From Eubacteriales bacterium (lineage in GTDB: Bacteria; Bacillota; Clostridia; Lachnospirales; Lachnospiraceae), in NCBI GenBank assembly GCA_030536995.1, contig JAUNOY010000017.1, positions 1-62,648 on the forward strand: DNA of 62,648 nucleotides. The letters are read 5' to 3'. Positions 1-62,648 of this stretch are shown here, piece after piece. Below the pieces are notes generated by a model that saw only the letters and a list, made by a program, of their open reading frames with translations, did not search any database and was not told the DNA's origin. The position numbers and the translations under genes were made by a program. Position 1 is the first letter of the stretch. Every line of letters begins with the position of its first letter.

Positions 1-50
1 ATTTTCATTACGTTTTGTGCCTGAGCGAAGCGAAAGGAATGGATATAAAA

Positions 51-1787
51 ATGAACGCCTTGGAAAAATATAAATTTTGGCTGAAAGATTCGTATTTTGA
101 TGAGAAAACAAAAGAAGAACTTTTAGCAATTGCAGAGGATAAAAATGAAATTGAAGAGCGTTTTTACCGTGATCTTGAGTTCGGAACAGGCGGGCTTAGA
201 GGGATTATCGGAGCGGGAACAAACCGTATGAACATTTATACAGTACGTAAAGCCACCCAGGGACTTGCAAACTATATTTTAAAGGAGAAAACACAGGAAA
301 AGGGAGTTGCTATTGCCTTTGATTCCAGAAATATGTCTCATGAATTTGCACAGGAGGCTGCTTTATGTCTTGCGGCAAATGGAATTCGGGCGCATATTTT
401 TCCATCTCTGCGTCCGACTCCGGAACTGTCTTTTGCCCTCCGTAAGCTGGGCTGTACAGCGGGAATAGTTGTGACGGCGAGCCATAATCCGCCGGAGTAC
501 AACGGCTATAAAGTATACTGGGAGGATGGCGCTCAGATTACAGCTCCCAGAGACAGGCAGATTATTGAGGAAGTACAGGCAGTTACAGACTTTGACATGG
601 TAAAAACAATGAGCTGTGAGAATGCTGTGAGAGCAGGGCTTTATAAAGTGATCAGTCCGGAAATGGACGACTGCTATATGGAGGAACTGAAGAAACTGGT
701 AGTTCGTCCGGAGGTAATCCGTCGTCAGGCGAAAAATCTGAAAATTGTATATACCCCTCTTCATGGAACTGGAAATATTCCGGTCAGAAGGATTCTCAGA
801 GAACTGGGATTTGAACAGGTTTATGTTGTCAAAGAACAGGAACTTCCGGATGGGGATTTCCCAACTGTCAGTTATCCGAATCCGGAAGATAAGAAGGCGT
901 TTGCTCTGGCTTTGAAATTGGCAGAAGAGGTGGATGCAGACGTAGTTCTTGCAACAGATCCGGATGCAGACCGATTGGGGATTTATGCAAAAGATACCCG
1001 TGACGGAGTATACAAAAGCTTCACCGGAAATATGTCGGGAATGATTATTTTAGAGTATATTTTGTCGCAGAAAAAAGAGCTGGGACTGCTTCCTGATAAC
1101 GGGGCGATCGTGACGACTATTGTATCCGGAAAAATGTCAGCGGAAATTGCAAAGCGTTATAAGATGAAGAGAATTGAAACCCTGACAGGATTCAAATACA
1201 TCGGAGAACAGATTAAATTTTTTGAGCAGAATCACTCATATGATTTTCAGTTTGGATATGAGGAGAGTTACGGATGCCTGGTAGGCACCCATGCAAGAGA
1301 TAAGGATGCAATCGTTGCAGTTATGGCGCTTTGTGAAGCGGCAGCCTACTATAAAGAGAAGGGGATTACCCTTTGTGAACAGATGGAAAATCTGTATGAA
1401 ACATATGGATTTTTCAAGGAAAATCTTTGTACAGTTACTCTGAAAGGGCAGGATGGAGCGAAGAAAATTGCTTCTATCATGGAACGTATCCGCAAAGAAG
1501 TTCCGCAGACAATCGGTGGAAAAAGAGTGACACAATTCAGGGATTATAAGAAGGAAATTCTTGTGGATTATGTGAAAGAGGAACAGAAAACAACAGGTCT
1601 TCCGAAATCAAATGTTCTGTATTTTGAACTGGAGGATGGGACATGGTGCTGTATCCGTCCATCAGGAACAGAACCGAAAATAAAGTTTTATATCGGAATT
1701 CAGGGAGAAAATGAATTACAGGCACAAAAACAGATAGAGGAGATGACGGAAGCAGTAAAGAATTGTTTCGTGGGGGAGGAAATATGA
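51..1787 (+). CDS. pgcA: Phospho-sugar mutase (phosphoglucomutase/phosphomannomutase)
   Basis: Alpha-D-phosphohexomutase interconverting hexose 1- and 6-phosphates in the cytoplasm. All four domain signatures are visible: the phosphoserine loop TASHNPP with Ser144, the metal loop DPDADR, the sugar-binding GYEESYG and the phosphate-binding RPSGTEPK near the C-terminus. At 578 aa the length fits the Firmicutes PgcA class. I chose ATG 51 because AAAGGA lies 12 bases upstream and family members begin at this point; an in-frame TTG at 15 and ATG at 39 are alternatives. The stop overlaps the next start as ATGA, so it is cotranscribed and probably translationally coupled with the mannose-6-phosphate isomerase gene. 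Hexose specificity (glucose or mannose) cannot be decided from sequence. Confidence 0.93.
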   Translation: MNALEKYKFWLKDSYFDEKTKEELLAIAEDKNEIEERFYRDLEFGTGGLRGIIGAGTNRMNIYTVRKATQGLANYILKEKTQEKGVAIAFDSRNMSHEFAQEAALCLAANGIRAHIFPSLRPTPELSFALRKLGCTAGIVVTASHNPPEYNGYKVYWEDGAQITAPRDRQIIEEVQAVTDFDMVKTMSCENAVRAGLYKVISPEMDDCYMEELKKLVVRPEVIRRQAKNLKIVYTPLHGTGNIPVRRILRELGFEQVYVVKEQELPDGDFPTVSYPNPEDKKAFALALKLAEEVDADVVLATDPDADRLGIYAKDTRDGVYKSFTGNMSGMIILEYILSQKKELGLLPDNGAIVTTIVSGKMSAEIAKRYKMKRIETLTGFKYIGEQIKFFEQNHSYDFQFGYEESYGCLVGTHARDKDAIVAVMALCEAAAYYKEKGITLCEQMENLYETYGFFKENLCTVTLKGQDGAKKIASIMERIRKEVPQTIGGKRVTQFRDYKKEILVDYVKEEQKTTGLPKSNVLYFELEDGTWCCIRPSGTEPKIKFYIGIQGENELQAQKQIEEMTEAVKNCFVGEEI

Positions 1788-3109
1788 GTATTTTAAAATT
1801 GCGTCCAAGCTGTAAGGATTATCTGTGGGGCGGACACAGGCTGAAAGAAGAGTACGGAAAGAAATATGAGGGAGAGATTCTGGCAGAAACCTGGGAGCTT
1901 TCCTGTCATCCGGACGGACCTTCCTACATAGAGAACGGACCTTATGCAGGAAAGACCCTGCAACAGTATATCGACAGGGAGGGGAAGGAGGTTCTGGGAG
2001 CAAATTGCAGGCGTTTTCGGGATTTTCCGATTCTCACCAAGTTTATTGATGCCAGAGATAATCTGTCAATTCAGGTGCATCCGGACAATGGATATGCCCT
2101 GAAAAATGAGGGGCAATATGGAAAAACAGAAATGTGGTATGTGATGGATGCAGGAGAGGACGCATATCTGTATTACGGATTCAAAAAAGAAATCAGTAAA
2201 GAAGAGTTTGAAAAAAGAATTCAGAAGGATACCCTTCTTGAAGTATTAAATGCAGTACCTGTCCAAAAAGGAGACGTTCTCTTTATTGAATCCGGAACAA
2301 TACATGCAATTGGGAAAAATATTCTTATTGCGGAGATTCAGCAGAATTCAAATATTACTTACCGGGTATATGACTACGGACGTGTGGGAAAAGACGGAAA
2401 AAAGCGGGATCTTCATATTGAGAAGGCTCTTGCAGTAACGAACAGGGTTCCGATTGTACGTGATAAGAGCAGTTACCCTCATGTGGCAGACTGCGATTAT
2501 TTCACAGTAGATAAACTGAATCTTGACGGCAGAGTTATGAAAATGATGGAGGGAAATGTTTCAGAAGAATCTTTCGCCAGCGTTCTTATTCTGGATGGAG
2601 AAGGGCTGATTTCCTGTCAGGGAGAAACCCTGAAATATAAGAAAGGAGACAGTTTTTTTCTTCCGGCAGGAAGCGGAGACTATACGGTGGAAGGTTTCTG
2701 TGACGCTTTGATTACCACCATCAGAGCAAAGGCAGCTCCTGTTCGGATTGGAATTGACATTCAGAAAGAAGAGGCAAAAATCGGACTTATAGATATCCAC
2801 AGAAAGCTTCTTGCATTTGAGAAAGTTAATCTTGAATCCTGTGGTTCTTTTGATATAATTTTTAAAAAGATAGGCGAGTGTGCAGTGGCGCTTCTTGATA
2901 AGCAGGGGATTCCGATGGATCAGTGTATTGGCGCAGGAGTAGGAATTCCGGAAATATCAGTTAAAAGAAATGGAGCGGCAGACTGCGGGGAGAGCAGTCT
3001 GTGGACAGAAAAAAATGTGGCAGAAAAAATTGGAAGGTATCTTCCTATTCCTGTGAAGATTGCAGGTACAGATTACGTATGTGCTTTGGGAGCGGCAAGT
3101 TTGAGCTGA
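1784..3109 (+). CDS. manA: Class I mannose-6-phosphate isomerase with C-terminal ROK-like domain
   Basis: Residues 1 to about 318 are a class I (cupin) mannose-6-phosphate isomerase, which interconverts mannose 6-phosphate and fructose 6-phosphate. Metal-site motifs are QVHPD, GKTEMWY and SGTIHAIG. Standalone Firmicutes ManA is about 310-320 aa; this one is 441 aa. Residues 321-441 resemble the first half of a ROK sugar kinase: RIGIDI start, IGAGVGIP, a segment like LWTEKNVAEKIG, and an ending CALGAA matching the ROK NDANAAALG loop. The ATP phosphate loop (normally DIGGT) reads DIQKEE and the second lobe is absent, so kinase activity is unlikely. ATG 1784 has GGGGAGG upstream and overlaps the mutase stop by four bases. 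Confidence 0.88.
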   Translation: MSILKLRPSCKDYLWGGHRLKEEYGKKYEGEILAETWELSCHPDGPSYIENGPYAGKTLQQYIDREGKEVLGANCRRFRDFPILTKFIDARDNLSIQVHPDNGYALKNEGQYGKTEMWYVMDAGEDAYLYYGFKKEISKEEFEKRIQKDTLLEVLNAVPVQKGDVLFIESGTIHAIGKNILIAEIQQNSNITYRVYDYGRVGKDGKKRDLHIEKALAVTNRVPIVRDKSSYPHVADCDYFTVDKLNLDGRVMKMMEGNVSEESFASVLILDGEGLISCQGETLKYKKGDSFFLPAGSGDYTVEGFCDALITTIRAKAAPVRIGIDIQKEEAKIGLIDIHRKLLAFEKVNLESCGSFDIIFKKIGECAVALLDKQGIPMDQCIGAGVGIPEISVKRNGAADCGESSLWTEKNVAEKIGRYLPIPVKIAGTDYVCALGAASLS

Positions 3110-3143
3110 CAGGAAATTTTTTGCCGGATGCAGGAGGGGTGAG

Positions 3144-4505
3144 ATGAGTTTTAGAGAGAATTTTATGTGGGGCGCAGCAACCAGTGCATACCAGATAGAA
3201 GGGGCAGTACATGAGGATGGAAAAGGGCTGCATATCTGGGATGTTTATACTTCGGAGCCGGGGCATATTTTTGAAAATCACACAGGGGAGGTTGCCTGTG
3301 ACCATTATCATCGATTCAGAGAAGATGTAAAAATTATGAAGGAGATGGGTCTGAAGGCTTACCGCTTTTCTATTGACTGGTCCCGTGTCCTTCCGGAAGG
3401 GACAGGAAAGGTCAATGAAAAGGGAATTGCATTTTACAATGCCCTGATTGATGAGCTTACAGCAAATGGGATTGAACCTTTTGTCACCTTGTATCACTGG
3501 GAGCTTCCTTATGAACTTTATAAACGCGGCGGCTGGATGAATCCGCAGATTGTGGAATGGTTTGGAGATTATGCGCGCCTTGTTGCAGAGAGATTCAGCG
3601 ACAGAGTAAAGAATTTTTTCACAATTAATGAACCTCAGTGTTTTATTGGGCTGGGATTTGTGACAGGGGAACATGCTCCGGGGCTGAAATGCCCTCTTAA
3701 GGATACGTTCGAGATGGCGCATAATGTTCTGAAAGCTCACGGACGGGCAGTACAGAGGCTGAGACATTATGGAAAGCAGCCGCTTAATATAGGATTCGCT
3801 CCTACAGGCTCCATGTGTTATCCTAAGAGCGATTCCCCGGAGGATATAGAAGCAGCAAGACAGGCGCTCTTTGAAGCGCCCGGAGATGTAAAAGGCTGGA
3901 GCTGGAATGTATCCTGGTGGTCAGATCCTGTACTTCTGGGGCATTATCCGGAGGATGGTCTGGCGTTGTATGAGCCATATCTTCCCAGAATTACAGAGGA
4001 GGATATGAGACTTATTTCTGAGCCCATTGATATTTACGGTCAGAATATTTACAATGGACGTTGTATCCGGATGGGAGAAGATGGAAGACCGGAGGATGTA
4101 AAACGCTATGAGGGATTTGCGAAGACTGCAATTGGCTGGCCTGTGACACCGGAGTGCCTTTACTGGGGGCCGAAATTCCTCTATGAACGCTATAAGAAAC
4201 CGATTTACATTACAGAAAACGGACTGTCCTGCCATGATACCATATCTTTAGATGGCAAGGTTCATGACCCTAACCGGATTGATTTTCTAGCAAGATACCT
4301 GACTCAGCTTCAGAAAGCGGCAGACGCAGGCGTAGATATCCGCGGTTATTTTCAGTGGTCATTAATGGATAATTTCGAGTGGGCAAAAGGATATTCAGAC
4401 CGTTTCGGACTGGTCTATGTGGACTATCGCACACAGGAACGAATCTGGAAAGATTCCGCATACTGGTATCGCGATCTGATTGCAGGAAAGATTTCTTTAT
4501 CTTGA
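3144..4505 (+). CDS. Glycoside hydrolase family 1 beta-glucosidase
   Basis: Retaining GH1 beta-glycosidase of 453 aa, cytoplasmic (no signal peptide). The start motif FMWGAATSAYQIEGA, acid/base Glu163 in TINEPQ and nucleophile Glu358 in YITENG are all present. The sugar-binding end FQWSLMDNFEWAKGY keeps the Glu-Trp pair of non-phosphorylated-substrate enzymes rather than the Ser/Lys/Tyr set of 6-phospho-beta-glucosidases, so free beta-glucosides or cellobiose-type sugars are the likelier substrate. AGGAGG sits seven bases before the ATG. It follows the mutase and isomerase genes on the same strand with a 34-base gap and is closed by a terminator, making a small sugar-use operon. Confidence 0.92.
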   Translation: MSFRENFMWGAATSAYQIEGAVHEDGKGLHIWDVYTSEPGHIFENHTGEVACDHYHRFREDVKIMKEMGLKAYRFSIDWSRVLPEGTGKVNEKGIAFYNALIDELTANGIEPFVTLYHWELPYELYKRGGWMNPQIVEWFGDYARLVAERFSDRVKNFFTINEPQCFIGLGFVTGEHAPGLKCPLKDTFEMAHNVLKAHGRAVQRLRHYGKQPLNIGFAPTGSMCYPKSDSPEDIEAARQALFEAPGDVKGWSWNVSWWSDPVLLGHYPEDGLALYEPYLPRITEEDMRLISEPIDIYGQNIYNGRCIRMGEDGRPEDVKRYEGFAKTAIGWPVTPECLYWGPKFLYERYKKPIYITENGLSCHDTISLDGKVHDPNRIDFLARYLTQLQKAADAGVDIRGYFQWSLMDNFEWAKGYSDRFGLVYVDYRTQERIWKDSAYWYRDLIAGKISLS

Positions 4506-4515
4506 ATAAGTTCAT

Positions 4516-4547
4516 ACTCCCCTGCCTTGAAGGGAAGTCTTTTTTTT
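4516..4547 (+). terminator. Intrinsic terminator after beta-glucosidase
   Basis: Imperfect stem ACTCCCCT / AGGGAAGT with a short loop (4516-4538), followed by a run of T to 4547. It ends the pgcA-manA-GH1 transcript. Confidence 0.7.
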
Positions 4548-4631
4548 GATATACTGGCGGTAACGTTTAAATATAAAGATTGAGAGGTTTCTGCTTTGGG
4601 AGGAATGAATTAAAAAAGGAAGGTGATAGAA

Positions 4632-6038
4632 ATGCTGCATTTGATACTTTTTGTAATCTATATTTCACTGATTCTAATGGTGATTTTTGTAGAGCGCAAA
4701 CGCCCGACAGAAGCGCTTCTGTGGGTGGTTATTATGATTTTTCTTCCGTATTTCGGGACAATTTTATATCTGGTTTTCGGGAGCACCGCTGCCATCAAGC
4801 TGACAGATGTAATCCGAAAGAAGAAGCTGAAGGCGCAGCCTTACAATGAAGAGCTTCTGCCAGCGGTTTCCGTTGACAAAAGCAGATTATCTGAATCAGA
4901 CTTGCAGGTTGTTAAATTTAACACCGTTTATAATGCAAGTGAGCTTACCTGCTGCAGCGACGCACGGTTTTACACAAATGGGAAAGACCATTACACACAG
5001 CTTTTTCAGGATATAGAACAGGCTGAGAAGTGCATTTTTATAGAATTTTATACGATTCACCATGATATGGTTGGGGAAAAACTGGTGGAACTCCTTACGA
5101 AGAAGGCGAAGGAGGGAGTAGAAATCTGGGTGATGTGTGATTTTATCGCAAATCTTTCCACACCGAAAAAAATGTTCCGTCCTCTTGTAGAGGCAGGAGG
5201 GAAAGTGGTTCGTGTGAAACCTTATTTTACCCACTACAGAAGCCATAGAAAAATTGTATCCATCGACCAGAAGATTGCTTACATAGGCGGAATGAATATC
5301 GGAAAACAGTATGCAAACATGGATAAGGTCAAAAACCCATGGAGAGATACACAGATTCGTCTGGAAGGGGCGTGTACCTCTGTTTTGAACACCTATTTCC
5401 TGAAAGACTGGTTTTGTTCAATCAAACGAAGCGACTGGCAGCATGGGGTTTCCTACATAAATACGATGAAAGCTGTTACTTATGAGATGACACCTTCCCT
5501 GTGTCAGTTTATCGTAGGAGGCGTGGATACAGATAAAGAAGCGGTAAAAATGTGTTATCTGAGTATGATTCGAAGTGCGAAAAAAAGAATCAGGATTCAG
5601 TCACCTTACTTTATTCCGGATGCCTCGGTTCTGGATGCGCTAAAAACAGCAGCAGCATCAGGAGTGGAAATTGAATTAATGATTCCGGGAATCAAAGCCA
5701 GCTTTTTCCTGGATCCGGTTACAAATTATTACAGCGGACAGCTGCTGGAATATGGCACAAAGGCGTACAAATATAAGGGATATATTCATGCAAAAACAAT
5801 GATTATTGATGATGAATTGTGTTGTATCGGCTCTGTAAATATGGATATGCGAAGCCTCATGGTTGACGATGAGGTGTGTGGCGTCTTTTATGAAAATGAT
5901 CTGGTACGGAAATATAATCAGATTTATGACTGCGATATTAAAAACTGCAATCCTTATACATGGGAGGAATTCCGGAAGCGTGACAGAAAAGAAAAAATAA
6001 TGGAAAGTATTTTCCTTCCTTTTGCTCCATTGATGTAA
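4632..6038 (+). CDS. cls: Cardiolipin synthase (phospholipase D family)
   Basis: Membrane enzyme that condenses two phosphatidylglycerol molecules into cardiolipin. Two N-terminal membrane segments lie at about residues 2-20 and 30-50, followed by two HKD phospholipase D motifs: HRKIVSID with a following GGMNIG, and HAKTMIID with a following GSVNMD. At 468 aa it matches the bacterial Cls length. ATG 4632 is preferred because AAGGAAGG ends nine bases before it; an in-frame GTG at 4623 lies inside that site. It stands alone between a terminator and a small redox gene, and belongs functionally with pssA and psd elsewhere in the window. Confidence 0.93.
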   Translation: MLHLILFVIYISLILMVIFVERKRPTEALLWVVIMIFLPYFGTILYLVFGSTAAIKLTDVIRKKKLKAQPYNEELLPAVSVDKSRLSESDLQVVKFNTVYNASELTCCSDARFYTNGKDHYTQLFQDIEQAEKCIFIEFYTIHHDMVGEKLVELLTKKAKEGVEIWVMCDFIANLSTPKKMFRPLVEAGGKVVRVKPYFTHYRSHRKIVSIDQKIAYIGGMNIGKQYANMDKVKNPWRDTQIRLEGACTSVLNTYFLKDWFCSIKRSDWQHGVSYINTMKAVTYEMTPSLCQFIVGGVDTDKEAVKMCYLSMIRSAKKRIRIQSPYFIPDASVLDALKTAAASGVEIELMIPGIKASFFLDPVTNYYSGQLLEYGTKAYKYKGYIHAKTMIIDDELCCIGSVNMDMRSLMVDDEVCGVFYENDLVRKYNQIYDCDIKNCNPYTWEEFRKRDRKEKIMESIFLPFAPLM

Positions 6039-6116
6039 TGCGTGTGATGTAATTGGTATTTAAGAAAAAATAATAACAATAATAATGTTTGCCTGTGTGG
6101 CAGAAAGGCGGAAAAT

Positions 6117-6419
6117 ATGAAAGTATACGGGACAGAGATTTGTATTGACTGCAGAAATTATAAAGCAATCCAGAAAAAACGGGGATTTGAAGCTGAATAT
6201 GTGGAGATTACACAGGATACAGGGAAGTTGAAAGAGTTCCTTAAAATCAGGGATCACGATGCTCTGTATGCGCCTCTCAGAGAGAATGGCGGAATCGGAG
6301 TGCCGTTATTTGTAAATGAAGATGGAAGAAAAACTTTTGACATTGACGAAGCTTTTTCATGGATTGGCGAGCCACCTGTAAAGGATGAAGAAATCGTGGA
6401 AAGACGTCCGGAAGAATAA
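6117..6419 (+). CDS. Glutaredoxin-like thiol-redox protein
   Basis: A 100-residue thioredoxin-fold protein starting MKVYGTEIC with a CxxC pair at Cys9 and Cys12 (CIDC), the position used by glutaredoxins. The GVPLFV stretch at about 61-66 supplies the cis-proline expected in this fold. The substrate is unknown; it may act as a general thiol reductant. AAAGGCGG precedes the ATG. A bidirectional terminator follows directly and separates it from the convergent ChrA pair. Confidence 0.75.
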   Translation: MKVYGTEICIDCRNYKAIQKKRGFEAEYVEITQDTGKLKEFLKIRDHDALYAPLRENGGIGVPLFVNEDGRKTFDIDEAFSWIGEPPVKDEEIVERRPEE

Positions 6420-6427
6420 GAAATAAC

Positions 6428-6475
6428 AAAATCCGCAAATACGACATCAATATCGTATCTGCGGATTTTTTTGCC
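6428..6475. terminator. Bidirectional intrinsic terminator
   Basis: A 17-bp stem (6428-6444 with 6453-6469, one mismatch), with A-run on the left and T-run on the right. It serves the glutaredoxin-like gene on the plus strand and the ChrA pair on the minus strand. Confidence 0.85.
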
Positions 6476-6492
6476 CATAATAATGATATTTT

Positions 6493-7056
6493 TCAGAAAA
6501 CAGAATAGAGGATTACACCTGCAACACCGCATCCTGCCATTACATAAATAGGATTGGTCTTCCATTTTCTTAAAATCAGAAATCCTACAGTGAAGATAAC
6601 AAGAGCGATCACATCGAAAGATTTCAAATCGGCAGGAAGGGTTCTCTGACCGTAGAGAGCCATGATAAACAGGGAGATACCTGCGGATGCAATCATGGAA
6701 ACAACAGCAGGACGAAGTCCTGCAAGAATACCCTGTACCATACTAAGGCCTCGGAATCTGTAGTAAATATAGGCAAGGGTCAGCACAATAACGCAGGAAG
6801 GAAAAATACAGCCGATGGTTGCAATAATTGCACCGGGAAGCCCTGCAATCTGAATTCCTACAAAGGTCGCGGAGTTTACGGCAATAGGACCGGGAGTCAT
6901 CTCTGCAATAGTCATAATATCCGTGAACTGTGTCATGTTCAGCCAGGGATGGAGGTCTACAACCTGTTCCTGGATAAGAGGAAGAGCTGCATATCCTCCG
7001 CCAATACTGAACAGACCAATCTGAAGAAAACTCCAGAATAATTCAAGATAAATCAT
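6493..7056 (-). CDS. Chromate transporter-family protein, half 2 (ChrA-like)
   Basis: A 187-residue hydrophobic protein of the short-chain chromate transporter (CHR) family. It carries the hallmark glycine patch SIGGGYAALPL near the N-terminus and the PGPIAVN motif in the second helix region. Short CHR proteins act in pairs, each equal to half of a classical ChrA. The start overlaps the stop of the upstream half by four bases, so the two are translationally coupled. The true substrate (chromate, sulfate or another anion) is not known for most anaerobic members. Confidence 0.88.
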   Translation of the reverse strand: MIYLELFWSFLQIGLFSIGGGYAALPLIQEQVVDLHPWLNMTQFTDIMTIAEMTPGPIAVNSATFVGIQIAGLPGAIIATIGCIFPSCVIVLTLAYIYYRFRGLSMVQGILAGLRPAVVSMIASAGISLFIMALYGQRTLPADLKSFDVIALVIFTVGFLILRKWKTNPIYVMAGCGVAGVILYSVF

Positions 7057-7634
7057 TTCGATGCACCTTCCTTTCTGCGTTTCTCCTGATACCAGACATC
7101 TGCCGCACCAATGATGCCGCAGGCAAGGATTATAAACATGATATTGACAGAGAAGAAGCGGACAGCGATAAAGGAGCCTGCCATCACCAGAATGGGCAAA
7201 ATACGATGCTGTTTGAAAATAGTTTTCGCCATATTGATTACAACATCAAAGATGACTGCGGCAACACCGCAGAGCATACCTGCCATTGCCATGTTTACGA
7301 TGGCATTATCACGAAATGCCTGATAAAAAAATGATATGACTGAAATGATCACAAGAGGAGGAAGTACTGTGCCAAGAATACTTATCAAAGCTCCGGGAAC
7401 TCCTGCGACATGATATCCTACTACGATGGAAGCGTTGACTGCAATAGCGCCGGGAGAGGACTGAGCAATGGCGGTAAGATCCATCATTTCCTGTTCATCA
7501 ATCCATTTCAGCTCATCTACGAATTTTTGCCTTAATAATGGAATAATTACAAATCCGCCGCCAAAGGTGCAGGCGCTTAATTTAAATGTGGAAAGAAAAA
7601 GCTTTATGAATTTTTTTCTTTTATTCGTATCCAA
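7053..7634 (-). CDS. Chromate transporter-family protein, half 1 (ChrA-like)
   Basis: The first half of the short-chain CHR pair: ACTFGGGFVIIPLL near residue 20 and SPGAIAVN further on match the motifs of its partner. I prefer the TTG at 7634 (protein begins MDTNKRKKF) because GAAAGG lies 10 bases upstream; an upstream in-frame TTG at 7652 would place that site inside the gene. It is transcribed away from a LysR-type regulator across a short shared control region, an arrangement that suggests regulation by that protein. Confidence 0.86.
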   Translation of the reverse strand: MDTNKRKKFIKLFLSTFKLSACTFGGGFVIIPLLRQKFVDELKWIDEQEMMDLTAIAQSSPGAIAVNASIVVGYHVAGVPGALISILGTVLPPLVIISVISFFYQAFRDNAIVNMAMAGMLCGVAAVIFDVVINMAKTIFKQHRILPILVMAGSFIAVRFFSVNIMFIILACGIIGAADVWYQEKRRKEGASK

Positions 7635-7737
7635 TGAATCACAACCTTTCAAAAAGTCAGTATATCACTTGCTTTTGGACTGTGGAAATAATATAATTTA
7701 ATCAAAAACATAAGTAAAACAATATAAGGAGGTAAAG

Positions 7738-8646
7738 ATGACACTTCGGCATATGATAATTTTTCGTACAGTATGTGAAGCAAACTTTAATATTACCAAA
7801 GCAGCAGAACTTCTTCATATGACACAACCGGCAGTAAGCCTTGCGATTAAAGAACTGGAACAGTATTATGGGGTTCGGCTGTTTGACAGGATAGGACGGA
7901 GACTGCATATTACAGATGCAGGACAAAACTTCCTCCAGTATGCGATTCACATTTCGGATCTTTTTAAAGATATGGAGACAGGTCTTAGGGACTGGGATTC
8001 CAGAGGAATCCTTAGAGTGGGGGCAAGTATTACAATTGGCTCCCAGTTTTTGCCGGGATATGTACGCGCGTTTTCTTCACGATTTCCGGGAACGGATGTC
8101 CGTGTGGTGGTGGAACAGACGGATCGTCTGGAAAAGAAGATTCTGCACAATGAACTGGATTTTGCCCTGATTGAGGGAACGGCACATGATCCGAATATTA
8201 TGTCAGAGGCTTATATGGATGATTATCTCAGCGTTGTCTGTCCTGCGGACGGGGGCTGGAAACAGGGTCAGATACTGACAGTGGAAGAATTCCGCAAACA
8301 ACGTTTTTTGCTGAGAGAGCAGGGAAGCGGAACAAGAGAAGTATTTGACCGTGCGACGGAGCAGGCTGGGTTTACGGTAACTCCGGTGTGGGAGGCCATG
8401 AGTACCACAGCCCTTGTCAATGCAGTGATCAACGGACTTGGAATTGCGGTACTTCCTAATAGAATGATTCTTCCGGCAAAAGAGAGCGGGCTGGTTGTGA
8501 CTGTTGAAGTGGAAGGACTGAAATTTCAGAGGAATTTTTATATTATTCATCATAAAGATAAGTTCCTTACACCGTCGGCGCAGACATTTATGGAACTTTG
8601 TCGGAAGTATGGAGAAGATTGTCCGGAGTGTGATAATAATGGATGA
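7738..8646 (+). CDS. LysR-family transcriptional regulator
   Basis: A 302-residue LysR-type regulator. The N-terminal winged HTH (residues 1-60) has the classic ITKAAELLHMTQPAVSLAIK recognition region, and a periplasmic-binding-like effector domain follows from about residue 90 (LRVGASITIGS). AAGGAGG precedes the ATG. It is divergent from the ChrA pair, so the 103-base shared region probably holds its operator and the pair is its likely target. CysL/CbbR-like regulators of this type often sense small metabolites or anions; the ligand here is unknown. Confidence 0.92.
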   Translation: MTLRHMIIFRTVCEANFNITKAAELLHMTQPAVSLAIKELEQYYGVRLFDRIGRRLHITDAGQNFLQYAIHISDLFKDMETGLRDWDSRGILRVGASITIGSQFLPGYVRAFSSRFPGTDVRVVVEQTDRLEKKILHNELDFALIEGTAHDPNIMSEAYMDDYLSVVCPADGGWKQGQILTVEEFRKQRFLLREQGSGTREVFDRATEQAGFTVTPVWEAMSTTALVNAVINGLGIAVLPNRMILPAKESGLVVTVEVEGLKFQRNFYIIHHKDKFLTPSAQTFMELCRKYGEDCPECDNNG

Positions 8647-8729
8647 CGAAAACAGGAAAAACTGGTACAATAATGTCGGTAGACGGCTGTGTCAGAGAGA
8701 CCGTCAAAAAATAAAAGAAAGGGAGAGAT

Positions 8730-10520
8730 ATGAAAAAGAAACATGAAAAAGCAGAACTGATTTTCCGGTTTTTAAAAGGATCAAAAAAGTATTTTGCTAT
8801 GGCGGTTGCTGCATCTTTTATCACCACAATTCTGAATGCGCTGATTCCACAGATTTTTCGTTTTACAGTGGATTCCGTTCTTGAAGGAAAAGAACACAGA
8901 TGGTTGTCAGAACATCTATGGACAATTGCCGGATTTCTGATTTGTGTGGCGATTTTGTCCGGTGCAGCACTTTTTGTAAGTCGCTTATATACAGCAAAAG
9001 CCGGTGAGAATTTTGCAAAAAATATGAGAGACTCATTGTTTACACATGTACAGAGACTGCCTGTGAAATGGCATGACAGACATCAGACAGGGGATATTAT
9101 CCAGAGATGTACTTCTGATGTGGAGGTTATCCGTAACTTTGTGGTAACACAGCTTCTGGAGGTATTTCGAACAGTATTCCTGATTGCAGTGTCTTTTTCA
9201 ATCATGTTGTCAATGAATGTGAAGTTGTCTATGCTTGTGCTCATTTTTGTACCGGTGGTGGCTGCATATTCTGTGATTTTTTACAGACTGATCGCGAAGA
9301 AATTTACATGGGCGGATGAGGCGGAAGGAGAGCTTTCCACTGTAGTACAGGAAAATGCAACAGGTGTTCGTGTAGTCCGTGCATTCGGAAGAGAAATGTT
9401 TGAAATGGAACGTTTCCATGAAAAAAACAACGCTTTTGCAAATCTGTGGATTAAGCTTGGAACCATGTCCGGTCTGTACTGGGGAACCGGAGATTTTATT
9501 ACAGGTCTGCAGGTTATTGCAGTAATTGTTTTCGGTGCGATAGAAGCAGTTCACGGAGAACTTTCCGTAGGAGAATTTATTGCCTTTGCCTCTTATAATA
9601 CTACACTTGTATGGCCGGTTCGCGGTCTTGGAAGGATTCTTTCTGAGATGAGTAAGGCAGGAGTTTCCTTTGAGCGTGTGAACTATATTCTGGCTGCTTC
9701 AGAGGAAGAATACGGAGAAGAAAAAGAGACAAAAACAGAGGATGAAAGAAGCTGTGAAGAACAATTTGATATTGAATTTGCTCATGTGGATTTTGGCTAT
9801 AACAAAGAAAAAAAGGTTCTGGACGATGTGACTTTCACAATCCCACAGGGAACAACACTGGGAATTCTGGGAGGTACCGGAAGCGGGAAATCTACAGTGA
9901 TTCAGCTGTTAAACCGTCTCTATGAGTTGTCAGAAGGAAATGGGAAAATAACGATTGGAGGACGGGATATCAGAGAAATCCCACTGAAGGAACTGCGTAA
10001 AAAAATAGGAATTGTTCTTCAGGAGCCATTTCTTTATTCCAGAACCATAAGAGAAAATATCTGTGCCTCCAGACCGGATGCAACTTTTGAGGAAATTCGG
10101 GAAGCAGCAAAAATTGCCTGTGTAGATGAGGCGATAATGAATTTCCCGGATGGATATGAAACATTGGTGGGCGAACGAGGAGTAACACTTTCGGGAGGTC
10201 AGCGACAGAGAGTTGCCATTGCCAGAATGCTTCTTCAGAAAGCGCCTATTATGATTTTTGATGATTCTCTTTCAGCTGTGGATTCTCAGACAGATTCAAA
10301 AATCCGAAAAGAACTGGCTGTGAAATGTAAGGATGCGACAGTCATTCTGATATCACACAGAATTACAACTTTGATGGGGGCAGACAATATTATGGTTCTG
10401 AACTGCGGAAGAATTGAGGAAATGGGAACGCATCAGGAGCTTCTTGATAAACATGGAAGCTACAAAGAAATTTATGAGATACAGATGAGTCAGGATGACA
10501 GAATGCAGGTGGAGGGATAA
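8730..10520 (+). CDS. ABC exporter half-transporter with degenerate ATP site
   Basis: A 596-residue fusion of a six-helix type IV exporter domain (about 1-330) and a nucleotide-binding domain. Walker A is GGTGSGKST and the signature is LSGGQRQR. After Walker B the usual catalytic Glu is replaced by Asp512 (IFDDS), the mark of the degenerate-site subunit in heterodimeric exporters such as BmrC or TM287. The next gene, four bases downstream, is its partner. The substrate is unknown; multidrug or lipid export is usual for this class. Confidence 0.93.
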   Translation: MKKKHEKAELIFRFLKGSKKYFAMAVAASFITTILNALIPQIFRFTVDSVLEGKEHRWLSEHLWTIAGFLICVAILSGAALFVSRLYTAKAGENFAKNMRDSLFTHVQRLPVKWHDRHQTGDIIQRCTSDVEVIRNFVVTQLLEVFRTVFLIAVSFSIMLSMNVKLSMLVLIFVPVVAAYSVIFYRLIAKKFTWADEAEGELSTVVQENATGVRVVRAFGREMFEMERFHEKNNAFANLWIKLGTMSGLYWGTGDFITGLQVIAVIVFGAIEAVHGELSVGEFIAFASYNTTLVWPVRGLGRILSEMSKAGVSFERVNYILAASEEEYGEEKETKTEDERSCEEQFDIEFAHVDFGYNKEKKVLDDVTFTIPQGTTLGILGGTGSGKSTVIQLLNRLYELSEGNGKITIGGRDIREIPLKELRKKIGIVLQEPFLYSRTIRENICASRPDATFEEIREAAKIACVDEAIMNFPDGYETLVGERGVTLSGGQRQRVAIARMLLQKAPIMIFDDSLSAVDSQTDSKIRKELAVKCKDATVILISHRITTLMGADNIMVLNCGRIEEMGTHQELLDKHGSYKEIYEIQMSQDDRMQVEG

Positions 10521-10523
10521 GAC

Positions 10524-12371
10524 ATGTCACTATATGAAGAACAGGATTACAATAAACCTTTCAGCCTGAAAACGTGGGCAAAAATGCTACCGTTTTTCAA
10601 GGTATATACAGGGCTTTTTGTTTTGAATATCTGCCTGAATCTGATTCTGGCAGGAATTGATGTACTGGTTCCCCTGTTTCAAAGCTATGCCATCGACCGA
10701 TTTATTGCAGCAGATACTTTGAAGGGGATTTCATCCTTTGCCTGGATTTATGTGGCTATGATCGCGTCGCAGGCGATTATCGTATACATCTTTGTGCACA
10801 TTGCGACGAAGATAGAGATGAATGTGGGAAAAGATTTAAAAAGGGCGCAGTTTGAGCATCTTCAGACCTTGTCTTTTTCTTATTACAATACAACTCCGGT
10901 GGGATATATCCATGCCAGAGTTATGAGTGATACTCTTCGTATTGCTGGAATGACAGCATGGGGGATGATAGATATGCTCTGGGCATTGGGATATGTGCTC
11001 AGTGTGTTTGGAATCATGTTTGTGCTGAACTGGAAGCTGGCTCTGATCATTACACTGGTTGTTCCCTGTATTGCGGTTCTGACTGTTTATTTTCAGAACA
11101 GAATCCTGCAGTGGAACCGTAAGGTGAGAAAGGTAAATGCACAGATTACCAATGCTTATAATGAAGGGATCACAGGTGTACGTACTTCGAAGAGCATGGT
11201 TATTGAGGAAGATAATCAGAACAGGTTCTATGAAATAACGAAGGATATGCATCATGCGGCAAGCCGGTCTGCCAGATTGAATGCAATTTATATTCCGACA
11301 ATTGCTTTTTTTGGCTCAGCGGCAGCAGCGCTTGTTCTGGCAAAGGGTGGTTACATGGTGCAGGATGAAATTATGAAGCTTGGAACCTTTTCTGTGTTTA
11401 TTTCCTATGCAGTAACAATTTTTGAGCCAATCCAGCAGCTTGCGCGACTGCTTTCTGATCTGATTTCCTGTCAGGCAAATATTGAGCGTGTGACAGATCT
11501 TCTGGAGCAGGAGCCAAACGTCACTGATAGTCCTGAGGTAGAAGAGATTTACGGTGATATGTTCCATCCAAAGAGAGAAAACTGGGAAAAAATAAAAGGC
11601 GATATTGTGTTTGAGGATGTCTCGTTTATGTATCCTGATGGAAAGGAGTATGTGCTGGAGCACTTTAATCTTCATGTAAAAGCAGGAACGAATGTGGCAA
11701 TTGTAGGAGAGACAGGGGCAGGAAAATCTACTCTGGTCAATCTTCTGGGACGTTTTTTTGAGCCTACAAAGGGACGAATTCTGATCGATGGAAAGGATTA
11801 CAGAGAGCGTTCTCAGTTGTGGCTTCACAGCCAGATCGGGTATGTATTGCAGAATCCTCATCTGTTTTCCGGTTCTGTATATGACAATATCCGGTATGGA
11901 CGACTGGATGCTACAGACGAGGAAGTGCGGGAGGCTGCGAAACAGGTTTCTGCAGATGTTGTAGCTCAAAAACTGGAAAAAGGATACGAAAGTGATGTAG
12001 GAGAGAGCGGCGGAAGACTTTCCACAGGAGAAAAACAGCTTATTTCATTTGCAAGAGCAATTCTTGCAAAACCGGGAATTTTTGTTCTGGATGAGGCTAC
12101 GTCGTCCATTGATACACAGACAGAACAGCTTATCCAAAAGGCAACGGAAACACTGCTGAAAGGGCATACCTCGTTTGTAATAGCGCACAGACTTTCCACG
12201 ATCAGAAAGGCAGATCTAATTCTTGTGGTAAAGGATGGAAAGATTATCGAACAGGGAACGCACAGAGAACTTCTGGCAGCAAAAGGCTATTATTACGATT
12301 TATATTCCAGACAGTTTGAGGAGGAATCTGCAATGAAGATTCTTTCAGGAAAAACATGCGACTGTACATAA
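10524..12371 (+). CDS. ABC exporter half-transporter, catalytic partner
   Basis: A 615-residue partner of the preceding half-transporter. It has a membrane domain of about 330 residues, then an ATPase domain with Walker A GETGAGKST and an intact Walker B-Glu (VLDEATSSID). Its signature reads LSTGEKQ instead of LSGGQ. In the dimer this unusual signature would face the Asp-substituted site of the partner, giving one active and one degenerate ATP site, as in BmrD or TM288. The C-terminus ends with a short Cys-containing tail (KTCDCT) beyond the family's usual end. The RsmH-like gene follows 19 bases later. Confidence 0.93.
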   Translation: MSLYEEQDYNKPFSLKTWAKMLPFFKVYTGLFVLNICLNLILAGIDVLVPLFQSYAIDRFIAADTLKGISSFAWIYVAMIASQAIIVYIFVHIATKIEMNVGKDLKRAQFEHLQTLSFSYYNTTPVGYIHARVMSDTLRIAGMTAWGMIDMLWALGYVLSVFGIMFVLNWKLALIITLVVPCIAVLTVYFQNRILQWNRKVRKVNAQITNAYNEGITGVRTSKSMVIEEDNQNRFYEITKDMHHAASRSARLNAIYIPTIAFFGSAAAALVLAKGGYMVQDEIMKLGTFSVFISYAVTIFEPIQQLARLLSDLISCQANIERVTDLLEQEPNVTDSPEVEEIYGDMFHPKRENWEKIKGDIVFEDVSFMYPDGKEYVLEHFNLHVKAGTNVAIVGETGAGKSTLVNLLGRFFEPTKGRILIDGKDYRERSQLWLHSQIGYVLQNPHLFSGSVYDNIRYGRLDATDEEVREAAKQVSADVVAQKLEKGYESDVGESGGRLSTGEKQLISFARAILAKPGIFVLDEATSSIDTQTEQLIQKATETLLKGHTSFVIAHRLSTIRKADLILVVKDGKIIEQGTHRELLAAKGYYYDLYSRQFEEESAMKILSGKTCDCT

Positions 12372-12390
12372 AAAACGGAGGAAAGATGAT

Positions 12391-13440
12391 ATGGAAGAAA
12401 AACAGCATAAACGTCGTGTACGCTATTCTGGCACACACCCGAAAAGCTACAAAGAAAAATATAAAGAATTAAATCCGGAAAAATACGCAGATACTGTTGC
12501 AAAGGTAATCAGCAAGGGGAGTACTCCGGCAGGAATGCATATTTCTATTATGGTAAAGGAAATTCTGGATTTTCTTCAGATTAAGCCCGGACAGCAGGGG
12601 CTTGATGCCACTCTCGGATATGGAGGGCATACAAAAGCTATGATGAAATGTCTGGAAGGAAAAGGTCATATGTACGCCCTTGATGTTGACCCGATTGAAT
12701 CTGAAAAAACGAGAGAGCGTCTGGAGAAACAGGGATTTGGACCGGAGATTCTTACCATTAAGCTTCAGAATTTCAGAGATATTGATAAGGTGGCAGAGGA
12801 AGCCGGAAAATTCGATTTTGTTCTTGCTGATCTTGGTGTTTCCTCTATGCAGATTGATAATCCGGACAGAGGATTTTCCTATAAAGTGGAAGGACCTCTT
12901 GATCTTCGAATGAATCCTCAGAAGGGAATCAGTGCGGCTCAAAGACTGAAAACAATCAGTAAAGAAGAGTTGATGGGGATGTTGATTGAGAATTCCGACG
13001 AACCATATGCAGAGGAAATTGCAGGAGCAGTTGTGCGAAAAATAAAAAAAGGCGGCAGGATTGAGACGACCACAGATCTTCAGAAAACCATAGAAGAGGC
13101 GTTGGTGCGTGTGCCGGCAGCAGAGCGCAAAGAAGCGGTAAAGAAGTCCTGTCAGAGAACCTTTCAGGCGCTTAGAATTGATGTGAACAGTGAATTTGAA
13201 GTGCTCTATGAATTTCTGGAAAAACTCCCCGGGGTTCTGGCGCCGAATGGACGGGCTGCTATTCTTACCTTCCATTCCGGAGAGGACAGACTTGTGAAGA
13301 AATCATTCAAAAGTCTTTACAAAGAAGGGATTTACAGTGAAATTTCCAAAGATGTGATCCGCCCCTCCGCAGAGGAATGCGCGCAGAATGGTCGTGCCAG
13401 ATCCACAAAAATGAGATGGGCAATCAGAGCAGAAGATTAA
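12391..13440 (+). CDS. RsmH-family SAM-dependent methyltransferase (paralogue outside dcw cluster)
   Basis: Homologue of RsmH (MraW), which N4-methylates C1402 of 16S rRNA. Seen are the SAM loop LDATLGYGGHT, the DRGFSYKVEGPLDLRMN motif and the C-terminal NGRARSTKMRW. It is 349 aa against about 310 for RsmH, because of a basic N-terminal extension of roughly 50 residues before the usual MHISIMVKEIL start. The genome context is not the mraZ-rsmH-ftsL cluster, so this is probably a second, diverged copy; its target may or may not be C1402. It follows the ABC pair and precedes a hypothetical gene on the same strand. Confidence 0.82.
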   Translation: MEEKQHKRRVRYSGTHPKSYKEKYKELNPEKYADTVAKVISKGSTPAGMHISIMVKEILDFLQIKPGQQGLDATLGYGGHTKAMMKCLEGKGHMYALDVDPIESEKTRERLEKQGFGPEILTIKLQNFRDIDKVAEEAGKFDFVLADLGVSSMQIDNPDRGFSYKVEGPLDLRMNPQKGISAAQRLKTISKEELMGMLIENSDEPYAEEIAGAVVRKIKKGGRIETTTDLQKTIEEALVRVPAAERKEAVKKSCQRTFQALRIDVNSEFEVLYEFLEKLPGVLAPNGRAAILTFHSGEDRLVKKSFKSLYKEGIYSEISKDVIRPSAEECAQNGRARSTKMRWAIRAED

Positions 13441-13461
13441 AAAAGAGAGAGGAAAAATGAT

Positions 13462-14265
13462 ATGACAATCAGAGAAGTATGTGAAAGAATTAAACTTCAG
13501 CCGGAGCTTGCAGAACCGGTCCTTGCATTTTCAGAGAGTTTTGATTTTGAAAGTATCCGTCCTCAGCTTGACAGATTTCAGACCAGAGAGACAAGCGAAG
13601 ATGCTCTTGAGGAGTTAAGAGAAATTCTCAAACCGGATGAAAGAAACATAAAAATCCTTGCCTGTACGCTGGAATGTGCGTCAAAGCGCTATGAGGACTA
13701 TGTAAAAAAAGGAATCAGTGACAAAATATTTAACGACACAATGGGATGTCTCACCCGTTTTGGAGACGAATGTTTCAGAAGGACAGGGGAGTATGCCTGT
13801 GACAGGGAATGGTGGACAGTCCGCCAGATTGGAATGACGGTTTTCCGTCTCGGAGAACTGGAGTTTGAGATGAATATAGAAGAGGGAAAGAAGGTAATCA
13901 ATATACATATTCCTTCTGACGCGCGGATTACCGAGGAAAACTGTGACGCTTCCATAGCGCAGGCAAAGGCATTTTTCCCGAAGCATTATCCGGAATATGC
14001 AGAGGTGGACTATATCTGCGATTCATGGCTCCTGGCCCCTGCATTAAAGAAATTCCTTCCGGAAACCTCCAATATCATTCGTTTTCAGAACCGTTTTGAG
14101 ATATATAAGGAAGATTTGGACAATACGGAATTTACGGAATGGCTGTACCGTACAAAAGAGTATAAGCCGGAAAATTTCTCAGAGGAAACAAGCCTTCAGA
14201 GGAATATAAAAAAATATATTCTGGAAGGCGGGAAGATTGGCATGGCATTCGGTCGTCTTCGGTGA
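13462..14265 (+). CDS. Hypothetical protein, possibly GNAT-like acyltransferase
   Basis: A soluble 267-residue protein starting MTIREVCERIKLQPEL. The arrangement of a helical first half followed by a mixed half with INIHIPSDARI and DYICDSWLLAP resembles Clostridia proteins annotated as having an N-acyltransferase N-terminal domain and a GNAT-like C-terminal domain (the former DUF5596). That is recognition from memory, not proof, and I see no acetyl-CoA loop I can name. It probably shares the transcript of the RsmH-like gene, 21 bases upstream. Its start has GAGAGGAAAA ahead of it. Confidence 0.6.
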   Translation: MTIREVCERIKLQPELAEPVLAFSESFDFESIRPQLDRFQTRETSEDALEELREILKPDERNIKILACTLECASKRYEDYVKKGISDKIFNDTMGCLTRFGDECFRRTGEYACDREWWTVRQIGMTVFRLGELEFEMNIEEGKKVINIHIPSDARITEENCDASIAQAKAFFPKHYPEYAEVDYICDSWLLAPALKKFLPETSNIIRFQNRFEIYKEDLDNTEFTEWLYRTKEYKPENFSEETSLQRNIKKYILEGGKIGMAFGRLR

Positions 14266-14295
14266 CAGAGGAAAACAGAATTAAATAAAATCCGT

Positions 14296-14514
14296 TTATA
14301 GTTCATATTCCTCTGTGTCAGGAATATGCTCGCAGATATCTTCAATATTACACTTCAAAATGGTACAAAGTCTGTCAAGCGTATTCGTTTCAATATTCAT
14401 GTTGTTGCGTAGTCTGTGGAGAAGGGAGCGTGGGACATTGTAGTGCTCATATAGGGTATATTGAGTAATCCCGCGTTTCTCCATGGTCTTCCATAATCTT
14501 TCGTAAGTAATCAT
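14296..14514 (-). CDS. Small Cro/CI-type helix-turn-helix regulator
   Basis: A 72-residue protein that is essentially one HTH domain of the XRE/Cro family: MITYERLWKTMEKRGITQY begins helix 1, and VPRSLLHRLRNN is the recognition helix region. It ends with an acidic tail (PDTEEYEL). There is no effector domain. The gene is divergent from the small membrane protein at 14622, and a perfect 7-bp inverted repeat lies between them, a possible operator. It converges with the upstream hypothetical gene. Confidence 0.85.
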   Translation of the reverse strand: MITYERLWKTMEKRGITQYTLYEHYNVPRSLLHRLRNNMNIETNTLDRLCTILKCNIEDICEHIPDTEEYEL

Positions 14515-14538
14515 AATTTTTTTCCGTCCATTTTGTTC

Positions 14539-14601
14539 TTGATATATCCCTATTATCCCTGTAAAATTGATTATAGAATAGTGTCTTTATATGAACACTA
14601 T
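14539..14601 (+). promoter_or_regulatory. Promoter plus inverted repeat upstream of small membrane protein
   Basis: TTGATA at 14539-14544 and TAAAAT at 14562-14567 are separated by 17 bases. Just downstream, ATAGTGT (14578-14584) and ACACTAT (14595-14601) form a perfect inverted repeat with a 10-base centre, near the expected start site. It may be an operator for the divergent HTH protein or a leader hairpin. Confidence 0.5.
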
Positions 14602-14621
14602 GAAAGGAGACAGGATAATCC

Positions 14622-14909
14622 ATGAAGGTGGTGAAACATGTATTTTCAATAGCAGCAATCTTTTTGGGGGCAGGCTGTATGTTCTTCTGTCTGGTCGCCG
14701 GAGCGCCGGAAGCCCGGGAATCTCTGGGAGGTTATGTGTTTTGTGCTTCGGCATTTTCTCTGGTGATTTCGGCATTTTTGATCGGATGCGTCCGTTATAT
14801 TCTTTATTTACAGAAAAAAGTGGAAAAACTGGAGAACAGATTGAAAAATGATTCCCGGACATATTCTCGGACAGACGGAAATCTTGACAAAAATCATTTT
14901 GTGCCATAG
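14622..14909 (+). CDS. Small two-helix membrane protein, unknown function
   Basis: A 95-residue protein I do not recognise. Two hydrophobic segments span about residues 8-27 and 38-60; they are followed by a short charged heptad-like helix (LQKKVEKLENRLKN), suggesting coiled-coil self-association on one face of the membrane. AAGGAG ends 12 bases before the ATG. It starts next to a perfect inverted repeat and a divergent HTH gene, so it may be that regulator's target. The homoserine dehydrogenase promoter lies inside its last codons. Confidence 0.6.
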   Translation: MKVVKHVFSIAAIFLGAGCMFFCLVAGAPEARESLGGYVFCASAFSLVISAFLIGCVRYILYLQKKVEKLENRLKNDSRTYSRTDGNLDKNHFVP

Positions 14910-14912
14910 TAT
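14884..14912 (+). promoter_or_regulatory. Promoter of homoserine dehydrogenase
   Basis: Near-consensus sigma-A promoter: TTGACA at 14884-14889, a 17-base spacer and TAGTAT at 14907-14912. The transcript would start about 30 bases before the hom start codon, inside or just after the end of the small membrane protein gene. Confidence 0.7.
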
Positions 14913-14951
14913 AAAAGCAATATTTGATAAAGGAAAGGGGCCATTTTGAAT

Positions 14952-16247
14952 ATGAGTGACAGAGTCATCAATGCGGCACTTCTGGGACTGGGAACGGTAG
15001 GGACAGGCGTATATAAAGTGCTGAAAGAACAGGAAAAAGAAATGACGGCAAAAATCGGCTGCCAGGTCAGGCTGAAAAAGGTTCTTGTGAGAAATCTGGA
15101 GAAGGCGGCAGCGAAGCTTGAGGATTCATCCATTCTCACAAATCAGTGGGAAGAGATTGTAAATGATCCGGAAATAGAGATTGTAATTGAGCTTATCGGA
15201 GGAATTGAACCAGCCAGAACCTACATACTGGATGCTCTGAAAGCGGGCAAACATGTAGTATCTGCAAATAAAGATCTTATTGCCGTTCATGGACATGAGC
15301 TTCTGGAAACAGCTCATGAGCATAAGGTGGACTTCCTTTTTGAAGCAGCTGTTGCAGGAGGAATTCCGATTATCCGCCCGCTCAAACAGTGTCTGGCTGG
15401 AAATCACATGACGGAGGTTATGGGGATTGTCAACGGAACCACGAATTTTATTCTTACAAAGATGACTCAGGATGGGATGGAATTTAAGGATGCACTTGCT
15501 CTGGCAACAGAGTTGGGCTATGCGGAAGCAGATCCTACATCTGATATTGAAGGGTTGGACGCAGGGCGAAAGGTGGCAATTCTCGCCTCTGTTGCTTTTA
15601 ACTCCAGAGTGGTCTTTAATGATGTTTATACAGAAGGAATTGCAAAGATTACAGCCAAGGACATTCATTATGCGAAAGAAATGGGGCGTGATATCAAGCT
15701 TCTCGGTGTGGCGAGATGTCGGGAAGACGGGATTGAAGCGTATGTGTGTCCGATGCTGATTCCAAGTTCTCATCCGCTGGCGTCTGTAAATGATTCTTAC
15801 AATGCAGTTTATGTTCACGGAGATGCAGTGGAAGATGCGATGTTCTTTGGAAGAGGAGCAGGTGAGCTGCCTACAGCCAGCGCTGTTGTGGGAGATGTAT
15901 TTGATACTGTAAGAAATATTCTGGCAGGCTGCTGTGCAAGAATTGGATGCACCTGTTATAAGGAGCTTCCGGTCAAGAGAATGGAAGATACCTACAATCG
16001 GTATTTCCTTCGTCTGAAGGTGGAAGACCGCTGTGGTGTTCTTGCAGAAATGACTGCCATTTTTGCCAAATATCACGTGAGCGTTGCACAGATTATCCAG
16101 AAGGATACCAAGGTGGAAGGCTGTGCAGAGGTTGTTGTTATCACAGAGAAGGTAAGGGAAGGAGATTTCCGTACTGCAACAGAAGAACTCAGAAGCAGAG
16201 AAGCTGTGCGTAAAATCTCGACGATTCTTCGTGTATACGGCAAATAA
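14952..16247 (+). CDS. hom: Homoserine dehydrogenase
   Basis: NAD(P)-dependent reduction of aspartate semialdehyde to homoserine, the branch point to threonine and methionine. The Rossmann motif GLGTVGTGV is at residues 11-19, GIVNGTTNFIL and the GLDAGRK stretch mark the catalytic domain, and a C-terminal ACT domain (from about residue 350, DRCGVLAEMTAIFAKY) allows amino-acid feedback. At 431 aa it is the standard ACT-containing form. I prefer ATG 14952, with AAAGGAAAGGGG upstream; a TTG at 14946 is in frame. Aspartate-semialdehyde dehydrogenase, which makes its substrate, is at 55.4 kb. Confidence 0.95.
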   Translation: MSDRVINAALLGLGTVGTGVYKVLKEQEKEMTAKIGCQVRLKKVLVRNLEKAAAKLEDSSILTNQWEEIVNDPEIEIVIELIGGIEPARTYILDALKAGKHVVSANKDLIAVHGHELLETAHEHKVDFLFEAAVAGGIPIIRPLKQCLAGNHMTEVMGIVNGTTNFILTKMTQDGMEFKDALALATELGYAEADPTSDIEGLDAGRKVAILASVAFNSRVVFNDVYTEGIAKITAKDIHYAKEMGRDIKLLGVARCREDGIEAYVCPMLIPSSHPLASVNDSYNAVYVHGDAVEDAMFFGRGAGELPTASAVVGDVFDTVRNILAGCCARIGCTCYKELPVKRMEDTYNRYFLRLKVEDRCGVLAEMTAIFAKYHVSVAQIIQKDTKVEGCAEVVVITEKVREGDFRTATEELRSREAVRKISTILRVYGK

Positions 16248-16272
16248 AAAGGACTTTTTTGTAAGAAAAGAA

Positions 16273-16300
16273 TTGAAAAATTTTAAATTTTTGATACTAT
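16273..16300 (+). promoter_or_regulatory. Promoter of phosphoglycerate mutase
   Basis: TTGAAA at 16273-16278 and TACTAT at 16295-16300 with a 16-base AT-rich spacer, about 50 bases before the gpmI start codon. Confidence 0.6.
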
Positions 16301-16349
16301 ATAAGAGATGAACGAAATTGTAATATAACCAGATATAAAGGAGAACATT

Positions 16350-17891
16350 ATGAGCAAAAAACCAACCGTTTTAATGATTCTTGATGGATACGGTCTCAAT
16401 GACAAACAGGAGGCCAATGCAGTATATGAAGCGAAAACACCGGTTATGGACAAACTTATGGCAGAAGCACCTTTCGTAAAAGGCTATGCCAGTGGACTTG
16501 CAGTAGGTCTTCCTGACGGACAGATGGGAAACTCTGAGGTAGGACATCTGAACATGGGCGCAGGCCGTATTGTATATCAGGAGCTTACCAGAATCACCAA
16601 AGAAATCGAAGACGGAGACTTCTTCAAAAATGAAGCTCTTCTTGGAGCAATGAAAAATGCGAAAGATAACAATTCTGCAGTTCATTTTATGGGACTGTTA
16701 TCTGACGGTGGTGTTCACAGCCATATTACACATCTTTATGGACTTCTTGAAATGGCTAAGAGAGAAGGTCTTGAGAAAGTATATGTTCACTGCTTCCTCG
16801 ATGGACGTGACACACCTCCTGCATCAGGAAAAGGTTATATCGAGGCTCTTCAGGCGAAGATGACAGAGCTTGGCGTAGGTGAGATCGGAGTAGTTTCCGG
16901 ACGTTACTACGCGATGGACCGTGACAATCGCTGGGATCGTGTAGAACTTGCATATAATGCTCTGACAAAAGGTGAGGGAGTGAAAGGAACAGATGCAGCA
17001 GCAGCAGTACAGGCTTCCTATGACAATGATAAGACAGATGAATTCGTACTTCCTACAGTAATTGAGAAGGATGGCAAACCTGTAACAGTTATTTCCGATA
17101 AGGATTCCGTTGTATTCTTTAACTTCCGTCCTGACCGTGCCCGTGAGATCACAAGAGCTTTCTGTGACGATGAATTTACAGGCTTTGCAAGAGATAAGAG
17201 ACTTGACTTAACTTATGTATGTTTCACAGATTACGACGACACAATCAAAAATAAAGAGGTGGCATTCCACAAGGTTCAGCTTCGCAATACATTCGGCGAA
17301 TATCTTGCAGCACACAACATGACACAGGCTCGTATTGCGGAAACAGAGAAATATGCGCACGTTACCTTCTTCTTTAACGGCGGCGTGGAAGAGCCAAATA
17401 AGGGCGAAGAAAGAATTCTTGTGAAATCCCCGAAGGTTGCGACTTACGACCTTCAGCCGGAAATGAGCGCTCCTGCAGTTTGTGATAAGCTGGTAGAGGC
17501 GATTGAGTCTGATAAATATGACGTAATTATTGTTAACTTTGCAAATCCGGATATGGTAGGACATACGGGCGTAGAAGCTGCAGCAGTGAAAGCAGTTGAG
17601 ACAGTTGACGAATGCGTTGGAAGAGCAGTAAGAGCAATTAAGAAAGTTGGTGGACAGATGTTCATCTGTGCAGACCATGGTAATGCAGAGCAGCTTAAGG
17701 ATTACGAGACAGGCGCTCCGTTTACTGCGCATACAACTAATCCTGTACCGTTTATCCTTGTAAATGCAGACCGCAAATACGGACTTCGTGAGAACGGCTG
17801 CCTTGCAGATATTATCCCGACTCTTATCGAGCTTATGGGAATGGAACAGCCTGAGGAAATGACAGGAAAATCACTCCTTATTGAGAAATAA
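16350..17891 (+). CDS. gpmI: 2,3-bisphosphoglycerate-independent phosphoglycerate mutase
   Basis: Glycolytic enzyme interconverting 3- and 2-phosphoglycerate through a phosphoserine intermediate with Mn. Ser62 in GNSEVGHLNMGAGR is the nucleophile, and the metal ligands are in LMILDGYG near the start and in CADHGNAEQ near the end. The 513-aa length is typical. AAGGAG lies upstream of the ATG. The gene has its own promoter and terminator. Its codon use is markedly regular, as expected for a highly expressed glycolytic gene. Confidence 0.97.
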   Translation: MSKKPTVLMILDGYGLNDKQEANAVYEAKTPVMDKLMAEAPFVKGYASGLAVGLPDGQMGNSEVGHLNMGAGRIVYQELTRITKEIEDGDFFKNEALLGAMKNAKDNNSAVHFMGLLSDGGVHSHITHLYGLLEMAKREGLEKVYVHCFLDGRDTPPASGKGYIEALQAKMTELGVGEIGVVSGRYYAMDRDNRWDRVELAYNALTKGEGVKGTDAAAAVQASYDNDKTDEFVLPTVIEKDGKPVTVISDKDSVVFFNFRPDRAREITRAFCDDEFTGFARDKRLDLTYVCFTDYDDTIKNKEVAFHKVQLRNTFGEYLAAHNMTQARIAETEKYAHVTFFFNGGVEEPNKGEERILVKSPKVATYDLQPEMSAPAVCDKLVEAIESDKYDVIIVNFANPDMVGHTGVEAAAVKAVETVDECVGRAVRAIKKVGGQMFICADHGNAEQLKDYETGAPFTAHTTNPVPFILVNADRKYGLRENGCLADIIPTLIELMGMEQPEEMTGKSLLIEK

Positions 17892-17918
17892 AATTACAGT
17901 GACAATGAAATGAATTAC

Positions 17919-17948
17919 AAAAAACCTCTGTTTATACGGAGGTTTTTT
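17919..17948 (+). terminator. Intrinsic terminator after gpmI
   Basis: Stem of AAAAAACCTC with GAGGTTTTTTT around a short loop, ending in a T-run. It separates gpmI from the MATE gene. Confidence 0.85.
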
Positions 17949-17974
17949 TGGGAATAAATTCGGAGGAAAATGGG

Positions 17975-19312
17975 ATGCAGACTGACATGACAATGGGAAA
18001 ACCATTTAAGATGATACTTGATTTTACAATTCCTGTTTTTATAGGAAATATATTCCAGCAGTTTTACAGTATGGTTGACGCCATTATTGTGGGTAAATTT
18101 GTCGGCACGAAAGGTCTGGCCGCAGTGGGGGCAACAGGCACGATTACATTTCTAATTCTCGGCTTTCTCATGGGACTTACAGCAGGCTTTACGGTTCTTA
18201 CTTCTCAGAAGTTTGGAGCGGGAAAGATGGAGGAAATGCGTCAGACAGTGGGAAACGCAGCAGTTTTGTCCGCGATTGTTTCGGCGATAATGACAGCAGT
18301 AAGTATGCTTGGAATGAGAGCGCTTCTTGTATTTATGCATACTCCGGCGGATATTTTTGACGATGCTTATACATACATTATGATTATTTGCGGAGGTATT
18401 TTTGCCCAGGTGCTGTATAATATTCTGGCAAGTATACTGAGGGCTTTGGGAAACAGCAGAACGCCGCTTTATTTCCTTATTATTTCAGCGGTTTTAAACA
18501 TTATTCTGGATTTGGTGTTTATCATAGTATTCCACTGGGGAGCGCCGGGAGCTGCATGGGCAACGGTAATCTCACAGGGCATTTCCGGTATACTTTGCCT
18601 TCTTTATATTGTGAAGTATGTACCTGAGTTAAGACTGAAAAAAAGCGACTGGAAGCTCAGAGGAAATCTGGTAAAGAGCCAGATCAGCGTTGGAATTCCA
18701 ATGGGGCTGCAGTTTTCCATCACCGCGATTGGAACAATGATGGTTCAGTCTGCGCTGAATATGCTGGGCTCTTATCATGTGGCTGCTTTTACAGCAGGAA
18801 ATAAAATAGAAAATATTTTTACCCAGGCATACGTGGCTCTTGGAACTGCAATGGCTACATACAATGCCCAGAATATCGGGGCAGGAAAGCTGGAGCGTGT
18901 CCGTGATGGATTCAGGAAGGCGAATATCATCGGAATCGGATATTCGATTATCACAGGAATTGTTCTTGTTACAGTGGGAAAATATTTATCTTATCTGTTT
19001 ATTTCAGACAATGCGGCAGAGGTCATTCCTATGGTAGATACTTATCTGAGATGTGTGGGAATATTTCTGATTCCGCTTCATTTCGTGAATGTACTGCGAA
19101 ATGGAATTCAGGGAATGGGATATGGAATACTTCCGATGATGGCAGGTGTGGCAGAGCTTGCGGGAAGGGGCGTTACTGCGGTGATTGCCGCAGAAAAGAA
19201 GAGCTATTTCGGCACCTGTATGGCAAGTCCGATGGCATGGATTATTGCTTCAGCATTACTGATCGGGATGTACTTTTATGTAATGAAAGATATGAAAAAG
19301 AGGCTTGGTTAG
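17975..19312 (+). CDS. MATE-family efflux transporter
   Basis: A 445-residue multidrug and toxic-compound extrusion protein with about 12 membrane helices in two repeats. The N-terminal FTIPVFIGNIFQQFYSMVDA and IIVGKFVGTKGLAAVG segments are the family's recognition region. It would export drugs or metabolites using a cation gradient. ATG 17975 has CGGAGGAAAA upstream; an in-frame TTG at 17948 lies in the preceding terminator and is rejected. The gene is monocistronic, with terminators on both sides. Confidence 0.93.
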   Translation: MQTDMTMGKPFKMILDFTIPVFIGNIFQQFYSMVDAIIVGKFVGTKGLAAVGATGTITFLILGFLMGLTAGFTVLTSQKFGAGKMEEMRQTVGNAAVLSAIVSAIMTAVSMLGMRALLVFMHTPADIFDDAYTYIMIICGGIFAQVLYNILASILRALGNSRTPLYFLIISAVLNIILDLVFIIVFHWGAPGAAWATVISQGISGILCLLYIVKYVPELRLKKSDWKLRGNLVKSQISVGIPMGLQFSITAIGTMMVQSALNMLGSYHVAAFTAGNKIENIFTQAYVALGTAMATYNAQNIGAGKLERVRDGFRKANIIGIGYSIITGIVLVTVGKYLSYLFISDNAAEVIPMVDTYLRCVGIFLIPLHFVNVLRNGIQGMGYGILPMMAGVAELAGRGVTAVIAAEKKSYFGTCMASPMAWIIASALLIGMYFYVMKDMKKRLG

Positions 19313-19317
19313 AGGGC

Positions 19318-19357
19318 GGCCGACTGCAGGTAACACTGTGGTCGGTTGTTTTTGTTT
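19318..19357 (+). terminator. Intrinsic terminator after MATE gene
   Basis: Stem of CCGACTGCA (19320-19328) with TGTGGTCGG (19337-19345), two G-U pairs, then a T-rich tract. Confidence 0.75.
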
Positions 19358-19422
19358 TAGAAAGGGATTTGTGTAAAAAAAATGTAAAAAATAAGAATAA
19401 CAGGTGCAAAACTGCGGAAGTA

Positions 19423-19431
19423 TGTTATAAT
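19423..19431 (+). promoter_or_regulatory. Extended -10 promoter of L,D-transpeptidase gene
   Basis: TG-T-TATAAT, an extended -10 element with a perfect TATAAT hexamer at 19426-19431. I see no good -35, which is normal for extended -10 promoters. Confidence 0.6.
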
Positions 19432-19493
19432 GAATAAGTTGAACGCTTCAGTGCATTTTTATTGGCACATACTTATATTTGAGGAGAGTATTC

Positions 19494-21050
19494 ATGAGCA
19501 ACGAAGAAATGAAAGAAAATGAGCAGAAGCCGGATCATCCCCACAGACTGAGGAAATCTGCGCGCCCGCGTCCGATTACCTATGTTCCTATGGATGAAGA
19601 AGAGTTCGCCCCTTTTGAGCCTCCGGTGAAAAAAAAGCACAAAGGTTTAAAGATTGCAGGGATTGCAGCAGGAATGCTGTTTGCAGTAGCGGGAACGGTC
19701 TATGCTGGAATCACATATTATTATTCTGATAAATTTTTTGAGGGAACCACAATTAACGGAATAGATGTTTCCGGAAAGACTGCTTTTGAGGTGGAACAGA
19801 CTCTTGCAGGTAAAGTGGAGGATTATACACTTCAGGTAGCTGCCAGAAATATGGAGCCACAGCAGATTGCAGGTAACCGGATTGGATATAAGTATATATC
19901 AGACGGAGAAGTACTTGCGCTTCTTCGTCGGCAGAAACCATATGAATGGATACGTTGCTTCTGGGAAAAAGACAGCTTCAAAGTGGAAGAAAACAGTACC
20001 TTTGACAGAGAAAAACTGAAGAGTGAAGTGAAGGGACTTAACTGTGCGAAGGAAGAAAATCAGGTAGCACCGGAAGATGCCTATGTGGCTTTTGCTGAGA
20101 CGCAGTTTGAGATTGTTCCGGAGACAGAGGGAACACAGCTTGAGATGAGACAGGCATACAATGCTCTTGTACAGGCGGTTTCCGAGAGCAGAGATAATAT
20201 TGATTTTGCCCAGATGCCGGAAGTATACAAGAAAGCGGCAGTGACGCAGGAAAGTCCTGAATTGATTGCAGCGAAAGATGCCTGCAATAATTTTACAAAG
20301 GCAAGCATTACCTATACATTTGGTGAGGAGACGGTTACTCTTGATGGAAATACAATCAAGAACTGGCTAAGCTTTGACGAAAAGGGACAGTTTATTCGGG
20401 ACGATGCTTCTTTCCAGCAGCATATCATGGACTATGTGGCGCAGCTTGCTGCAGAGCATGATACAGTTGGTACAGACAGAGAATTCTACACCACCAGCGG
20501 AAGAACGGTTTATGTTTACGGTTCCGCATACGGATGGAAAATCGATCAGGCAGCGGAAGCAGCACAGCTTACTCAGGAAATCCAATCAGGTACCCAGACT
20601 ACCAGAGAGCCGGTTTATTCTATGAGAGCGAGATCATTTGGCAGCAATGATATTGGAAACACTTATATTGAAGTGGATCTGAGCAATCAGCATATGTATT
20701 ATTATCAGGACGGCGCTGTGATTTTTGAGTCAGATATTGTGTCCGGAGATATGACATATGAGGACAGGATCACTCCTCCGGGAATCTTTACCTTGTATTA
20801 TAAGAAGAGTCCGGATGTCCTTCGAGGAGCCTTACAGCCTGATGGTAAGTATGAATACGAGCAGCCGGTAAATTACTGGATGCCGTTTAACGGGGGAATC
20901 GGATTCCACGATGCTAACTGGCAGCCATATTTTGGCGGAGACCGTTTCTATGGCGGCGGCTCACACGGATGTATCAACCTTCCGCCAAGCAACGCGGCAG
21001 TGCTTTATGATATTATCCAGTATGATGTACCGATCGTCTGCTTCTATTAG
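19494..21050 (+). CDS. L,D-transpeptidase (YkuD) with peptidoglycan-binding domain
   Basis: Membrane-anchored cell-wall enzyme making 3-3 cross-links or attaching groups to peptidoglycan outside the cell. The 518-aa protein has a charged cytoplasmic N-terminus, one membrane helix at about residues 48-68, a long extracellular region resembling the PG_binding_4 domain, then a C-terminal YkuD domain from about residue 400. The catalytic motif SHGCINLPPSNA with its Cys is intact. ATG 19494 follows GAGGAG; an in-frame start 15 bases earlier would put that site inside the gene. A small membrane protein follows 45 bases later. Confidence 0.93.
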   Translation: MSNEEMKENEQKPDHPHRLRKSARPRPITYVPMDEEEFAPFEPPVKKKHKGLKIAGIAAGMLFAVAGTVYAGITYYYSDKFFEGTTINGIDVSGKTAFEVEQTLAGKVEDYTLQVAARNMEPQQIAGNRIGYKYISDGEVLALLRRQKPYEWIRCFWEKDSFKVEENSTFDREKLKSEVKGLNCAKEENQVAPEDAYVAFAETQFEIVPETEGTQLEMRQAYNALVQAVSESRDNIDFAQMPEVYKKAAVTQESPELIAAKDACNNFTKASITYTFGEETVTLDGNTIKNWLSFDEKGQFIRDDASFQQHIMDYVAQLAAEHDTVGTDREFYTTSGRTVYVYGSAYGWKIDQAAEAAQLTQEIQSGTQTTREPVYSMRARSFGSNDIGNTYIEVDLSNQHMYYYQDGAVIFESDIVSGDMTYEDRITPPGIFTLYYKKSPDVLRGALQPDGKYEYEQPVNYWMPFNGGIGFHDANWQPYFGGDRFYGGGSHGCINLPPSNAAVLYDIIQYDVPIVCFY

Positions 21051-21095
21051 GAAGCAAAACAGAAGAAATATTTTAAATAACAGATAGGGGGAAAA

Positions 21096-21389
21096 ATGAT
21101 GGGCGCTTTAGATTTGATATTAACAGTTGGTGCAATTGTGATAGGTATTATGCTTTTGACGGGACACGGAAGTTTCTTTATGTCAGGTGGAGATTCCGTG
21201 AAAAGAAAAAGACTTTACGATGAAGAAAAAATGGAGAGGGCAAGCGGTATAGCCTTGCTGGCAATCGGAGTCGTAACAGGAATTGACCATTTCACGACTA
21301 CTGTGGCTGCAAAAATCGGCTACATTGTGGTATTGGTAATAATCTTGGTAGTCTTGATTTACTATCTGAAAACAAAATGTAAAAAATAA
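21096..21389 (+). CDS. Small DUF3784-like membrane protein
   Basis: A 97-residue protein with three hydrophobic segments (about 5-22, 49-62 and 72-90). The pattern LLTGHGSFFMSG followed by a charged loop and a second helix resembles DUF3784 family members of Clostridia; I assign that tentatively and know no function. Two consecutive ATG codons follow a GGGGG-type ribosome site. It probably shares the transcript of the L,D-transpeptidase gene and ends in a strong bidirectional terminator. Confidence 0.65.
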   Translation: MMGALDLILTVGAIVIGIMLLTGHGSFFMSGGDSVKRKRLYDEEKMERASGIALLAIGVVTGIDHFTTTVAAKIGYIVVLVIILVVLIYYLKTKCKK

Positions 21390-21430
21390 AAAGATTCAGG
21401 AATCCTGAGGGATTCCTGAATCTTTTTTGT
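21388..21430. terminator. Bidirectional intrinsic terminator
   Basis: A 17-bp stem centred on GATTCAGGAATCC / GGATTCCTGAATC with A- and T-runs on either side. It lies between the plus-strand small membrane gene and the minus-strand glycosyltransferase. Confidence 0.9.
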
Positions 21431-21455
21431 TTTTGGAGTGTAAAATAGGCAAAAA

Positions 21456-22472
21456 TCAGTTGAAGCCATAAAATTTCTGAGAAATTTTGTATGCGGCAAC
21501 AGACATTTTACGTCCGCCTTTACCTGGAAGGTTCATCACCTGTCCGAACAGGCTGTGACGAAGCTTGGAGTAAAGCGGTCTATTCTGGGATTTGATGTAA
21601 GCCAGAAGATCTTTTTTCTTCTGGAGAGCCTCTTCTGAGCCTGCGCGTATCAGCATAATGGAGGAAACGGTTGTAATGATATCCAGATAGCTGAACATAT
21701 AGTTACGGAGACGCTTGTTTGTAAAATTACAGCTTATGTAGGTATCAACCATCAGTTTATTTACGCGAATCTGCTGGTCAATGCGGCCGATCATAACCTT
21801 TTCGTTAACGGACTGATCATCTCTTCCTATGAAATAGCGGTAGAAATTCACATCAAGGTAATACATGTTTTCTACAAAAGGAAGAGGCTCAAAAGCAAAC
21901 AGGTTATCCACATAAAAGGTATGTCTTGGAAGCTCCAGACCACAGTCAAGAAGGAGCTGTGTGCGGTAAATCATGGAGTGCATGAGAAGGTATTTGCCTT
22001 TGGGCATGTGTTTCACAGCATCCCAGCCGAAAATTTCATTCTGCGGAAGGCAGTGTCTGTACTGCATCACTTTTTTGCGCGTTGCTCCCTGTTTTTCGTA
22101 AACGAAGTTGCTGATCAGAAGGTCAAGAGTTTTTGGACCGCGCAGAAGGCTTTCCAGAGTGCGAAGAATTTCCTCATATGCTTCTTTGTTTACCCAGTCG
22201 TCACTGTCCACAACCTTGAAGTAAAGTCCGGTTGCATTTTTGATACCTGTGTTTACGGCTGCTCCGTGTCCGCCGTTCTCCTGATGGATGGCGCGCACGA
22301 TGGTTGGATATTTAGCAGCGTAGGAATCGGCAATTTCTGCAGTACGGTCGGAAGAACCGTCGTTTACAATAAGGATTTCCACATCATCGCCTCCAACGAG
22401 CAGAGACTCTATACACTTTTCCATGTAGCTCTCGGAATTGTAACATGGAATTGCAATACTTAATAATTTCAT
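21456..22472 (-). CDS. Glycosyltransferase family 2
   Basis: A 338-residue GT-A-fold transferase. SIAIPCYNSESY at the start, EILIVNDGSSDRT for nucleotide-sugar binding and VDSDDWV as the metal-binding DxD are all visible. It has no membrane segment. It probably adds a sugar to a cell-wall or surface polymer; donor and acceptor are unknown. The start overlaps the mutY stop by one base (TAATG) and its ribosome site is inside mutY, so it is translationally coupled to that unrelated gene. Confidence 0.9.
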   Translation of the reverse strand: MKLLSIAIPCYNSESYMEKCIESLLVGGDDVEILIVNDGSSDRTAEIADSYAAKYPTIVRAIHQENGGHGAAVNTGIKNATGLYFKVVDSDDWVNKEAYEEILRTLESLLRGPKTLDLLISNFVYEKQGATRKKVMQYRHCLPQNEIFGWDAVKHMPKGKYLLMHSMIYRTQLLLDCGLELPRHTFYVDNLFAFEPLPFVENMYYLDVNFYRYFIGRDDQSVNEKVMIGRIDQQIRVNKLMVDTYISCNFTNKRLRNYMFSYLDIITTVSSIMLIRAGSEEALQKKKDLLAYIKSQNRPLYSKLRHSLFGQVMNLPGKGGRKMSVAAYKISQKFYGFN

Positions 22473-23524
22473 TATATATCCTCCTTCATGTATTTCACAT
22501 ATGCTCCAAATGCCGACGGGATGGCATAAGTCTTGTCAGTCTGCTTCCTGTCTGCAAATATGAGTTTTTCTTTTTGTGCCTTTTCAAAAGAAGACACTTT
22601 AATTCTGTATGCGGTCATTCTCCATTCAATATGGGAAAAAATGTGTTTAGCGTCCGGAAGCTCTTCTATATAAAGCGCTTCAAGCCCCATATTTTCTACA
22701 TAGGAAATGGCTTCTTCGCGGCTGAGATGCCCAGGTGTATTCGGAAATTCGTAAAGACCTGCCAGAAGACCTTTCGTGGGTCTTTTTTGGATAGCGGTAA
22801 AAGCTCCGTCCTGTATGACAAAAATAGTTCGGTCTTCGATGGTACGGGATTTTTTTGCAGATTTCACAGGATAAATTTCTATGGTGTCGTGTTTGTATGC
22901 TTCGCAGAATCGGGCAATTGGGCATTGGATGCATTTGGGCTGTCCATTGGGTACACAGATAACTGCGCCAAGCTCCATAAGTGCCTGATTGAAATCTCCG
23001 GGACAGGATACGGGGATAATTTCCATAAGCGCCTGTTCAATCTTTTTTTTAGTAGAGAGTTTCATAATATCGCTACTGTCTTCTGTGATTCTGGTAATTA
23101 CACGAAGTACATTTCCGTCTACTGCAGGAACGGGAATGCCATAGGCGATAGAAGCAATGGCTCCGGCTGTATAGCTTCCTATTCCTTTTAACGAGAGAAT
23201 CGCCTGGAAGTCTTCAGGAATTTTGCCGTTATAGGTTTGGGTGACGGTTTTTGCAGCTTCCTGCATATTGCGTACACGATTGTAATATCCCAGACCTTCC
23301 CAGAGCTTCAGGAGTTTTTCTTCCGGGCAGCGGGCAAGAGAAGGGATATCGGGAAGATTTTCGATGAATCTTTTAAAATATGGTTTTACAGCTTCCACCC
23401 GTGTTTGTTGGAGCATGATTTCAGATACCCATGTATAATAGGCATTGTTTTTATCTCTCCAGGGGAGAGCGCGTTTATTATTTTTGTACCAGTCCAGCAG
23501 AGGGGTGATAAATTCTTCCTGCAT
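22472..23524 (-). CDS. mutY: A/G-specific adenine glycosylase
   Basis: DNA repair enzyme removing adenine mispaired with 8-oxoguanine. The helix-hairpin-helix region with GIGSYTAGAIASIAYG and the catalytic Asp in VDGNVLRV are present. The iron-sulfur ligands follow C-x7-C-x2-C-x5-C (from CVPNGQPKC to FCEAY), and a C-terminal NUDIX-like domain recognises 8-oxoG. It is 350 aa, normal for the family. It lies in an operon after sfsA (adjacent) and before a glycosyltransferase. Confidence 0.96.
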   Translation of the reverse strand: MQEEFITPLLDWYKNNKRALPWRDKNNAYYTWVSEIMLQQTRVEAVKPYFKRFIENLPDIPSLARCPEEKLLKLWEGLGYYNRVRNMQEAAKTVTQTYNGKIPEDFQAILSLKGIGSYTAGAIASIAYGIPVPAVDGNVLRVITRITEDSSDIMKLSTKKKIEQALMEIIPVSCPGDFNQALMELGAVICVPNGQPKCIQCPIARFCEAYKHDTIEIYPVKSAKKSRTIEDRTIFVIQDGAFTAIQKRPTKGLLAGLYEFPNTPGHLSREEAISYVENMGLEALYIEELPDAKHIFSHIEWRMTAYRIKVSSFEKAQKEKLIFADRKQTDKTYAIPSAFGAYVKYMKEDI

Positions 23525-24217
23525 TTAAATCTCCTTTTTCAGGTTTATAGGGACAGGATCTCTGATTTCCATGAGGTTTTCTGTTACAAAGCAGTCATAG
23601 GCAAGAAGCTTTACGCCGGTGTTTTGAGCATCGATAAGGGCTTCTCCGAATTCGGGATGCGTGTTCCAGTTTGGTTCAAAACAGGTGATTCCCTTCATTT
23701 GGATAACAAAGAGAAGATAGGCTTCATAGCCATCACGGATACAATGAGTTAGCTCTTCTACATGTTTGAGACCTCTCTGAGTGGGTGCATCGGGGAAGCG
23801 GGCAATATTATTTTCCTCTAAAGTAACACCTTTGACTTCCATGAATGCTTTTCTCCGGGAAGATTCCACATACAGGTCAAATCTCGAATTTCCAAAAGTT
23901 TTTTCTCTTCGAATCTGGATTTCTTCGGGGAAGAGACTGCCTTTCAATAGCCATTCCTCCGCTGCTTTGTTGGGGATCTGAGAATCCATGTTAATCCAGC
24001 GGTTGCCTTTCCGGACACTGATCAGGTCATATTTTGTTTTGCGGGCAGGGTTTCCGCTTTTTTCCAGAATGATTTCTGTTCCGGGAATTAGCAGTTCTTT
24101 GCACCGGCCTGTATTTTTTACATGAACGGTTTCGGTTCTGCCGTCCAGATTGACATAGGCGATGAAACGGTTGGGGCGTTCCAGGAAAATTGCTTTTTCT
24201 GTATGTTCGTATTTCAT
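23525..24217 (-). CDS. sfsA: SfsA-family protein (sugar fermentation stimulation)
   Basis: A 230-residue SfsA homologue: FLERPNRFIAYV start, HVKNTGRC, LELL-type ligand loop and the EVKGVTLE motif containing catalytic residues shared with PD-(D/E)XK nucleases. In Escherichia coli the protein was linked to maltose gene expression; a nucleic-acid role is suggested by the fold and its molecular job is not settled. First gene of the sfsA-mutY-glycosyltransferase operon; mutY starts at the base after its stop. Confidence 0.94.
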   Translation of the reverse strand: MKYEHTEKAIFLERPNRFIAYVNLDGRTETVHVKNTGRCKELLIPGTEIILEKSGNPARKTKYDLISVRKGNRWINMDSQIPNKAAEEWLLKGSLFPEEIQIRREKTFGNSRFDLYVESSRRKAFMEVKGVTLEENNIARFPDAPTQRGLKHVEELTHCIRDGYEAYLLFVIQMKGITCFEPNWNTHPEFGEALIDAQNTGVKLLAYDCFVTENLMEIRDPVPINLKKEI

Positions 24218-24430
24218 TGTCCTACCTCGTTTGGTTTATCATAGATTTCTGTTTTTTAAACAGTAACATCATATCACAAAATGCAGAAAAAGACAGTTGA
24301 TTTTTTCATAATTCTAATTTACGATAGAATTGCAGAAATACGCAGAAGAAAATGTTGCTTTGCAACGCGCATTTCGCAGCAGGAACGCTGGAGTGTTCTT
24401 GAATGAAAATGAAAGATGAGGAACGAAATC

Positions 24431-25051
24431 ATGGACAGTATTATTTTTGATGTTGACGGAACTTTATGGGATGCCACAGAAATTATTGCCCGCTCATGGA
24501 ATGAGTATATTCATGAAAAAGAACATATGGATATGGAAATTGATCCTGTATACCTTTCTTCTCTGTTTGGACGGCTTCTTTCAGATATTGCTAAACATAT
24601 TTTTCCGGAACTTCCGGAAGAAGAGCAGCTTCGTATTATAGGTGGATGCTGTAAAGCTGAAGAAGAGGCTCTTTTAAAGGAGTGCGCGCCTCTTTATGAG
24701 GGACTTGAAGACACTCTTAAAGAATTATCCTGCAGATATCCTCTTTATATTGTAAGCAACTGTCAGGCGGGATATATTGAAGCCTTTCTGGAAACCTCAG
24801 GTCTGGGAAAATATTTTAAAGGTCATCTCTGTCCCGGAGATACAGGGATGGAAAAAGGAAAGAACATTATAAAAATCTGTAGGGATTATAATCTGAAATC
24901 TCCGGTATATGTGGGAGATACAATTGGAGACTATAATGCGTGTCAGGAAGCAGGAGTTCCCTTTATCTGGGCTGCTTACGGCTTCGGAGATGTGAAGACT
25001 CCGTGGAAGAGAATTGAACGACCTGCGGATCTTCTGAAAATATGTAAATGA
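24431..25051 (+). CDS. HAD-family hydrolase (phosphoglycolate phosphatase-like)
   Basis: A 206-residue HAD phosphatase with motif I DVDGTLWD (Asp7 nucleophile, Asp9 acid/base), motif II in IVSNC, and motif IV GDTIGDYNA. The helical cap between residues 15 and 80 is of the C1 type seen in Gph-like enzymes. The substrate is unknown and may be a small phosphate ester. ATG 24431 has GAGGAA 9 bases upstream; ATG 24416 is in frame but overlaps that site. A hairpin follows the stop. Confidence 0.88.
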   Translation: MDSIIFDVDGTLWDATEIIARSWNEYIHEKEHMDMEIDPVYLSSLFGRLLSDIAKHIFPELPEEEQLRIIGGCCKAEEEALLKECAPLYEGLEDTLKELSCRYPLYIVSNCQAGYIEAFLETSGLGKYFKGHLCPGDTGMEKGKNIIKICRDYNLKSPVYVGDTIGDYNACQEAGVPFIWAAYGFGDVKTPWKRIERPADLLKICK

Positions 25052-25055
25052 AAAC

Positions 25056-25089
25056 GGGGCGTCCGCGTTGAGCGGAGCCCCATTCTTAT
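25056..25089 (+). terminator. Intrinsic terminator after HAD gene
   Basis: Strong GC stem (GGGGCGTCCGC / GCGGAGCCCC, one bulged base) with only a weak T-rich tail, so efficiency is uncertain. Confidence 0.55.
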
Positions 25090-25100
25090 TAGGTGAAAAA

Positions 25101-25799
25101 TTATGAATGATATCTGTATTTCTTAGGCTTCTTCCTGTCATTGTTATCCAGGGAGAAGAGAGTTTCAGTTTCCGATGCTTTCTGTGGATAAAATAAGAGA
25201 AAACCGAATAAAGCAAGCGTAGCACCCATACATACGTCGATTACAGAATGTTGTTTAAGGAACATTGTGGAGAGGACGATTAGTATGGTCAGTGTAAGAG
25301 AGCCAAGCTTGATACCTCTGTGATTTTTTAAAGCTTCGCAGTTAGTCAGCGCCATGTGGATAGCAAGAGAGTTAAAAACATGGATGCTGGGAAGAATGTT
25401 GGTAGGAGTATCTGTCATATAAAGCCATCTTACCGCATCTGTGAATACATTGTCTCTGGCAAATTCAGCAGGTCTTAAGTGCTGGGCATTTGGATAAACA
25501 TAAGAGACGATAAGAAAAATCGTCATACCCATCATCAGATTAAATATGAGCTGATAGTATTCGTGCTTATTTTTGTTAATAAAGATAAAATAAAGAACAG
25601 CCAGAATCATATATGGGAACCACAGCAGGTATGGTATGATGAAATATTCACAAAATGGAATCCAGTCATCAAAAACAGTATGTACAATGTGGTATCCATG
25701 AACCGGCCGCTGTTCAAGGTAAGCGAACAGCAGAATGTAAACAATGGAATAAGCCAGAATTACAAGACCATGCTTATATTTATTATAAAATTTAACCAA
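25101..25799 (-). CDS. PAP2-superfamily membrane phosphatase
   Basis: Integral membrane protein of about 232 residues with six predicted helices. The PAP2 catalytic motifs are LPSIHVF (motif 2) and STMFLKQHSVIDV (motif 3, His and Asp present). The arginine usual in motif 3 is not seen, as in the inositol-phosphoceramide-synthase-like branch. It may remove phosphate from a lipid such as phosphatidate or undecaprenyl pyrophosphate. I prefer TTG 25799, seven bases after GGAAGG; ATG 25829 is an alternative that adds ten residues. It lies downstream of a diacylglycerol kinase gene, giving opposing lipid-phosphate activities in one operon. Confidence 0.83.
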   Translation of the reverse strand: MVKFYNKYKHGLVILAYSIVYILLFAYLEQRPVHGYHIVHTVFDDWIPFCEYFIIPYLLWFPYMILAVLYFIFINKNKHEYYQLIFNLMMGMTIFLIVSYVYPNAQHLRPAEFARDNVFTDAVRWLYMTDTPTNILPSIHVFNSLAIHMALTNCEALKNHRGIKLGSLTLTILIVLSTMFLKQHSVIDVCMGATLALFGFLLFYPQKASETETLFSLDNNDRKKPKKYRYHS

Positions 25800-25844
25800 A
25801 ATTTCACCTTCCTTATAAATAAAATGCATGATTAGTAAATGGGA

Positions 25845-26777
25845 TTATAACACAGGGGTTATCACTTTTAAAGCTTTCTTTTCCAAGGACACAGAAAATT
25901 CACTTTCTATGCCGCCGGATTCACCGTCTCTGTGAATGGCAAGGGGAACGGCACTGGTAATCTTTATGCTTTTGCACCTTAGAATATGTACGCCTTTAAT
26001 ATGTGTATGTTTTCCGAAAAAGGCTGTGGGCAGGCAGAGGAGAAGCTTTAACCTGCTGACTCCCTCTACTACAATGACATCAAGGATACCATCGTTATTT
26101 CTTGCTTTCGGGCAAAACATGAAGCCGCCTCCCTCATAGGGCTGATTCATTACAGCCGTGAAATAAGCTTTTTTATAACAGCGTTTCCGTCCTCCGTCCA
26201 GACAGAGAGTTACAGGAGTAGGAGTTACGATCAGAAGCTGTTTGAGAGCAATGAACAGGTAAATGAGTTTGCCAAGTCCTGCATGATTCAGATATTTTTT
26301 GGAAGAGCTTGCCAGAACTCTGTGGCAGATAGCTGCATCAAACCCGATGCCTGCGCTGACACCGAAACGGCAGGAACGTTTCCCAACTGTCATGCGGGGA
26401 ACATCCATGAGTTGGATGTGCTCTTTTCTAAGGACACAGTCCAGAGCTTCAACTGGATCGGAAAAAAGATGCATTCCTCTGCAGAAATCATTGCCGGAGC
26501 CTGTAGGAATGAATCCAAAAAGAACACTGTCGAAATCTCGGATACCTGTAAGAACTTCCTGTATAGTTCCATCGCCGCCCATGGCAACGATACATACCGG
26601 AGCATCAGGCGTTCCTTTGCTGCTGATAGAAGCTGCCAGCTTTACTGCATGTCCTACATATTCTGTCATATATGCTTTATAAGAAACTTTTCTTAAAGCC
26701 AGTTCCTCACGGATACGGCTCCAGATTTTACGTCCGGTGCCGGATCGGGAATTGGGGTTTACAATAAAATGATACAT
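25845..26777 (-). CDS. Diacylglycerol/lipid kinase family protein
   Basis: A 310-residue soluble lipid kinase of the DagK/YegS family. FIVNPNSRSGTG begins the ATP-binding domain, GGDGTIQEV is the nucleotide loop, and PTGSGNDFCRG is the lipid kinase motif. It probably phosphorylates diacylglycerol, recycling it to phosphatidate. ATG 26777 follows GAAGGGA; an in-frame TTG at 26792 precedes that site. It is first in an operon with the PAP2 phosphatase and divergent from the response-regulator gene. Confidence 0.9.
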   Translation of the reverse strand: MYHFIVNPNSRSGTGRKIWSRIREELALRKVSYKAYMTEYVGHAVKLAASISSKGTPDAPVCIVAMGGDGTIQEVLTGIRDFDSVLFGFIPTGSGNDFCRGMHLFSDPVEALDCVLRKEHIQLMDVPRMTVGKRSCRFGVSAGIGFDAAICHRVLASSSKKYLNHAGLGKLIYLFIALKQLLIVTPTPVTLCLDGGRKRCYKKAYFTAVMNQPYEGGGFMFCPKARNNDGILDVIVVEGVSRLKLLLCLPTAFFGKHTHIKGVHILRCKSIKITSAVPLAIHRDGESGGIESEFSVSLEKKALKVITPVL

Positions 26778-26996
26778 AAGCATTCCCTTCAATAAAGTAT
26801 CGTAATCTTAAATTCCATGATAGCATTGATATATGGTTTTTACAAATTAAAAAAATATAAAATTTATAGATTTTTCAAATGTTTTGGGTGAAATAAGGGG
26901 GATTTTTACAGAGATTTAACGGAAACGATGCTTTAAATTTAATGTGTGTCCGTTATACTCCAGATAATGATTTAAAAATAAAGGACAGGTTAAAAA

Positions 26997-27668
26997 ATGA
27001 TATATTTAGTAGAAGATGATGAAAGTATCCGGGAATTGGTTATTTATACGCTGAAAAGTCAGGGATTGGAAGCCCGGGGGTTCGAACGTCCCTCGCTTTT
27101 CTGGAAAGCACTGGAAAGAGAGCAGCCATCTCTTGTTCTTCTGGATGTAATGCTTCCGGAAGAGGATGGTATTTCTATTTTAAAAAAATTAAGAATGCGT
27201 CCGGATACGAGAAAGGTTCCCATTGCCATGCTCACTGCCAAAGGAAGTGAATATGATACGGTCATAGGACTGGACAGCGGTGCAGATGACTATATTCCGA
27301 AGCCCTTCCGGATGATGGAGCTAATGTCCAGAATAAGGGCTCTTCTGAGACGGAGCGAGGACACAGGAGCACAGGAATACAGACTAGGCTGTCTTTATGT
27401 AAGTCCTGCAAGACATCTTGTTACAGTGAATAACGAACCTATAACGCTTACACTGAAGGAATATGAGGTACTTTGTCTTCTTCTGAAAAACAGTGGTACA
27501 GTTTTAACCAGGACCCAGCTTCTGAATCAGGTTTGGGGGTATGAATTTGACGGGGAAAGCAGGACAGTCGATGTACATATCAGAACGCTGCGCCAGAAGA
27601 TTAAAGAAGCAGGAGAGTATGTGGAAACAATCAGAGGAGTGGGATATAGAATAGGAACCAATAAATAA
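26997..27668 (+). CDS. OmpR/PhoB-family response regulator without adjacent kinase
   Basis: A 223-residue two-component regulator. The receiver domain has acidic residues at 7-8, phospho-acceptor Asp50 (VLLDVMLP), Thr in MLTAKG and Lys in YIPKPF. The C-terminal winged helix ends with DVHIRTLRQKI and GVGYRIG. All active-site residues are present, so it should be phosphorylated normally. No histidine kinase lies on either side: upstream is a divergent lipid kinase and downstream is topB. The partner kinase must be elsewhere, or was lost. Confidence 0.94.
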   Translation: MIYLVEDDESIRELVIYTLKSQGLEARGFERPSLFWKALEREQPSLVLLDVMLPEEDGISILKKLRMRPDTRKVPIAMLTAKGSEYDTVIGLDSGADDYIPKPFRMMELMSRIRALLRRSEDTGAQEYRLGCLYVSPARHLVTVNNEPITLTLKEYEVLCLLLKNSGTVLTRTQLLNQVWGYEFDGESRTVDVHIRTLRQKIKEAGEYVETIRGVGYRIGTNK

Positions 27669-27706
27669 ACGTTCTGGAAATACGGGATGCAAAAATAAAG
27701 AAGATG

Positions 27707-27736
27707 TGCTATACTTCATGGAAGAAAATATCCATG
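27707..27736 (+). promoter_or_regulatory. Extended -10 promoter and leader hairpin of topB
   Basis: TG-C-TATACT at 27707-27715 forms an extended -10 element. An inverted repeat CATGGA / TCCATG (27717-27736) falls in the short 5' leader just before the ribosome site GAGGAG. Confidence 0.45.
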
Positions 27737-27748
27737 AGGAGAGTATAT

Positions 27749-29938
27749 ATGAAATCATTGGTTATCGCAGAAAAACCCTCCGTTGCAAGAGACATTGCGC
27801 GAGTGCTGCATTGTACTCGCAAGGGAAATGGTGTACTGGAGGGAAATGATTATGCAGTTACCTGGGCACTGGGGCATCTTGTAACCCTGGCTGACCCGGA
27901 AGAATATGACAAAAAATATACAAAGTGGGAAATGTCCACGCTGCCTATGCTGCCGGATAAAATGAAGCTTGTTGTGATACGACAGACAGGAAAACAGTAT
28001 CAGGCAGTCAGGACACAGCTTTACAGAAAAGATATTGGAGACGTTATTATCGCCACAGATGCAGGAAGGGAAGGAGAACTGGTTGCTCGCTGGATTCTCG
28101 ACAAGGCAGAATGCCGGAAGCCTATCCGCAGACTGTGGATTTCTTCGGTTACGGATAAGGCGATAAAAGAGGGATTTGCAAATCTTAAAGACGGTCATCA
28201 GTATGATAATCTTTACCGTGCGGCAGTTGCCCGTGCACAGGCTGACTGGCTGGTGGGAATGAACGGAACGAGAGCTTTGACATGTAAATATAATGCACAG
28301 CTTTCCTGTGGTCGTGTACAGACGCCGACTCTTGCCATGATTGCGAAGCGAGAAGAGGAAATCCGAAGCTTCAAACCGAAGGACTACTATGGAATCTCCC
28401 TTTGGGCAGGTGATGTGCTCTGGACGTGGAGAGAAGAAAAAAGCAGAAGTCTGCGTACGTTTCATAAAGAGCGCGCGGAGGAGATCATCGGAAAGCTTGG
28501 AAATGCAGCGTTGGAAATAACCTCTGTCACAAATAAAGAGAAGAAAACATTTGCACCGGGGCTTTATGACCTTACAACACTTCAGCGTGAAGCAAATCAG
28601 AAATTCGGTTATTCGGCGAAACAGACTTTGAATATTATGCAGCGTCTTTACGAGAATCACAAGGTTCTGACCTATCCGCGTACAGATTCGAAATACATCG
28701 GGAAAGATGTAGTTCCGACCCTGAAGGAGCGTCTGAAAGCCTGCGGTACAGGTCCTTATAAGAAGCTTGCGGGAATGCTGATAAATAAACCGATACAGGT
28801 AAATTCAAGTTTTGTGGATGATAAAAAAGTGAGTGACCATCATGCGATCATCCCGACGGAACAGTTTGTCCAGCTCGACCATATGACGAATGAGGAACGT
28901 AAAATTTATGACCTTGTTGTGCGCAGATTTTTAAGCGTACTATATCCTCCGTTTATTTATGAACAGGTGAGCATGGAGGGACGCGCAGGAGAGGAAACCT
29001 TTGCAGCAAGCGGAAAAGTGGTAAAGAGTCCGGGATGGAAAGAGGTTTACGAAAACCAGGATGAAGAAGAGGAGACAGAAGACGGAGAACTGAAGGATCA
29101 GCGTCTTCCGAAACTGGATAAGGGACAGAAACTTACGATAGAGAAGGTATCCATGACAACAGGAAAGACAAAGCCACCTGCGCGTTTCACAGAAGCGACT
29201 CTTCTGGCAGCCATGGAAAATCCTGTGAAGTTTATGGAAAGCGGAGACAGACAGGCTGCGAAAACTCTTGGAGAGACAGGCGGACTGGGAACAGTTGCAA
29301 CGAGAGCGGATATCATTGAGAAGCTTTTCAATAGTTTCCTGATGGAAAAGAAGGGCAATGAAATTTTGATAACAGCCAAGGCAAAACAGCTTCTGGAACT
29401 TGTGCCGGAAGATCTGAGAAAGCCGGAACTTACGGCAGACTGGGAGATGAAGCTTTCCAATATTGCAAAAGGAAAGATGAAGCAGGAAACCTTTCTCCGT
29501 GAAATCAGAGACTATACCTGTGATATTGTAGATGAAATTAAGACGGGGACAGGAACTTTTCGCCATGACAATCTGACAAATAAGATATGTCCGAACTGCG
29601 GCAAAAAGCTTCTTGCAGTTAATGGAAAAAATGCAAAAATGCTCGTCTGTCAGGACAGAGAATGCGGCTATAGAGAAACAGTTTCCAGAACAACAAACGC
29701 CCGTTGCCCGAAGTGCCATAAACGTATGGAAATGTATGTGAAGGGAAAGGAAGAAACATTTGTCTGCGTCTGCGGATATAAAGAGAAACTTTCTTCTTTT
29801 CAGGCAAGAAGAGAGAAGGAAGGAGCCGGCGTAAAGAAGCGTGATGTACAGAAATATCTGAAACAGCAGCAAAAAGAAGCGCAGGAGCCGATTAATAACG
29901 CATTTGCGCAGGCTTTGGCAGGACTGAAGCTGGATTAA
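27749..29938 (+). CDS. topB: DNA topoisomerase III
   Basis: Type IA topoisomerase of 729 aa that relaxes or decatenates DNA through a 5'-phosphotyrosine. The TOPRIM domain starts MKSLVIAEKPSVA with acidic DAGREGE, and catalytic Tyr309 is in LTYPRTDS. Two C-terminal zinc-binding motifs follow: CPNCGKK with CQDRECGY, and CPKCHKR with CVCGYK. ATG 27749 follows GAGGAG and the MKSLVIAEKP start is the family start. The gene appears chromosomal; I see no conjugative-element genes around it, where topB copies are also found. A cysteine-cluster gene follows in the same operon. Confidence 0.95.
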   Translation: MKSLVIAEKPSVARDIARVLHCTRKGNGVLEGNDYAVTWALGHLVTLADPEEYDKKYTKWEMSTLPMLPDKMKLVVIRQTGKQYQAVRTQLYRKDIGDVIIATDAGREGELVARWILDKAECRKPIRRLWISSVTDKAIKEGFANLKDGHQYDNLYRAAVARAQADWLVGMNGTRALTCKYNAQLSCGRVQTPTLAMIAKREEEIRSFKPKDYYGISLWAGDVLWTWREEKSRSLRTFHKERAEEIIGKLGNAALEITSVTNKEKKTFAPGLYDLTTLQREANQKFGYSAKQTLNIMQRLYENHKVLTYPRTDSKYIGKDVVPTLKERLKACGTGPYKKLAGMLINKPIQVNSSFVDDKKVSDHHAIIPTEQFVQLDHMTNEERKIYDLVVRRFLSVLYPPFIYEQVSMEGRAGEETFAASGKVVKSPGWKEVYENQDEEEETEDGELKDQRLPKLDKGQKLTIEKVSMTTGKTKPPARFTEATLLAAMENPVKFMESGDRQAAKTLGETGGLGTVATRADIIEKLFNSFLMEKKGNEILITAKAKQLLELVPEDLRKPELTADWEMKLSNIAKGKMKQETFLREIRDYTCDIVDEIKTGTGTFRHDNLTNKICPNCGKKLLAVNGKNAKMLVCQDRECGYRETVSRTTNARCPKCHKRMEMYVKGKEETFVCVCGYKEKLSSFQARREKEGAGVKKRDVQKYLKQQQKEAQEPINNAFAQALAGLKLD

Positions 29939-29954
29939 CCAAGGAGGAGAAAAT

Positions 29955-30623
29955 ATGCGCCGTGAAGTTTCTCTGGAAGAGATTTCAGATGGAAGATTAT
30001 ATGAATTGAATGATATGGTAAAAGCAGACTGTCAGGATTGTATAGGATGTAGCGACTGTTGTCAGGGAATGGGAGATTCTGTTGTACTTGATCCCTATGA
30101 TGTATACCGCCTATGCAGGGGACTTGGGAAAAATATGAATGAGCTTCTGGAAAAATATCTGGAGCTTGGAGTGGTTGATGGAAATATTCTCCCTCACCTT
30201 CGAATGCAGGGGGAGAAGGAGCAATGTGTATTTCTGGATGAAAACGGACGATGCTCTATTCATGCAATCCGTCCCGGATTCTGCCGTCTCTTTCCTCTCG
30301 GAAGATTTTATGAGGACGGAGGGTTTAAATACATTCTTCAGATACACGAATGCAAAAAGACAAACAGAAGTAAGATAAAGGTTCGTAAATGGATTGATAC
30401 ACCGGATTTGAAGGAATATGAGAAATTTGTAGCAGACTGGCATTATTTTCTTCTGGATGTACAGGAGGTTTTGTACAATTCCGAGGACAGTCAGCTTATC
30501 AAGAATCTGAATCTTTATGTGGTTCGTCGTTTTTTTATGCAGCCATACAGTATGGAAGAGGATTTTTATTCACAATTTTATGCAAGGCTGAAAGAGGGGC
30601 GTGAGCTTCTGACATTAGAATAG
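29955..30623 (+). CDS. YkgJ-family cysteine cluster protein
   Basis: A 222-residue protein with the metal-binding pattern of the YkgJ (zinc/iron-chelating) family: DCQDCIGCSDCCQ near residue 20 and, later, CVFLDENGRCSIH and RPGFCRLFPLG. These cysteines probably hold a zinc or an iron-sulfur cluster. The biochemical role is unknown for the family. AAGGAGG lies before the ATG. It follows topB by 16 bases and ends before a TTCG-loop terminator. Confidence 0.9.
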   Translation: MRREVSLEEISDGRLYELNDMVKADCQDCIGCSDCCQGMGDSVVLDPYDVYRLCRGLGKNMNELLEKYLELGVVDGNILPHLRMQGEKEQCVFLDENGRCSIHAIRPGFCRLFPLGRFYEDGGFKYILQIHECKKTNRSKIKVRKWIDTPDLKEYEKFVADWHYFLLDVQEVLYNSEDSQLIKNLNLYVVRRFFMQPYSMEEDFYSQFYARLKEGRELLTLE

Positions 30624-30724
30624 ACAGGGAGGATCACTGCAGTCTCTGGTTGTCGAAATTTGACGATGAAAACTTCTTTACAAACAGACAAAAATAACAT
30701 ATGCTGTAACTACAGCGACTCTTT

Positions 30725-30749
30725 GGGAGCTTCGGCTCCCTTCTTTTTT
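30725..30749 (+). terminator. Intrinsic terminator with TTCG tetraloop
   Basis: GGGAGC-TTCG-GCTCCC followed by a T-rich tail. The stable UUCG loop makes this a confident terminator for topB and the cysteine-cluster gene. Confidence 0.9.
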
Positions 30750-30752
30750 ACC

Positions 30753-30773
30753 AGTAACTGAGAAGAACAGTTA
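30753..30773 (+). other. Leader hairpin upstream of DUF5688-like gene
   Basis: GTAACTG-n7-CAGTTAC, a perfect 7-bp inverted repeat in the interval between the terminator and the next gene. It has no T-run. A small CAGGGCAGTTCGCCCG element follows. Function is not evident. Confidence 0.35.
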
Positions 30774-30834
30774 CATCTAACTATCTAATCAGGGCAGTTC
30801 GCCCGCTTTATCATTTTAAGAAAGGGAATCATAT

Positions 30835-31770
30835 ATGGAGTATCAGGAATTTGTTGAAATGTTCAGAAGGAGTCTTTCGGAAACAGCTGGGATTGACAGT
30901 GAGAGGATACAATTTGAGGAAGAAGGCGGCAGATTCGCAGAAAAGGGGGACCGCCTATTGATTGAATTTGCAGATCACGAGGACAGTACCGAGATATGTG
31001 CGCTGCATACGGAAGAGCTGTATGATCTTTATCAGAAAGGGAAGACGCCTCAGGAACTGGTACAGGAGGTAGCGCAGGATATCGAAGAAGCCAGGAGCGC
31101 TCAGGTTTATCAGCGTGCCAGAGAATTGTCTGAGTATGAGAAGATACGCGGAGAACTGTTTATTCGCCTTATCAATGAAGAAAGAAACCGAAAGAATCTG
31201 GAGGATGCCATTTACAGGACGATTGGAGACATTGCCCTTGTTGTCTATGCGCGGATGGCGGAAAGTGAAAGTGGGATTTCCAGTGCTAAGATATCTGAAA
31301 GATTTACAGAAATCTGGCAGAAAAGTAAGGACGAAATTTTTACAGAAGCGCTTCTCAATACATATTTTATCAGTCCGCCCCGAATTTACAGATGGGAAGA
31401 ACTGATTTTTGACCCGGAATATTCTGGGGAGAACTTTATGGATATTGTGAGTGAGCACAGCCTCCTGAAAACTGCGATTGGCAACTGCCTCAGTACATCA
31501 AGAAAGATTAACGGGGCTGTGGCGGTCTTTCTTCCGGGAGTGGCAGAACGTATTTATGATCTGCTGAATTCTGATTTTTATATTGTGTTTACCAGTATCC
31601 ATGAAGCTATGATACATAATGTGGAATCTGTAAAAAAAGAAGACCTTCAGGAAATTCTCAACGATATAACAGATAAGGTTACACCGAAAGAAGAATTTCT
31701 TTCTTCCTGTATTTATCGTTACAGCCATGATACAAAGCAGTTCAGTTGTGTTTCCGGCAGTGTGAAATGA
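30835..31770 (+). CDS. DUF5688-family protein
   Basis: A soluble 311-residue protein resembling the DUF5688 family common in Lachnospiraceae. Shared features are FIRLINEERNRKNLED in the middle and the C-terminal LSSCIYRYSHDTKQF. No catalytic motif is evident. The N-terminal 70 residues are acidic. Members often occur in several copies per genome and some are annotated near mobile DNA, but here the neighbours are chromosomal. AAGGGAATC precedes the ATG. The gene sits alone between a terminator and a lipoprotein gene. Confidence 0.7.
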   Translation: MEYQEFVEMFRRSLSETAGIDSERIQFEEEGGRFAEKGDRLLIEFADHEDSTEICALHTEELYDLYQKGKTPQELVQEVAQDIEEARSAQVYQRARELSEYEKIRGELFIRLINEERNRKNLEDAIYRTIGDIALVVYARMAESESGISSAKISERFTEIWQKSKDEIFTEALLNTYFISPPRIYRWEELIFDPEYSGENFMDIVSEHSLLKTAIGNCLSTSRKINGAVAVFLPGVAERIYDLLNSDFYIVFTSIHEAMIHNVESVKKEDLQEILNDITDKVTPKEEFLSSCIYRYSHDTKQFSCVSGSVK

Positions 31771-31879
31771 GATAAATTCCAATAACAAAAACAGAAGAAA
31801 AGAGCGTTCCTGAATCATGGGATGAAATTGTCCTCCAAATGTAGTACAATGGGAAAGACTGACACAGGAGGACATAGAG

Positions 31880-32992
31880 ATGAAAACATTAAAGAAAAAA
31901 CTGTTAAGTATCATGTTTGTAATGGTTCTTGCAGTGTCCGGGATTATAACTGCCGGATGCAGCATAGCGGCAGCTTCCGGGACGAGTGCGAAGACAGGAG
32001 ATATGATGGTTCACTTTCTGGATGTGGGACAGGGACTTTCCATTTTCGTACAGTCGAAAGGGCAGACTCTTTTGTATGACGGAGGCGACAGAAACAGCGC
32101 AAGTTTTGTAGTCTCTTATCTGAAAGAACAGAAAGTAAAGAGGATTGATTATCTGATATCTTCACATTATGATGAGGATCATATCAGCGGACTGATTGGC
32201 TGTCTGAATGCTTTTCCGGTAAGAAGGGTAATCGGAGCGGATTATGTTCATGATTCAGGGCTTTATCGGTCTTTTATGGAGTCTGTAGAAAATCAGGGAC
32301 TTAAAGTTCTGCATCCTAAAGTGGGAGAAAGATTTTCCTTTGGTACAGGAGAGTTTACAATCCTGTCTCCGGATGAAATCCGGGAGAATGACAGCAATGT
32401 AAATTCAGTCGCCGTGAAGCTGACCAATGGAGACAATGCATTTCTGTTTATGGGGGATGCAGAATATAAGAGTGAAGAAAGGATTATCAATTCAGGCATT
32501 GAGCTGGAATGTGATGTCCTGAGTGTAGGGCATCACGGTTCTGCGAGCTCTACAAGCTGGGAGTTTTTGGAGAAGGCAGTTCCCCAATATGCAGTGATCA
32601 GCTGCGGCGCCGGAAATCAGTACGGTCATCCGGATGCAGATACTATGGAGAAACTGGAAGCAATGGAAATTGAAGTTTACAGAAGTGATAAACAGGGAAC
32701 AGTAATCTGTAGCTCAGACGGGGAGAAGATTAGCTGGAATGAGGTTCCATGCAATGATTATACACCCGGAAATCCAAATGATACTGGTACCCGCCCCGGA
32801 GAACCGGAAGATTCAGAAGAAAAAACTCAGTCAGGACTTGCTTCTATAGGCAAAATGGTCTGGATTCCGGCCTCGGGAGAAAAATATCACAGTATTCCGG
32901 ACTGCGGAAAGATGAATCCTGATACAGCGGAAAAAATACCGCTTGCAATGGCGAAAATTCTTGGATATAAACCTTGCAAAAAGTGCAATTAA
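31880..32992 (+). CDS. Metallo-beta-lactamase lipoprotein (ComEC-like hydrolase) with Cys-rich tail domain
   Basis: A 370-residue exported lipoprotein. The signal peptide ends in lipobox TAGC with Cys27, so it is anchored to the outer face of the membrane. The metallo-beta-lactamase domain (residues 42-290) resembles the soluble hydrolase part of ComEC/Rec2: VHFLDVGQG, SSHYDEDHISG metal motif and GHHGSASS. After a linker rich in Pro, Glu and Asp, residues 325-370 form a small domain (YHSIPDCGKM and YKPCKKCN) like the Ada-type Zn or surface-nuclease tail. It may be an external nuclease; that is inference from the fold. Confidence 0.87.
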   Translation: MKTLKKKLLSIMFVMVLAVSGIITAGCSIAAASGTSAKTGDMMVHFLDVGQGLSIFVQSKGQTLLYDGGDRNSASFVVSYLKEQKVKRIDYLISSHYDEDHISGLIGCLNAFPVRRVIGADYVHDSGLYRSFMESVENQGLKVLHPKVGERFSFGTGEFTILSPDEIRENDSNVNSVAVKLTNGDNAFLFMGDAEYKSEERIINSGIELECDVLSVGHHGSASSTSWEFLEKAVPQYAVISCGAGNQYGHPDADTMEKLEAMEIEVYRSDKQGTVICSSDGEKISWNEVPCNDYTPGNPNDTGTRPGEPEDSEEKTQSGLASIGKMVWIPASGEKYHSIPDCGKMNPDTAEKIPLAMAKILGYKPCKKCN

Positions 32993-33036
32993 AAAATATA
33001 ATTTACATATACAACAGATAAAGGAGAATTAAGAAA

Positions 33037-34521
33037 ATGCCGGTATTTGATTTCAGTAATACACCAGCAGAGAACAGGGATGAAAACCCGTGTACATACA
33101 CAACATTTTTGTCCAATGAGCCGGATGCTTCACCGGAAAAGCCGATTCTTGTATTGGATAATAAGAAGAAACAATGGAAGCATCATTCCTGCGGTTTTTT
33201 TACAAATCCCAATAAAGCGACTGCATTCGAATTTAAAGAGGAGGATGGTGCAGTAACAGCGGATATCCTGAAAATGGATGCCCGTTTTGTGAGCCTGATT
33301 CGCTGGTTGGGAGAGAATCATATTAATGTGAGACTTTCCGGTGCAAACACAGAAGAAGGATATGCGGTATATAAGATTCGTGAGATGGCGTTTGGAGGAG
33401 GAACCAAGCTTTCTGCTGAAGATGGTTTTCTCCAGTTTATGATAGAGAGGCTGTTTGCCAGCAGCGCTCCTGAGGATGAAGAAGACGAGGAAGAGCAGGA
33501 TGAAACAGGAGACAGCATGAAGCTGACCAGTTTACAGAGTATCACGGATTTCATGAATTGTGCGGGCAAAACGCTTCCGGACAATATCCGTCTCTGGGCG
33601 AGAAGGAATCTGGCTGTTGCACGTTCCCATGAGGTTTCACCTGAGGAGAAACGCCATGCGCAGAGAGCGCTTTCCATTATGATGAATATTCAGTGGAAGA
33701 GTAATTATTTTGAGGCGATCGATCCTGTAGAGGCAAGGAGAATTCTTGACGAAGAGCTTTATGGAATGGAACGTGTGAAACAGAGAATCATAGAGACCAT
33801 TATTCAGATTAACAGAACTCACACTCTTCCTGCATATGGAATTCTTTTGGTAGGACCTGCGGGAACAGGTAAATCTCAGATTGCCTACGCCGTTGCCAGA
33901 ATTTTGAAGCTGCCCTGGACGACTCTTGATATGAGTTCTATTCACGATCCGGAACAGCTTGCCGGAAGTTCCAGAATTTATGCAAACGCGAAGCCGGGAA
34001 TTATTATGGATGCTTTTGCAATGGCAGGAGAGTCCAATCTGGTATTTATCATCAACGAGCTTGATAAAGCGTCTTCAGGCAAGGGAAACGGAAACTCTGC
34101 AGATGTACTCCTGACCCTTCTTGATAACCTTGGATTTACTGATAATTATATGGAGTGTATGGTTCCGACTGTAGGAGTATACCCGATTGCTACAGCGAAT
34201 GATAAATCACAGATCAGCGCGCCGCTGATGTCCAGATTTGCAGTGATTGATATTCCGGATTATACATTTGATGAAAAGAAGGTCATTTTTTCCCAATTTG
34301 TTCTTCCGAAGGTACTGAAACGTATGGGACTGATGGAGAATGAATGTATTGTACAGGAGGATGGACTGGACGAAGTTGTTAAAAATTACAGCGGTGTCAG
34401 CGGAATCCGTGATTTGGAACAGACGGCAGAGCACCTTGCTGCCCATGCTCTTTATCAGATTGAGGTAAATCGGGTTTCCTCTGTAGTATACGACGGAGAA
34501 ATGGTGAGAGGAGTCCTTTGA
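33037..34521 (+). CDS. Lon-like AAA+ ATPase lacking the protease domain
   Basis: A 494-residue protein whose residues 230-490 align by eye with the ATPase module of Lon protease: LDEELYGMERVKQRI, Walker A GPAGTGKS (273-280), the GSSRIYANAKPGIIMDA stretch matching Lon's GHRRTYVGAMPG, sensor-1 Asn388 and an arginine finger at Arg400. Walker B reads VFIINELD, so its Asp is Asn340 while Glu341 is kept. There is no Ser-Lys protease domain. The N-terminal 230 residues have an acidic low-complexity patch (147-160) and are not Lon-like. Probably a remodelling ATPase; client unknown. Its stop overlaps the yitT-like start. Confidence 0.78.
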   Translation: MPVFDFSNTPAENRDENPCTYTTFLSNEPDASPEKPILVLDNKKKQWKHHSCGFFTNPNKATAFEFKEEDGAVTADILKMDARFVSLIRWLGENHINVRLSGANTEEGYAVYKIREMAFGGGTKLSAEDGFLQFMIERLFASSAPEDEEDEEEQDETGDSMKLTSLQSITDFMNCAGKTLPDNIRLWARRNLAVARSHEVSPEEKRHAQRALSIMMNIQWKSNYFEAIDPVEARRILDEELYGMERVKQRIIETIIQINRTHTLPAYGILLVGPAGTGKSQIAYAVARILKLPWTTLDMSSIHDPEQLAGSSRIYANAKPGIIMDAFAMAGESNLVFIINELDKASSGKGNGNSADVLLTLLDNLGFTDNYMECMVPTVGVYPIATANDKSQISAPLMSRFAVIDIPDYTFDEKKVIFSQFVLPKVLKRMGLMENECIVQEDGLDEVVKNYSGVSGIRDLEQTAEHLAAHALYQIEVNRVSSVVYDGEMVRGVL

Positions 34522-35384
34522 TGATGAATAATAAGAATAAAAATATTGAATTAGCAAAGAGCGCCGTGCTCATGACAGCGGCAGTTGCGGTTATTGCTGT
34601 GGCGGTACATTTTTTTCTGGTTCCCAGCCACACTTCAATCAGCAGTATTTCCGGTCTTGGTATCGTACTTTCCAATTTTATTCCTCTTCCTCTTTCTGTA
34701 ATCACAATGTCTATGAATGTAGTACTTTTGATTATTGGATTTATTACATGCGGGAAGGAGTTTGGTTCAAAGACTGTTTATACCAGCATTATGCTTCCTT
34801 TGTTTCTTGGACTCTTTGAGAAGATTTTTCCGAATGTAGAGTCTGTAACAGGAAGTCAGGAACTGGATGTAGTATGCTATATCCTGATTGTAAGTATGGG
34901 GCTGAGTATTCTGTTTAATATGAATGCTTCCTCAGGCGGATTGGACATCGTAGCTAAAATCATGAATAAGTATCTGCATATGGAAATAGGAAAAGCTATG
35001 TCTCTTTCCGGTATGTGTGTTGCTCTTTCAGCAGCTCTTGTTTATGATAAAAAGACAGTGGTGTTAAGTGTTCTGGGAACATATTTTAATGGTATGGTGC
35101 TGGATCATTTCATCTTTGGGCACAATATCAAGCGTCGTGTATGTATTATAACGAAAAAAGAAGAGGAGCTTCGGAAGTTTATAGTGGAAGATCTCCACAG
35201 CGGTGCAACAATCTATGAGGCGATTGGTGCGTATAACATGCAGAAGCGAAATGAAATTATTACGATTGTGGATAAAGGCGAATATCAGAAGCTGATGAAT
35301 TATATAAACAGCGAAGATCCGGAGGCATTTATTACGGTATATACAGTATCTGATATGAGATATCAGCCGAAAATACAGGCATAA
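34521..35384 (+). CDS. YitT-family membrane protein (DUF2179 C-terminal domain)
   Basis: A 287-residue protein with about five to six N-terminal membrane helices and a C-terminal soluble domain ending in the DUF2179 fold (RNEIITIVDKGEYQKLMNYI). Other marks are FFLVPSH and NASSGGLDIVAKIM. YitT proteins are common in Firmicutes with no settled function; transport is suspected. ATG 34521 overlaps the upstream stop as TGATG with GAGAGGAG nine bases before it, giving tight coupling to the Lon-like ATPase. A microcompartment shell protein gene follows 14 bases later. Confidence 0.9.
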   Translation: MMNNKNKNIELAKSAVLMTAAVAVIAVAVHFFLVPSHTSISSISGLGIVLSNFIPLPLSVITMSMNVVLLIIGFITCGKEFGSKTVYTSIMLPLFLGLFEKIFPNVESVTGSQELDVVCYILIVSMGLSILFNMNASSGGLDIVAKIMNKYLHMEIGKAMSLSGMCVALSAALVYDKKTVVLSVLGTYFNGMVLDHFIFGHNIKRRVCIITKKEEELRKFIVEDLHSGATIYEAIGAYNMQKRNEIITIVDKGEYQKLMNYINSEDPEAFITVYTVSDMRYQPKIQA

Positions 35385-35398
35385 AGGAGGATGAAAGC

Positions 35399-36112
35399 GT
35401 GGATGTACATTCTATCAGTACACATTGCACACGTACAGAATTTGTAGGGACAGCAGTACTTGACACAATAGGACTGGTGATTTCCGGGATTGATGAAACT
35501 TTGTTAGAACAGATGAAGATTGGGAAAAAATATCGTGCGCTTGGTCTTCTCAGTTCTCGAACAGGAGCAGCAGGACAGATTACTGCCATGGATGATGCAG
35601 TAAAGGCAACCAATACGGAGATTCTGTCTATTGAGCTTCCAAGAGATACGAAAGGCTGGGGCGGTCATGGAAATTATATCGTAATTGGAGGAAATGATAT
35701 ATCAGATGTTCGCCATGCTATATCTATGGCACTTGAACTTACTGACAGAAATGCAGGTGAGGTTTATATCAGTCAGTCAGGACATCTGGAATTTGCATTT
35801 TCTGCAAGCGCAGGTCCCGCGATTCAGAAAGCATTTGGCGCTGAGGCCGGACAGGCATTTGGATTTATGGCAGGGTCACCTGCGGCAATCGGACTTGTAA
35901 TGGCGGATACTGCAATGAAGGCAGCTTCTGTAAAGATTATCCGGTATATGACTCCTGATGTTGGGACAAGCCATTCTAATGAAGTGATTCTTGCTATATC
36001 CGGAGATGCCAGTGCAGTGAAACAGGCTGTTCTGGAGGCTCGTCAGATTGGACTTGAGCTTTTGATCGCTATGGGAACCTATCCGGAAATTCCGGGAACA
36101 CCTTATCTTTAA
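35399..36112 (+). CDS. PduB-type bacterial microcompartment shell protein
   Basis: A 237-residue tandem-BMC protein very close to PduB: residues 12-60 match TEFVGTAVLDTIGLVI and IGKKYRALGLLSSRTGA, then VKATNTEILSIELPRDTKG, and the second domain carries GSPAAIGLVMADTA and SNEVILAISGDASAVKQA. PduB forms trimers in the propanediol-use shell. No other shell protein, encapsulated enzyme or pdu/eut gene is in the window. GTG 35399 is the start, eight bases after AAGGAGG. It ends a run with the ATPase and YitT genes. Its use outside a compartment is unknown. Confidence 0.9.
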   Translation: MDVHSISTHCTRTEFVGTAVLDTIGLVISGIDETLLEQMKIGKKYRALGLLSSRTGAAGQITAMDDAVKATNTEILSIELPRDTKGWGGHGNYIVIGGNDISDVRHAISMALELTDRNAGEVYISQSGHLEFAFSASAGPAIQKAFGAEAGQAFGFMAGSPAAIGLVMADTAMKAASVKIIRYMTPDVGTSHSNEVILAISGDASAVKQAVLEARQIGLELLIAMGTYPEIPGTPYL

Positions 36113-36146
36113 AAAATAAGACATCTGCAGAGATTTTTTGCGGACA

Positions 36147-36201
36147 GATAAAAATATGACCATCCATGGCGAAAGGAGCTATGGATGGTCATATTTTTTA
36201 T
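36147..36201. terminator. Strong bidirectional terminator
   Basis: An 18-bp perfect stem (36150-36167 with 36181-36198) that can extend by three more pairs (one G-U), closed by a seven-base loop, with A- and T-runs outside. It ends the shell-protein transcript and the minus-strand metalloregulator transcript. Confidence 0.92.
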
Positions 36202-36232
36202 AAAAGGTGTGTATCGGCGAAGAAGTTCCGGT

Positions 36233-36619
36233 TTATACCGGGTGTTCGCTGATATATTTTTTGATTGCGCTGAAACTTTCTGCGCTGATATCGTGCTCCA
36301 TGCGGCAGGCGTCTTCGGACGCTGTTTCCGGATCGACCCCCAGACTCAGGAGCCAGTTACAAAGAACTGTATGGCGATCATAGGTTGATGCTGCGAGGGC
36401 AAGCCCTTCTTCTGTGAGAGAAATATATCCCTCCGGTGAAACAGTAACGTATTCTTTGCTTCGAAGATTTTTCATTGCCACGCTGACGCTTGGCTTGGAA
36501 TAATTCAATTCCGTTGCAACATCAATAGAGCGGACTGCCGGAAGGCGTTTACTCAATATATAAATTGTTTCCAAGTAATCTTCTACAGATTCCTCAGATT
36601 TATGACTGACATATCCCAT
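36233..36619 (-). CDS. DtxR/MntR-family metal-dependent regulator
   Basis: A 128-residue regulator of the short MntR type. The winged HTH comprises VEDYLETIYIL and VATELNYSKPSVSVAMKNL, and the dimerisation/metal region contains HTVLCNWLLSLG, EDACRMEHDIS with Cys/His/Glu ligands expected for Fe or Mn. There is no SH3-like third domain. It is cotranscribed after the flavin-reductase gene, 16 bases apart, with GGGGGG before the ATG. Targets are unknown; metal uptake genes are usual. Confidence 0.9.
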   Translation of the reverse strand: MGYVSHKSEESVEDYLETIYILSKRLPAVRSIDVATELNYSKPSVSVAMKNLRSKEYVTVSPEGYISLTEEGLALAASTYDRHTVLCNWLLSLGVDPETASEDACRMEHDISAESFSAIKKYISEHPV

Positions 36620-36635
36620 AAAACCCCCCTAATCA

Positions 36636-37268
36636 TTAAAATAGATCCTTGCGGACAAAATGTGTAGAATTTCCGCGCTCTGCTGTTGGCGGATTGATGC
36701 CGTTTGCTTTACCTGTCTCAAAACATTTCATCATCCAGGCAAGGTTAAGTGCGAGATTGCGCATAGTCTGCATACCTTCTGCATCGTACTGAGATTCTCC
36801 TTCTCTTCTTCCGTGAACGAGATTCCAGTAGGTAGAACCAGCCACAGGCATCTGAGAAATTCCGAAATATTTATTCAGAACATCAAAAGATGCACTTGTG
36901 CCACCGCGTCGTGCAACTGCGACTGCAGCTCCCGGTTTATGAGCAAATGCCCGACCGCTGCTGTAGAACACACGGTCAAGGAAGGAAAGAATTCTTCCGC
37001 TTGGATGTGCGTAATAAACGGGGGTGCCGAATACAAAGCCGTCGGCTTCTTTTGCTTTGGCGATAAATTCATTTACGCAGTCATCTGTAAAAATGCAGCC
37101 TTCCTCTGTACATTTCCCACAGCTGATACAATCGCGGATTGGTGCGCCGCCTAACTGAAAAATTTCATATTCAATTCCCTCTTTTTCAAGAGTTCTGCCA
37201 ATTTCTTCAAGAGCAGCAAAGGTATTGCCGTTAATACGTGCGCTGCCATTTACCATTAATACTTTCAT
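36636..37268 (-). CDS. Flavodoxin-fold NAD(P)H-dependent oxidoreductase
   Basis: A 210-residue FMN reductase-like protein: KVLMVNGSARINGNT begins the phosphate-binding loop and FGTPVYYAHPSGRI lies over the flavin. A cysteine cluster CISCGKCTEEGC (around residues 47-58) suggests an iron-sulfur site or redox cysteines. The substrate is unknown; iron-sulfur flavoproteins of this kind are frequent in anaerobes. ATG 37268 follows CAGGAGGA; an in-frame start at 37298 is less likely. It leads the two-gene operon with the metalloregulator. Confidence 0.9.
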   Translation of the reverse strand: MKVLMVNGSARINGNTFAALEEIGRTLEKEGIEYEIFQLGGAPIRDCISCGKCTEEGCIFTDDCVNEFIAKAKEADGFVFGTPVYYAHPSGRILSFLDRVFYSSGRAFAHKPGAAVAVARRGGTSASFDVLNKYFGISQMPVAGSTYWNLVHGRREGESQYDAEGMQTMRNLALNLAWMMKCFETGKANGINPPTAERGNSTHFVRKDLF

Positions 37269-37372
37269 AGTCGAATCCTCCTGCTGACTAAAAGTCAAAA
37301 AATCTCTGTTAAAAAGAATTTTATCACAAAAACACGCCTGTGACCAGAGAGAAATTTAACAGGGAAAACACT

Positions 37373-37400
37373 TGCAAATTGCGGGAGGAGGCTATATACT
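37373..37400 (+). promoter_or_regulatory. Promoter of preQ1 riboswitch operon
   Basis: TTGCAA at 37373-37378 and TATACT at 37395-37400 with a 16-base spacer. It drives the riboswitch leader that begins about 20 bases downstream. Confidence 0.65.
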
Positions 37401-37420
37401 TAGGCGGTACAAAAATATAA

Positions 37421-37495
37421 GACAGTTCGTGACCATCCTGTCTCTAAATAAAACTAGGGATTTCGTTTGCACAGGGAATCTCTCTGTGTTTTTTT
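37421..37495 (+). promoter_or_regulatory. PreQ1-I riboswitch with expression-platform terminator
   Basis: Aptamer: P1 stem GACAG (37421-37425) with CTGTC (37438-37442), loop starting TTC and containing ACCATC, then an A-rich tail reaching AAACTAGGGA at 37451-37460, which can fold back into the loop as the H-type pseudoknot. This matches the Bacillus queC-type element closely. Terminator: CACAGGGA (37470-37477), loop ATC, TCTCTGTG (37481-37488), then a T-run. AGGGATT (37456-37462) can instead pair with AATCTCT (37478-37484) as antiterminator. PreQ1 binding should free the terminator and turn off the radical SAM and transporter genes. Confidence 0.88.
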
Positions 37496-37598
37496 ATCGG
37501 AAAAGTGGTGTAGTTTGTGCTGACGTTCCTGGTAAAAACTCTCCGAAAAAAGAGCGGGACGGACAGCACGGGTCTTTCAAAGGATAAGAGGAACAGAA

Positions 37599-38330
37599 AT
37601 GAAAAACAATGAGTTGATTCGTTATAGTGAAATTACATGGAAAAATCCCCGTGAGATTGTACTTCTCAGAGGAAGCGGATGTAAGTGGAAAAAATGCAGC
37701 TTTTGTGATTATCATATGGATTATTCTCCGGATGAGGAGGCAAACTTCGTCCTTAACAGAGAAGTTCTTTCCCATGTGACAGGTCGTTATAAAAGTCTGG
37801 AGGTAATCAATTCCGGAAGCTTCTGCGATCTGGATGAAAAAACAATGGAAGAAATCCTGCGTGTATGTAAGGAAAAGGATATCAGAGAACTTCGCTTCGA
37901 AAGTCACTGGATTCACAGAAAAAAAATAGCCGATGTGCGAAAATTTTTCGGGGCTCACGGAATTACAGTGAGAATAAAAATGGGAGTGGAAACCTTTGAC
38001 GAGGAGTTTCGTGAAAAAGTCATGGTGAAAGGAATGAAAGGAGCCTCCCCGGAACAGATTGCAGAATATGCAGACGAGGTATGCCTGCTGTTTGGACTTA
38101 CAGGACAGACATTGGAGAGTATGAAGCATGATATAGAAACAGGGCTTCACTATTTCCAGCGCATCTGTATCAATATTATGAATGAAAATACAACAGAGAT
38201 ACATCCGGATCCGGAGGTGATACGCCTCTTTATGGAAAATCTGTTTTTACAGTACAGAAACCATCCGAGAGCAGATATTCTCATCGAAAATACAGAATTT
38301 GGAGTAGGAGGAACAGAAGATGAGAAATGA
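37599..38330 (+). CDS. Radical SAM enzyme of queuosine salvage (QueL-like by context)
   Basis: A short 243-residue radical SAM protein. The iron-sulfur cysteines are Cys28, Cys33 and Cys36 (CKWKKCSFC), a CX4CX2C spacing instead of the usual CX3CX2C. No auxiliary-cluster cysteines are evident. Control by a preQ1 riboswitch and an 11-base overlap with a queuosine-precursor transporter gene place it in queuosine metabolism. Published work on gut Clostridia describes QueL, a radical SAM enzyme cutting queuine to preQ1; this is my best functional guess, but it is not proven from sequence. Leader after the riboswitch contains AAGGATAAGAGGA before the ATG. Confidence 0.75.
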   Translation: MKNNELIRYSEITWKNPREIVLLRGSGCKWKKCSFCDYHMDYSPDEEANFVLNREVLSHVTGRYKSLEVINSGSFCDLDEKTMEEILRVCKEKDIRELRFESHWIHRKKIADVRKFFGAHGITVRIKMGVETFDEEFREKVMVKGMKGASPEQIAEYADEVCLLFGLTGQTLESMKHDIETGLHYFQRICINIMNENTTEIHPDPEVIRLFMENLFLQYRNHPRADILIENTEFGVGGTEDEK

Positions 38331-39039
38331 GATTCTTTTAGTCGTAAGCCTTCTGGTGATTTTCGGGGGCGTCCTTGTTTTTTATAAAATATTTGGCATT
38401 ACAGGATTGTATTGCTGGACAGTGCTTGCTACGATTGCGGCAAACATTGAAGTAATGCTTGTGGTGGATGCTTTCGGGATGGAACAGACACTGGGAAATA
38501 TCCTGTTTGCATCAACCTTTCTGGTGACGGATATCATCAGTGAAATAGCGGGAAAAAAGAAAGCGGACAAAGCGGTTACACTGGGAATTGTGACCTCCAT
38601 TGCATTTATCCTTCTTTCCCAGTCGTGGCTTTTGTATACGCCGTCGCCGAATGACTGGGCAAGAAGCAGTATCGAGGCGATTTTTTCCAATACGCCCCGT
38701 GTGATGCTTGCAAGTCTTCTTGTCTATGCAGTTACACAGAGATTCGATGTGTGGGCATATCATAAATGGTGGGCCTTTACCACAAAAAAATGCGGGGACT
38801 CCAAAAAGTTCCTGTGGTTAAGGAATAACGGCTCCACATTGATTTCACAGCTTTTAAATACAGTGCTGTTTACCATGGGAGCCTTTTATGGAATGTATAA
38901 TATGGAAACGCTCATAAGCATTTGCGCATCCAGCTATGTGATTTATGTTGTGACAAGCCTTGCAGATACGCCTTTTGTATATCTGGCTCGGAAAATGACC
39001 CAAAAAGATCCCAAGTCTTTTGGAGTCAGCTCATTTTAA
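38320..39039 (+). CDS. Queuosine-precursor transporter (YhhQ/QPTR family)
   Basis: A 239-residue membrane protein with about seven helices. FASTFLVTDIISEIAGKKKA is the family signature region, and ICASSYVIYVVTSLADTPFVY the C-terminal mark. YhhQ-type transporters bring in preQ0, preQ1 or, in some species, queuine. The start overlaps the end of the radical SAM gene by 11 bases, so they are coupled. Its end overlaps the convergent DUF6062-like gene by 14 bases. Confidence 0.92.
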   Translation: MRNEILLVVSLLVIFGGVLVFYKIFGITGLYCWTVLATIAANIEVMLVVDAFGMEQTLGNILFASTFLVTDIISEIAGKKKADKAVTLGIVTSIAFILLSQSWLLYTPSPNDWARSSIEAIFSNTPRVMLASLLVYAVTQRFDVWAYHKWWAFTTKKCGDSKKFLWLRNNGSTLISQLLNTVLFTMGAFYGMYNMETLISICASSYVIYVVTSLADTPFVYLARKMTQKDPKSFGVSSF

Positions 39040-39784
39040 ACGGCGGGTCAGCCGGATATCCGCCGCGGAGTTTCTGCATTCCGCGCTGAAGAGCGTCCTT
39101 GGAATTTTTCCAGTCTGCGTCTTTATTCCGGTAATCAAATTTATCAATCAACCAGGAAACGTCTTCCTTCACGCGGGTGAGATTTTTCTCCATGAGGGCA
39201 AACATTTCCGGGTAAAAAGAGGACTTCTGCTTGTCATTAAGATAGCGGTCTGCATATTCCATAAGCAGACCAAAGTGATGAAGGCAGAAGCCTTTTCCAT
39301 TTATGATCTTATTTCGGAATTCCTCATCTTTGGTATACATGACAAAGAAGGTTTCCATGTAACGCTCGAAGGATTCCTGAAGTCCGTTACAGATATAACA
39401 GGAATGATCTTTTGACGCAGCCCATTCTGCCATTGGATTGGAGGCTGCGCTTTTTTTGCGGATTCGGCTGGCAAAAGAAGTTTTTCCGGGAGTGAAATTT
39501 TTGACCTGCTCTTTAAATTCCCTGAGAAGAAGTGCGTAATGGGTGTCCAGAATCAGGGAATTGCCAAGAGTATTTCCAAAGTCAAACATCTTCTTCGTAT
39601 GTTCCCTGCAAAAACCAGCCTTATCTGTCTGATCCCGGATATCGCTCTCCATATAGGAGGACTGGCTTCCGATTACGAAATTAATCATATCCTGCTCCAG
39701 TTTCCGCTCAATAAAGCAGAAGGGGCATTCTCCGTCTTCATTTACCGCATCGTTCAGCGGAATGGTGTATAATTTTTCTTTCAT
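39026..39784 (-). CDS. DUF6062-family cysteine-pair protein
   Basis: A 252-residue soluble protein resembling DUF6062. It holds two similar metal-site sets: CPFC near residue 20 with CREH near 58, and CYIC near 130 with CLHH near 167, each a CxxC plus C-x-x-H like a zinc knuckle. The repeated arrangement suggests an internal duplication. Function unknown. It converges on the transporter gene and their 3' ends overlap. Confidence 0.75.
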   Translation of the reverse strand: MKEKLYTIPLNDAVNEDGECPFCFIERKLEQDMINFVIGSQSSYMESDIRDQTDKAGFCREHTKKMFDFGNTLGNSLILDTHYALLLREFKEQVKNFTPGKTSFASRIRKKSAASNPMAEWAASKDHSCYICNGLQESFERYMETFFVMYTKDEEFRNKIINGKGFCLHHFGLLMEYADRYLNDKQKSSFYPEMFALMEKNLTRVKEDVSWLIDKFDYRNKDADWKNSKDALQRGMQKLRGGYPADPPFKMS

Positions 39785-39859
39785 CTGAGTCCCTCGCTAA
39801 ATATTCTATGATGTAATGTTAGCTGTATTTTATCAGATTTTCAGGAAGAAATCCAGAAA

Positions 39860-39902
39860 TGGAAACAAAAAACAGGGAAGCGTGAATCCAAACGCTTCCC
39901 TG
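39860..39902 (-). terminator. Terminator of ABC importer operon
   Basis: An 11-bp perfect stem CAGGGAAGCGT / ACGCTTCCCTG with the U-run on the minus-strand side (A-run at 39865-39872 on the plus strand). It closes the ATPase-permease operon. Confidence 0.85.
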
Positions 39903-39929
39903 CTGCGTTATATATAAGTGAAAAGAAAT

Positions 39930-40727
39930 CTACTTCTTTTGGAGATACCGTTTTTCCAGCAGGTTCAGGATTCCATACAGAACCATAGCGATGATGCACA
40001 GAATGCAGATGGACATGATAACCGTGTTCAGGCGGAAAGTTTGTGTGCTGTAGATGATCAGGTAGCCGAGCCCTTTCCTTGCGCCGATAAACTCTCCAAT
40101 GATAACGCCTACCAGACAGAGTCCGATGTTGACCTTCATGGTGGAGAGAAGGAGAGGAACGGAAGCGGGAAGGACAATTTTTGTCAGCTTCGCGCTCTTA
40201 CCGCCGCCGAGGGTTTCAATCAGCTTCAGTTCGTCGGTGTCCACCTCAAGGAATCCTGCGTACAGGCTTATGACAGTGCCGAAGATGGCAACAGACATTC
40301 CCGCAACGATAATGGTCCTCACATTGGCGCCCAGCCACACAATGAGAAGAGGGGCAAGGGCAGATTTGGGCAGACTGTTTAAAACAACGAGATAAGGCTC
40401 CAGAATCTTCGAAAGTCTGGGACATGCCCACAAAAGGACTGCCATGGCAAGACCAAGGAGGATAACAAAGAAGAAGCTTATCAGAGTTTCCCCAAGGGTG
40501 ATTCCAATATGGGAAAAAAGCGATTGATCCCTGCACATGGTATAAAAAACATCTGCAATCTGGGATGGGCTGCTGAAGATGAAGGAATCAATCAGTCCGG
40601 TCCGCGCGGAGATTTCCCAGATTCCCAGAAAAAGAAAGAACACCAGAATTCTGGTGACGGTGACAAACTGCCGTTCCTGTTTCTGGTGAAGGAGAAATTG
40701 TTTCTGGTAAAAAGATGGTTCAGGCAT
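39930..40727 (-). CDS. ABC importer permease (SsuC/TauC-like)
   Basis: A 265-residue binding-protein-dependent permease with six predicted helices. The cytoplasmic coupling loop with the EAA-like motif is ETLGGGKSAKLTKIVLP. The family takes up sulfonates, nitrate, thiamine precursors or similar compounds; specificity is set by a binding protein, and none lies next to it. It overlaps the ATPase gene by eight bases. Confidence 0.9.
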   Translation of the reverse strand: MPEPSFYQKQFLLHQKQERQFVTVTRILVFFLFLGIWEISARTGLIDSFIFSSPSQIADVFYTMCRDQSLFSHIGITLGETLISFFFVILLGLAMAVLLWACPRLSKILEPYLVVLNSLPKSALAPLLIVWLGANVRTIIVAGMSVAIFGTVISLYAGFLEVDTDELKLIETLGGGKSAKLTKIVLPASVPLLLSTMKVNIGLCLVGVIIGEFIGARKGLGYLIIYSTQTFRLNTVIMSICILCIIAMVLYGILNLLEKRYLQKK

Positions 40728-41487
40728 TGGTGTTCAGCTCCTTCCAGATAAGGTTGAAATAGGTTTTGAACTCCGGCGCATTTCTGGATTCCAGAGGAGT
40801 TCTCTCTTTAAGACCAAGGTCGATGGTGACAATTTTTCTGACGGAAGCAGGGCGGGCAGACAGGATGAGAACACGGTCCGCCATGCTGATGGCTTCGGAA
40901 ATATCGTGAGTAACTAAAATGGCGGTGCGTTTTTCCCTGCGCAGGATGGTGCCGATATCGTCGCTTACCTGAAGCCTTGTCTGGTAATCAAGAGCGGAGA
41001 ACGGTTCGTCTAAAAGAAGAAGCTCCGGATTTAAGGCAAGGGTGCGTATCAGAGCAGCTCGCTGGCGCATACCGCCTGACAGTTCGGAAGGATGTGCATA
41101 TTTGAATTTGTCCAATCCATATGCGGTGAGAAGACGGTCAATGTGGGCAAGCCTGTCTGGAGTAAGTTCTTTTCGGATTTCAAGACCGAGAAGAACATTT
41201 TTCCAGACAGTTCGCCATTCCAGAAGATAATCCTTCTGAAGCATATAGCCGATTCTGGAATCTCCTGATTCGACAGGGATTCCACCCATGAGGATTTTTC
41301 CCTGTTCCGGTTTGAGCAATCCGCTGATAAGATTTAGGAGAGTGGATTTGCCGCAGCCGGAAGGACCTACAACAGCGAGAAATTCTCCAGGCATCAGGTC
41401 AAAAGATATATGGGAAAGGGCAGCGATTTCCCCTGACATACTGTGATAGGCAAGGCAGATATCTCTGACTTCCAACAGTGGATTCAT
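40720..41487 (-). CDS. ABC importer ATP-binding protein (SsuB/TauB-like)
   Basis: A 255-residue ATPase: Walker A GPSGCGKST, signature LSGGMRQR, Walker B LLLLDEPFSALD and the switch His in VTHDISEA. It pairs with the downstream permease. First gene of the operon, with AAGGAGG before the ATG. The usual third component, a lipoprotein binding protein, is absent at this locus. Confidence 0.93.
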   Translation of the reverse strand: MNPLLEVRDICLAYHSMSGEIAALSHISFDLMPGEFLAVVGPSGCGKSTLLNLISGLLKPEQGKILMGGIPVESGDSRIGYMLQKDYLLEWRTVWKNVLLGLEIRKELTPDRLAHIDRLLTAYGLDKFKYAHPSELSGGMRQRAALIRTLALNPELLLLDEPFSALDYQTRLQVSDDIGTILRREKRTAILVTHDISEAISMADRVLILSARPASVRKIVTIDLGLKERTPLESRNAPEFKTYFNLIWKELNTNA

Positions 41488-41539
41488 AGAAAATACCTCC
41501 TTTTTCGTATAATTTATGATATGCCTGGGACGGGAATTA

Positions 41540-41548
41540 TGCTATAAT
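41540..41548 (+). promoter_or_regulatory. Extended -10 promoter of flippase-like gene
   Basis: TG-C-TATAAT with a perfect TATAAT at 41543-41548, about 95 bases before the start codon at 41644. No convincing -35. Confidence 0.55.
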
Positions 41549-41643
41549 GGGAAAACAAATAGATACAGATGGTTTTGCCGTTCATAAAGAAAAATCTGGA
41601 AGACGGCAATGAGTATTTCAGAGAGCACAGAAGATGAGGCAGT

Positions 41644-42693
41644 ATGACAAATAAGAAAAAGGCATTATTGAATGCGGTTTTTTTGATTACCGTATTTTCC
41701 CTGACGATGTATCTTGTATTTCGAGGGGAGGATATTCATAAGATAAAAGCAGTCATTCGGGAAGCAGATATGAGTTTTTTGCTTATTGGAATGATTTGTG
41801 TGGTTTTCTTTATTCTTGGAGAATCACTGATAATTTTTTATATGATGAGAAGCCTGGGAGCTAAAGTAAAAATGGGGCATTGCGCGCTGTATTCCTTTGT
41901 AGGATTCTTTTTTAGCTGCATCACTCCCTCTGCGACAGGCGGGCAGCCCATGCAGATTTATTATATGAAGAAAGACAGGCTTCCAATCCCCGTGACAACT
42001 CTTGTGCTGATGATTGTTACCATTACTTATAAGGCGGTTCTGGTGGTCATCGGTGGGGTGATGTGTATATTTGGGCATGGTTTTCTTGTTCGGTATATGG
42101 GAGAGCTTATATGGGTATTTTATGTAGGGGTGGCTCTGAACGTCTTTTGCGTGGCGCTTATGCTGGTGCTTGTATTTGCACCGGGACTTGCCAAATGGAT
42201 TATGGTAAAAGGACTTGCGCTTCTGGAACATTTCCGTTTCCTGCGGCCAAAGAAGACACGCCTTGAGAAATTGGAGGCGTCTATGGATCTTTACCATGAG
42301 ACAGCAGCGTTCTGGGCAGGGCATAAGGGAATTATCTTTAATGTATTTGTGATAACCTTTGTCCAGAGAGTCATTCTTTTTACAGTAACTTACTGGGTAT
42401 ATCGTGCGCTGGGACTTCGTGGCTGCGATATTTTTACAATCACTGTTCTGCAGGCTGTGATTTCTGTGTCTGTAGATATGCTGCCCCTTCCGGGAGGAAT
42501 GGGAATCAGTGAAACACTTTACATGGTTATGTTTGTACCTGTTTTTGGCGAGGTGTTGCTTCCCTCCATGCTTTTGAGCCGAGGGATTGCTTATTACGGG
42601 CAGCTTCTTCTCAGTGCGGTAATGACCTGCGCTGCCCATCTTATCATTGGCAGGGATAAACTTAGAGGAAAAGAAGGAGATACGTTATGTTAG
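41644..42693 (+). CDS. Lysylphosphatidylglycerol synthase-type flippase-like membrane protein
   Basis: A 349-residue protein with about eight membrane helices, of the UPF0104/YbhN type related to the flippase half of MprF. Marks are FFSCITPSATGGQPMQIYYM in the middle and PLPGGMGISE near the end. It probably moves a lipid between membrane leaflets. No LPG synthase (aminoacyl transferase) domain is fused. Its end overlaps the phosphatidylserine synthase start by seven bases, so a phospholipid role is likely. Confidence 0.87.
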   Translation: MTNKKKALLNAVFLITVFSLTMYLVFRGEDIHKIKAVIREADMSFLLIGMICVVFFILGESLIIFYMMRSLGAKVKMGHCALYSFVGFFFSCITPSATGGQPMQIYYMKKDRLPIPVTTLVLMIVTITYKAVLVVIGGVMCIFGHGFLVRYMGELIWVFYVGVALNVFCVALMLVLVFAPGLAKWIMVKGLALLEHFRFLRPKKTRLEKLEASMDLYHETAAFWAGHKGIIFNVFVITFVQRVILFTVTYWVYRALGLRGCDIFTITVLQAVISVSVDMLPLPGGMGISETLYMVMFVPVFGEVLLPSMLLSRGIAYYGQLLLSAVMTCAAHLIIGRDKLRGKEGDTLC

Positions 42694-43304
42694 GATTTTA
42701 TGATTATACTGTAGTACTGACTTATGTCAGTCTCGGAATATCCATTTTTGGAATTACCAGAGCGCTTCAGGGAGATTTCAAAATTGCGATTTTCTGCCTG
42801 GCTCTTTCCGGGTTGTGCGATATGTTTGACGGAAAAATTGCCAGGACAAAGAAAAACCGTACAGAGGATGAGAAGAAGTTTGGGATTCAGATTGATTCCC
42901 TTTGCGATGTGGTGTGCTTTGGTATTTTTCCCATTATGATTTGCTACTGTCTTGGTATGAAGGAAACTGTGGGGATTATCGTATTGATTCTTTATGGTGT
43001 GGCGTCTGTTATCCGGCTCGCATATTTCAATGTGACGGAGGAAAAACGTCAGCAGGAGTCGGCAGAAGTGAGACAGTATTATCAGGGGCTTCCGATTACG
43101 TCTATGGCAATCATCCTGCCGTTCCTTTACCTGATCCGAAGATCCTGGGGAGTACATTTTCTTTTCATGATACATATTGCAGTGGCAGTTGTAGGAGTTC
43201 TTTTTATCAGCGATATTAAAGTAAAGAAGCCGCAGAATCCGGCTGTTATGGTAATGATCGCTCTCGTAGCACTGGCGCTGGCAAGAATGTTTCATCTTTT
43301 TTGA
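42687..43304 (+). CDS. pssA: CDP-diacylglycerol-serine O-phosphatidyltransferase
   Basis: Makes phosphatidylserine from CDP-diacylglycerol and serine in the membrane. The CDP-alcohol phosphatidyltransferase motif runs from DMFDGKIAR to GIQIDSLCD, with the three key Asp and the DG-AR pairs present and a slightly longer gap between halves than in Bacillus PssA. At 205 aa with about six helices it matches PssA. Coupled to the flippase-like gene. Its pathway partner psd lies at 52.3 kb, beyond a nine-kilobase insert of tetrapyrrole genes. Confidence 0.88.
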   Translation: MLGFYDYTVVLTYVSLGISIFGITRALQGDFKIAIFCLALSGLCDMFDGKIARTKKNRTEDEKKFGIQIDSLCDVVCFGIFPIMICYCLGMKETVGIIVLILYGVASVIRLAYFNVTEEKRQQESAEVRQYYQGLPITSMAIILPFLYLIRRSWGVHFLFMIHIAVAVVGVLFISDIKVKKPQNPAVMVMIALVALALARMFHLF

Positions 43305-43328
43305 GGACAAAGAATTCAGTATTTACTG

Positions 43329-43357
43329 TTGAAATTTGGGAAAGAATGTGTTACTCT
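43329..43357 (+). promoter_or_regulatory. Promoter of cobalamin riboswitch transcript
   Basis: TTGAAA at 43329-43334, 17-base spacer and TACTCT at 43352-43357, just upstream of the riboswitch. Confidence 0.6.
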
Positions 43358-43378
43358 GTAAAAAATGAATAATGAAAG

Positions 43379-43572
43379 CAGTAGGTGCCGATACAAGCTT
43401 TTACATAGCATATCGGTTAAAAGGGAAACAGGTGTAAATCCTGTACGATCTCGTCACTGTAAGTCAGGAGTGTGGAAACATGGCATCGCCAGTCACTGGG
43501 CAACCGGGAAGGCGTTTCTGCATGAAAATTGACAAGTCAGGAAACCTGCCTTCTGTTGGTACGGAAACATTT
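43379..43572 (+). promoter_or_regulatory. Cobalamin (B12) riboswitch
   Basis: Conserved segments appear in the expected order: AAGGGAA (43420-43426), GGTGTAAATCC (43431-43441), CGTCACTGT (43452-43460), GCC-CACTGGG (43488-43500), then the B12 box AGTCAGGAAACCTGCC (43535-43550). A terminator at 43637 provides the expression platform. Adenosylcobalamin should stop transcription before the exported CbiK gene, so the gene is made when B12 is scarce. Confidence 0.93.
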
Positions 43573-43635
43573 GTTTCAGATCACGAGGAATTGGTTGTAC
43601 CGTTTGTCATCCTATAATGATGTCTGATGATATTC

Positions 43636-43670
43636 CAATCCTTTTACCATTCGGTAAGAGGATTTTTTTG
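43636..43670 (+). terminator. Riboswitch expression-platform terminator
   Basis: Stem AATCCTTTTACC / GGTAAGAGGATT (one G-U pair) with ATTC loop and a T-run. An upstream segment GGAATTGG near 43590 could pair with CCAATCC as antiterminator. Confidence 0.8.
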
Positions 43671-43764
43671 TCATAGAGTAAGTATATGGCGCTCTGTGTC
43701 AAGGGTCTGTTTTTTGGTTTCCTGCCGGAAATTTGTTGGTTCTGATTAAAAGGAGGAAAATCAA

Positions 43765-44961
43765 ATGAAAAACAAAACTGTAAAAGCTCTTATCATGTTA
43801 CTGGCTGTGACAACTGTGTCTATGACAGGTTCTGTCGTATCCTTTGCTGCAGAAGATACTGCAGTTGAGGCGTCAACAGATGATCAGGCTGCTGCGGATG
43901 AAGTGGCTGCTCTTATTGACGCAATCTATGTTCAGGAAAGAACAGAGACAACAGACGCTGACTGTGCCGCAGCAAAGGAGGCATGGGATGCACTGACAGA
44001 TGCACAGAAAGAGCTCGTAGAGGGAGAAGAGGCAAGCCCGGATTATTTCGGCCTTGATACAGGAGATGCGTCTAAGGATGATCCGCGAAATGCAGATGAA
44101 ATCGGAGAGAACGAGCTTCTTGTAGTCAGCTTCGGAACTTCCTACAATGACAGCCGTGCGCAGGATATAAAGGGAATTGAAGATGCTCTTGAGAAAGCAT
44201 ATCCGGACTGGGCAGTAAGAAGAGCTTTCACAGCACAGATTATTATTAATCACGTACAGGCAAGAGATAATGAAGTGATTGATAATATGGAACAGGCAAT
44301 GGAGCGTGCAGTTTCAAACGGAGTGAAAAATCTGATTATTCAGCCGACACATCTGATGCATGGAGCTGAGTACGATGAAATGATGGAAGTTGTAGATGCT
44401 TACAGAGATAAATTTGAGTCTGTAGCAGTAGCTGAGCCTATGTTAGGACCTGTAGGAGATGACGCAGCAGTAATCAATGAAGATAAGCAGGCTGTTGCAA
44501 AAGCTGTGACAGATGCGGCTCTTGCAGACGCTGGATATGAGACAATGGATGCAGCAGCAGAGGATGGAACTGCATTTGTACTGCTCGGACATGGAACAGC
44601 TCATACTGCAAAGGTTACATATAGTCAGATGCAGACACAGATGGGTGAGCTTGGATACAAAAACGTATTTATCGGTACAGTGGAAGGTGAGCCGGAGGAT
44701 ACATCCTGTGAAGCAATTATCGAAGCTCTTAAAGAAGCCGGTTATAAGAAAATCGTTCTTCGTCCGTTGATGGTAGTTGCAGGTGACCACGCAAGCAACG
44801 ATATGGCAGGTGCAGAGGAAGACTCATGGAAGAGCATGATGGAAGCCAGCGGAAACTTTGACAGTGTGGAAGCTCAGATTGCAGGCCTTGGACGTCTGGA
44901 AGCAGTGCAGCAGCTTTATGTTGCACATACACAGGCTGCTATGGACGAAGCTGCAAAATAA
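43765..44961 (+). CDS. Exported CbiK-family cobaltochelatase
   Basis: A 398-residue CbiK-family class II chelatase that normally puts Co(II) into sirohydrochlorin. The chelatase domain (residues 115-395) has LLVVSFGTSYND, PTHLMHGAEYDE, LLGHGTAHTA and PLMVVAGDHASNDMAG with the metal-site His residues. Unlike cytoplasmic CbiK it has an N-terminal signal peptide ending in VVSFAAE, and an acidic, Ala-rich linker of about 85 residues. It would act outside the cell, like the periplasmic CbiK of Desulfovibrio, which binds heme. A cobalamin riboswitch controls it. AAGGAGG precedes the ATG. Confidence 0.9.
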   Translation: MKNKTVKALIMLLAVTTVSMTGSVVSFAAEDTAVEASTDDQAAADEVAALIDAIYVQERTETTDADCAAAKEAWDALTDAQKELVEGEEASPDYFGLDTGDASKDDPRNADEIGENELLVVSFGTSYNDSRAQDIKGIEDALEKAYPDWAVRRAFTAQIIINHVQARDNEVIDNMEQAMERAVSNGVKNLIIQPTHLMHGAEYDEMMEVVDAYRDKFESVAVAEPMLGPVGDDAAVINEDKQAVAKAVTDAALADAGYETMDAAAEDGTAFVLLGHGTAHTAKVTYSQMQTQMGELGYKNVFIGTVEGEPEDTSCEAIIEALKEAGYKKIVLRPLMVVAGDHASNDMAGAEEDSWKSMMEASGNFDSVEAQIAGLGRLEAVQQLYVAHTQAAMDEAAK

Positions 44962-44995
44962 TTGTTGCGGTTTACAGTAACTCAAATTCATGGAT

Positions 44996-45028
44996 AAAAA
45001 AAGGATGCTGTATTACAGCATCCTTTTT
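44996..45028. terminator. Bidirectional intrinsic terminator
   Basis: Stem AAAAAGGATGCTG / CAGCATCCTTTTT with a five-base loop, between cbiK-like and the convergent surface-protein gene. Confidence 0.9.
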
Positions 45029-45045
45029 AAAGGAAAGAGCAATTC

Positions 45046-45585
45046 TTAACGGTTTTTCTTTTTGACATAATAATTGAGAATTCCACCGCCCACAATAATA
45101 ACGAGGGCAATCATAACTACTTTTTTGGCTGCTTCCTGAGGAAGATCATCCTTGGAGCCTATTGTTTCCGAATAATACGTAAAGGTATATTCGATTTCAT
45201 GGGGAGTACCCATTGCAGTTGTATCTGCAATATGAACAAGAGGCTTGTCAAGGGCGAGAACAGGAATGGTAAAAAGAGAATTTCCTCCATCTGTATTTTC
45301 GTTTAAATATTTTACACCGTCTACGATCATGTAATCGTAATTAGGGCTGCTCCACTGCAGTTTGACATAAGCCTTGGCATTTTTCACAATCATTAGTGCA
45401 GGGGAAGAAACACCTGCCTTGCCGCTGCCGCCGATACATTCGACCTGAATGGAATATTCACCGTCTGCCAGATCAATGGTCATGGCAGAATCAGAGGCAT
45501 ATATAGTCGAACAGGAAACAAGAAGCAGGAGAAACGCAGAGAAAAGAATTCTGCATATTTTGGTAATTGATTTTTTTTTTGACAT
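45046..45585 (-). CDS. Membrane-anchored surface protein with shared single domain
   Basis: A 179-residue exported protein. It has an N-terminal signal peptide (to about residue 30), one extracellular domain (residues 35-140) and a C-terminal membrane anchor with a basic tail (VVMIALVIIVGGGILNYYVK). The domain is clearly homologous to the second domain of the secreted protein at 48012: both share GGSGKA, SPNYDYM-VDG-KY, GNS-F-IPV and TPHEIEYT. It may be a NEAT-like ligand-binding sandwich, but I see no diagnostic heme ligand. The gene is divergent from cbiL across a palindromic region and converges on the chelatase gene. Confidence 0.75.
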   Translation of the reverse strand: MSKKKSITKICRILFSAFLLLLVSCSTIYASDSAMTIDLADGEYSIQVECIGGSGKAGVSSPALMIVKNAKAYVKLQWSSPNYDYMIVDGVKYLNENTDGGNSLFTIPVLALDKPLVHIADTTAMGTPHEIEYTFTYYSETIGSKDDLPQEAAKKVVMIALVIIVGGGILNYYVKKKNR

Positions 45586-45607
45586 GGAAAGTTCCGTCCT
45601 TTCATTA

Positions 45608-45626
45608 ATTATAATTTGATTATAAT
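45608..45626. promoter_or_regulatory. Candidate operator between divergent genes
   Basis: ATTATAAT-TTG-ATTATAAT, a palindrome with 8-base arms, followed by GATTCTAAT. It resembles Fur/PerR-type boxes and overlaps possible -10 elements for both the surface-protein gene and the cbiL operon. The protein that binds is not known. Confidence 0.45.
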
Positions 45627-45696
45627 GTGATTCTAATGGAATGTCAATGAAAGGGCGTAAGATAGATAATAATAGAAAAAAAGGAGGAAATCAGTG

Positions 45697-46395
45697 ATGA
45701 AAGGGATTTTTATAGGAGTAGGAGTAGGACCGGGAGATCCGGAACTGATGACATTAAAGGCTGTTCGCATGATTCAGGAAAACGAGGTAATTGCAGTACC
45801 CGGAAACAATGTAAAGGAAACGGTTGCGTATAAAATCGCAGTACAGGCAGCACCTGAACTTGCAGAGAAAGAGCTTCTTCCTATATATATGCCGATGGTG
45901 CTTGACCGCACAGTTATGGAAGAAAACCATAAGAAGGGGGCAGCTCTTGTAGAAGAATATCTGAAAAAAGGCAAAAATGTAGTCTTTCTTACACTTGGGG
46001 ATCCGACGATTTACTCTACCTTTTCTTACCTTCAGAGAATCGTGGAAGAAGACGGGTATGAGACTGGTCTGGTAAGCGGAATCACATCTTTCTGCGCAAC
46101 TGCGGCAAGAATAAATAAGCCGCTTGTAGAATGGAATGAGCAGCTTCATGTTATTCCTGCTGTACATAAACTGGATGAGAAGCTTGAGAGAGAGGGCAAT
46201 TATGTTCTGATGAAATCAGGAAGAAAGATGAATCAGGTAAAGGAAATTCTTGCCCAGAGCAATAAAGACGTTATGATGGTAGAAAACTGCGGAATGGAAA
46301 ACGAACGCATTTATAACAGCATAGAGGAAATCCCGGACAATGCAGGTTATTATTCTCTGATTATCGCAAAGGAGCCGAAGCGGGCCAATGATTGA
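45697..46395 (+). CDS. cbiL: Precorrin-2/cobalt-factor II C20-methyltransferase
   Basis: SAM-dependent cytoplasmic enzyme adding the C20 methyl group during corrin synthesis, the step after cobalt insertion. Marks are GVGVGPGDPELMTLKAVR at the start and LTLGDPTIYSTFSYL with SGITSF in the middle. At 232 aa it matches CbiL/CobI. No other corrin-ring enzyme is in the window. AGGAGG ends nine bases before ATG 45697; a GTG three bases earlier is in frame. First gene of a seven-gene operon with transporters; its stop overlaps the next start by eight bases. Confidence 0.9.
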   Translation: MKGIFIGVGVGPGDPELMTLKAVRMIQENEVIAVPGNNVKETVAYKIAVQAAPELAEKELLPIYMPMVLDRTVMEENHKKGAALVEEYLKKGKNVVFLTLGDPTIYSTFSYLQRIVEEDGYETGLVSGITSFCATAARINKPLVEWNEQLHVIPAVHKLDEKLEREGNYVLMKSGRKMNQVKEILAQSNKDVMMVENCGMENERIYNSIEEIPDNAGYYSLIIAKEPKRAND

Positions 46396-47230
46396 GCTGA
46401 AAAATCTGACGAAAAAATTTGACGATTTTACGGCGGTGGATTCCATAAATCTGGAAATAGGAAAAGGAGAATTTTTCGGATTATTAGGCGCAAACGGAGC
46501 GGGAAAGACAACGACAATCAGTATGCTTTCCACATTGCTGTTGCCTACATCAGGGGAAATCTATATTGACGGTCAGCTTCTTTCAAGGAAGCGTCCGGAA
46601 CTGAAACGCAAATTAAGCGTTGTTACTCAGGAATATTCCATGAGGCAGGACATGAATATGGATGAAATCATGGAATATCAGGGGAGGCTTTATTTCATGC
46701 CGCGCAGGCAGATTCGGGAGAGAACGGAGGAGCTTCTCAGGTTCTGTGATTTGATTGATTACAGGAAGCGCAGTGTGCGCAAGCTGTCCGGAGGAATGAA
46801 GAGAAAGCTTATGGTGTGCAGAGCGCTTCTCACAGAACCGGAAATTCTTCTTCTGGATGAGCCGACAGCCGGAATGGACCCGATTTCCAGAAGGCAGATG
46901 TGGAATCTTCTGCGCAGACTGAATGAGCAGAATCTGACGATTCTTCTTACAACACATTATATTGAGGAGGCTCAGTCGCTGTGCAGCCGTGTAGCGCTGA
47001 TGCAAAAAGGTCATTTGCAGGAGGTAAATACTCCGGCAGCATTTATTGAAAGTCTTGGAAACCATGCTGTAGACGTAAGCACATCAAATGGGGTAGAAAC
47101 CCATTATTTCCATGAACGCAGAGATGCGATTGCCTATCTTTCCGAAATCGGGGAGAAGGCAGCACTTCGTGAAACGACTCTGGAAGATGTATTTGTGGAA
47201 CGGGTGGGAATCCACCTTACTCAGAAGTGA
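46388..47230 (+). CDS. ABC-2-type exporter ATP-binding protein
   Basis: A 280-residue ATPase of the DrrA/NodI type: Walker A GANGAGKTT, signature LSGGMKRK, Walker B LLLDEPTAGMDP and His switch in TTHYIEEA. The C-terminal tail (about 215-280) has the DrrA-like ETTLEDVFVE motif. It should energise the permease in the next gene. Substrate unknown; its place between cbiL and tetrapyrrole-type importer genes hints at export of a tetrapyrrole, metal or surface component. Confidence 0.9.
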   Translation: MIELKNLTKKFDDFTAVDSINLEIGKGEFFGLLGANGAGKTTTISMLSTLLLPTSGEIYIDGQLLSRKRPELKRKLSVVTQEYSMRQDMNMDEIMEYQGRLYFMPRRQIRERTEELLRFCDLIDYRKRSVRKLSGGMKRKLMVCRALLTEPEILLLDEPTAGMDPISRRQMWNLLRRLNEQNLTILLTTHYIEEAQSLCSRVALMQKGHLQEVNTPAAFIESLGNHAVDVSTSNGVETHYFHERRDAIAYLSEIGEKAALRETTLEDVFVERVGIHLTQK

Positions 47231-47246
47231 CAGGAGGAGTCGTAAT

Positions 47247-47978
47247 ATGGGAATTATTACTATTTTGTGGGAAAAATGGACAGAATTTAAGAGGGATTTC
47301 TATAAGATTACTCTGGCAGCAATGGTAGCTCCATTGATGTATCTGATTGTATTTGGAATGGGAATCCAGACTATGTCACATGGAGAGCCATATCTGAATT
47401 TCCTGATTCCCGGGGTGATTGCACTGACAACTATGAATGGAAGCTTTAACGCTATTGCGCAGAATCTCAATGTACAGAGACTTTATGAGAAGGCTTTTGA
47501 TCAGGTTATGATTTCTCCTACGCCGTTGTGGCAGTTTATTGTGGGACAGATTCTGGGCGGAAGCCTTAGAGGACTGTATGCAGGCTGTGTAATTCTTGTC
47601 CTTACAGCGCCGATTCGTACAGGACTTGTATTTAATGGCGTTTCATTTCTTGTGATGCTCCTTAACGGAGCCGTATTTTCCGCAATCGGTGTTGTGGTAT
47701 CGTTTCTGGCAAAAAATCATGCGGATGTGCCGCGTTTTTCCAATTATATCATTATGCCGATGGCATATCTCTGCAATACTTTTTTTGCCATTGACAGTAT
47801 GCCGGGAAATATACGTCGTGTAGTAGGGATTTTGCCTCTTTCTCAGGCAAGTGCCATGATTCGTACCATATCTGCGGGAGGATCGGCGGATATCCGCGGA
47901 ATTGTCATTTTAATTGTATACCTTGTGGTATTTACCGGAATTGCATTCTGGTTTATATACAAAAAGAAAAACTTGTAA
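47247..47978 (+). CDS. ABC-2-type exporter permease
   Basis: A 243-residue membrane protein with six helices typical of ABC-2 permeases, including the conserved loop LNFLIPGVIALTTMNGSF and NTFFAIDSMPGNIRR. It pairs with the upstream ATPase. ATG 47247 follows AGGAGG; longer in-frame reading is open upstream but lies inside the ATPase gene in another frame. It is followed by the secreted two-domain protein. Confidence 0.88.
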   Translation: MGIITILWEKWTEFKRDFYKITLAAMVAPLMYLIVFGMGIQTMSHGEPYLNFLIPGVIALTTMNGSFNAIAQNLNVQRLYEKAFDQVMISPTPLWQFIVGQILGGSLRGLYAGCVILVLTAPIRTGLVFNGVSFLVMLLNGAVFSAIGVVVSFLAKNHADVPRFSNYIIMPMAYLCNTFFAIDSMPGNIRRVVGILPLSQASAMIRTISAGGSADIRGIVILIVYLVVFTGIAFWFIYKKKNL

Positions 47979-48011
47979 CGAAAGCAGTTTCTCAGAGGAG
48001 GAAATAATAAT

Positions 48012-48902
48012 ATGAAGAACAGATTTGTAAAAGCATTGGTTTTATCTATGGTGGTCTGTACTGCGATGACAGGAAGTGCTGCGGTGTTTGCAGCGGAAGA
48101 AAAAACAGAGACAGTAGAAGTTGCAGAAGAAGGTGTGGAAGAAAATACGGAAGAAAGTGAGCAGGAGCAGACAGGGGATGTGCTGAAGGACGGAGTTTAC
48201 TCTGCGAAATTTGACACAGACAGCGGAATGTTTCACGTAAACGAGTCTCAGGATGGAAAGGGTGTTCTTACTGTAAAAGACGGAAAAATGACAATTCATG
48301 TCAGTCTTGTTTCCAAGAGTATTCTGAATCTTTTTTCCGGACTGGCAGAGGATGCGGAAAAAGAGGGAGCAGAGCTTCTTGAACCTACAACAGATACGGT
48401 AACCTACAGTGACGGATATACAGAGGAGGTTTATGGCTTCGATATTCCTGTGCCATATCTTGATAAGGAGTTTGATGTGGCATTAATCGGAAAAAAAGGA
48501 AAATGGTACGATCATAAGGTCAGTGTTTCCGAAGCGACGCCTCTGGAGGCAGAGGGGAAATCTGTGGAGGATTTGAAACTTGAGGATGGAAGCTATACGG
48601 TTGAGGTAGTCCTTGAGGGAGGTTCAGGCAAAGCGACAGTAGAAAGTCCGGCTGCACTTGAGATTAAGGATGGAAAAGCATCTGCAGTCCTTGTATGGAA
48701 CAGTCCAAATTATGACTATATGCTGGTTGATGGAGAGAAATACGAAAGAACCAACACAGAAGGAAATTCAACTTTCGAAATCCCGGTTTCAGGCTTTGAT
48801 TATCAGATGCCGGTTGTCGGAGATACTGTTGCAATGAGTACACCTCATGAAATTGAGTATACATTACAATTCGATTCAGCTTCTCTTAAAGAAGCCGACT
48901 GA
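48012..48902 (+). CDS. Secreted two-domain protein, possible metal or tetrapyrrole binding
   Basis: A 296-residue secreted protein. A signal peptide (to about residue 27, AAVFAAEE) is followed by an acidic linker. Domain 1 (about 57-175) contains KDGVYSAKFDTDSGMFH, TVTYSDGYTEEVYGFD and KGKWYDHKVSVS. Domain 2 (about 192-290) is homologous to the surface protein at 45046. Both start with a DG-Y strand and end with a beta strand, consistent with tandem NEAT-like sandwiches. No membrane anchor is seen. It sits directly before the binding-protein gene, so capture and handover of a ligand is a reasonable inference; the ligand is unknown. Confidence 0.7.
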   Translation: MKNRFVKALVLSMVVCTAMTGSAAVFAAEEKTETVEVAEEGVEENTEESEQEQTGDVLKDGVYSAKFDTDSGMFHVNESQDGKGVLTVKDGKMTIHVSLVSKSILNLFSGLAEDAEKEGAELLEPTTDTVTYSDGYTEEVYGFDIPVPYLDKEFDVALIGKKGKWYDHKVSVSEATPLEAEGKSVEDLKLEDGSYTVEVVLEGGSGKATVESPAALEIKDGKASAVLVWNSPNYDYMLVDGEKYERTNTEGNSTFEIPVSGFDYQMPVVGDTVAMSTPHEIEYTLQFDSASLKEAD

Positions 48903-48916
48903 CAGAGGGGGATTCA

Positions 48917-50047
48917 GTGAAGAGAGGATTACGAAGATTTATTTCTGGTCTTTTTTTTGCCCTTATCTGTACTGTACCTGTGCAGGCAGCAGAAGAAAGA
49001 GTGGAAATCCCGGGACATGAATTTTCTCACAGTATGGAGCTTTCCTATGCAGAAGAATTCAGCGTCGATTATTATGAGGATGGCTATAAGCTTATTACAA
49101 TTGAAGAGGAAGGGAAATTTCTCGTAGTTCCGGAGAAAGGCACTGTACCGGAAGAGCTTGGAAAAGATATTACCATACTGCAGCAGCCTCTGGATCATAT
49201 TTATCTTGTTGCAACTTCTGCTATGGATCTGTTCCGTGCAGTGGACGGTATAGAGAATATCCGCCTTTCCGGGACAAAGGAAGATGGGTGGTATATTCAG
49301 GAGGCAAAAGACGCCCTTGCATCAGGCGATATGGTGTATGCAGGGAAATATAATGCTCCGGATTATGAGCTGATCCTCAGCGAGGGCTGTGACCTTGCAG
49401 TGGAATCGACTATGATTCATCATAATCCGGAAGTGAAGGAGAAGCTGGAGCAGTTCGGAATCCCGGTTCTTGTAGAGCGTTCCAGCTATGAATCCCACCC
49501 TCTTGGAAGAACCGAATGGATTAAGCTCTACGGAGCGATTTTGAACAGAGAAGAAAATGCAGAAGAGGTATTCCGGGAACAGGCGGAGAAGCTGGAGAGG
49601 CTTTCTTCCGAAAAAAATACAGGTAAGACTGTGGCGTTCTTTTACATCAATTCTGTGGGCGCTGTGAATGTCAGAAAAAGCAGCGATTATGTTTCAAAGA
49701 TGATTGAGCTTGCCGGGGGCAGATATGTGCCTGAGGATACAGGTGCAAATGACAGCGCCATGTCAACTATGAACATGCAGATGGAAGAGTTTTATGCAAA
49801 GGCAAAGAATGCAGATTATATTATTTATAACAGCACGATTGACGGTGAGCTTTCCGGTTTTTCGGAGCTTTTTGCAAAGAGCAGTCTTCTGAAGGATTTC
49901 AAAGCTGTCAAAGATGGAAACGTGTGGTGTACAGGTAAAAATCTTTTTCAGGAAAGCACAGGACTTGGCACCATGATTGAAGATATTCATGCAATGCTGA
50001 CAGAGGATTCCGTAGAAGAATTTACTTATATGCATAAAATAAAATAG
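48917..50047 (+). CDS. FecB/BtuF-type ABC substrate-binding protein
   Basis: A 376-residue exported helical-backbone metal-receptor protein of the iron-siderophore/heme/cobalamin uptake class. The signal peptide ends VPVQA before AEE, a signal-peptidase I site; I see no lipobox Cys, unusual for a Gram-positive binding protein. Later segments LILSEGCDLAVEST and TEWIKLYGAILN match the family. Starts with GTG 48917 after AGAGGGGG. It belongs with the FecC-type permease and ATPase immediately downstream. Confidence 0.85.
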   Translation: MKRGLRRFISGLFFALICTVPVQAAEERVEIPGHEFSHSMELSYAEEFSVDYYEDGYKLITIEEEGKFLVVPEKGTVPEELGKDITILQQPLDHIYLVATSAMDLFRAVDGIENIRLSGTKEDGWYIQEAKDALASGDMVYAGKYNAPDYELILSEGCDLAVESTMIHHNPEVKEKLEQFGIPVLVERSSYESHPLGRTEWIKLYGAILNREENAEEVFREQAEKLERLSSEKNTGKTVAFFYINSVGAVNVRKSSDYVSKMIELAGGRYVPEDTGANDSAMSTMNMQMEEFYAKAKNADYIIYNSTIDGELSGFSELFAKSSLLKDFKAVKDGNVWCTGKNLFQESTGLGTMIEDIHAMLTEDSVEEFTYMHKIK

Positions 50048-50077
50048 AGATACACGAGAGAATAAGGAGAGTGCAAT

Positions 50078-51097
50078 ATGACGGAAAAAAAACGTGTTGG
50101 CAGATATTTTTCTGCGTTTATAATACTGACTGCCCTTCTGGCGGTTTTGTTTGTATGGAACGTGAATTCGGGCAGTATTGACCTCTCCGTTTCTGATATT
50201 TTTAATATTATTTTCCGCAGAAAGGGAGAAGAGGTATCTTACAATATTATCTGGGAAATCCGTCTGCCCCGTATTCTGGCGGTTATTATTCTGGGAGGCG
50301 CGTTGTCTGTATCCGGATTTCTTCTTCAGACCTTTTTCGGAAATCCCATTGCAGGACCCTTTGTGCTGGGGATTTCATCAGGAGCAAAACTGGTGGTATC
50401 TCTTGTGATGATTTTCTTTTTGAGTAAATCAATTATTTTGGGATCAGGTGTGATGATTCTTGCTGCCTTCGCAGGAGCGATGATTTCTATGGGATTTATT
50501 CTTTTGATTTCCCGTAAGGTACATAAGATGTCCATGCTCGTTATAAGCGGTGTTATGATAGGATATATCTGTTCGGCGATTACGGATTTTATAGTGACTT
50601 TTGCAGACGATTCCAATATTGTGAATCTTCACAACTGGTCAATGGGAAGCTTTTCCGGAATGAACTGGGAAAATGTGGGAGTTATGATTGCTGTGATTTC
50701 GGTGACTTTGCTTTTGACATTTTTTATGTCAAAGCCAATCGGCGCTTATCAGTTGGGAGAAGTCTATGCTCAGAATATGGGAGTAAATATTAAAATATTC
50801 AGGATTGCGCTGATTCTTTTGTCCAGTATTCTTTCTGCCTGTGTAACAGCTTTTGCTGGACCGATTTCCTTTGTTGGAATTGCAGTTCCTCATATTGCAA
50901 AGAGCCTGCTTAAAACAGCGAAACCCATTCTCGTGATTCCGGCATGTTTCCTTGGAGGGGCAGTATTCTGTCTGTTCTGTGATTTGATTGCAAGAACAGT
51001 GTTTGCGCCTACAGAATTGAGTATCAGCTCTGTAACGGCAATTTTTGGAGCGCCTGTTGTTATTTATATTATGATACGAAGACAGCAGAGGATTTAG
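50078..51097 (+). CDS. FecCD-family ABC importer permease
   Basis: A 339-residue permease with about ten helices. Marks are RLPRILAVIILGGALSVSG, GNPIAGPFVLGISSGA and SFVGIAVPHIAKSL, all typical of the BtuC/FhuB/HmuU family that imports cobalamin, heme or siderophores. The AAGGAGA site precedes its ATG. Only one permease gene is present, so it should act as a homodimer. Confidence 0.93.
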   Translation: MTEKKRVGRYFSAFIILTALLAVLFVWNVNSGSIDLSVSDIFNIIFRRKGEEVSYNIIWEIRLPRILAVIILGGALSVSGFLLQTFFGNPIAGPFVLGISSGAKLVVSLVMIFFLSKSIILGSGVMILAAFAGAMISMGFILLISRKVHKMSMLVISGVMIGYICSAITDFIVTFADDSNIVNLHNWSMGSFSGMNWENVGVMIAVISVTLLLTFFMSKPIGAYQLGEVYAQNMGVNIKIFRIALILLSSILSACVTAFAGPISFVGIAVPHIAKSLLKTAKPILVIPACFLGGAVFCLFCDLIARTVFAPTELSISSVTAIFGAPVVIYIMIRRQQRI

Positions 51098-51107
51098 AAG
51101 GGCAGGG

Positions 51108-52241
51108 ATGAATATGCGGCCATATTTCTTTTATACGGACAGGCTGACAGTAGGATATGACGGGAAGCCTTTAATTAAAAATATAGAGATAGAGCTTAAC
51201 AGAGGAGAAATCCTTACCCTGATCGGGCCAAACGGGGCAGGGAAATCCACAATCTTAAAAAGTATTACAAGACAACTTAAAGCAATCAGCGGAACGGTAT
51301 ATCTTGACAACGAAATGCTGAATAAGATGACCTATAAGGAGATTTCCAGAAAACTTTCTGTAGTTTTGACTGAACGTATGCGGCCGGAACTTATGACCTG
51401 TGAGGATGTAGTTTCTACAGGGCGTTATCCTTATACAGGAACTCTGGGGATTCTTTCAGCAGAGGACAAGGTAAAGGTGCGCGCTGCAATGGAAATGGTA
51501 CATGCATGGGATTTAAGAGACAGGGATTTCACTGCGATCAGTGACGGACAGAGGCAGAGGATACTTCTTGCTCGAGCAATCTGTCAGGAACCGGAGATTA
51601 TCATTTTGGACGAACCGACCTCTTTTCTTGATATCCGTCATAAGCTGGAACTTCTGGCAATTTTGAAAAAAATGGTTCTGGAGCAGAAGGTGGCTGTAAT
51701 CATGTCGCTCCATGAGCTTGATCTGGCACAGAAAATATCGGATAAAGTAATCTGTGTTCACGGAGAATATATTGAACGGTACGGAACGCCGGAGGAGATT
51801 TTTACTTCGGAATATATCAGGGGATTGTACGGAATAACAAAGGGGAGCTACAATGCGGCTTTTGGCTGCATTGAACTGGAGCCGCCGGAAGGAGAGCCTG
51901 ATGTGTTTGTGATCGGTGGAAATGGTACGGCTGCGCCTCTGTACCGAAAACTTCTCCGACAGGGTGTTCCCTTTGTGACGGGAGTTCTTCACAAAAATGA
52001 TATTGATTATCAGGTGGCAAAAGATCTTGCCTGTGAAGTGATTGCAGAGGAGGCTTTTGAGCCGGTCAGCGAAAGCTCTTACCAAAAAGCTCTGGACAGA
52101 ATGAAAAAATGCAAAGAGGTTATCTGCTGTATAGAGGAATTCGGTACAATGAATCGGGGGAATGAGCGTCTTATGCATGAGGCGGAAAAACTGGGGATAC
52201 TTAAAGCGGCAGCTCTTGCAAAGCCGATTCACATGATGTAA
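51108..52241 (+). CDS. FecE/BtuD-type ABC ATPase with extra C-terminal domain
   Basis: Residues 1-250 are a normal importer ATPase: Walker A GPNGAGKST, signature ISDGQRQR, Walker B IILDEPTSFLD and switch MSLHELDLA. The protein is 377 aa against about 255 for BtuD. The extra 120 residues begin EPDVFVIGGNGTAAPLYRKL and end near KPIHMM; they look like a small Rossmann-type sensor or binding domain. A long terminator ends the operon just after its stop. Confidence 0.9.
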   Translation: MNMRPYFFYTDRLTVGYDGKPLIKNIEIELNRGEILTLIGPNGAGKSTILKSITRQLKAISGTVYLDNEMLNKMTYKEISRKLSVVLTERMRPELMTCEDVVSTGRYPYTGTLGILSAEDKVKVRAAMEMVHAWDLRDRDFTAISDGQRQRILLARAICQEPEIIILDEPTSFLDIRHKLELLAILKKMVLEQKVAVIMSLHELDLAQKISDKVICVHGEYIERYGTPEEIFTSEYIRGLYGITKGSYNAAFGCIELEPPEGEPDVFVIGGNGTAAPLYRKLLRQGVPFVTGVLHKNDIDYQVAKDLACEVIAEEAFEPVSESSYQKALDRMKKCKEVICCIEEFGTMNRGNERLMHEAEKLGILKAAALAKPIHMM

Positions 52242-52245
52242 AATA

Positions 52246-52305
52246 GTTCGTAGCTGTTTCATATTTTTCGGGGAAGACCCGGGAAACGGTTACGAACCTT
52301 TTTTT
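52246..52305 (+). terminator. Intrinsic terminator of the tetrapyrrole-type operon
   Basis: GTTCGTAGCTGTTTC pairs with GAAACGGTTACGAAC across an inner CGGG/CCCG hairpin, then a T-run. Confidence 0.85.
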
Positions 52306-52334
52306 ACTTATTTTGTTATAAAGGCGGTGCACAA

Positions 52335-53249
52335 ATGAAGTATATTGACAGAAAAGGAAACATCACCATTGAAGAAAACGGACAGGATAAGCTTTTAAAG
52401 CATCTGTACAATGACCGGGGCGGAAGGCTGTGTCTGAAACTTCTTGTCAGACCCTTTGTGTCAAAAGCGGCAGGACTCTTTTTGAATACCGGAATATCTG
52501 CGAAGCTGGTGCCGGGTTTTGTGAAACGGAACCATATTGATCTGTCGCTCTATCAGAAGCAGGAATTTACGTCTTATAATGATTTTTTTACAAGGAAGAT
52601 TAAGCCTCAGGAACGTCCTGTTGCAGAAGAGGATAAGGTTCTTATAAGCCCCTGCGACGGAAAAGCGACTGTATGCAGGATTGCGGATGATTCCCGTTTT
52701 TATATTAAAGATACGGAATATACGGTAGAGCAGCTTCTGAGAAATAAAAAACTTGCCCGGAAATATCTCGGCGGTTATGCGCTGATTCTGAGACTCACTG
52801 TGGACGATTACCATCGCTACTGCTATGTGGCGGATGGGGAAAAGTCAAAAAATGTGGTGCTTCCGGGCGTATTTCATACAGTTAATCCTGCTGCAAACGA
52901 TGCATTGCCAATTTATAAAGAAAATGCAAGAGAATATACACTTTTAAAAACAGAAAAATTCGGTACGATTCTGATGATGGAAGTAGGAGCCATGATGGTA
53001 GGGAAGATAACCAACCATAAAAAAGGTTCCGGTCCTGTGAAAAAGGGAGAGGAAAAAGGGTATTTCGAATTCGGCGGTTCCACTGTTATAATGCTCCTTC
53101 AGCATGGAAAGGTACGGCTGGATTACGATTTGATAGAAAACTCTGAGAACGACTATGAAACAATTGTGAGAATGGGAGAACGTATCGGTGAACAGAAATT
53201 ATCAAAAAGAACTGGAAAAAATCATAGAAGAGAACCGGAAGCTCAATAA
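52335..53249 (+). CDS. psd: Phosphatidylserine decarboxylase
   Basis: A 304-residue pyruvoyl enzyme making phosphatidylethanolamine from phosphatidylserine. SPCDGKA (Asp) and DDYHRYCYV (His) are self-processing residues, and GGSTVIML contains the Gly-Ser where the chain cleaves to form the pyruvoyl group. The protein family usually ends near GERIG; here reading continues for about 19 basic residues through the start of queH. The start has AAAGGCGG nearby. It completes the pathway begun by pssA. Confidence 0.92.
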   Translation: MKYIDRKGNITIEENGQDKLLKHLYNDRGGRLCLKLLVRPFVSKAAGLFLNTGISAKLVPGFVKRNHIDLSLYQKQEFTSYNDFFTRKIKPQERPVAEEDKVLISPCDGKATVCRIADDSRFYIKDTEYTVEQLLRNKKLARKYLGGYALILRLTVDDYHRYCYVADGEKSKNVVLPGVFHTVNPAANDALPIYKENAREYTLLKTEKFGTILMMEVGAMMVGKITNHKKGSGPVKKGEEKGYFEFGGSTVIMLLQHGKVRLDYDLIENSENDYETIVRMGERIGEQKLSKRTGKNHRREPEAQ

Positions 53250-53817
53250 AGTTCCGAGACTCTTTCTCCATAGCTGCTGCGCGCCCTGCAGCAGCTATGT
53301 ACTGGAATATCTTTCGAATTATTTTTCAATCACGGTATTTTATTATAATCCAAATATATCTCCGAAAGAAGAATATGAGCACAGGGTGGAAGAAATCCGC
53401 CGTTTGATAGAGGAGATGGAATTTGCTCATCCTGTGGAATTTGTGGAGGGCAGATACGAGCCGAAGGAATTTTTTGATATGGCAAAAGGGCTGGAGGAGG
53501 CGCCGGAAGGCGGAGAGAGATGCTTCCGGTGTTATCGTCTTCGTATGGAGGAAGCGGCAAGGCTTGCAAAAGAAGGCGGCTATGACTATTTTACTACCAC
53601 TCTGACAATCAGTCCTCTTAAAAATGCAGGGAAATTAAATGAAATCGGAGAAGAGCTGGGAGAGATTTATGAAGTTTCCCATTTGCCGTCCGATTTTAAG
53701 AAAAAGAACGGATATAAGCGTTCCATCGAATTATCTCATGAGCATGGGTTGTACAGACAGAATTACTGCGGCTGCGTATTCTCTAAAAGAGAAGCGATGG
53801 AGAGAGAAAAAGAATAA
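53188..53817 (+). CDS. queH: Epoxyqueuosine reductase QueH
   Basis: A 209-residue DUF208 protein performing the last queuosine step, reduction of epoxyqueuosine on tRNA. The metal cysteines are in LHSCCAPCSSYVLEY, RCFRCYRLRMEEAA and YCGCVFS. Starts with GTG 53188 (MNRNYQKELEKIIEE), inside psd, so 62 bases overlap. There is no later in-frame Met before the essential cysteines. With the preQ1-regulated operon at 37.4 kb it shows the host modifies tRNA with queuosine. Confidence 0.92.
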   Translation: MNRNYQKELEKIIEENRKLNKVPRLFLHSCCAPCSSYVLEYLSNYFSITVFYYNPNISPKEEYEHRVEEIRRLIEEMEFAHPVEFVEGRYEPKEFFDMAKGLEEAPEGGERCFRCYRLRMEEAARLAKEGGYDYFTTTLTISPLKNAGKLNEIGEELGEIYEVSHLPSDFKKKNGYKRSIELSHEHGLYRQNYCGCVFSKREAMEREKE

Positions 53818-53822
53818 AAGAT

Positions 53823-53851
53823 TTGCATTTTGAAATGAAGTGTGGTACTCT
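53823..53851 (+). promoter_or_regulatory. Promoter of argH operon
   Basis: TTGCAT at 53823-53828, 17-base spacer and TACTCT at 53846-53851, giving a leader of about 95 bases before argH. Confidence 0.6.
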
Positions 53852-53953
53852 ATCACTTGAAAGTGCAAAAAGGTTAAAGCGGCAGTAATTTTCGAAAACG
53901 GGAATTTTTGTTAAAAATCTGCAGATTAATAAATAAAAGTGAGGAATAAAGAT

Positions 53954-55333
53954 ATGGCACAGCTTTGGGGAGGACGTTTCACGAAGGAGACGGACAAACT
54001 GGTGTATAATTTTAATGCGTCAATTTCTTTTGATCAGAAATTTTATGAGCAGGATATCCGGGGGAGTAAAGCTCACGTGGCAATGCTTGCGAAGCAGGGG
54101 ATTCTGACAGAGACAGAAAAAGAAGACATTACGAAGGGACTGGATGGGATTCTTGAGGACGTACGAAGCGGCAAGCTGGAGATTACTTCCGCATATGAAG
54201 ATATCCACAGCTTTGTTGAGGCAAATCTGATCGACAGAATCGGAGATGCCGGAAAGAAGCTTCACACAGGACGAAGCCGAAACGATCAGGTTGCCCTTGA
54301 TATGAAGTTGTATGTAAGAGACGAAATTGATGAGACAGATGGTCTGTTGAAGAAGCTTCTGGAAGCTTTGCAGAAGATTATGGAGGAGAATATCCATACT
54401 TATATGCCCGGATTTACCCATCTTCAGAAGGCGCAGCCTGTAACGCTGGCACATCACGTAGGAGCATATTTCGAGATGTTTGTCCGTGACAGAAGCAGGC
54501 TTGCAGATATCAGAAAGAGAATGAATACCTGTCCTCTGGGAGCAGGCGCGCTTGCAGGAACAACTTATCCTCTTGACAGAGAGTATACGGCGCAGCTTCT
54601 GGGCTTTGACGGTCCCACCAGAAACAGTATGGATTCTGTTTCAGACAGAGATTATGTGATTGAGCTTCTGTCTGCATTTGCAACGATTATGATGCATATG
54701 AGCCGTTTTTCCGAGGAGATTATCCTGTGGAATTCCAATGAGTACCGTTTCGTGGAGATTGACGATGCGTACAGCACAGGAAGCAGTATTATGCCTCAGA
54801 AGAAGAATCCTGATATCGCAGAGCTGGTAAGGGGAAAAACAGGCAGGGTATACGGTGCGCTGACTTCTATTCTCACGACAATGAAGGGAATTCCGCTTGC
54901 CTATAACAAAGATATGCAGGAAGATAAGGAGCTTACCTTTGACGCTATCGACACAGTGAAGGGCTGTCTTGCTCTTTTTACAGGGATGGTTTCCACTATG
55001 CAGTTCCACAAAAAGAATATGGAAGCAAGTGCGAAAAACGGTTTTACAAATGCGACAGATGCGGCGGATTATCTTGTAAACCACGGCGTACCTTTCCGTG
55101 ACGCCCACGGTATTGTAGGAAGACTGGTTCTTACCTGTATTGACAAAGGAATTTCTCTTGATGAGCTTTCTCTGGAAGAGTATAAAGAAATCAGTCCTGT
55201 ATTTGAAGAGGATATTTACGATGCCATCAGTATGCAGACCTGTGTGGAGAAGCGTATGACAATCGGCGCGCCCGGACCGGAAGTAATGGAACAGGTAATC
55301 GCACAGAACCGCAGATATCTGGAAGAAAATTAA
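53954..55333 (+). CDS. argH: Argininosuccinate lyase
   Basis: Last step of arginine synthesis, releasing fumarate from argininosuccinate. The 459-aa protein has WGGRFTKETDKLVYNFNASI at the start, THLQKAQPVTLAHH and the fumarase-superfamily loop GSSIMPQKKNPD with the catalytic Ser. ATG 53954 follows GAGG; a GTG at 53939 is in frame but precedes the ribosome site. It is separated from other arginine genes; asd follows 30 bases later. Confidence 0.96.
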   Translation: MAQLWGGRFTKETDKLVYNFNASISFDQKFYEQDIRGSKAHVAMLAKQGILTETEKEDITKGLDGILEDVRSGKLEITSAYEDIHSFVEANLIDRIGDAGKKLHTGRSRNDQVALDMKLYVRDEIDETDGLLKKLLEALQKIMEENIHTYMPGFTHLQKAQPVTLAHHVGAYFEMFVRDRSRLADIRKRMNTCPLGAGALAGTTYPLDREYTAQLLGFDGPTRNSMDSVSDRDYVIELLSAFATIMMHMSRFSEEIILWNSNEYRFVEIDDAYSTGSSIMPQKKNPDIAELVRGKTGRVYGALTSILTTMKGIPLAYNKDMQEDKELTFDAIDTVKGCLALFTGMVSTMQFHKKNMEASAKNGFTNATDAADYLVNHGVPFRDAHGIVGRLVLTCIDKGISLDELSLEEYKEISPVFEEDIYDAISMQTCVEKRMTIGAPGPEVMEQVIAQNRRYLEEN

Positions 55334-55363
55334 AAAAATTAAGATAATGAGGAGACATTTATT

Positions 55364-56449
55364 ATGAGTGAAAAACTGAGAGTTGGTATTTTAGGCGCTA
55401 CCGGTATGGTAGGACAGAGATTTATTTCCCTTCTTGAAAATCATCCGTGGTTTGAGGTTGTGACACTTGCAGCCAGCCCAAGAAGCGCAGGCAAGACATA
55501 CGAAGAAGCAGTAGGCGGCCGTTGGAAAATGGATACTCCAATGCCTGAAGCAGTGAAAAATATCGTTGTTATGAACGTAAATGAGGTTGAAAAAGTAGCG
55601 TCTACTGTAGACTTTGTTTTTTCAGCAGTAGATATGTCCAAGGATGAGATTAAAGCTATTGAGGAAGAATATGCAAAGACAGAGACACCTGTTGTTTCCA
55701 ATAACAGCGCGCACAGATGGACGCCGGACGTTCCGATGGTTGTGCCGGAAATCAATCCTGAGCATTTCGATGTCATCGAGTTCCAGAAGAAGAGACTTGG
55801 CACGACACGCGGATTTATCGCAGTAAAACCAAACTGCTCTATTCAGAGTTATGCGCCTGTTCTCACAGCATGGAAAGAATTTGAACCGTATGAAGTAGTT
55901 GCAACTACATATCAGGCAATCTCCGGCGCAGGCAAGACCTTTAAGGACTGGCCGGAAATGGAACATAATATCATTCCGTATATCGGCGGTGAGGAAGAAA
56001 AGAGTGAGAAAGAGCCTTTAAGAATCTGGGGAAAGATTGAGGACGGAGTTATCGTGCCTGCGGAATCACCGGTTATTACCTGCCAGTGTATCCGTGTTCC
56101 TGTATTAAACGGACACACAGCGGCTGTATTTGTTAAATTCCGCAAGAAACCAACAAAAGAACAGCTTATTCAGGCGCTGAAAGATTTCAGAGGGCTTCCG
56201 CAGGAGCTGGAGCTTCCAAGTGCGCCGAAGCAGTTTATCCAGTATCTTGAGGAGGATAACCGTCCGCAGGTAACAGAGGATGTAAATTATGAGAACGGAA
56301 TGGGTGTTTCCGTAGGACGTATCCGCGAAGATCACGTATATGACTGGAAATTCGTAGGGCTTTCCCACAATACAGTCAGAGGCGCTGCAGGCGGCGCGGT
56401 TCTCTGCGCAGAGACACTGAAAGCAAAGGGATATATTACAAAGAAATAA
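55364..56449 (+). CDS. asd: Aspartate-semialdehyde dehydrogenase
   Basis: Reduces aspartyl phosphate to aspartate semialdehyde for lysine, threonine and methionine. LGATGMVGQRFI is the NADP loop, active Cys is in VKPNCSIQSY, and GHTAAVFVKF follows. At 361 aa with an NCSIQ motif it is the archaeal/fungal-type Asd rather than the shorter Escherichia coli form. It follows argH in the same direction and precedes selD. Homoserine dehydrogenase, the next enzyme, is at 15 kb. Confidence 0.95.
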   Translation: MSEKLRVGILGATGMVGQRFISLLENHPWFEVVTLAASPRSAGKTYEEAVGGRWKMDTPMPEAVKNIVVMNVNEVEKVASTVDFVFSAVDMSKDEIKAIEEEYAKTETPVVSNNSAHRWTPDVPMVVPEINPEHFDVIEFQKKRLGTTRGFIAVKPNCSIQSYAPVLTAWKEFEPYEVVATTYQAISGAGKTFKDWPEMEHNIIPYIGGEEEKSEKEPLRIWGKIEDGVIVPAESPVITCQCIRVPVLNGHTAAVFVKFRKKPTKEQLIQALKDFRGLPQELELPSAPKQFIQYLEEDNRPQVTEDVNYENGMGVSVGRIREDHVYDWKFVGLSHNTVRGAAGGAVLCAETLKAKGYITKK

Positions 56450-56493
56450 GACAGTCTGACTTTTATGGGGGCACGAAAAAGGAGGCAGCGGCG

Positions 56494-57549
56494 ATGAGTG
56501 AAAATGAAAAAATCCGTCTTACGCAATATGCGAAGACTGCGGGATGAGCGGCGAAGATAGGTCCTGGGACCCTTGCCCAAGTTTTGGGTAAGCTGCCGAA
56601 ATTTTTTGATCCTGATTTATTAGTAGGAACCGATACGTCCGATGATGCGGCTGTTTATAAAGTATCAGAGGAGCTTGCCCTGATACAGACTGTAGATTTC
56701 TTTACCCCGATTGCAGATGACCCTTATACCTTTGGACAGATTGCAGCGGCAAATGCATTGAGTGATGTGTATGCTATGGGAGGGGAGCCGAAGATTGCTT
56801 TAAATATCGCGGCTTTTCCGGGCTGTCTTTCTGTGGATATTCTGGGGGAGATTCTTGCAGGAGGCGCAGATAAGGTTTTGGAGGCGGGAGCAGTCCTTGC
56901 CGGAGGACACAGCATACAGGACGATGAGCCGAAATACGGTTTATGTGTGACCGGTTTTGTAAATCCGCAGAAAATGTGGAGAAACGATGGAGCAAGAGAA
57001 GGGGATGTGCTGATTCTCACCAAGCCTTTGGGAAGCGGGATTATCAATACTGCCGTGAAAGCGGAGCTTGCATCTGCGGAGGAAGAACAGGAAGCGGTAG
57101 AGGTGATGCGTTGCCTGAATAAATATGCCTGTGAGGCAGTGAAGCATCTTGATGTTCATGGCTGTACAGACATTACCGGATTTGGGCTGATCGGTCATGC
57201 TATGGAGATGGCAGAGGGAAGCAATCTGACTTTTTATATTCATACGGGACAGATTCCGGTGATCAGAGGAGCGTTGGACTATGCTTCTATGGGGCTGGTT
57301 CCCGGAGGAGCTTATAAGAACCGTGAATATACACAGGGACGCGTTTTTTCTGAAATTCCGGATATGCCGATGGAGGATGTTCTCTATGATCCTCAGACTT
57401 CAGGCGGGCTTTTAATTTCCATAGGGAAAGAGGATGCAGAAGAAGCCATGAAGGCTCTGGAAAAGATGCCTTTCTCCTGTGCGGTGATTGGTGAAGTAAA
57501 GAAAAGAGAGGATTATCTGATTCGTCTGCAAAAAGAGACTGAGCGATAA
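56494..57549 (+). CDS. selD: Selenide, water dikinase, a selenocysteine-containing SelD
   Basis: Makes selenophosphate from selenide and ATP, the donor for selenocysteine and selenouridine. A plain reading stops at the TGA of 56545-56547 (codon 18), but in the same frame the family sequence runs straight through it: MSENEKIRLTQYAKTAG-Sec-AAKIGPG then GTDTSDDAAVY. The Sec aligns with catalytic Cys17 of Escherichia coli SelD, and Lys21 with its Lys20. Glycine-rich ILAGGADKVLEAGAVLAGGH follows. Total 351 aa including Sec. AAGGAGG lies eight bases before ATG 56494. Conventional gene callers will truncate it to 56584 or split it. Confidence 0.93.
56550..56577 (+). promoter_or_regulatory. Bacterial SECIS hairpin in selD
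   Basis: Stem-loop starting three bases after the UGA codon: GGC (56550-56552) with GCC (56575-56577), AAG with CTT, an ATA bulge, then GGTC (56560-56563) with GACC (56568-56571) around a CTGG loop. Distance of loop from UGA and the loop guanines fit the SelB-binding type. Confidence 0.75.
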
Positions 57550-57576
57550 AAAACAAGGTCATAAAAAATCAAAACA

Positions 57577-57637
57577 AAAGTGTCTGGATTTCATAGGATC
57601 TCAAAGAGAGGTGTTATGAAAAAACAGACACTTTTTT
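57577..57637 (+). terminator. Terminator after selD
   Basis: AAAAGTGTCTG pairs with CAGACACTTTT over a longer inner loop, followed by T-run. Confidence 0.75.
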
Positions 57638-57695
57638 ATTTTATTGAAGTATACAATCTCCGACTGAGAGAAACTTCTCCGGCGGGGATGTCAGA

Positions 57696-57733
57696 AAAAT
57701 AAAAAACTCGAAATTCGTCGGAATTTCGAGTTT
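57696..57733 (-). terminator. Terminator of tRNA transcript
   Basis: A 13-bp perfect stem AAACTCGAAATTC / GAATTTCGAGTTT with GTCG loop; on the minus strand it ends in a U-run. It follows the second tRNA. Confidence 0.88.
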
Positions 57734-57737
57734 CAAA

Positions 57738-57809
57738 CAGCCAGTACGGGAATCGAACCCGTGTTTCCGCCGTGAGAGGGCGGCGTCTTAACCCCTTGAC
57801 CAACTGGCC
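57738..57809 (-). tRNA. tRNA-Glu (anticodon CUC), copy 2
   Basis: A 72-nt cloverleaf: acceptor GGCCAGT/ACTGGCT, anticodon stem CCGCC/GGCGG with loop CTCTCAC (anticodon CUC), T-loop TTCGAAT with stem ACGGG/CCCGT, discriminator G. It reads GAG codons. CCA is not encoded. Identical to the upstream copy 38 bases away. Confidence 0.95.
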
Positions 57810-57847
57810 ATAGCTGTATGTCTATATATATTATTGTCGATAAAAAG

Positions 57848-57919
57848 CAGCCAGTACGGGAATCGAACCCGTGTTTCCGCCGTGAGAGGGCGGCGTCTTA
57901 ACCCCTTGACCAACTGGCC
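57848..57919 (-). tRNA. tRNA-Glu (anticodon CUC), copy 1
   Basis: Same 72-nt sequence as the copy at 57738. Nearest to the promoter, so both copies come from one transcript. Confidence 0.95.
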
Positions 57920-57937
57920 TTGTCAACCGACTTGCTT

Positions 57938-57966
57938 AGTATATAACAGCTTCCGGAAAAATGCAA
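57938..57966 (-). promoter_or_regulatory. Promoter of tRNA-Glu pair
   Basis: On the minus strand TTGCAT (57966-57961), 17-base spacer and TATACT (57943-57938), starting transcription just before the first tRNA. Confidence 0.75.
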
Positions 57967-58048
57967 GCCTTTTTTTGAAAAAAAATAAAAAAATTAAAAA
58001 AACTTTGAACAAATAAAGTTAAGACCTGAATCATAGGAAATTAAAAAA

Positions 58049-58083
58049 GAACACTTGTTTGTTTCTGCAAAGTGTGCTATCAT
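58049..58083 (+). promoter_or_regulatory. Promoter with LexA-like box upstream of topoisomerase IV-like genes
   Basis: GAAC-ACTT-GTTTG (58049-58061) resembles the Firmicutes SOS box GAACNNNNGTTC with one mismatch. It overlaps the -35 of a promoter TTGTTT (58055-58060), 17-base spacer, TATCAT (58078-58083). A leader of about 120 bases follows, holding a CCTGCA / TGCAGG hairpin. Confidence 0.5.
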
Positions 58084-58208
58084 AAAAATCACGTAATTAT
58101 ACTTGAAAAAACAGTGGGAGTTTGGTAGTCTTAAAATATTGTGCCCCTGCAAAAAGATGCAGGTGGATTTGAAGAATAGAATTTTAGAGAAAGGAAAGAG
58201 TAACAGTC

Positions 58209-60134
58209 ATGGCAAAGAAAGACACATATGACGCAGGGAGTATCTCTGTTCTGGAAGGACTGGAAGCGGTAAGGAAGCGTCCGGGTATGTATATCGGAAG
58301 TGTATCAAGAAAAGGTCTGAACCATCTGATTTACGAAATTGTAGACAACGCAGTGGATGAACACCTTGCCGGATACTGCAGCCTGATCCATGTGATTCTG
58401 GAGAAGGATGGGTCCTGTACAGTTACAGATAACGGAAGAGGAATTCCTGTAGATATGCACGAAAAAGGAGTATCTGCAGAGAGACTTGTATTTACCACCC
58501 TTCACGCAGGGGGAAAGTTTGACAATTCTGCATATAAAACAAGCGGTGGTCTTCACGGCGTTGGCTCCTCTGTTGTAAACGCCCTGTCTACCCATCTGGA
58601 TATAAAAATCAGTCGTGACGGTTACGTTCACCACGATTATTATGAGAGAGGAATTCCGGCTCTTGAGCTTGAGGATGGACTTCTTCCGAAAATAAAGAGA
58701 ACAAGAGAAACAGGAACCTGTATCAATTTCCTTCCGGATCCTGAGATTTTTGAGAAGACCAGATTTTCTGCCACAGAGGTTAAAAGCCGTCTCCATGAGA
58801 CAGCTTACCTGAATCCGGAGCTGTCTATCCGTTTCGAGGACAGGAGAGGGGAGATCGTGGAGGATATCACCTACCATGAACCGGAGGGAATCATAGGCTT
58901 TCTCAAGGACTTAAATCACAATACAGAGGTTCTCCATGAGCCTGTGTATATAAAAGGAGAGTCTGAAGGCATTCAGGTAGAAATTGCCTTTCAGTTTACA
59001 AATGAATTCAGGGAAAACGTCCTGGGATTCTGCAATAACATTTACAATTCAGAAGGCGGAACTCATCTCACCGGATTTAAGACCACCTTTACTACAGTTA
59101 TGAATACTTATGCCCGTGAAATCGGTGTTCTGAAAGAGAAGGACGCCAACTTCACAGGAGCAGATATCCGAAACGGAATGACGGCAGTTGTCTCCATTAA
59201 ACATCCGGCTCCAAGATTTGAGGGGCAGACCAAGACCAAGCTTGACAATCAGGACGCGTCTCGCGCTACAGGCAAGGTTCTCGGAGAACAGATGGTGCTT
59301 TTCTTTGACAGGAATCTGGAAACCTTAAAGGCAATTCTTTCCTGTGCGGAAAAAGCAGCCAAAATCCGTAAAACCGAAGAGAGGGCAAAAACAAATCTTC
59401 TCACCAAGCAGAAATATTCCTTCGACTCCAACGGCAAGCTTGCAAACTGTGAGAAAAAAGACCCGTCTCTTTGCGAAATCTTTATTGTAGAGGGAGATTC
59501 AGCCGGAGGCTCGGCGAAAACTGCCAGAGACCGCAACTATCAGGCGATTCTTCCCATTCGAGGCAAAATTCTCAATGTAGAGAAAGCAACCATTGATAAG
59601 GTTCTTGCAAATGCAGAGATAAAAACAATGATTAATGCCTTTGGCTGCGGCTTTTCGGAAGGATATGGCAATGACTTTGATATCAGCAAGCTTAGATATG
59701 ACAAGATTGTGATTATGGCAGATGCCGATGTGGACGGTGCTCATATATCAACCCTTCTTCTGACCCTGTTTTACCGCTTTATGCCGGAACTGATTTATGA
59801 AGGACACGTTTACATTGCAATGCCGCCTCTCTATAAGGTAATGCCGAAAAAAGGAGAGGAAGAGTATCTGTACGACGACAAGGCTCTGGAGAAATACAGA
59901 CGTACCCATAAGCCGGGCTCCTTTACCCTGCAAAGATATAAAGGTCTTGGAGAGATGGATGCCGACCAGCTGTGGGAGACTACTCTGAATCCGGAAACAA
60001 GAATGATGAAAAGGGTGGAAATCGAGGATGCCCGTCTTGCCTCCAGCGTGACAGAGATTCTTATGGGAAGCGACGTACCGCCCCGTAAGGCGTTTATTTA
60101 TGAACATGCGGAAGATGCGGAACTGGATATCTAA
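58209..60134 (+). CDS. parE: Type II topoisomerase subunit B, topoisomerase IV-like
   Basis: A 641-residue ATPase subunit. GHKL motifs are EIVDNAVDEHLAG, TDNGRGIPVD and SGGLHGVGSSVVNALS; the TOPRIM domain has EGDSAGGSAK and MADADVDGAHIST. It joins the next gene product as A2B2 to pass DNA through DNA, mainly decatenation. I call it ParE because the partner lacks the GyrA wrapping box; the two families are close and the gene could be annotated gyrB-like. AAGGAAAGAG precedes the ATG. Stop is 15 bases before parC. Confidence 0.85.
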   Translation: MAKKDTYDAGSISVLEGLEAVRKRPGMYIGSVSRKGLNHLIYEIVDNAVDEHLAGYCSLIHVILEKDGSCTVTDNGRGIPVDMHEKGVSAERLVFTTLHAGGKFDNSAYKTSGGLHGVGSSVVNALSTHLDIKISRDGYVHHDYYERGIPALELEDGLLPKIKRTRETGTCINFLPDPEIFEKTRFSATEVKSRLHETAYLNPELSIRFEDRRGEIVEDITYHEPEGIIGFLKDLNHNTEVLHEPVYIKGESEGIQVEIAFQFTNEFRENVLGFCNNIYNSEGGTHLTGFKTTFTTVMNTYAREIGVLKEKDANFTGADIRNGMTAVVSIKHPAPRFEGQTKTKLDNQDASRATGKVLGEQMVLFFDRNLETLKAILSCAEKAAKIRKTEERAKTNLLTKQKYSFDSNGKLANCEKKDPSLCEIFIVEGDSAGGSAKTARDRNYQAILPIRGKILNVEKATIDKVLANAEIKTMINAFGCGFSEGYGNDFDISKLRYDKIVIMADADVDGAHISTLLLTLFYRFMPELIYEGHVYIAMPPLYKVMPKKGEEEYLYDDKALEKYRRTHKPGSFTLQRYKGLGEMDADQLWETTLNPETRMMKRVEIEDARLASSVTEILMGSDVPPRKAFIYEHAEDAELDI

Positions 60135-60149
60135 GGGAGAGAATAAGAA

Positions 60150-62396
60150 ATGAATACGAAACAGGATCATATCATACCTACCGATTATGCGGAGGTTATG
60201 CAGAAATCTTATATAGACTACGCCATGAGCGTAATTGTTTCCAGAGCTTTGCCGGATGTGCGGGATGGACTGAAGCCGGTACAGAGACGAACGCTTTACG
60301 ATATGTATGAGCTGGGAATCCGGTACGACCGCCCCTATCGTAAATGTGCCCGTATTGTGGGCGATACAATGGGTAAATATCATCCTCATGGAGACAGCTC
60401 CATTTATGAGGCGCTTGTTGTCATGGCGCAGTACTTCAAAAAAGGCAAAACACTGGTGGACGGACACGGAAACTTCGGCTCTATTGAAGGCGACGGAGCA
60501 GCAGCTATGCGATATACGGAAGCAAGGCTTGAGAAACTGACTCAGGATGTTTTTCTGGAGGATCTGGACAAAAATGTGGTAGACTTCATGCCGAACTTTG
60601 ACGAGACAGAGAAAGAGCCTGTAGTTCTTCCTGTAAGGATTCCGAATCTGCTCATTAACGGTGCAGAAGGAATTGCCGTGGGAATGGCGACCAGCATCCC
60701 GCCCCACAATCTGGGCGAAGTGGTAGATGCGGTAAAAGCCTATATGAAAAATAACGATATCAGCGTAAAAGGTCTGATGCGTTATCTGAAAGGACCGGAT
60801 TTTCCTACAGGAGGTCTTGTGGTCAACAAAGACGATCTCCAGAAAATTTACGAGACAGGAAGCGGGAAACTCCGCCTCAGGGGAAAAGTGGAGGTAGAGA
60901 AATTAAAAGGCGGCAGGCAGCAGCTTGTGATTACAGAAATTCCCTACACCATGCTGGGTGCAAATATCGGCAAGTTTTTAAACGATGTGGCAGCGCTGGT
61001 GGAGAATAAAAAAACTACGGATATTGTAGATATTTCAAACCAGTCTTCGAAAGAGGGAATCCGAATCGTCCTTGACCTGAAGCGGGATGCAGATGTGGAA
61101 AACCTTACAAATATGTTGTATAAGAAGACCCGTCTGGAGGATACCTTCGGCGTCAATATGCTGGCTGTGGCAGACGGCAGACCGGAAACTCTGAGTCTCA
61201 AAAAAATCATTGAACATCATGTGGATTTCGTTTTTGATATTACAACAAGGAAATATTCAACCCTTCTTGCAAAAGAACAGGAAAAGAAAGAAATCCAGGA
61301 GGGGCTTATCAAGGCATGTGATGTAATTGACCTGATTATTGAAATCCTTCGGGGCAGTAAGAACCGGGAACAGGTAAAGAAATGTCTTGTAGAAGGTGCA
61401 ACAGAAGGAATTAAATTTAAAACAAAAGCAAGTGAAAAGGCAGCGAAGAATCTGAAATTTTCAGAGAGGCAGGCGACTGCGATTCTGGAGATGCGTCTCT
61501 ATAAGCTGATTGGTCTTGAAATTGAGGCTCTTCAGGCAGAATATGCCCAGACTATGAAGAATATTGCACTTTATGAGAATATTCTCAACAATTATGACTC
61601 TATGGCAGATGTGATTATGAAAGATCTGGACGCCATCAAGAAAGAATTCGGAACCAAACGCCGCACTGTAATTGAGAATGCAGAAGAAGCAGTGTATGAA
61701 GAAAAGAAAATGGAAGAAACCGAAGTTGTCTTTCTCATGGATCGCTTCGGCTATATGAAGATTATTGATAAAACTGCCTATGAGCGAAATAAAGAAGCGG
61801 CTCATGGAGAAAATAAATATGTTTTTACCTGTATGAACACGGACAAAATCTGTATTTTTACAGATACAGGAAAGATGCATACAGTAAAAGTGGCAGACAT
61901 TCCGCTGGGACGGTTCCGCGACAAGGGAACTCCTGTAGATAATCTCTGCAATTACAACAGCACAGAGGAGCAGATGCTCTATGTGGCGCCTATGGCACAG
62001 GTGAACAGCAGTACATTGCTGTTCGTTACAGAATCCTCCATGTGTAAGCTTGTGGCAGGCTCTGAATTTGATGTGACGAAGAGAACAATCGCCTCTACGA
62101 AGCTGGCAGAGGGAGATAAGCTGATTTTTGTGGGAGCTTCGGATGAAATGGAGCAGGTAGTTCTGCAAAGCACAGGAGGCTGCTTCCTGCGCTTTATGAA
62201 ACAGGAGGTTTCCTCATTGAAAAAAACTTCCATCGGTGTTCGCGGAATGAAGCTGACAGGAGAAGATAAACTGGAACACGCCTACCTTCTGGCAGGACAT
62301 CAGGAATATTCCATAGAGTACCATGAGAAACCTTACCTATTAAATAAGGTAAAACTTGCGAAACGCGATACCAAAGGCGTAAAACCAAGGATATAA
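60150..62396 (+). CDS. parC: Type II topoisomerase subunit A, topoisomerase IV-like
   Basis: A 748-residue cleavage subunit with catalytic Tyr122 (RYTEARL) and quinolone-region [10 protein letters not shown] (Ser83 and Glu87, both unmutated types). The ParC-like Glu is at the position where GyrA often has Asp. The C-terminal beta-pinwheel (residues 500-748) has no QRRGGKG GyrA box, which supports topoisomerase IV over gyrase. It forms an operon with parE and ends at a strong terminator. Confidence 0.85.
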
Positions 62397-62413
62397 AATA
62401 AGGATAGAAATTT

Positions 62414-62447
62414 AAAGGCAATCACACAAAAAGGTGATTGCCTTTTT
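62414..62447 (+). terminator. Terminator after parC
   Basis: Stem AAAGGCAATCAC / GTGATTGCCTTT with an eight-base loop and T-run. The final 200 bases to the window end show no convincing gene. Confidence 0.9.
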
Positions 62448-62648
62448 AAAATATAAGGTGATTTCTGTTTGTGAAAAATTGATATTGACGTAGAATAAAA
62501 GGTCGTTTCCGGACAGAAAAAAGATACTTTTATCTGGAAAATAAAATATTTGCAGAGAAAGCGTAACCTGAATGAAAAAAATACGATGTTTATGATGATG
62601 AATATATTTATCAGGCATTGATGCCATGGGAAAAGCAGACAAAAAGAA

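Follow-up and report, generated by a model that had tools for sequence, protein, structure and literature searches.

What would a cobalt chelatase do outside the cell? A locus in a 62,648-nt contig of a Lachnospiraceae bacterium (the whole stretch is hereafter called the window) raises this question, with an apparently exported chelatase encoded behind a cobalamin riboswitch and near an importer. A sequence-only reading had proposed a dedicated system for capturing a tetrapyrrole, a corrinoid, or cobalt. That idea fits the evidence well, in that the core of the locus is conserved among relatives, but heme proved an unlikely ligand and part of the locus a separate module. We give a probability of about 0.5 to a narrower explanation, namely that the system loads cobalt outside the cytoplasm into an early tetrapyrrole of B12 synthesis, most likely sirohydrochlorin, and imports the resulting cobalt-sirohydrochlorin. 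Gene order, the riboswitch, export signals (judged by eye), folds, residues, and co-occurrence were read from sequence; the ligand, the direction of the ABC-2 transporter, the chemistry, and the order of hand-over are what we infer.

The cobalamin riboswitch aptamer (RF00174; 43366..43567, + strand), one of three in the window's genome, matched its covariance model over the full length (positions 1–189 of 189) with 102.1 bits against a gathering threshold of 31.5. Its putative expression platform is a terminator hairpin with a 12-pair stem and a T tail (43637..43671, + strand; fold z of −2.2 over 43568–43690) and is predicted to be OFF when B12 is bound. The gene that follows (43765..44961, + strand) encodes CbiKx, a predicted CbiK-family cobalt chelatase of 398 aa (PF06180, 1.9e-69) with a Sec signal sequence by eye. 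Thus, the proposed pairing of a B12 riboswitch with an exported cobaltochelatase held. All other genes described were confirmed as well; however, the riboswitch-led single operon that had been assumed was ruled out by a hairpin at the end of cbiKx and by the reversed gene behind it. Specifically, the region 44962–45045 folds strongly (z of −4.2) around a terminator-like hairpin with a 14-pair stem (44998..45028), the predicted end of the cbiK transcript. The convergent gene for NEATm (45046..45585, − strand) lies behind a promoter-like site (45619..45647, − strand; TTGACA-17-TATAAT, 12/12), in a scan whose total was near that of the shuffled control (22 versus 17.9), and the genes from cbiL to btuD form a separate run without a riboswitch.

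CbiKx consists of a helical N-terminal stretch (~38–112) and a CbiK domain (114–398) that agrees with the family profile and fold. It scored below the curated equivalog NF047852 (190.4 versus 400 bits), as did the cytosolic CbiK paralogue of the same genome (277.4 bits versus 400), and its signal sequence, judged by eye, argues against a cytosolic location. The metal-site residues Glu202, His276, and His342, which we take to correspond to Glu89, His145, and His207 of Salmonella CbiK, were kept in 130/130 CbiKx-like sequences, a set with at least one cytosolic member (L121) and a few genomes counted twice. A lipobox pattern was present in 38 of 74 relatives, and some cytosolic CbiKs cluster with or most resemble CbiKx (L099 and L121; G063, G100, and G143).

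The domain that had been noticed in both a surface protein and a secreted protein is NEAT. NEATm has a single NEAT-like domain, identified from its translation (PF05031, E-value of 0.028 only), with a signal sequence and a C-terminal transmembrane anchor, both by eye; no LPXTG-like motif was seen by eye, and the protein ends in the transmembrane stretch. Its domain is 51% identical to domain 2 of NEAT2 (48012..48902, + strand), a secreted protein with two NEAT-fold domains (~58–178 and ~188–294). A sequence search for solved relatives of NEAT2 returned nothing significant, but fold comparison (VIA-align) matched the NEAT fold, mainly over residues 188–294. The window's protein falls below the Pfam gathering threshold (25.5 versus 32.8 bits), while 47 of 51 family members matched NEAT at an E-value of ≤0.01 (best, 1.7e-9). 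At positions 277 and 281 of domain 2, placed from the ends of structural alignments and from what we take to be the numbers of the heme-ligand tyrosines in reference NEAT domains, tyrosine occurred in 0/51, i.e., the YxxxY heme ligands are absent; domain 1 retains a tyrosine at 166.

Downstream of NEAT2, a substrate-binding protein (48917..50047, + strand; PF01497, 1.6e-32, residues 98–342), a FecCD permease (50078..51097, + strand; PF01032, 4.4e-83), and an ATPase (51108..52241, + strand; PF00005) lie in BtuFCD order. BtuF has ~90 additional N-terminal residues before the PF01497 domain and matched the IsdE model only weakly (30 bits versus a cut-off of 299). For both BtuC and BtuD, the best-scoring models were corrinoid transporters, at 223 and 208 bits against curated cut-offs of 334 and 537, respectively. 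The ATPase had been called unusual; it aligns, C-terminal extension included, with the corrinoid ABC ATPase PRK09536 (NCBIfam; 13–349, below cut-off).

The remaining genes are cbiL (45694..46395, + strand), for the (cobalt-)precorrin-2/factor II C20-methyltransferase (TIGR01467, 197.2 bits; cut-off, 163.3), which bears out the earlier assignment, and an ABC-2 pair. The latter comprises an ATPase (46388..47230, + strand; PF00005; best NCBIfam model drrA, below cut-off) and a permease of 243 aa (47247..47978, + strand; PF01061), whose start, previously placed at 47112, we moved to ~47247; homologues in seven other genomes are 67–79% identical over residues 1–243. No second cbiL was found in the stretches read of the other cbi cluster of this genome. 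Gene order in relatives divides the locus into two modules: (i) the cobalamin riboswitch, CbiKx, the two-domain NEAT-fold protein, BtuF, BtuC, and BtuD and (ii) CbiL, the ABC-2 transporter, and the membrane NEAT protein. The window has the second module inserted within the first, and therefore the riboswitch there precedes CbiKx alone.

Module 1 proved to be conserved. Among 80 related loci, CbiKx lay directly before a NEAT gene in 79, and a riboswitch was found in 78 (7 of which contributed aptamers to the search model), the other two loci being cut by contig ends; the distance from the riboswitch end to the CbiKx match was 157 to 744 bases at the 77 loci measured. Where enough sequence was available, BtuF was present at 76/78, BtuC at 74/76, and BtuD at 70/71 loci, and 24 ORFs were fusions (17 CbiKx-NEAT2 and 7 NEAT2-BtuF). 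The linkage of CbiKx, NEAT, and BtuFCD exceeds chance. Downstream genes included CobQ (39 loci), CobT (39), CobU (36), CbiB (36), CobS (34), and CobC (33), and CbiD was encoded in 50/50 genomes (that of the window and the ones behind 49 loci). Hence, the claim that the genes belong together stands for CbiKx, NEAT, and BtuFCD. CbiL, the two ABC-2 genes, and NEATm constitute a second, rarer module: the ABC-2 permease occurred in 8/150 genomes and at 3/80 module-1 loci. All eight genomes also have cytosolic CbiK and SirC, and none of the 31 genomes in which the exported CbiK is the only one has the pair, so a dedicated exporter was rejected as a general part of the system. At one locus (L032), the order is hemL, hemC, cobA-hemD, cbiL, the ABC-2 pair, cytosolic cbiK, NEAT, and sirC, followed by CbiKx, NEAT2, btuFCD, and cobQ.

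Further insight came from 150 Lachnospiraceae genomes, one per genus; many members of this family are gut bacteria. A NEAT protein was found in 55 of them, although in four (G068, G080, G156, and G170) the match is a long multi-NEAT protein outside module 1. CbiD, a marker of de novo corrin synthesis, was encoded in 55/55 NEAT-positive versus 35/95 NEAT-negative genomes (p of 3e-17; this and all other p values for genome comparisons ignore phylogeny, and genomes are not independent), and none of the 60 genomes without CbiD had a NEAT match. Cobalt-type CbiM, defined as a strong match (E < 1e-40) in an open frame of ≤317 residues, longer frames presumably being NikMN fusions, was present in 4/55 NEAT-positive genomes versus 21/35 NEAT-negative producers (p of 7e-8; 23/35 with the ambiguous G064 and G075). 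The contrast was weaker for all strong CbiM-family matches, NikM-like ones included (14/55 versus 23/35); weak matches (E of 3e-7 to 3e-4) in NEAT-positive G067, G124, G170, and G174 and in the NEAT-negative producer G116 were excluded. Some CbiM-family match occurred in 17/50 module-1 genomes, and the window's genome (G000, 92% complete) gave no PF01891 match.

In relatives, CbiKx seems to stand in for its cytosolic counterpart, a pattern that the earlier reading had missed. Cytosolic CbiK was found in 20/55 NEAT-positive genomes versus 24/25 NEAT-negative producers (p of 3e-7; 25 of the 35 producers were used here and for SirC), and CbiX outside CbiK genes was not detected in any of the 57 genomes searched, two of them NEAT-negative. 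The exported CbiK is the sole CbiK/CbiX in 31/55 NEAT-positive genomes, while four (G051, G080, G126, and G170) have no CbiK of any kind. SirC was absent (no match, or 20–25 bits only, mostly in a frame of ~465 residues) from 20/31 exported-only genomes, 0/18 genomes with both forms, and 2/25 NEAT-negative producers. Evidence for a second CbiK is thin in 2 of the 18: G057 has only a fragment of 181 residues, at the end of a contig, and G091 a weak match (94 bits) with an unread N-terminus. Of the 11 exported-only genomes with SirC, 9 have a long form of it that might itself be a cytosolic chelatase. Some relatives seem to be left without an internal enzyme for cobalt insertion. Between BtuCD and CbiA, six genomes (G114, G197, G160, G181, G191, and G056) showed no hemA, hemB, hemC, hemL, cobA, sirC, or cbiL, and no CbiL was found in the operons of SirC-less genomes except G150 and, as a piece, G109. 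The window's genome encodes a full cytosolic route (HemA, SirC, HemC, CobA-HemD, HemB, HemL, and cytosolic CbiK).

Under cobalt loading followed by import, scarce B12 would let the riboswitch permit CbiKx synthesis; the NEAT-fold proteins would hold a tetrapyrrole or hand it on, and CbiKx would insert Co2+ into it outside the membrane; BtuF would pick up the product for import by BtuCD; and cytosolic CbiL, CbiH, CbiF, and the rest would complete the corrin. Genomes without SirC and cytosolic CbiK/CbiX would obtain the ring from neighbours or diet, a step based on the absence of SirC and on the stretches read, while in the window's organism the system may be a B12-repressed supplement to its own route, with the ABC-2 pair beside CbiL perhaps exporting ring made by the cell itself so that it can be loaded. 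Since CbiL was not found in the operons of SirC-less genomes, apart from those of G150 and G109, what is imported could be an intermediate that comes after sirohydrochlorin in the pathway, an alternative that fits CbiK less well. As a tentative extension, which we hold possible but on balance doubtful, the early ring may be an extracellular cobalt carrier shared among gut bacteria: some would export it through the ABC-2 pair lying among CobA-HemD, CbiL, cytosolic CbiK, and SirC, and many others, no longer having the cytosolic enzymes for the steps up to cobalt insertion, would capture, load, and import it with CbiKx, NEAT, and BtuFCD. This would amount to cross-feeding of a tetrapyrrole that receives its cobalt extracellularly, and it could also explain the P. 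gingivalis cobalamin puzzle.

The BtuC and BtuD scores count against cobalt loading in that they suit corrinoid import equally. Together with the cobalamin riboswitch and the nucleotide-loop genes downstream in many operons, they favour capture or recapture of cobinamide, cobalamin, and other corrinoids by NEAT2, BtuF, and BtuCD, CbiKx binding the corrinoid or removing a wrong metal. We consider this unlikely: NEAT is missing from the CbiD-less genomes, where salvage would matter most, which disfavours plain salvage of finished corrinoids; the loss of cytosolic CbiK, SirC, and CbiM would be unexplained; and the CbiKx metal site is invariant. Moreover, another riboswitch-led locus of the window's genome could serve corrinoids; there, a DUF4430 protein is encoded along with a membrane protein, S-component-like by eye and without a family match. 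The scarcity of cobalt-type CbiM, including its absence from the window's genome, would instead suit uptake of cobalt alone, CbiKx trapping Co2+ and passing it, bare or chelated, to BtuF, so that no tetrapyrrole crosses the membrane. We find this less likely still, as it explains neither the missing SirC nor the lost cytosolic chelatase, and members of the NEAT and BtuF/FecCD families are carriers of large ligands.

Quite improbable, in our view, is that CbiKx swaps iron for cobalt in captured siroheme or another metalloporphyrin before import. CbiK enzymes are known as insertases, and NEAT domain 2 does not have the heme tyrosines. In favour, NEAT folds bind metalloporphyrins, going by the titles of structure entries, and in Porphyromonas gingivalis IhtB is believed to remove the iron of heme (PMC10913741), while FetB, per a review, puts manganese into protoporphyrin (PMC13402209). 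Iron acquisition from heme of an Isd- or Iht-like kind, to which the NEAT fold, the FetB similarity, and the weak IsdE match point, we regard as very improbable and rejected, given B12 control at 78/80 loci, the strict CbiD link, and the missing tyrosines.

The closest relative of the system is the IhtB/FetB system of P. gingivalis, where we take IhtB, of the IhtA-E system, to be FetB (PDB 9b86). It likewise has an exported CbiK with a substrate-binding protein, permease, and ATPase, but it differs in its described heme/iron role and TonB receptor, and the excerpts consulted describe no NEAT protein or B12 riboswitch; in the window, no gene for a TonB-dependent receptor like IhtA was seen among the ORFs at 40000–56000, with Pfam scans of ten proteins from that stretch. 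If cobalt loading is correct, a B12 role can be offered for this family, described as heme/iron machinery; common bacteria would carry out cobalt insertion, usually treated as cytosolic, on the outer side of the membrane; a ring intermediate would cross the membrane; and genome-based predictions of B12 producers would need revision. The system would also be a candidate uptake machine for bacteria with corrin-ring genes but without the early steps. Such are the tetrapyrrole precursor salvagers of Shelton et al. (2018), mostly Firmicutes, for which the experiments show dependence on 5-aminolevulinate only, in three species, the rest being predicted; they differ in that the excerpts consulted name no ring uptake system (PMC6461909).

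Our literature search, covering titles and the starts of abstracts with most subscription papers outside its reach, found no description of this gene combination among the entries listed, which is weak evidence of novelty. CbiK-P of Desulfovibrio vulgaris (2xvx and 2xvz) is a periplasmic cobalt chelatase for which we know of no NEAT partner or importer module. Isd-type NEAT hemophores (IsdX1, IsdC, and Hbp2) have the heme tyrosines that the window's system lacks; unlike Isd, the latter has B12 control and a cobalt chelatase partner, and NEATm, by eye, is not sortase-anchored. Finally, BtuG and BtuH of Bacteroides, going by the sources consulted, likewise serve B12 uptake at the surface of gut bacteria, but they bind finished B12 and have other folds.

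In the window, positions 43366-52241 hold a cobalamin riboswitch (aptamer score, 102 bits), the gene for CbiKx, an exported CbiK-family protein, a convergent gene for NEATm, a membrane-anchored protein with a single NEAT-like domain, and then seven plus-strand genes in the order cbiL, ABC-2 ATPase, ABC-2 permease, NEAT2 (a secreted protein with two NEAT-like domains), BtuF, BtuC and BtuD. Signal sequences and anchors were assigned by eye. Downstream of the aptamer lies a terminator hairpin followed by a T run (43637-43671), so that B12 is predicted to switch expression off. Another hairpin, a strong one, ends cbiKx (z = −4.2), and NEATm has a promoter-like site of its own, indicating that the riboswitch leads cbiKx only. 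The BtuF-type protein (48917-50047) has ~90 residues preceding its domain, with no clear lipobox by eye. Elsewhere in the window, two tandem tRNA genes with the same score lie on the minus strand (57738-57809 and 57848-57919).

A scan for NEAT2 across 84,980 species (one genome per species) revealed 317 relatives, and the analysis used the best 80 of them. CbiKx was located directly upstream of NEAT2 on the same strand in 79 of these 80 loci, and NEAT2 was followed, in loci with enough sequence, by BtuF (76/78), BtuC (74/76) and BtuD (70/71). Using a search model built from nine aptamers, which came from the window and from seven of these same loci, we found a riboswitch upstream of CbiKx in 78 of the 80 loci, both misses beginning at a contig end; we refer to this set, from riboswitch to BtuD, as module 1. 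Fusions into a single ORF joined CbiKx to NEAT2 in 17 cases and NEAT2 to BtuF in 7. Downstream genes among the 80 loci, many of which stop short of that region, included CobQ (39), CobT (39), CobU (36), CbiB (36), CobS (34) and CobC (33). In 14 of the 80 loci (L033:223-930 and 13 more), module 1 is preceded by a ~230-residue protein that gave no match in Pfam and NCBIfam searches, and two loci carry extra cobalamin riboswitches 3′ of BtuD (L019:7435-7607 and L249:7581-7788).

To relate the system to de novo B12 synthesis, we used 150 Lachnospiraceae genomes (one per genus, ≥90% complete), of which 90 encoded CbiD and 55 had a NEAT2 match (NEAT+), the latter including four (G068, G080, G156 and G170) that match only via a long multi-NEAT protein. 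CbiD was present in all 55 NEAT+ genomes compared with 35 of the 95 without a match (p = 3e-17, kinship ignored), and also in 50 of 50 genomes comprising the window's own (G000) and the genomes that carry 49 of the 80 loci. If the system salvaged finished corrinoids, it would be expected at least equally often in auxotrophs, yet none of the auxotrophs among the 150 genomes had it.

Cobalt-type CbiM (strong matches with E below 1e-40 and an open frame of ≤317 residues) was found in only 4 of the 55 NEAT+ genomes versus 21 of the 35 CbiD-positive genomes lacking NEAT2 (NEAT− producers). We then searched for CbiK in the 55 NEAT+ genomes and in 25 of the 35 NEAT− producers, reading N-termini from the DNA. 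Specifically, 31 NEAT+ genomes had an exported CbiK as their sole copy, 18 had both exported and cytosolic copies (two of these on thin evidence), two had only a cytosolic copy and four had none. CbiK was present in 24 of the 25 NEAT− producers, where none of 26 matches carried a signal sequence and the G159 copy looks broken. In the 57 genomes searched for CbiX, every match fell on a CbiK gene. The exported CbiKs belong to one clade (support 0.87) along with at least two cytosolic copies (L099 and L121), and three cytosolic CbiKs of NEAT− producers (G063, G100 and G143) are likewise most similar to CbiKx. An upstream same-strand riboswitch accompanied 45 of 49 exported CbiKs; for the cytosolic copies that those genomes also carry, the figure was 2 of 22, including L113, which was too divergent to place. 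Around the CbiK of NEAT− producers, a riboswitch, counted anywhere in the stretch and not by gene position, was found in 4 of 26 stretches. At L226, L229 and L245 (G064, G070 and G162) and at L101 (G068), a transporter-like ATPase, CbiO-like by eye, shares one open frame with a cytosolic CbiK, a fusion that would link the import of cobalt with its chelation. At L155 (G190), a NEAT domain is fused ahead of the exported CbiK, reversing the usual order.

SirC makes sirohydrochlorin. It was missing from 20 of the 31 genomes with exported CbiK only, from none of the 18 with both kinds and from 2 of the 25 NEAT− producers. In six SirC-less genomes (G114, G197, G160, G181, G191 and G056), the genes lying from BtuCD through CbiA included no match to hemA, hemB, hemC, hemL, cobA or sirC. 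Across all SirC-less stretches read, which cover the operons of G183, G144, G109 and G124 only in part, cbiL was found only in G150, plus a piece in G109. Unlike these genomes, G000 (a 92%-complete draft of 2.83 Mb in 40 contigs) has a full set overall: contig 13 carries cbiD to cbiB as well as hemA-sirC-hemC-cobA/hemD-hemB-hemL, contig 20 a cytosolic CbiK and the window CbiL.

The simplest account of all these observations is extracytoplasmic cobalt insertion into a putative early tetrapyrrole, coupled with import. Cobalt would enter the ring on the outer side of the membrane, and import of the resulting product would then supply corrin synthesis. This route can be a supplement in G000 and is perhaps the sole route in 20 genomes of the sample. 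Long-form SirC (match past model position 160), present in 9 of the 11 exported-only genomes retaining SirC, might itself chelate, and the case is therefore weaker for those genomes, not for the 20. The main doubts about this account concern the presumed ligand, what became of CbiL in genomes lacking SirC, and the corrinoid-like character of BtuCD. A known parallel to CbiKx with its importer is Iht of P. gingivalis (IhtB with IhtC-E); that Iht also serves B12 is speculation.

Module 2 (cbiL, the ABC-2 pair and the membrane NEAT) was found at the module 1 locus in 3 of 80 cases, once with its own riboswitch (L012). In the window it sits inserted within module 1, and the order in G168 is CbiKx, NEAT2, BtuFCD, CbiL, ABC-2 pair. 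The ABC-2 pair occurred in 8 of the 150 genomes, all 8 with cytosolic CbiK and SirC, and in none of the exported-only genomes of that sample. L032 reads hemL, hemC, cobA-hemD, cbiL, ABC-2 pair, cytosolic cbiK, NEAT, sirC, CbiKx, module 1; the pair is flanked by cbiL and a NEAT gene in G184, where cbiD comes after, and by cbiL and cobA-hemD-sirC in G115. The pattern is not universal, as no cbiL lies near the pair in the stretches read from G096, G153 and G165. Because this transporter lies among ring-making genes and beside ring-binding folds at the surface, from which we infer its direction and cargo, its context suggests that it exports an early ring intermediate.

Large multi-NEAT proteins (frames of ~600-1800 residues) were located beside BtuF at L162 (G080), L164 (G170), L170 (G134) and L251 (G153), with BtuFCD at three of the four loci, an upstream riboswitch at three of the four and no exported CbiK adjoining any of the four proteins. 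A second cobalamin riboswitch, on contig 29 of G000 (L005 and L167), heads genes encoding a DUF4430 protein and a small membrane protein resembling an ECF S-component by eye, with no family match; the two are a possible corrinoid importer. A third cobalamin riboswitch, on contig 31 of G000 (L004), has a cysteine-rich zf-like protein (PF04071) encoded nearby.
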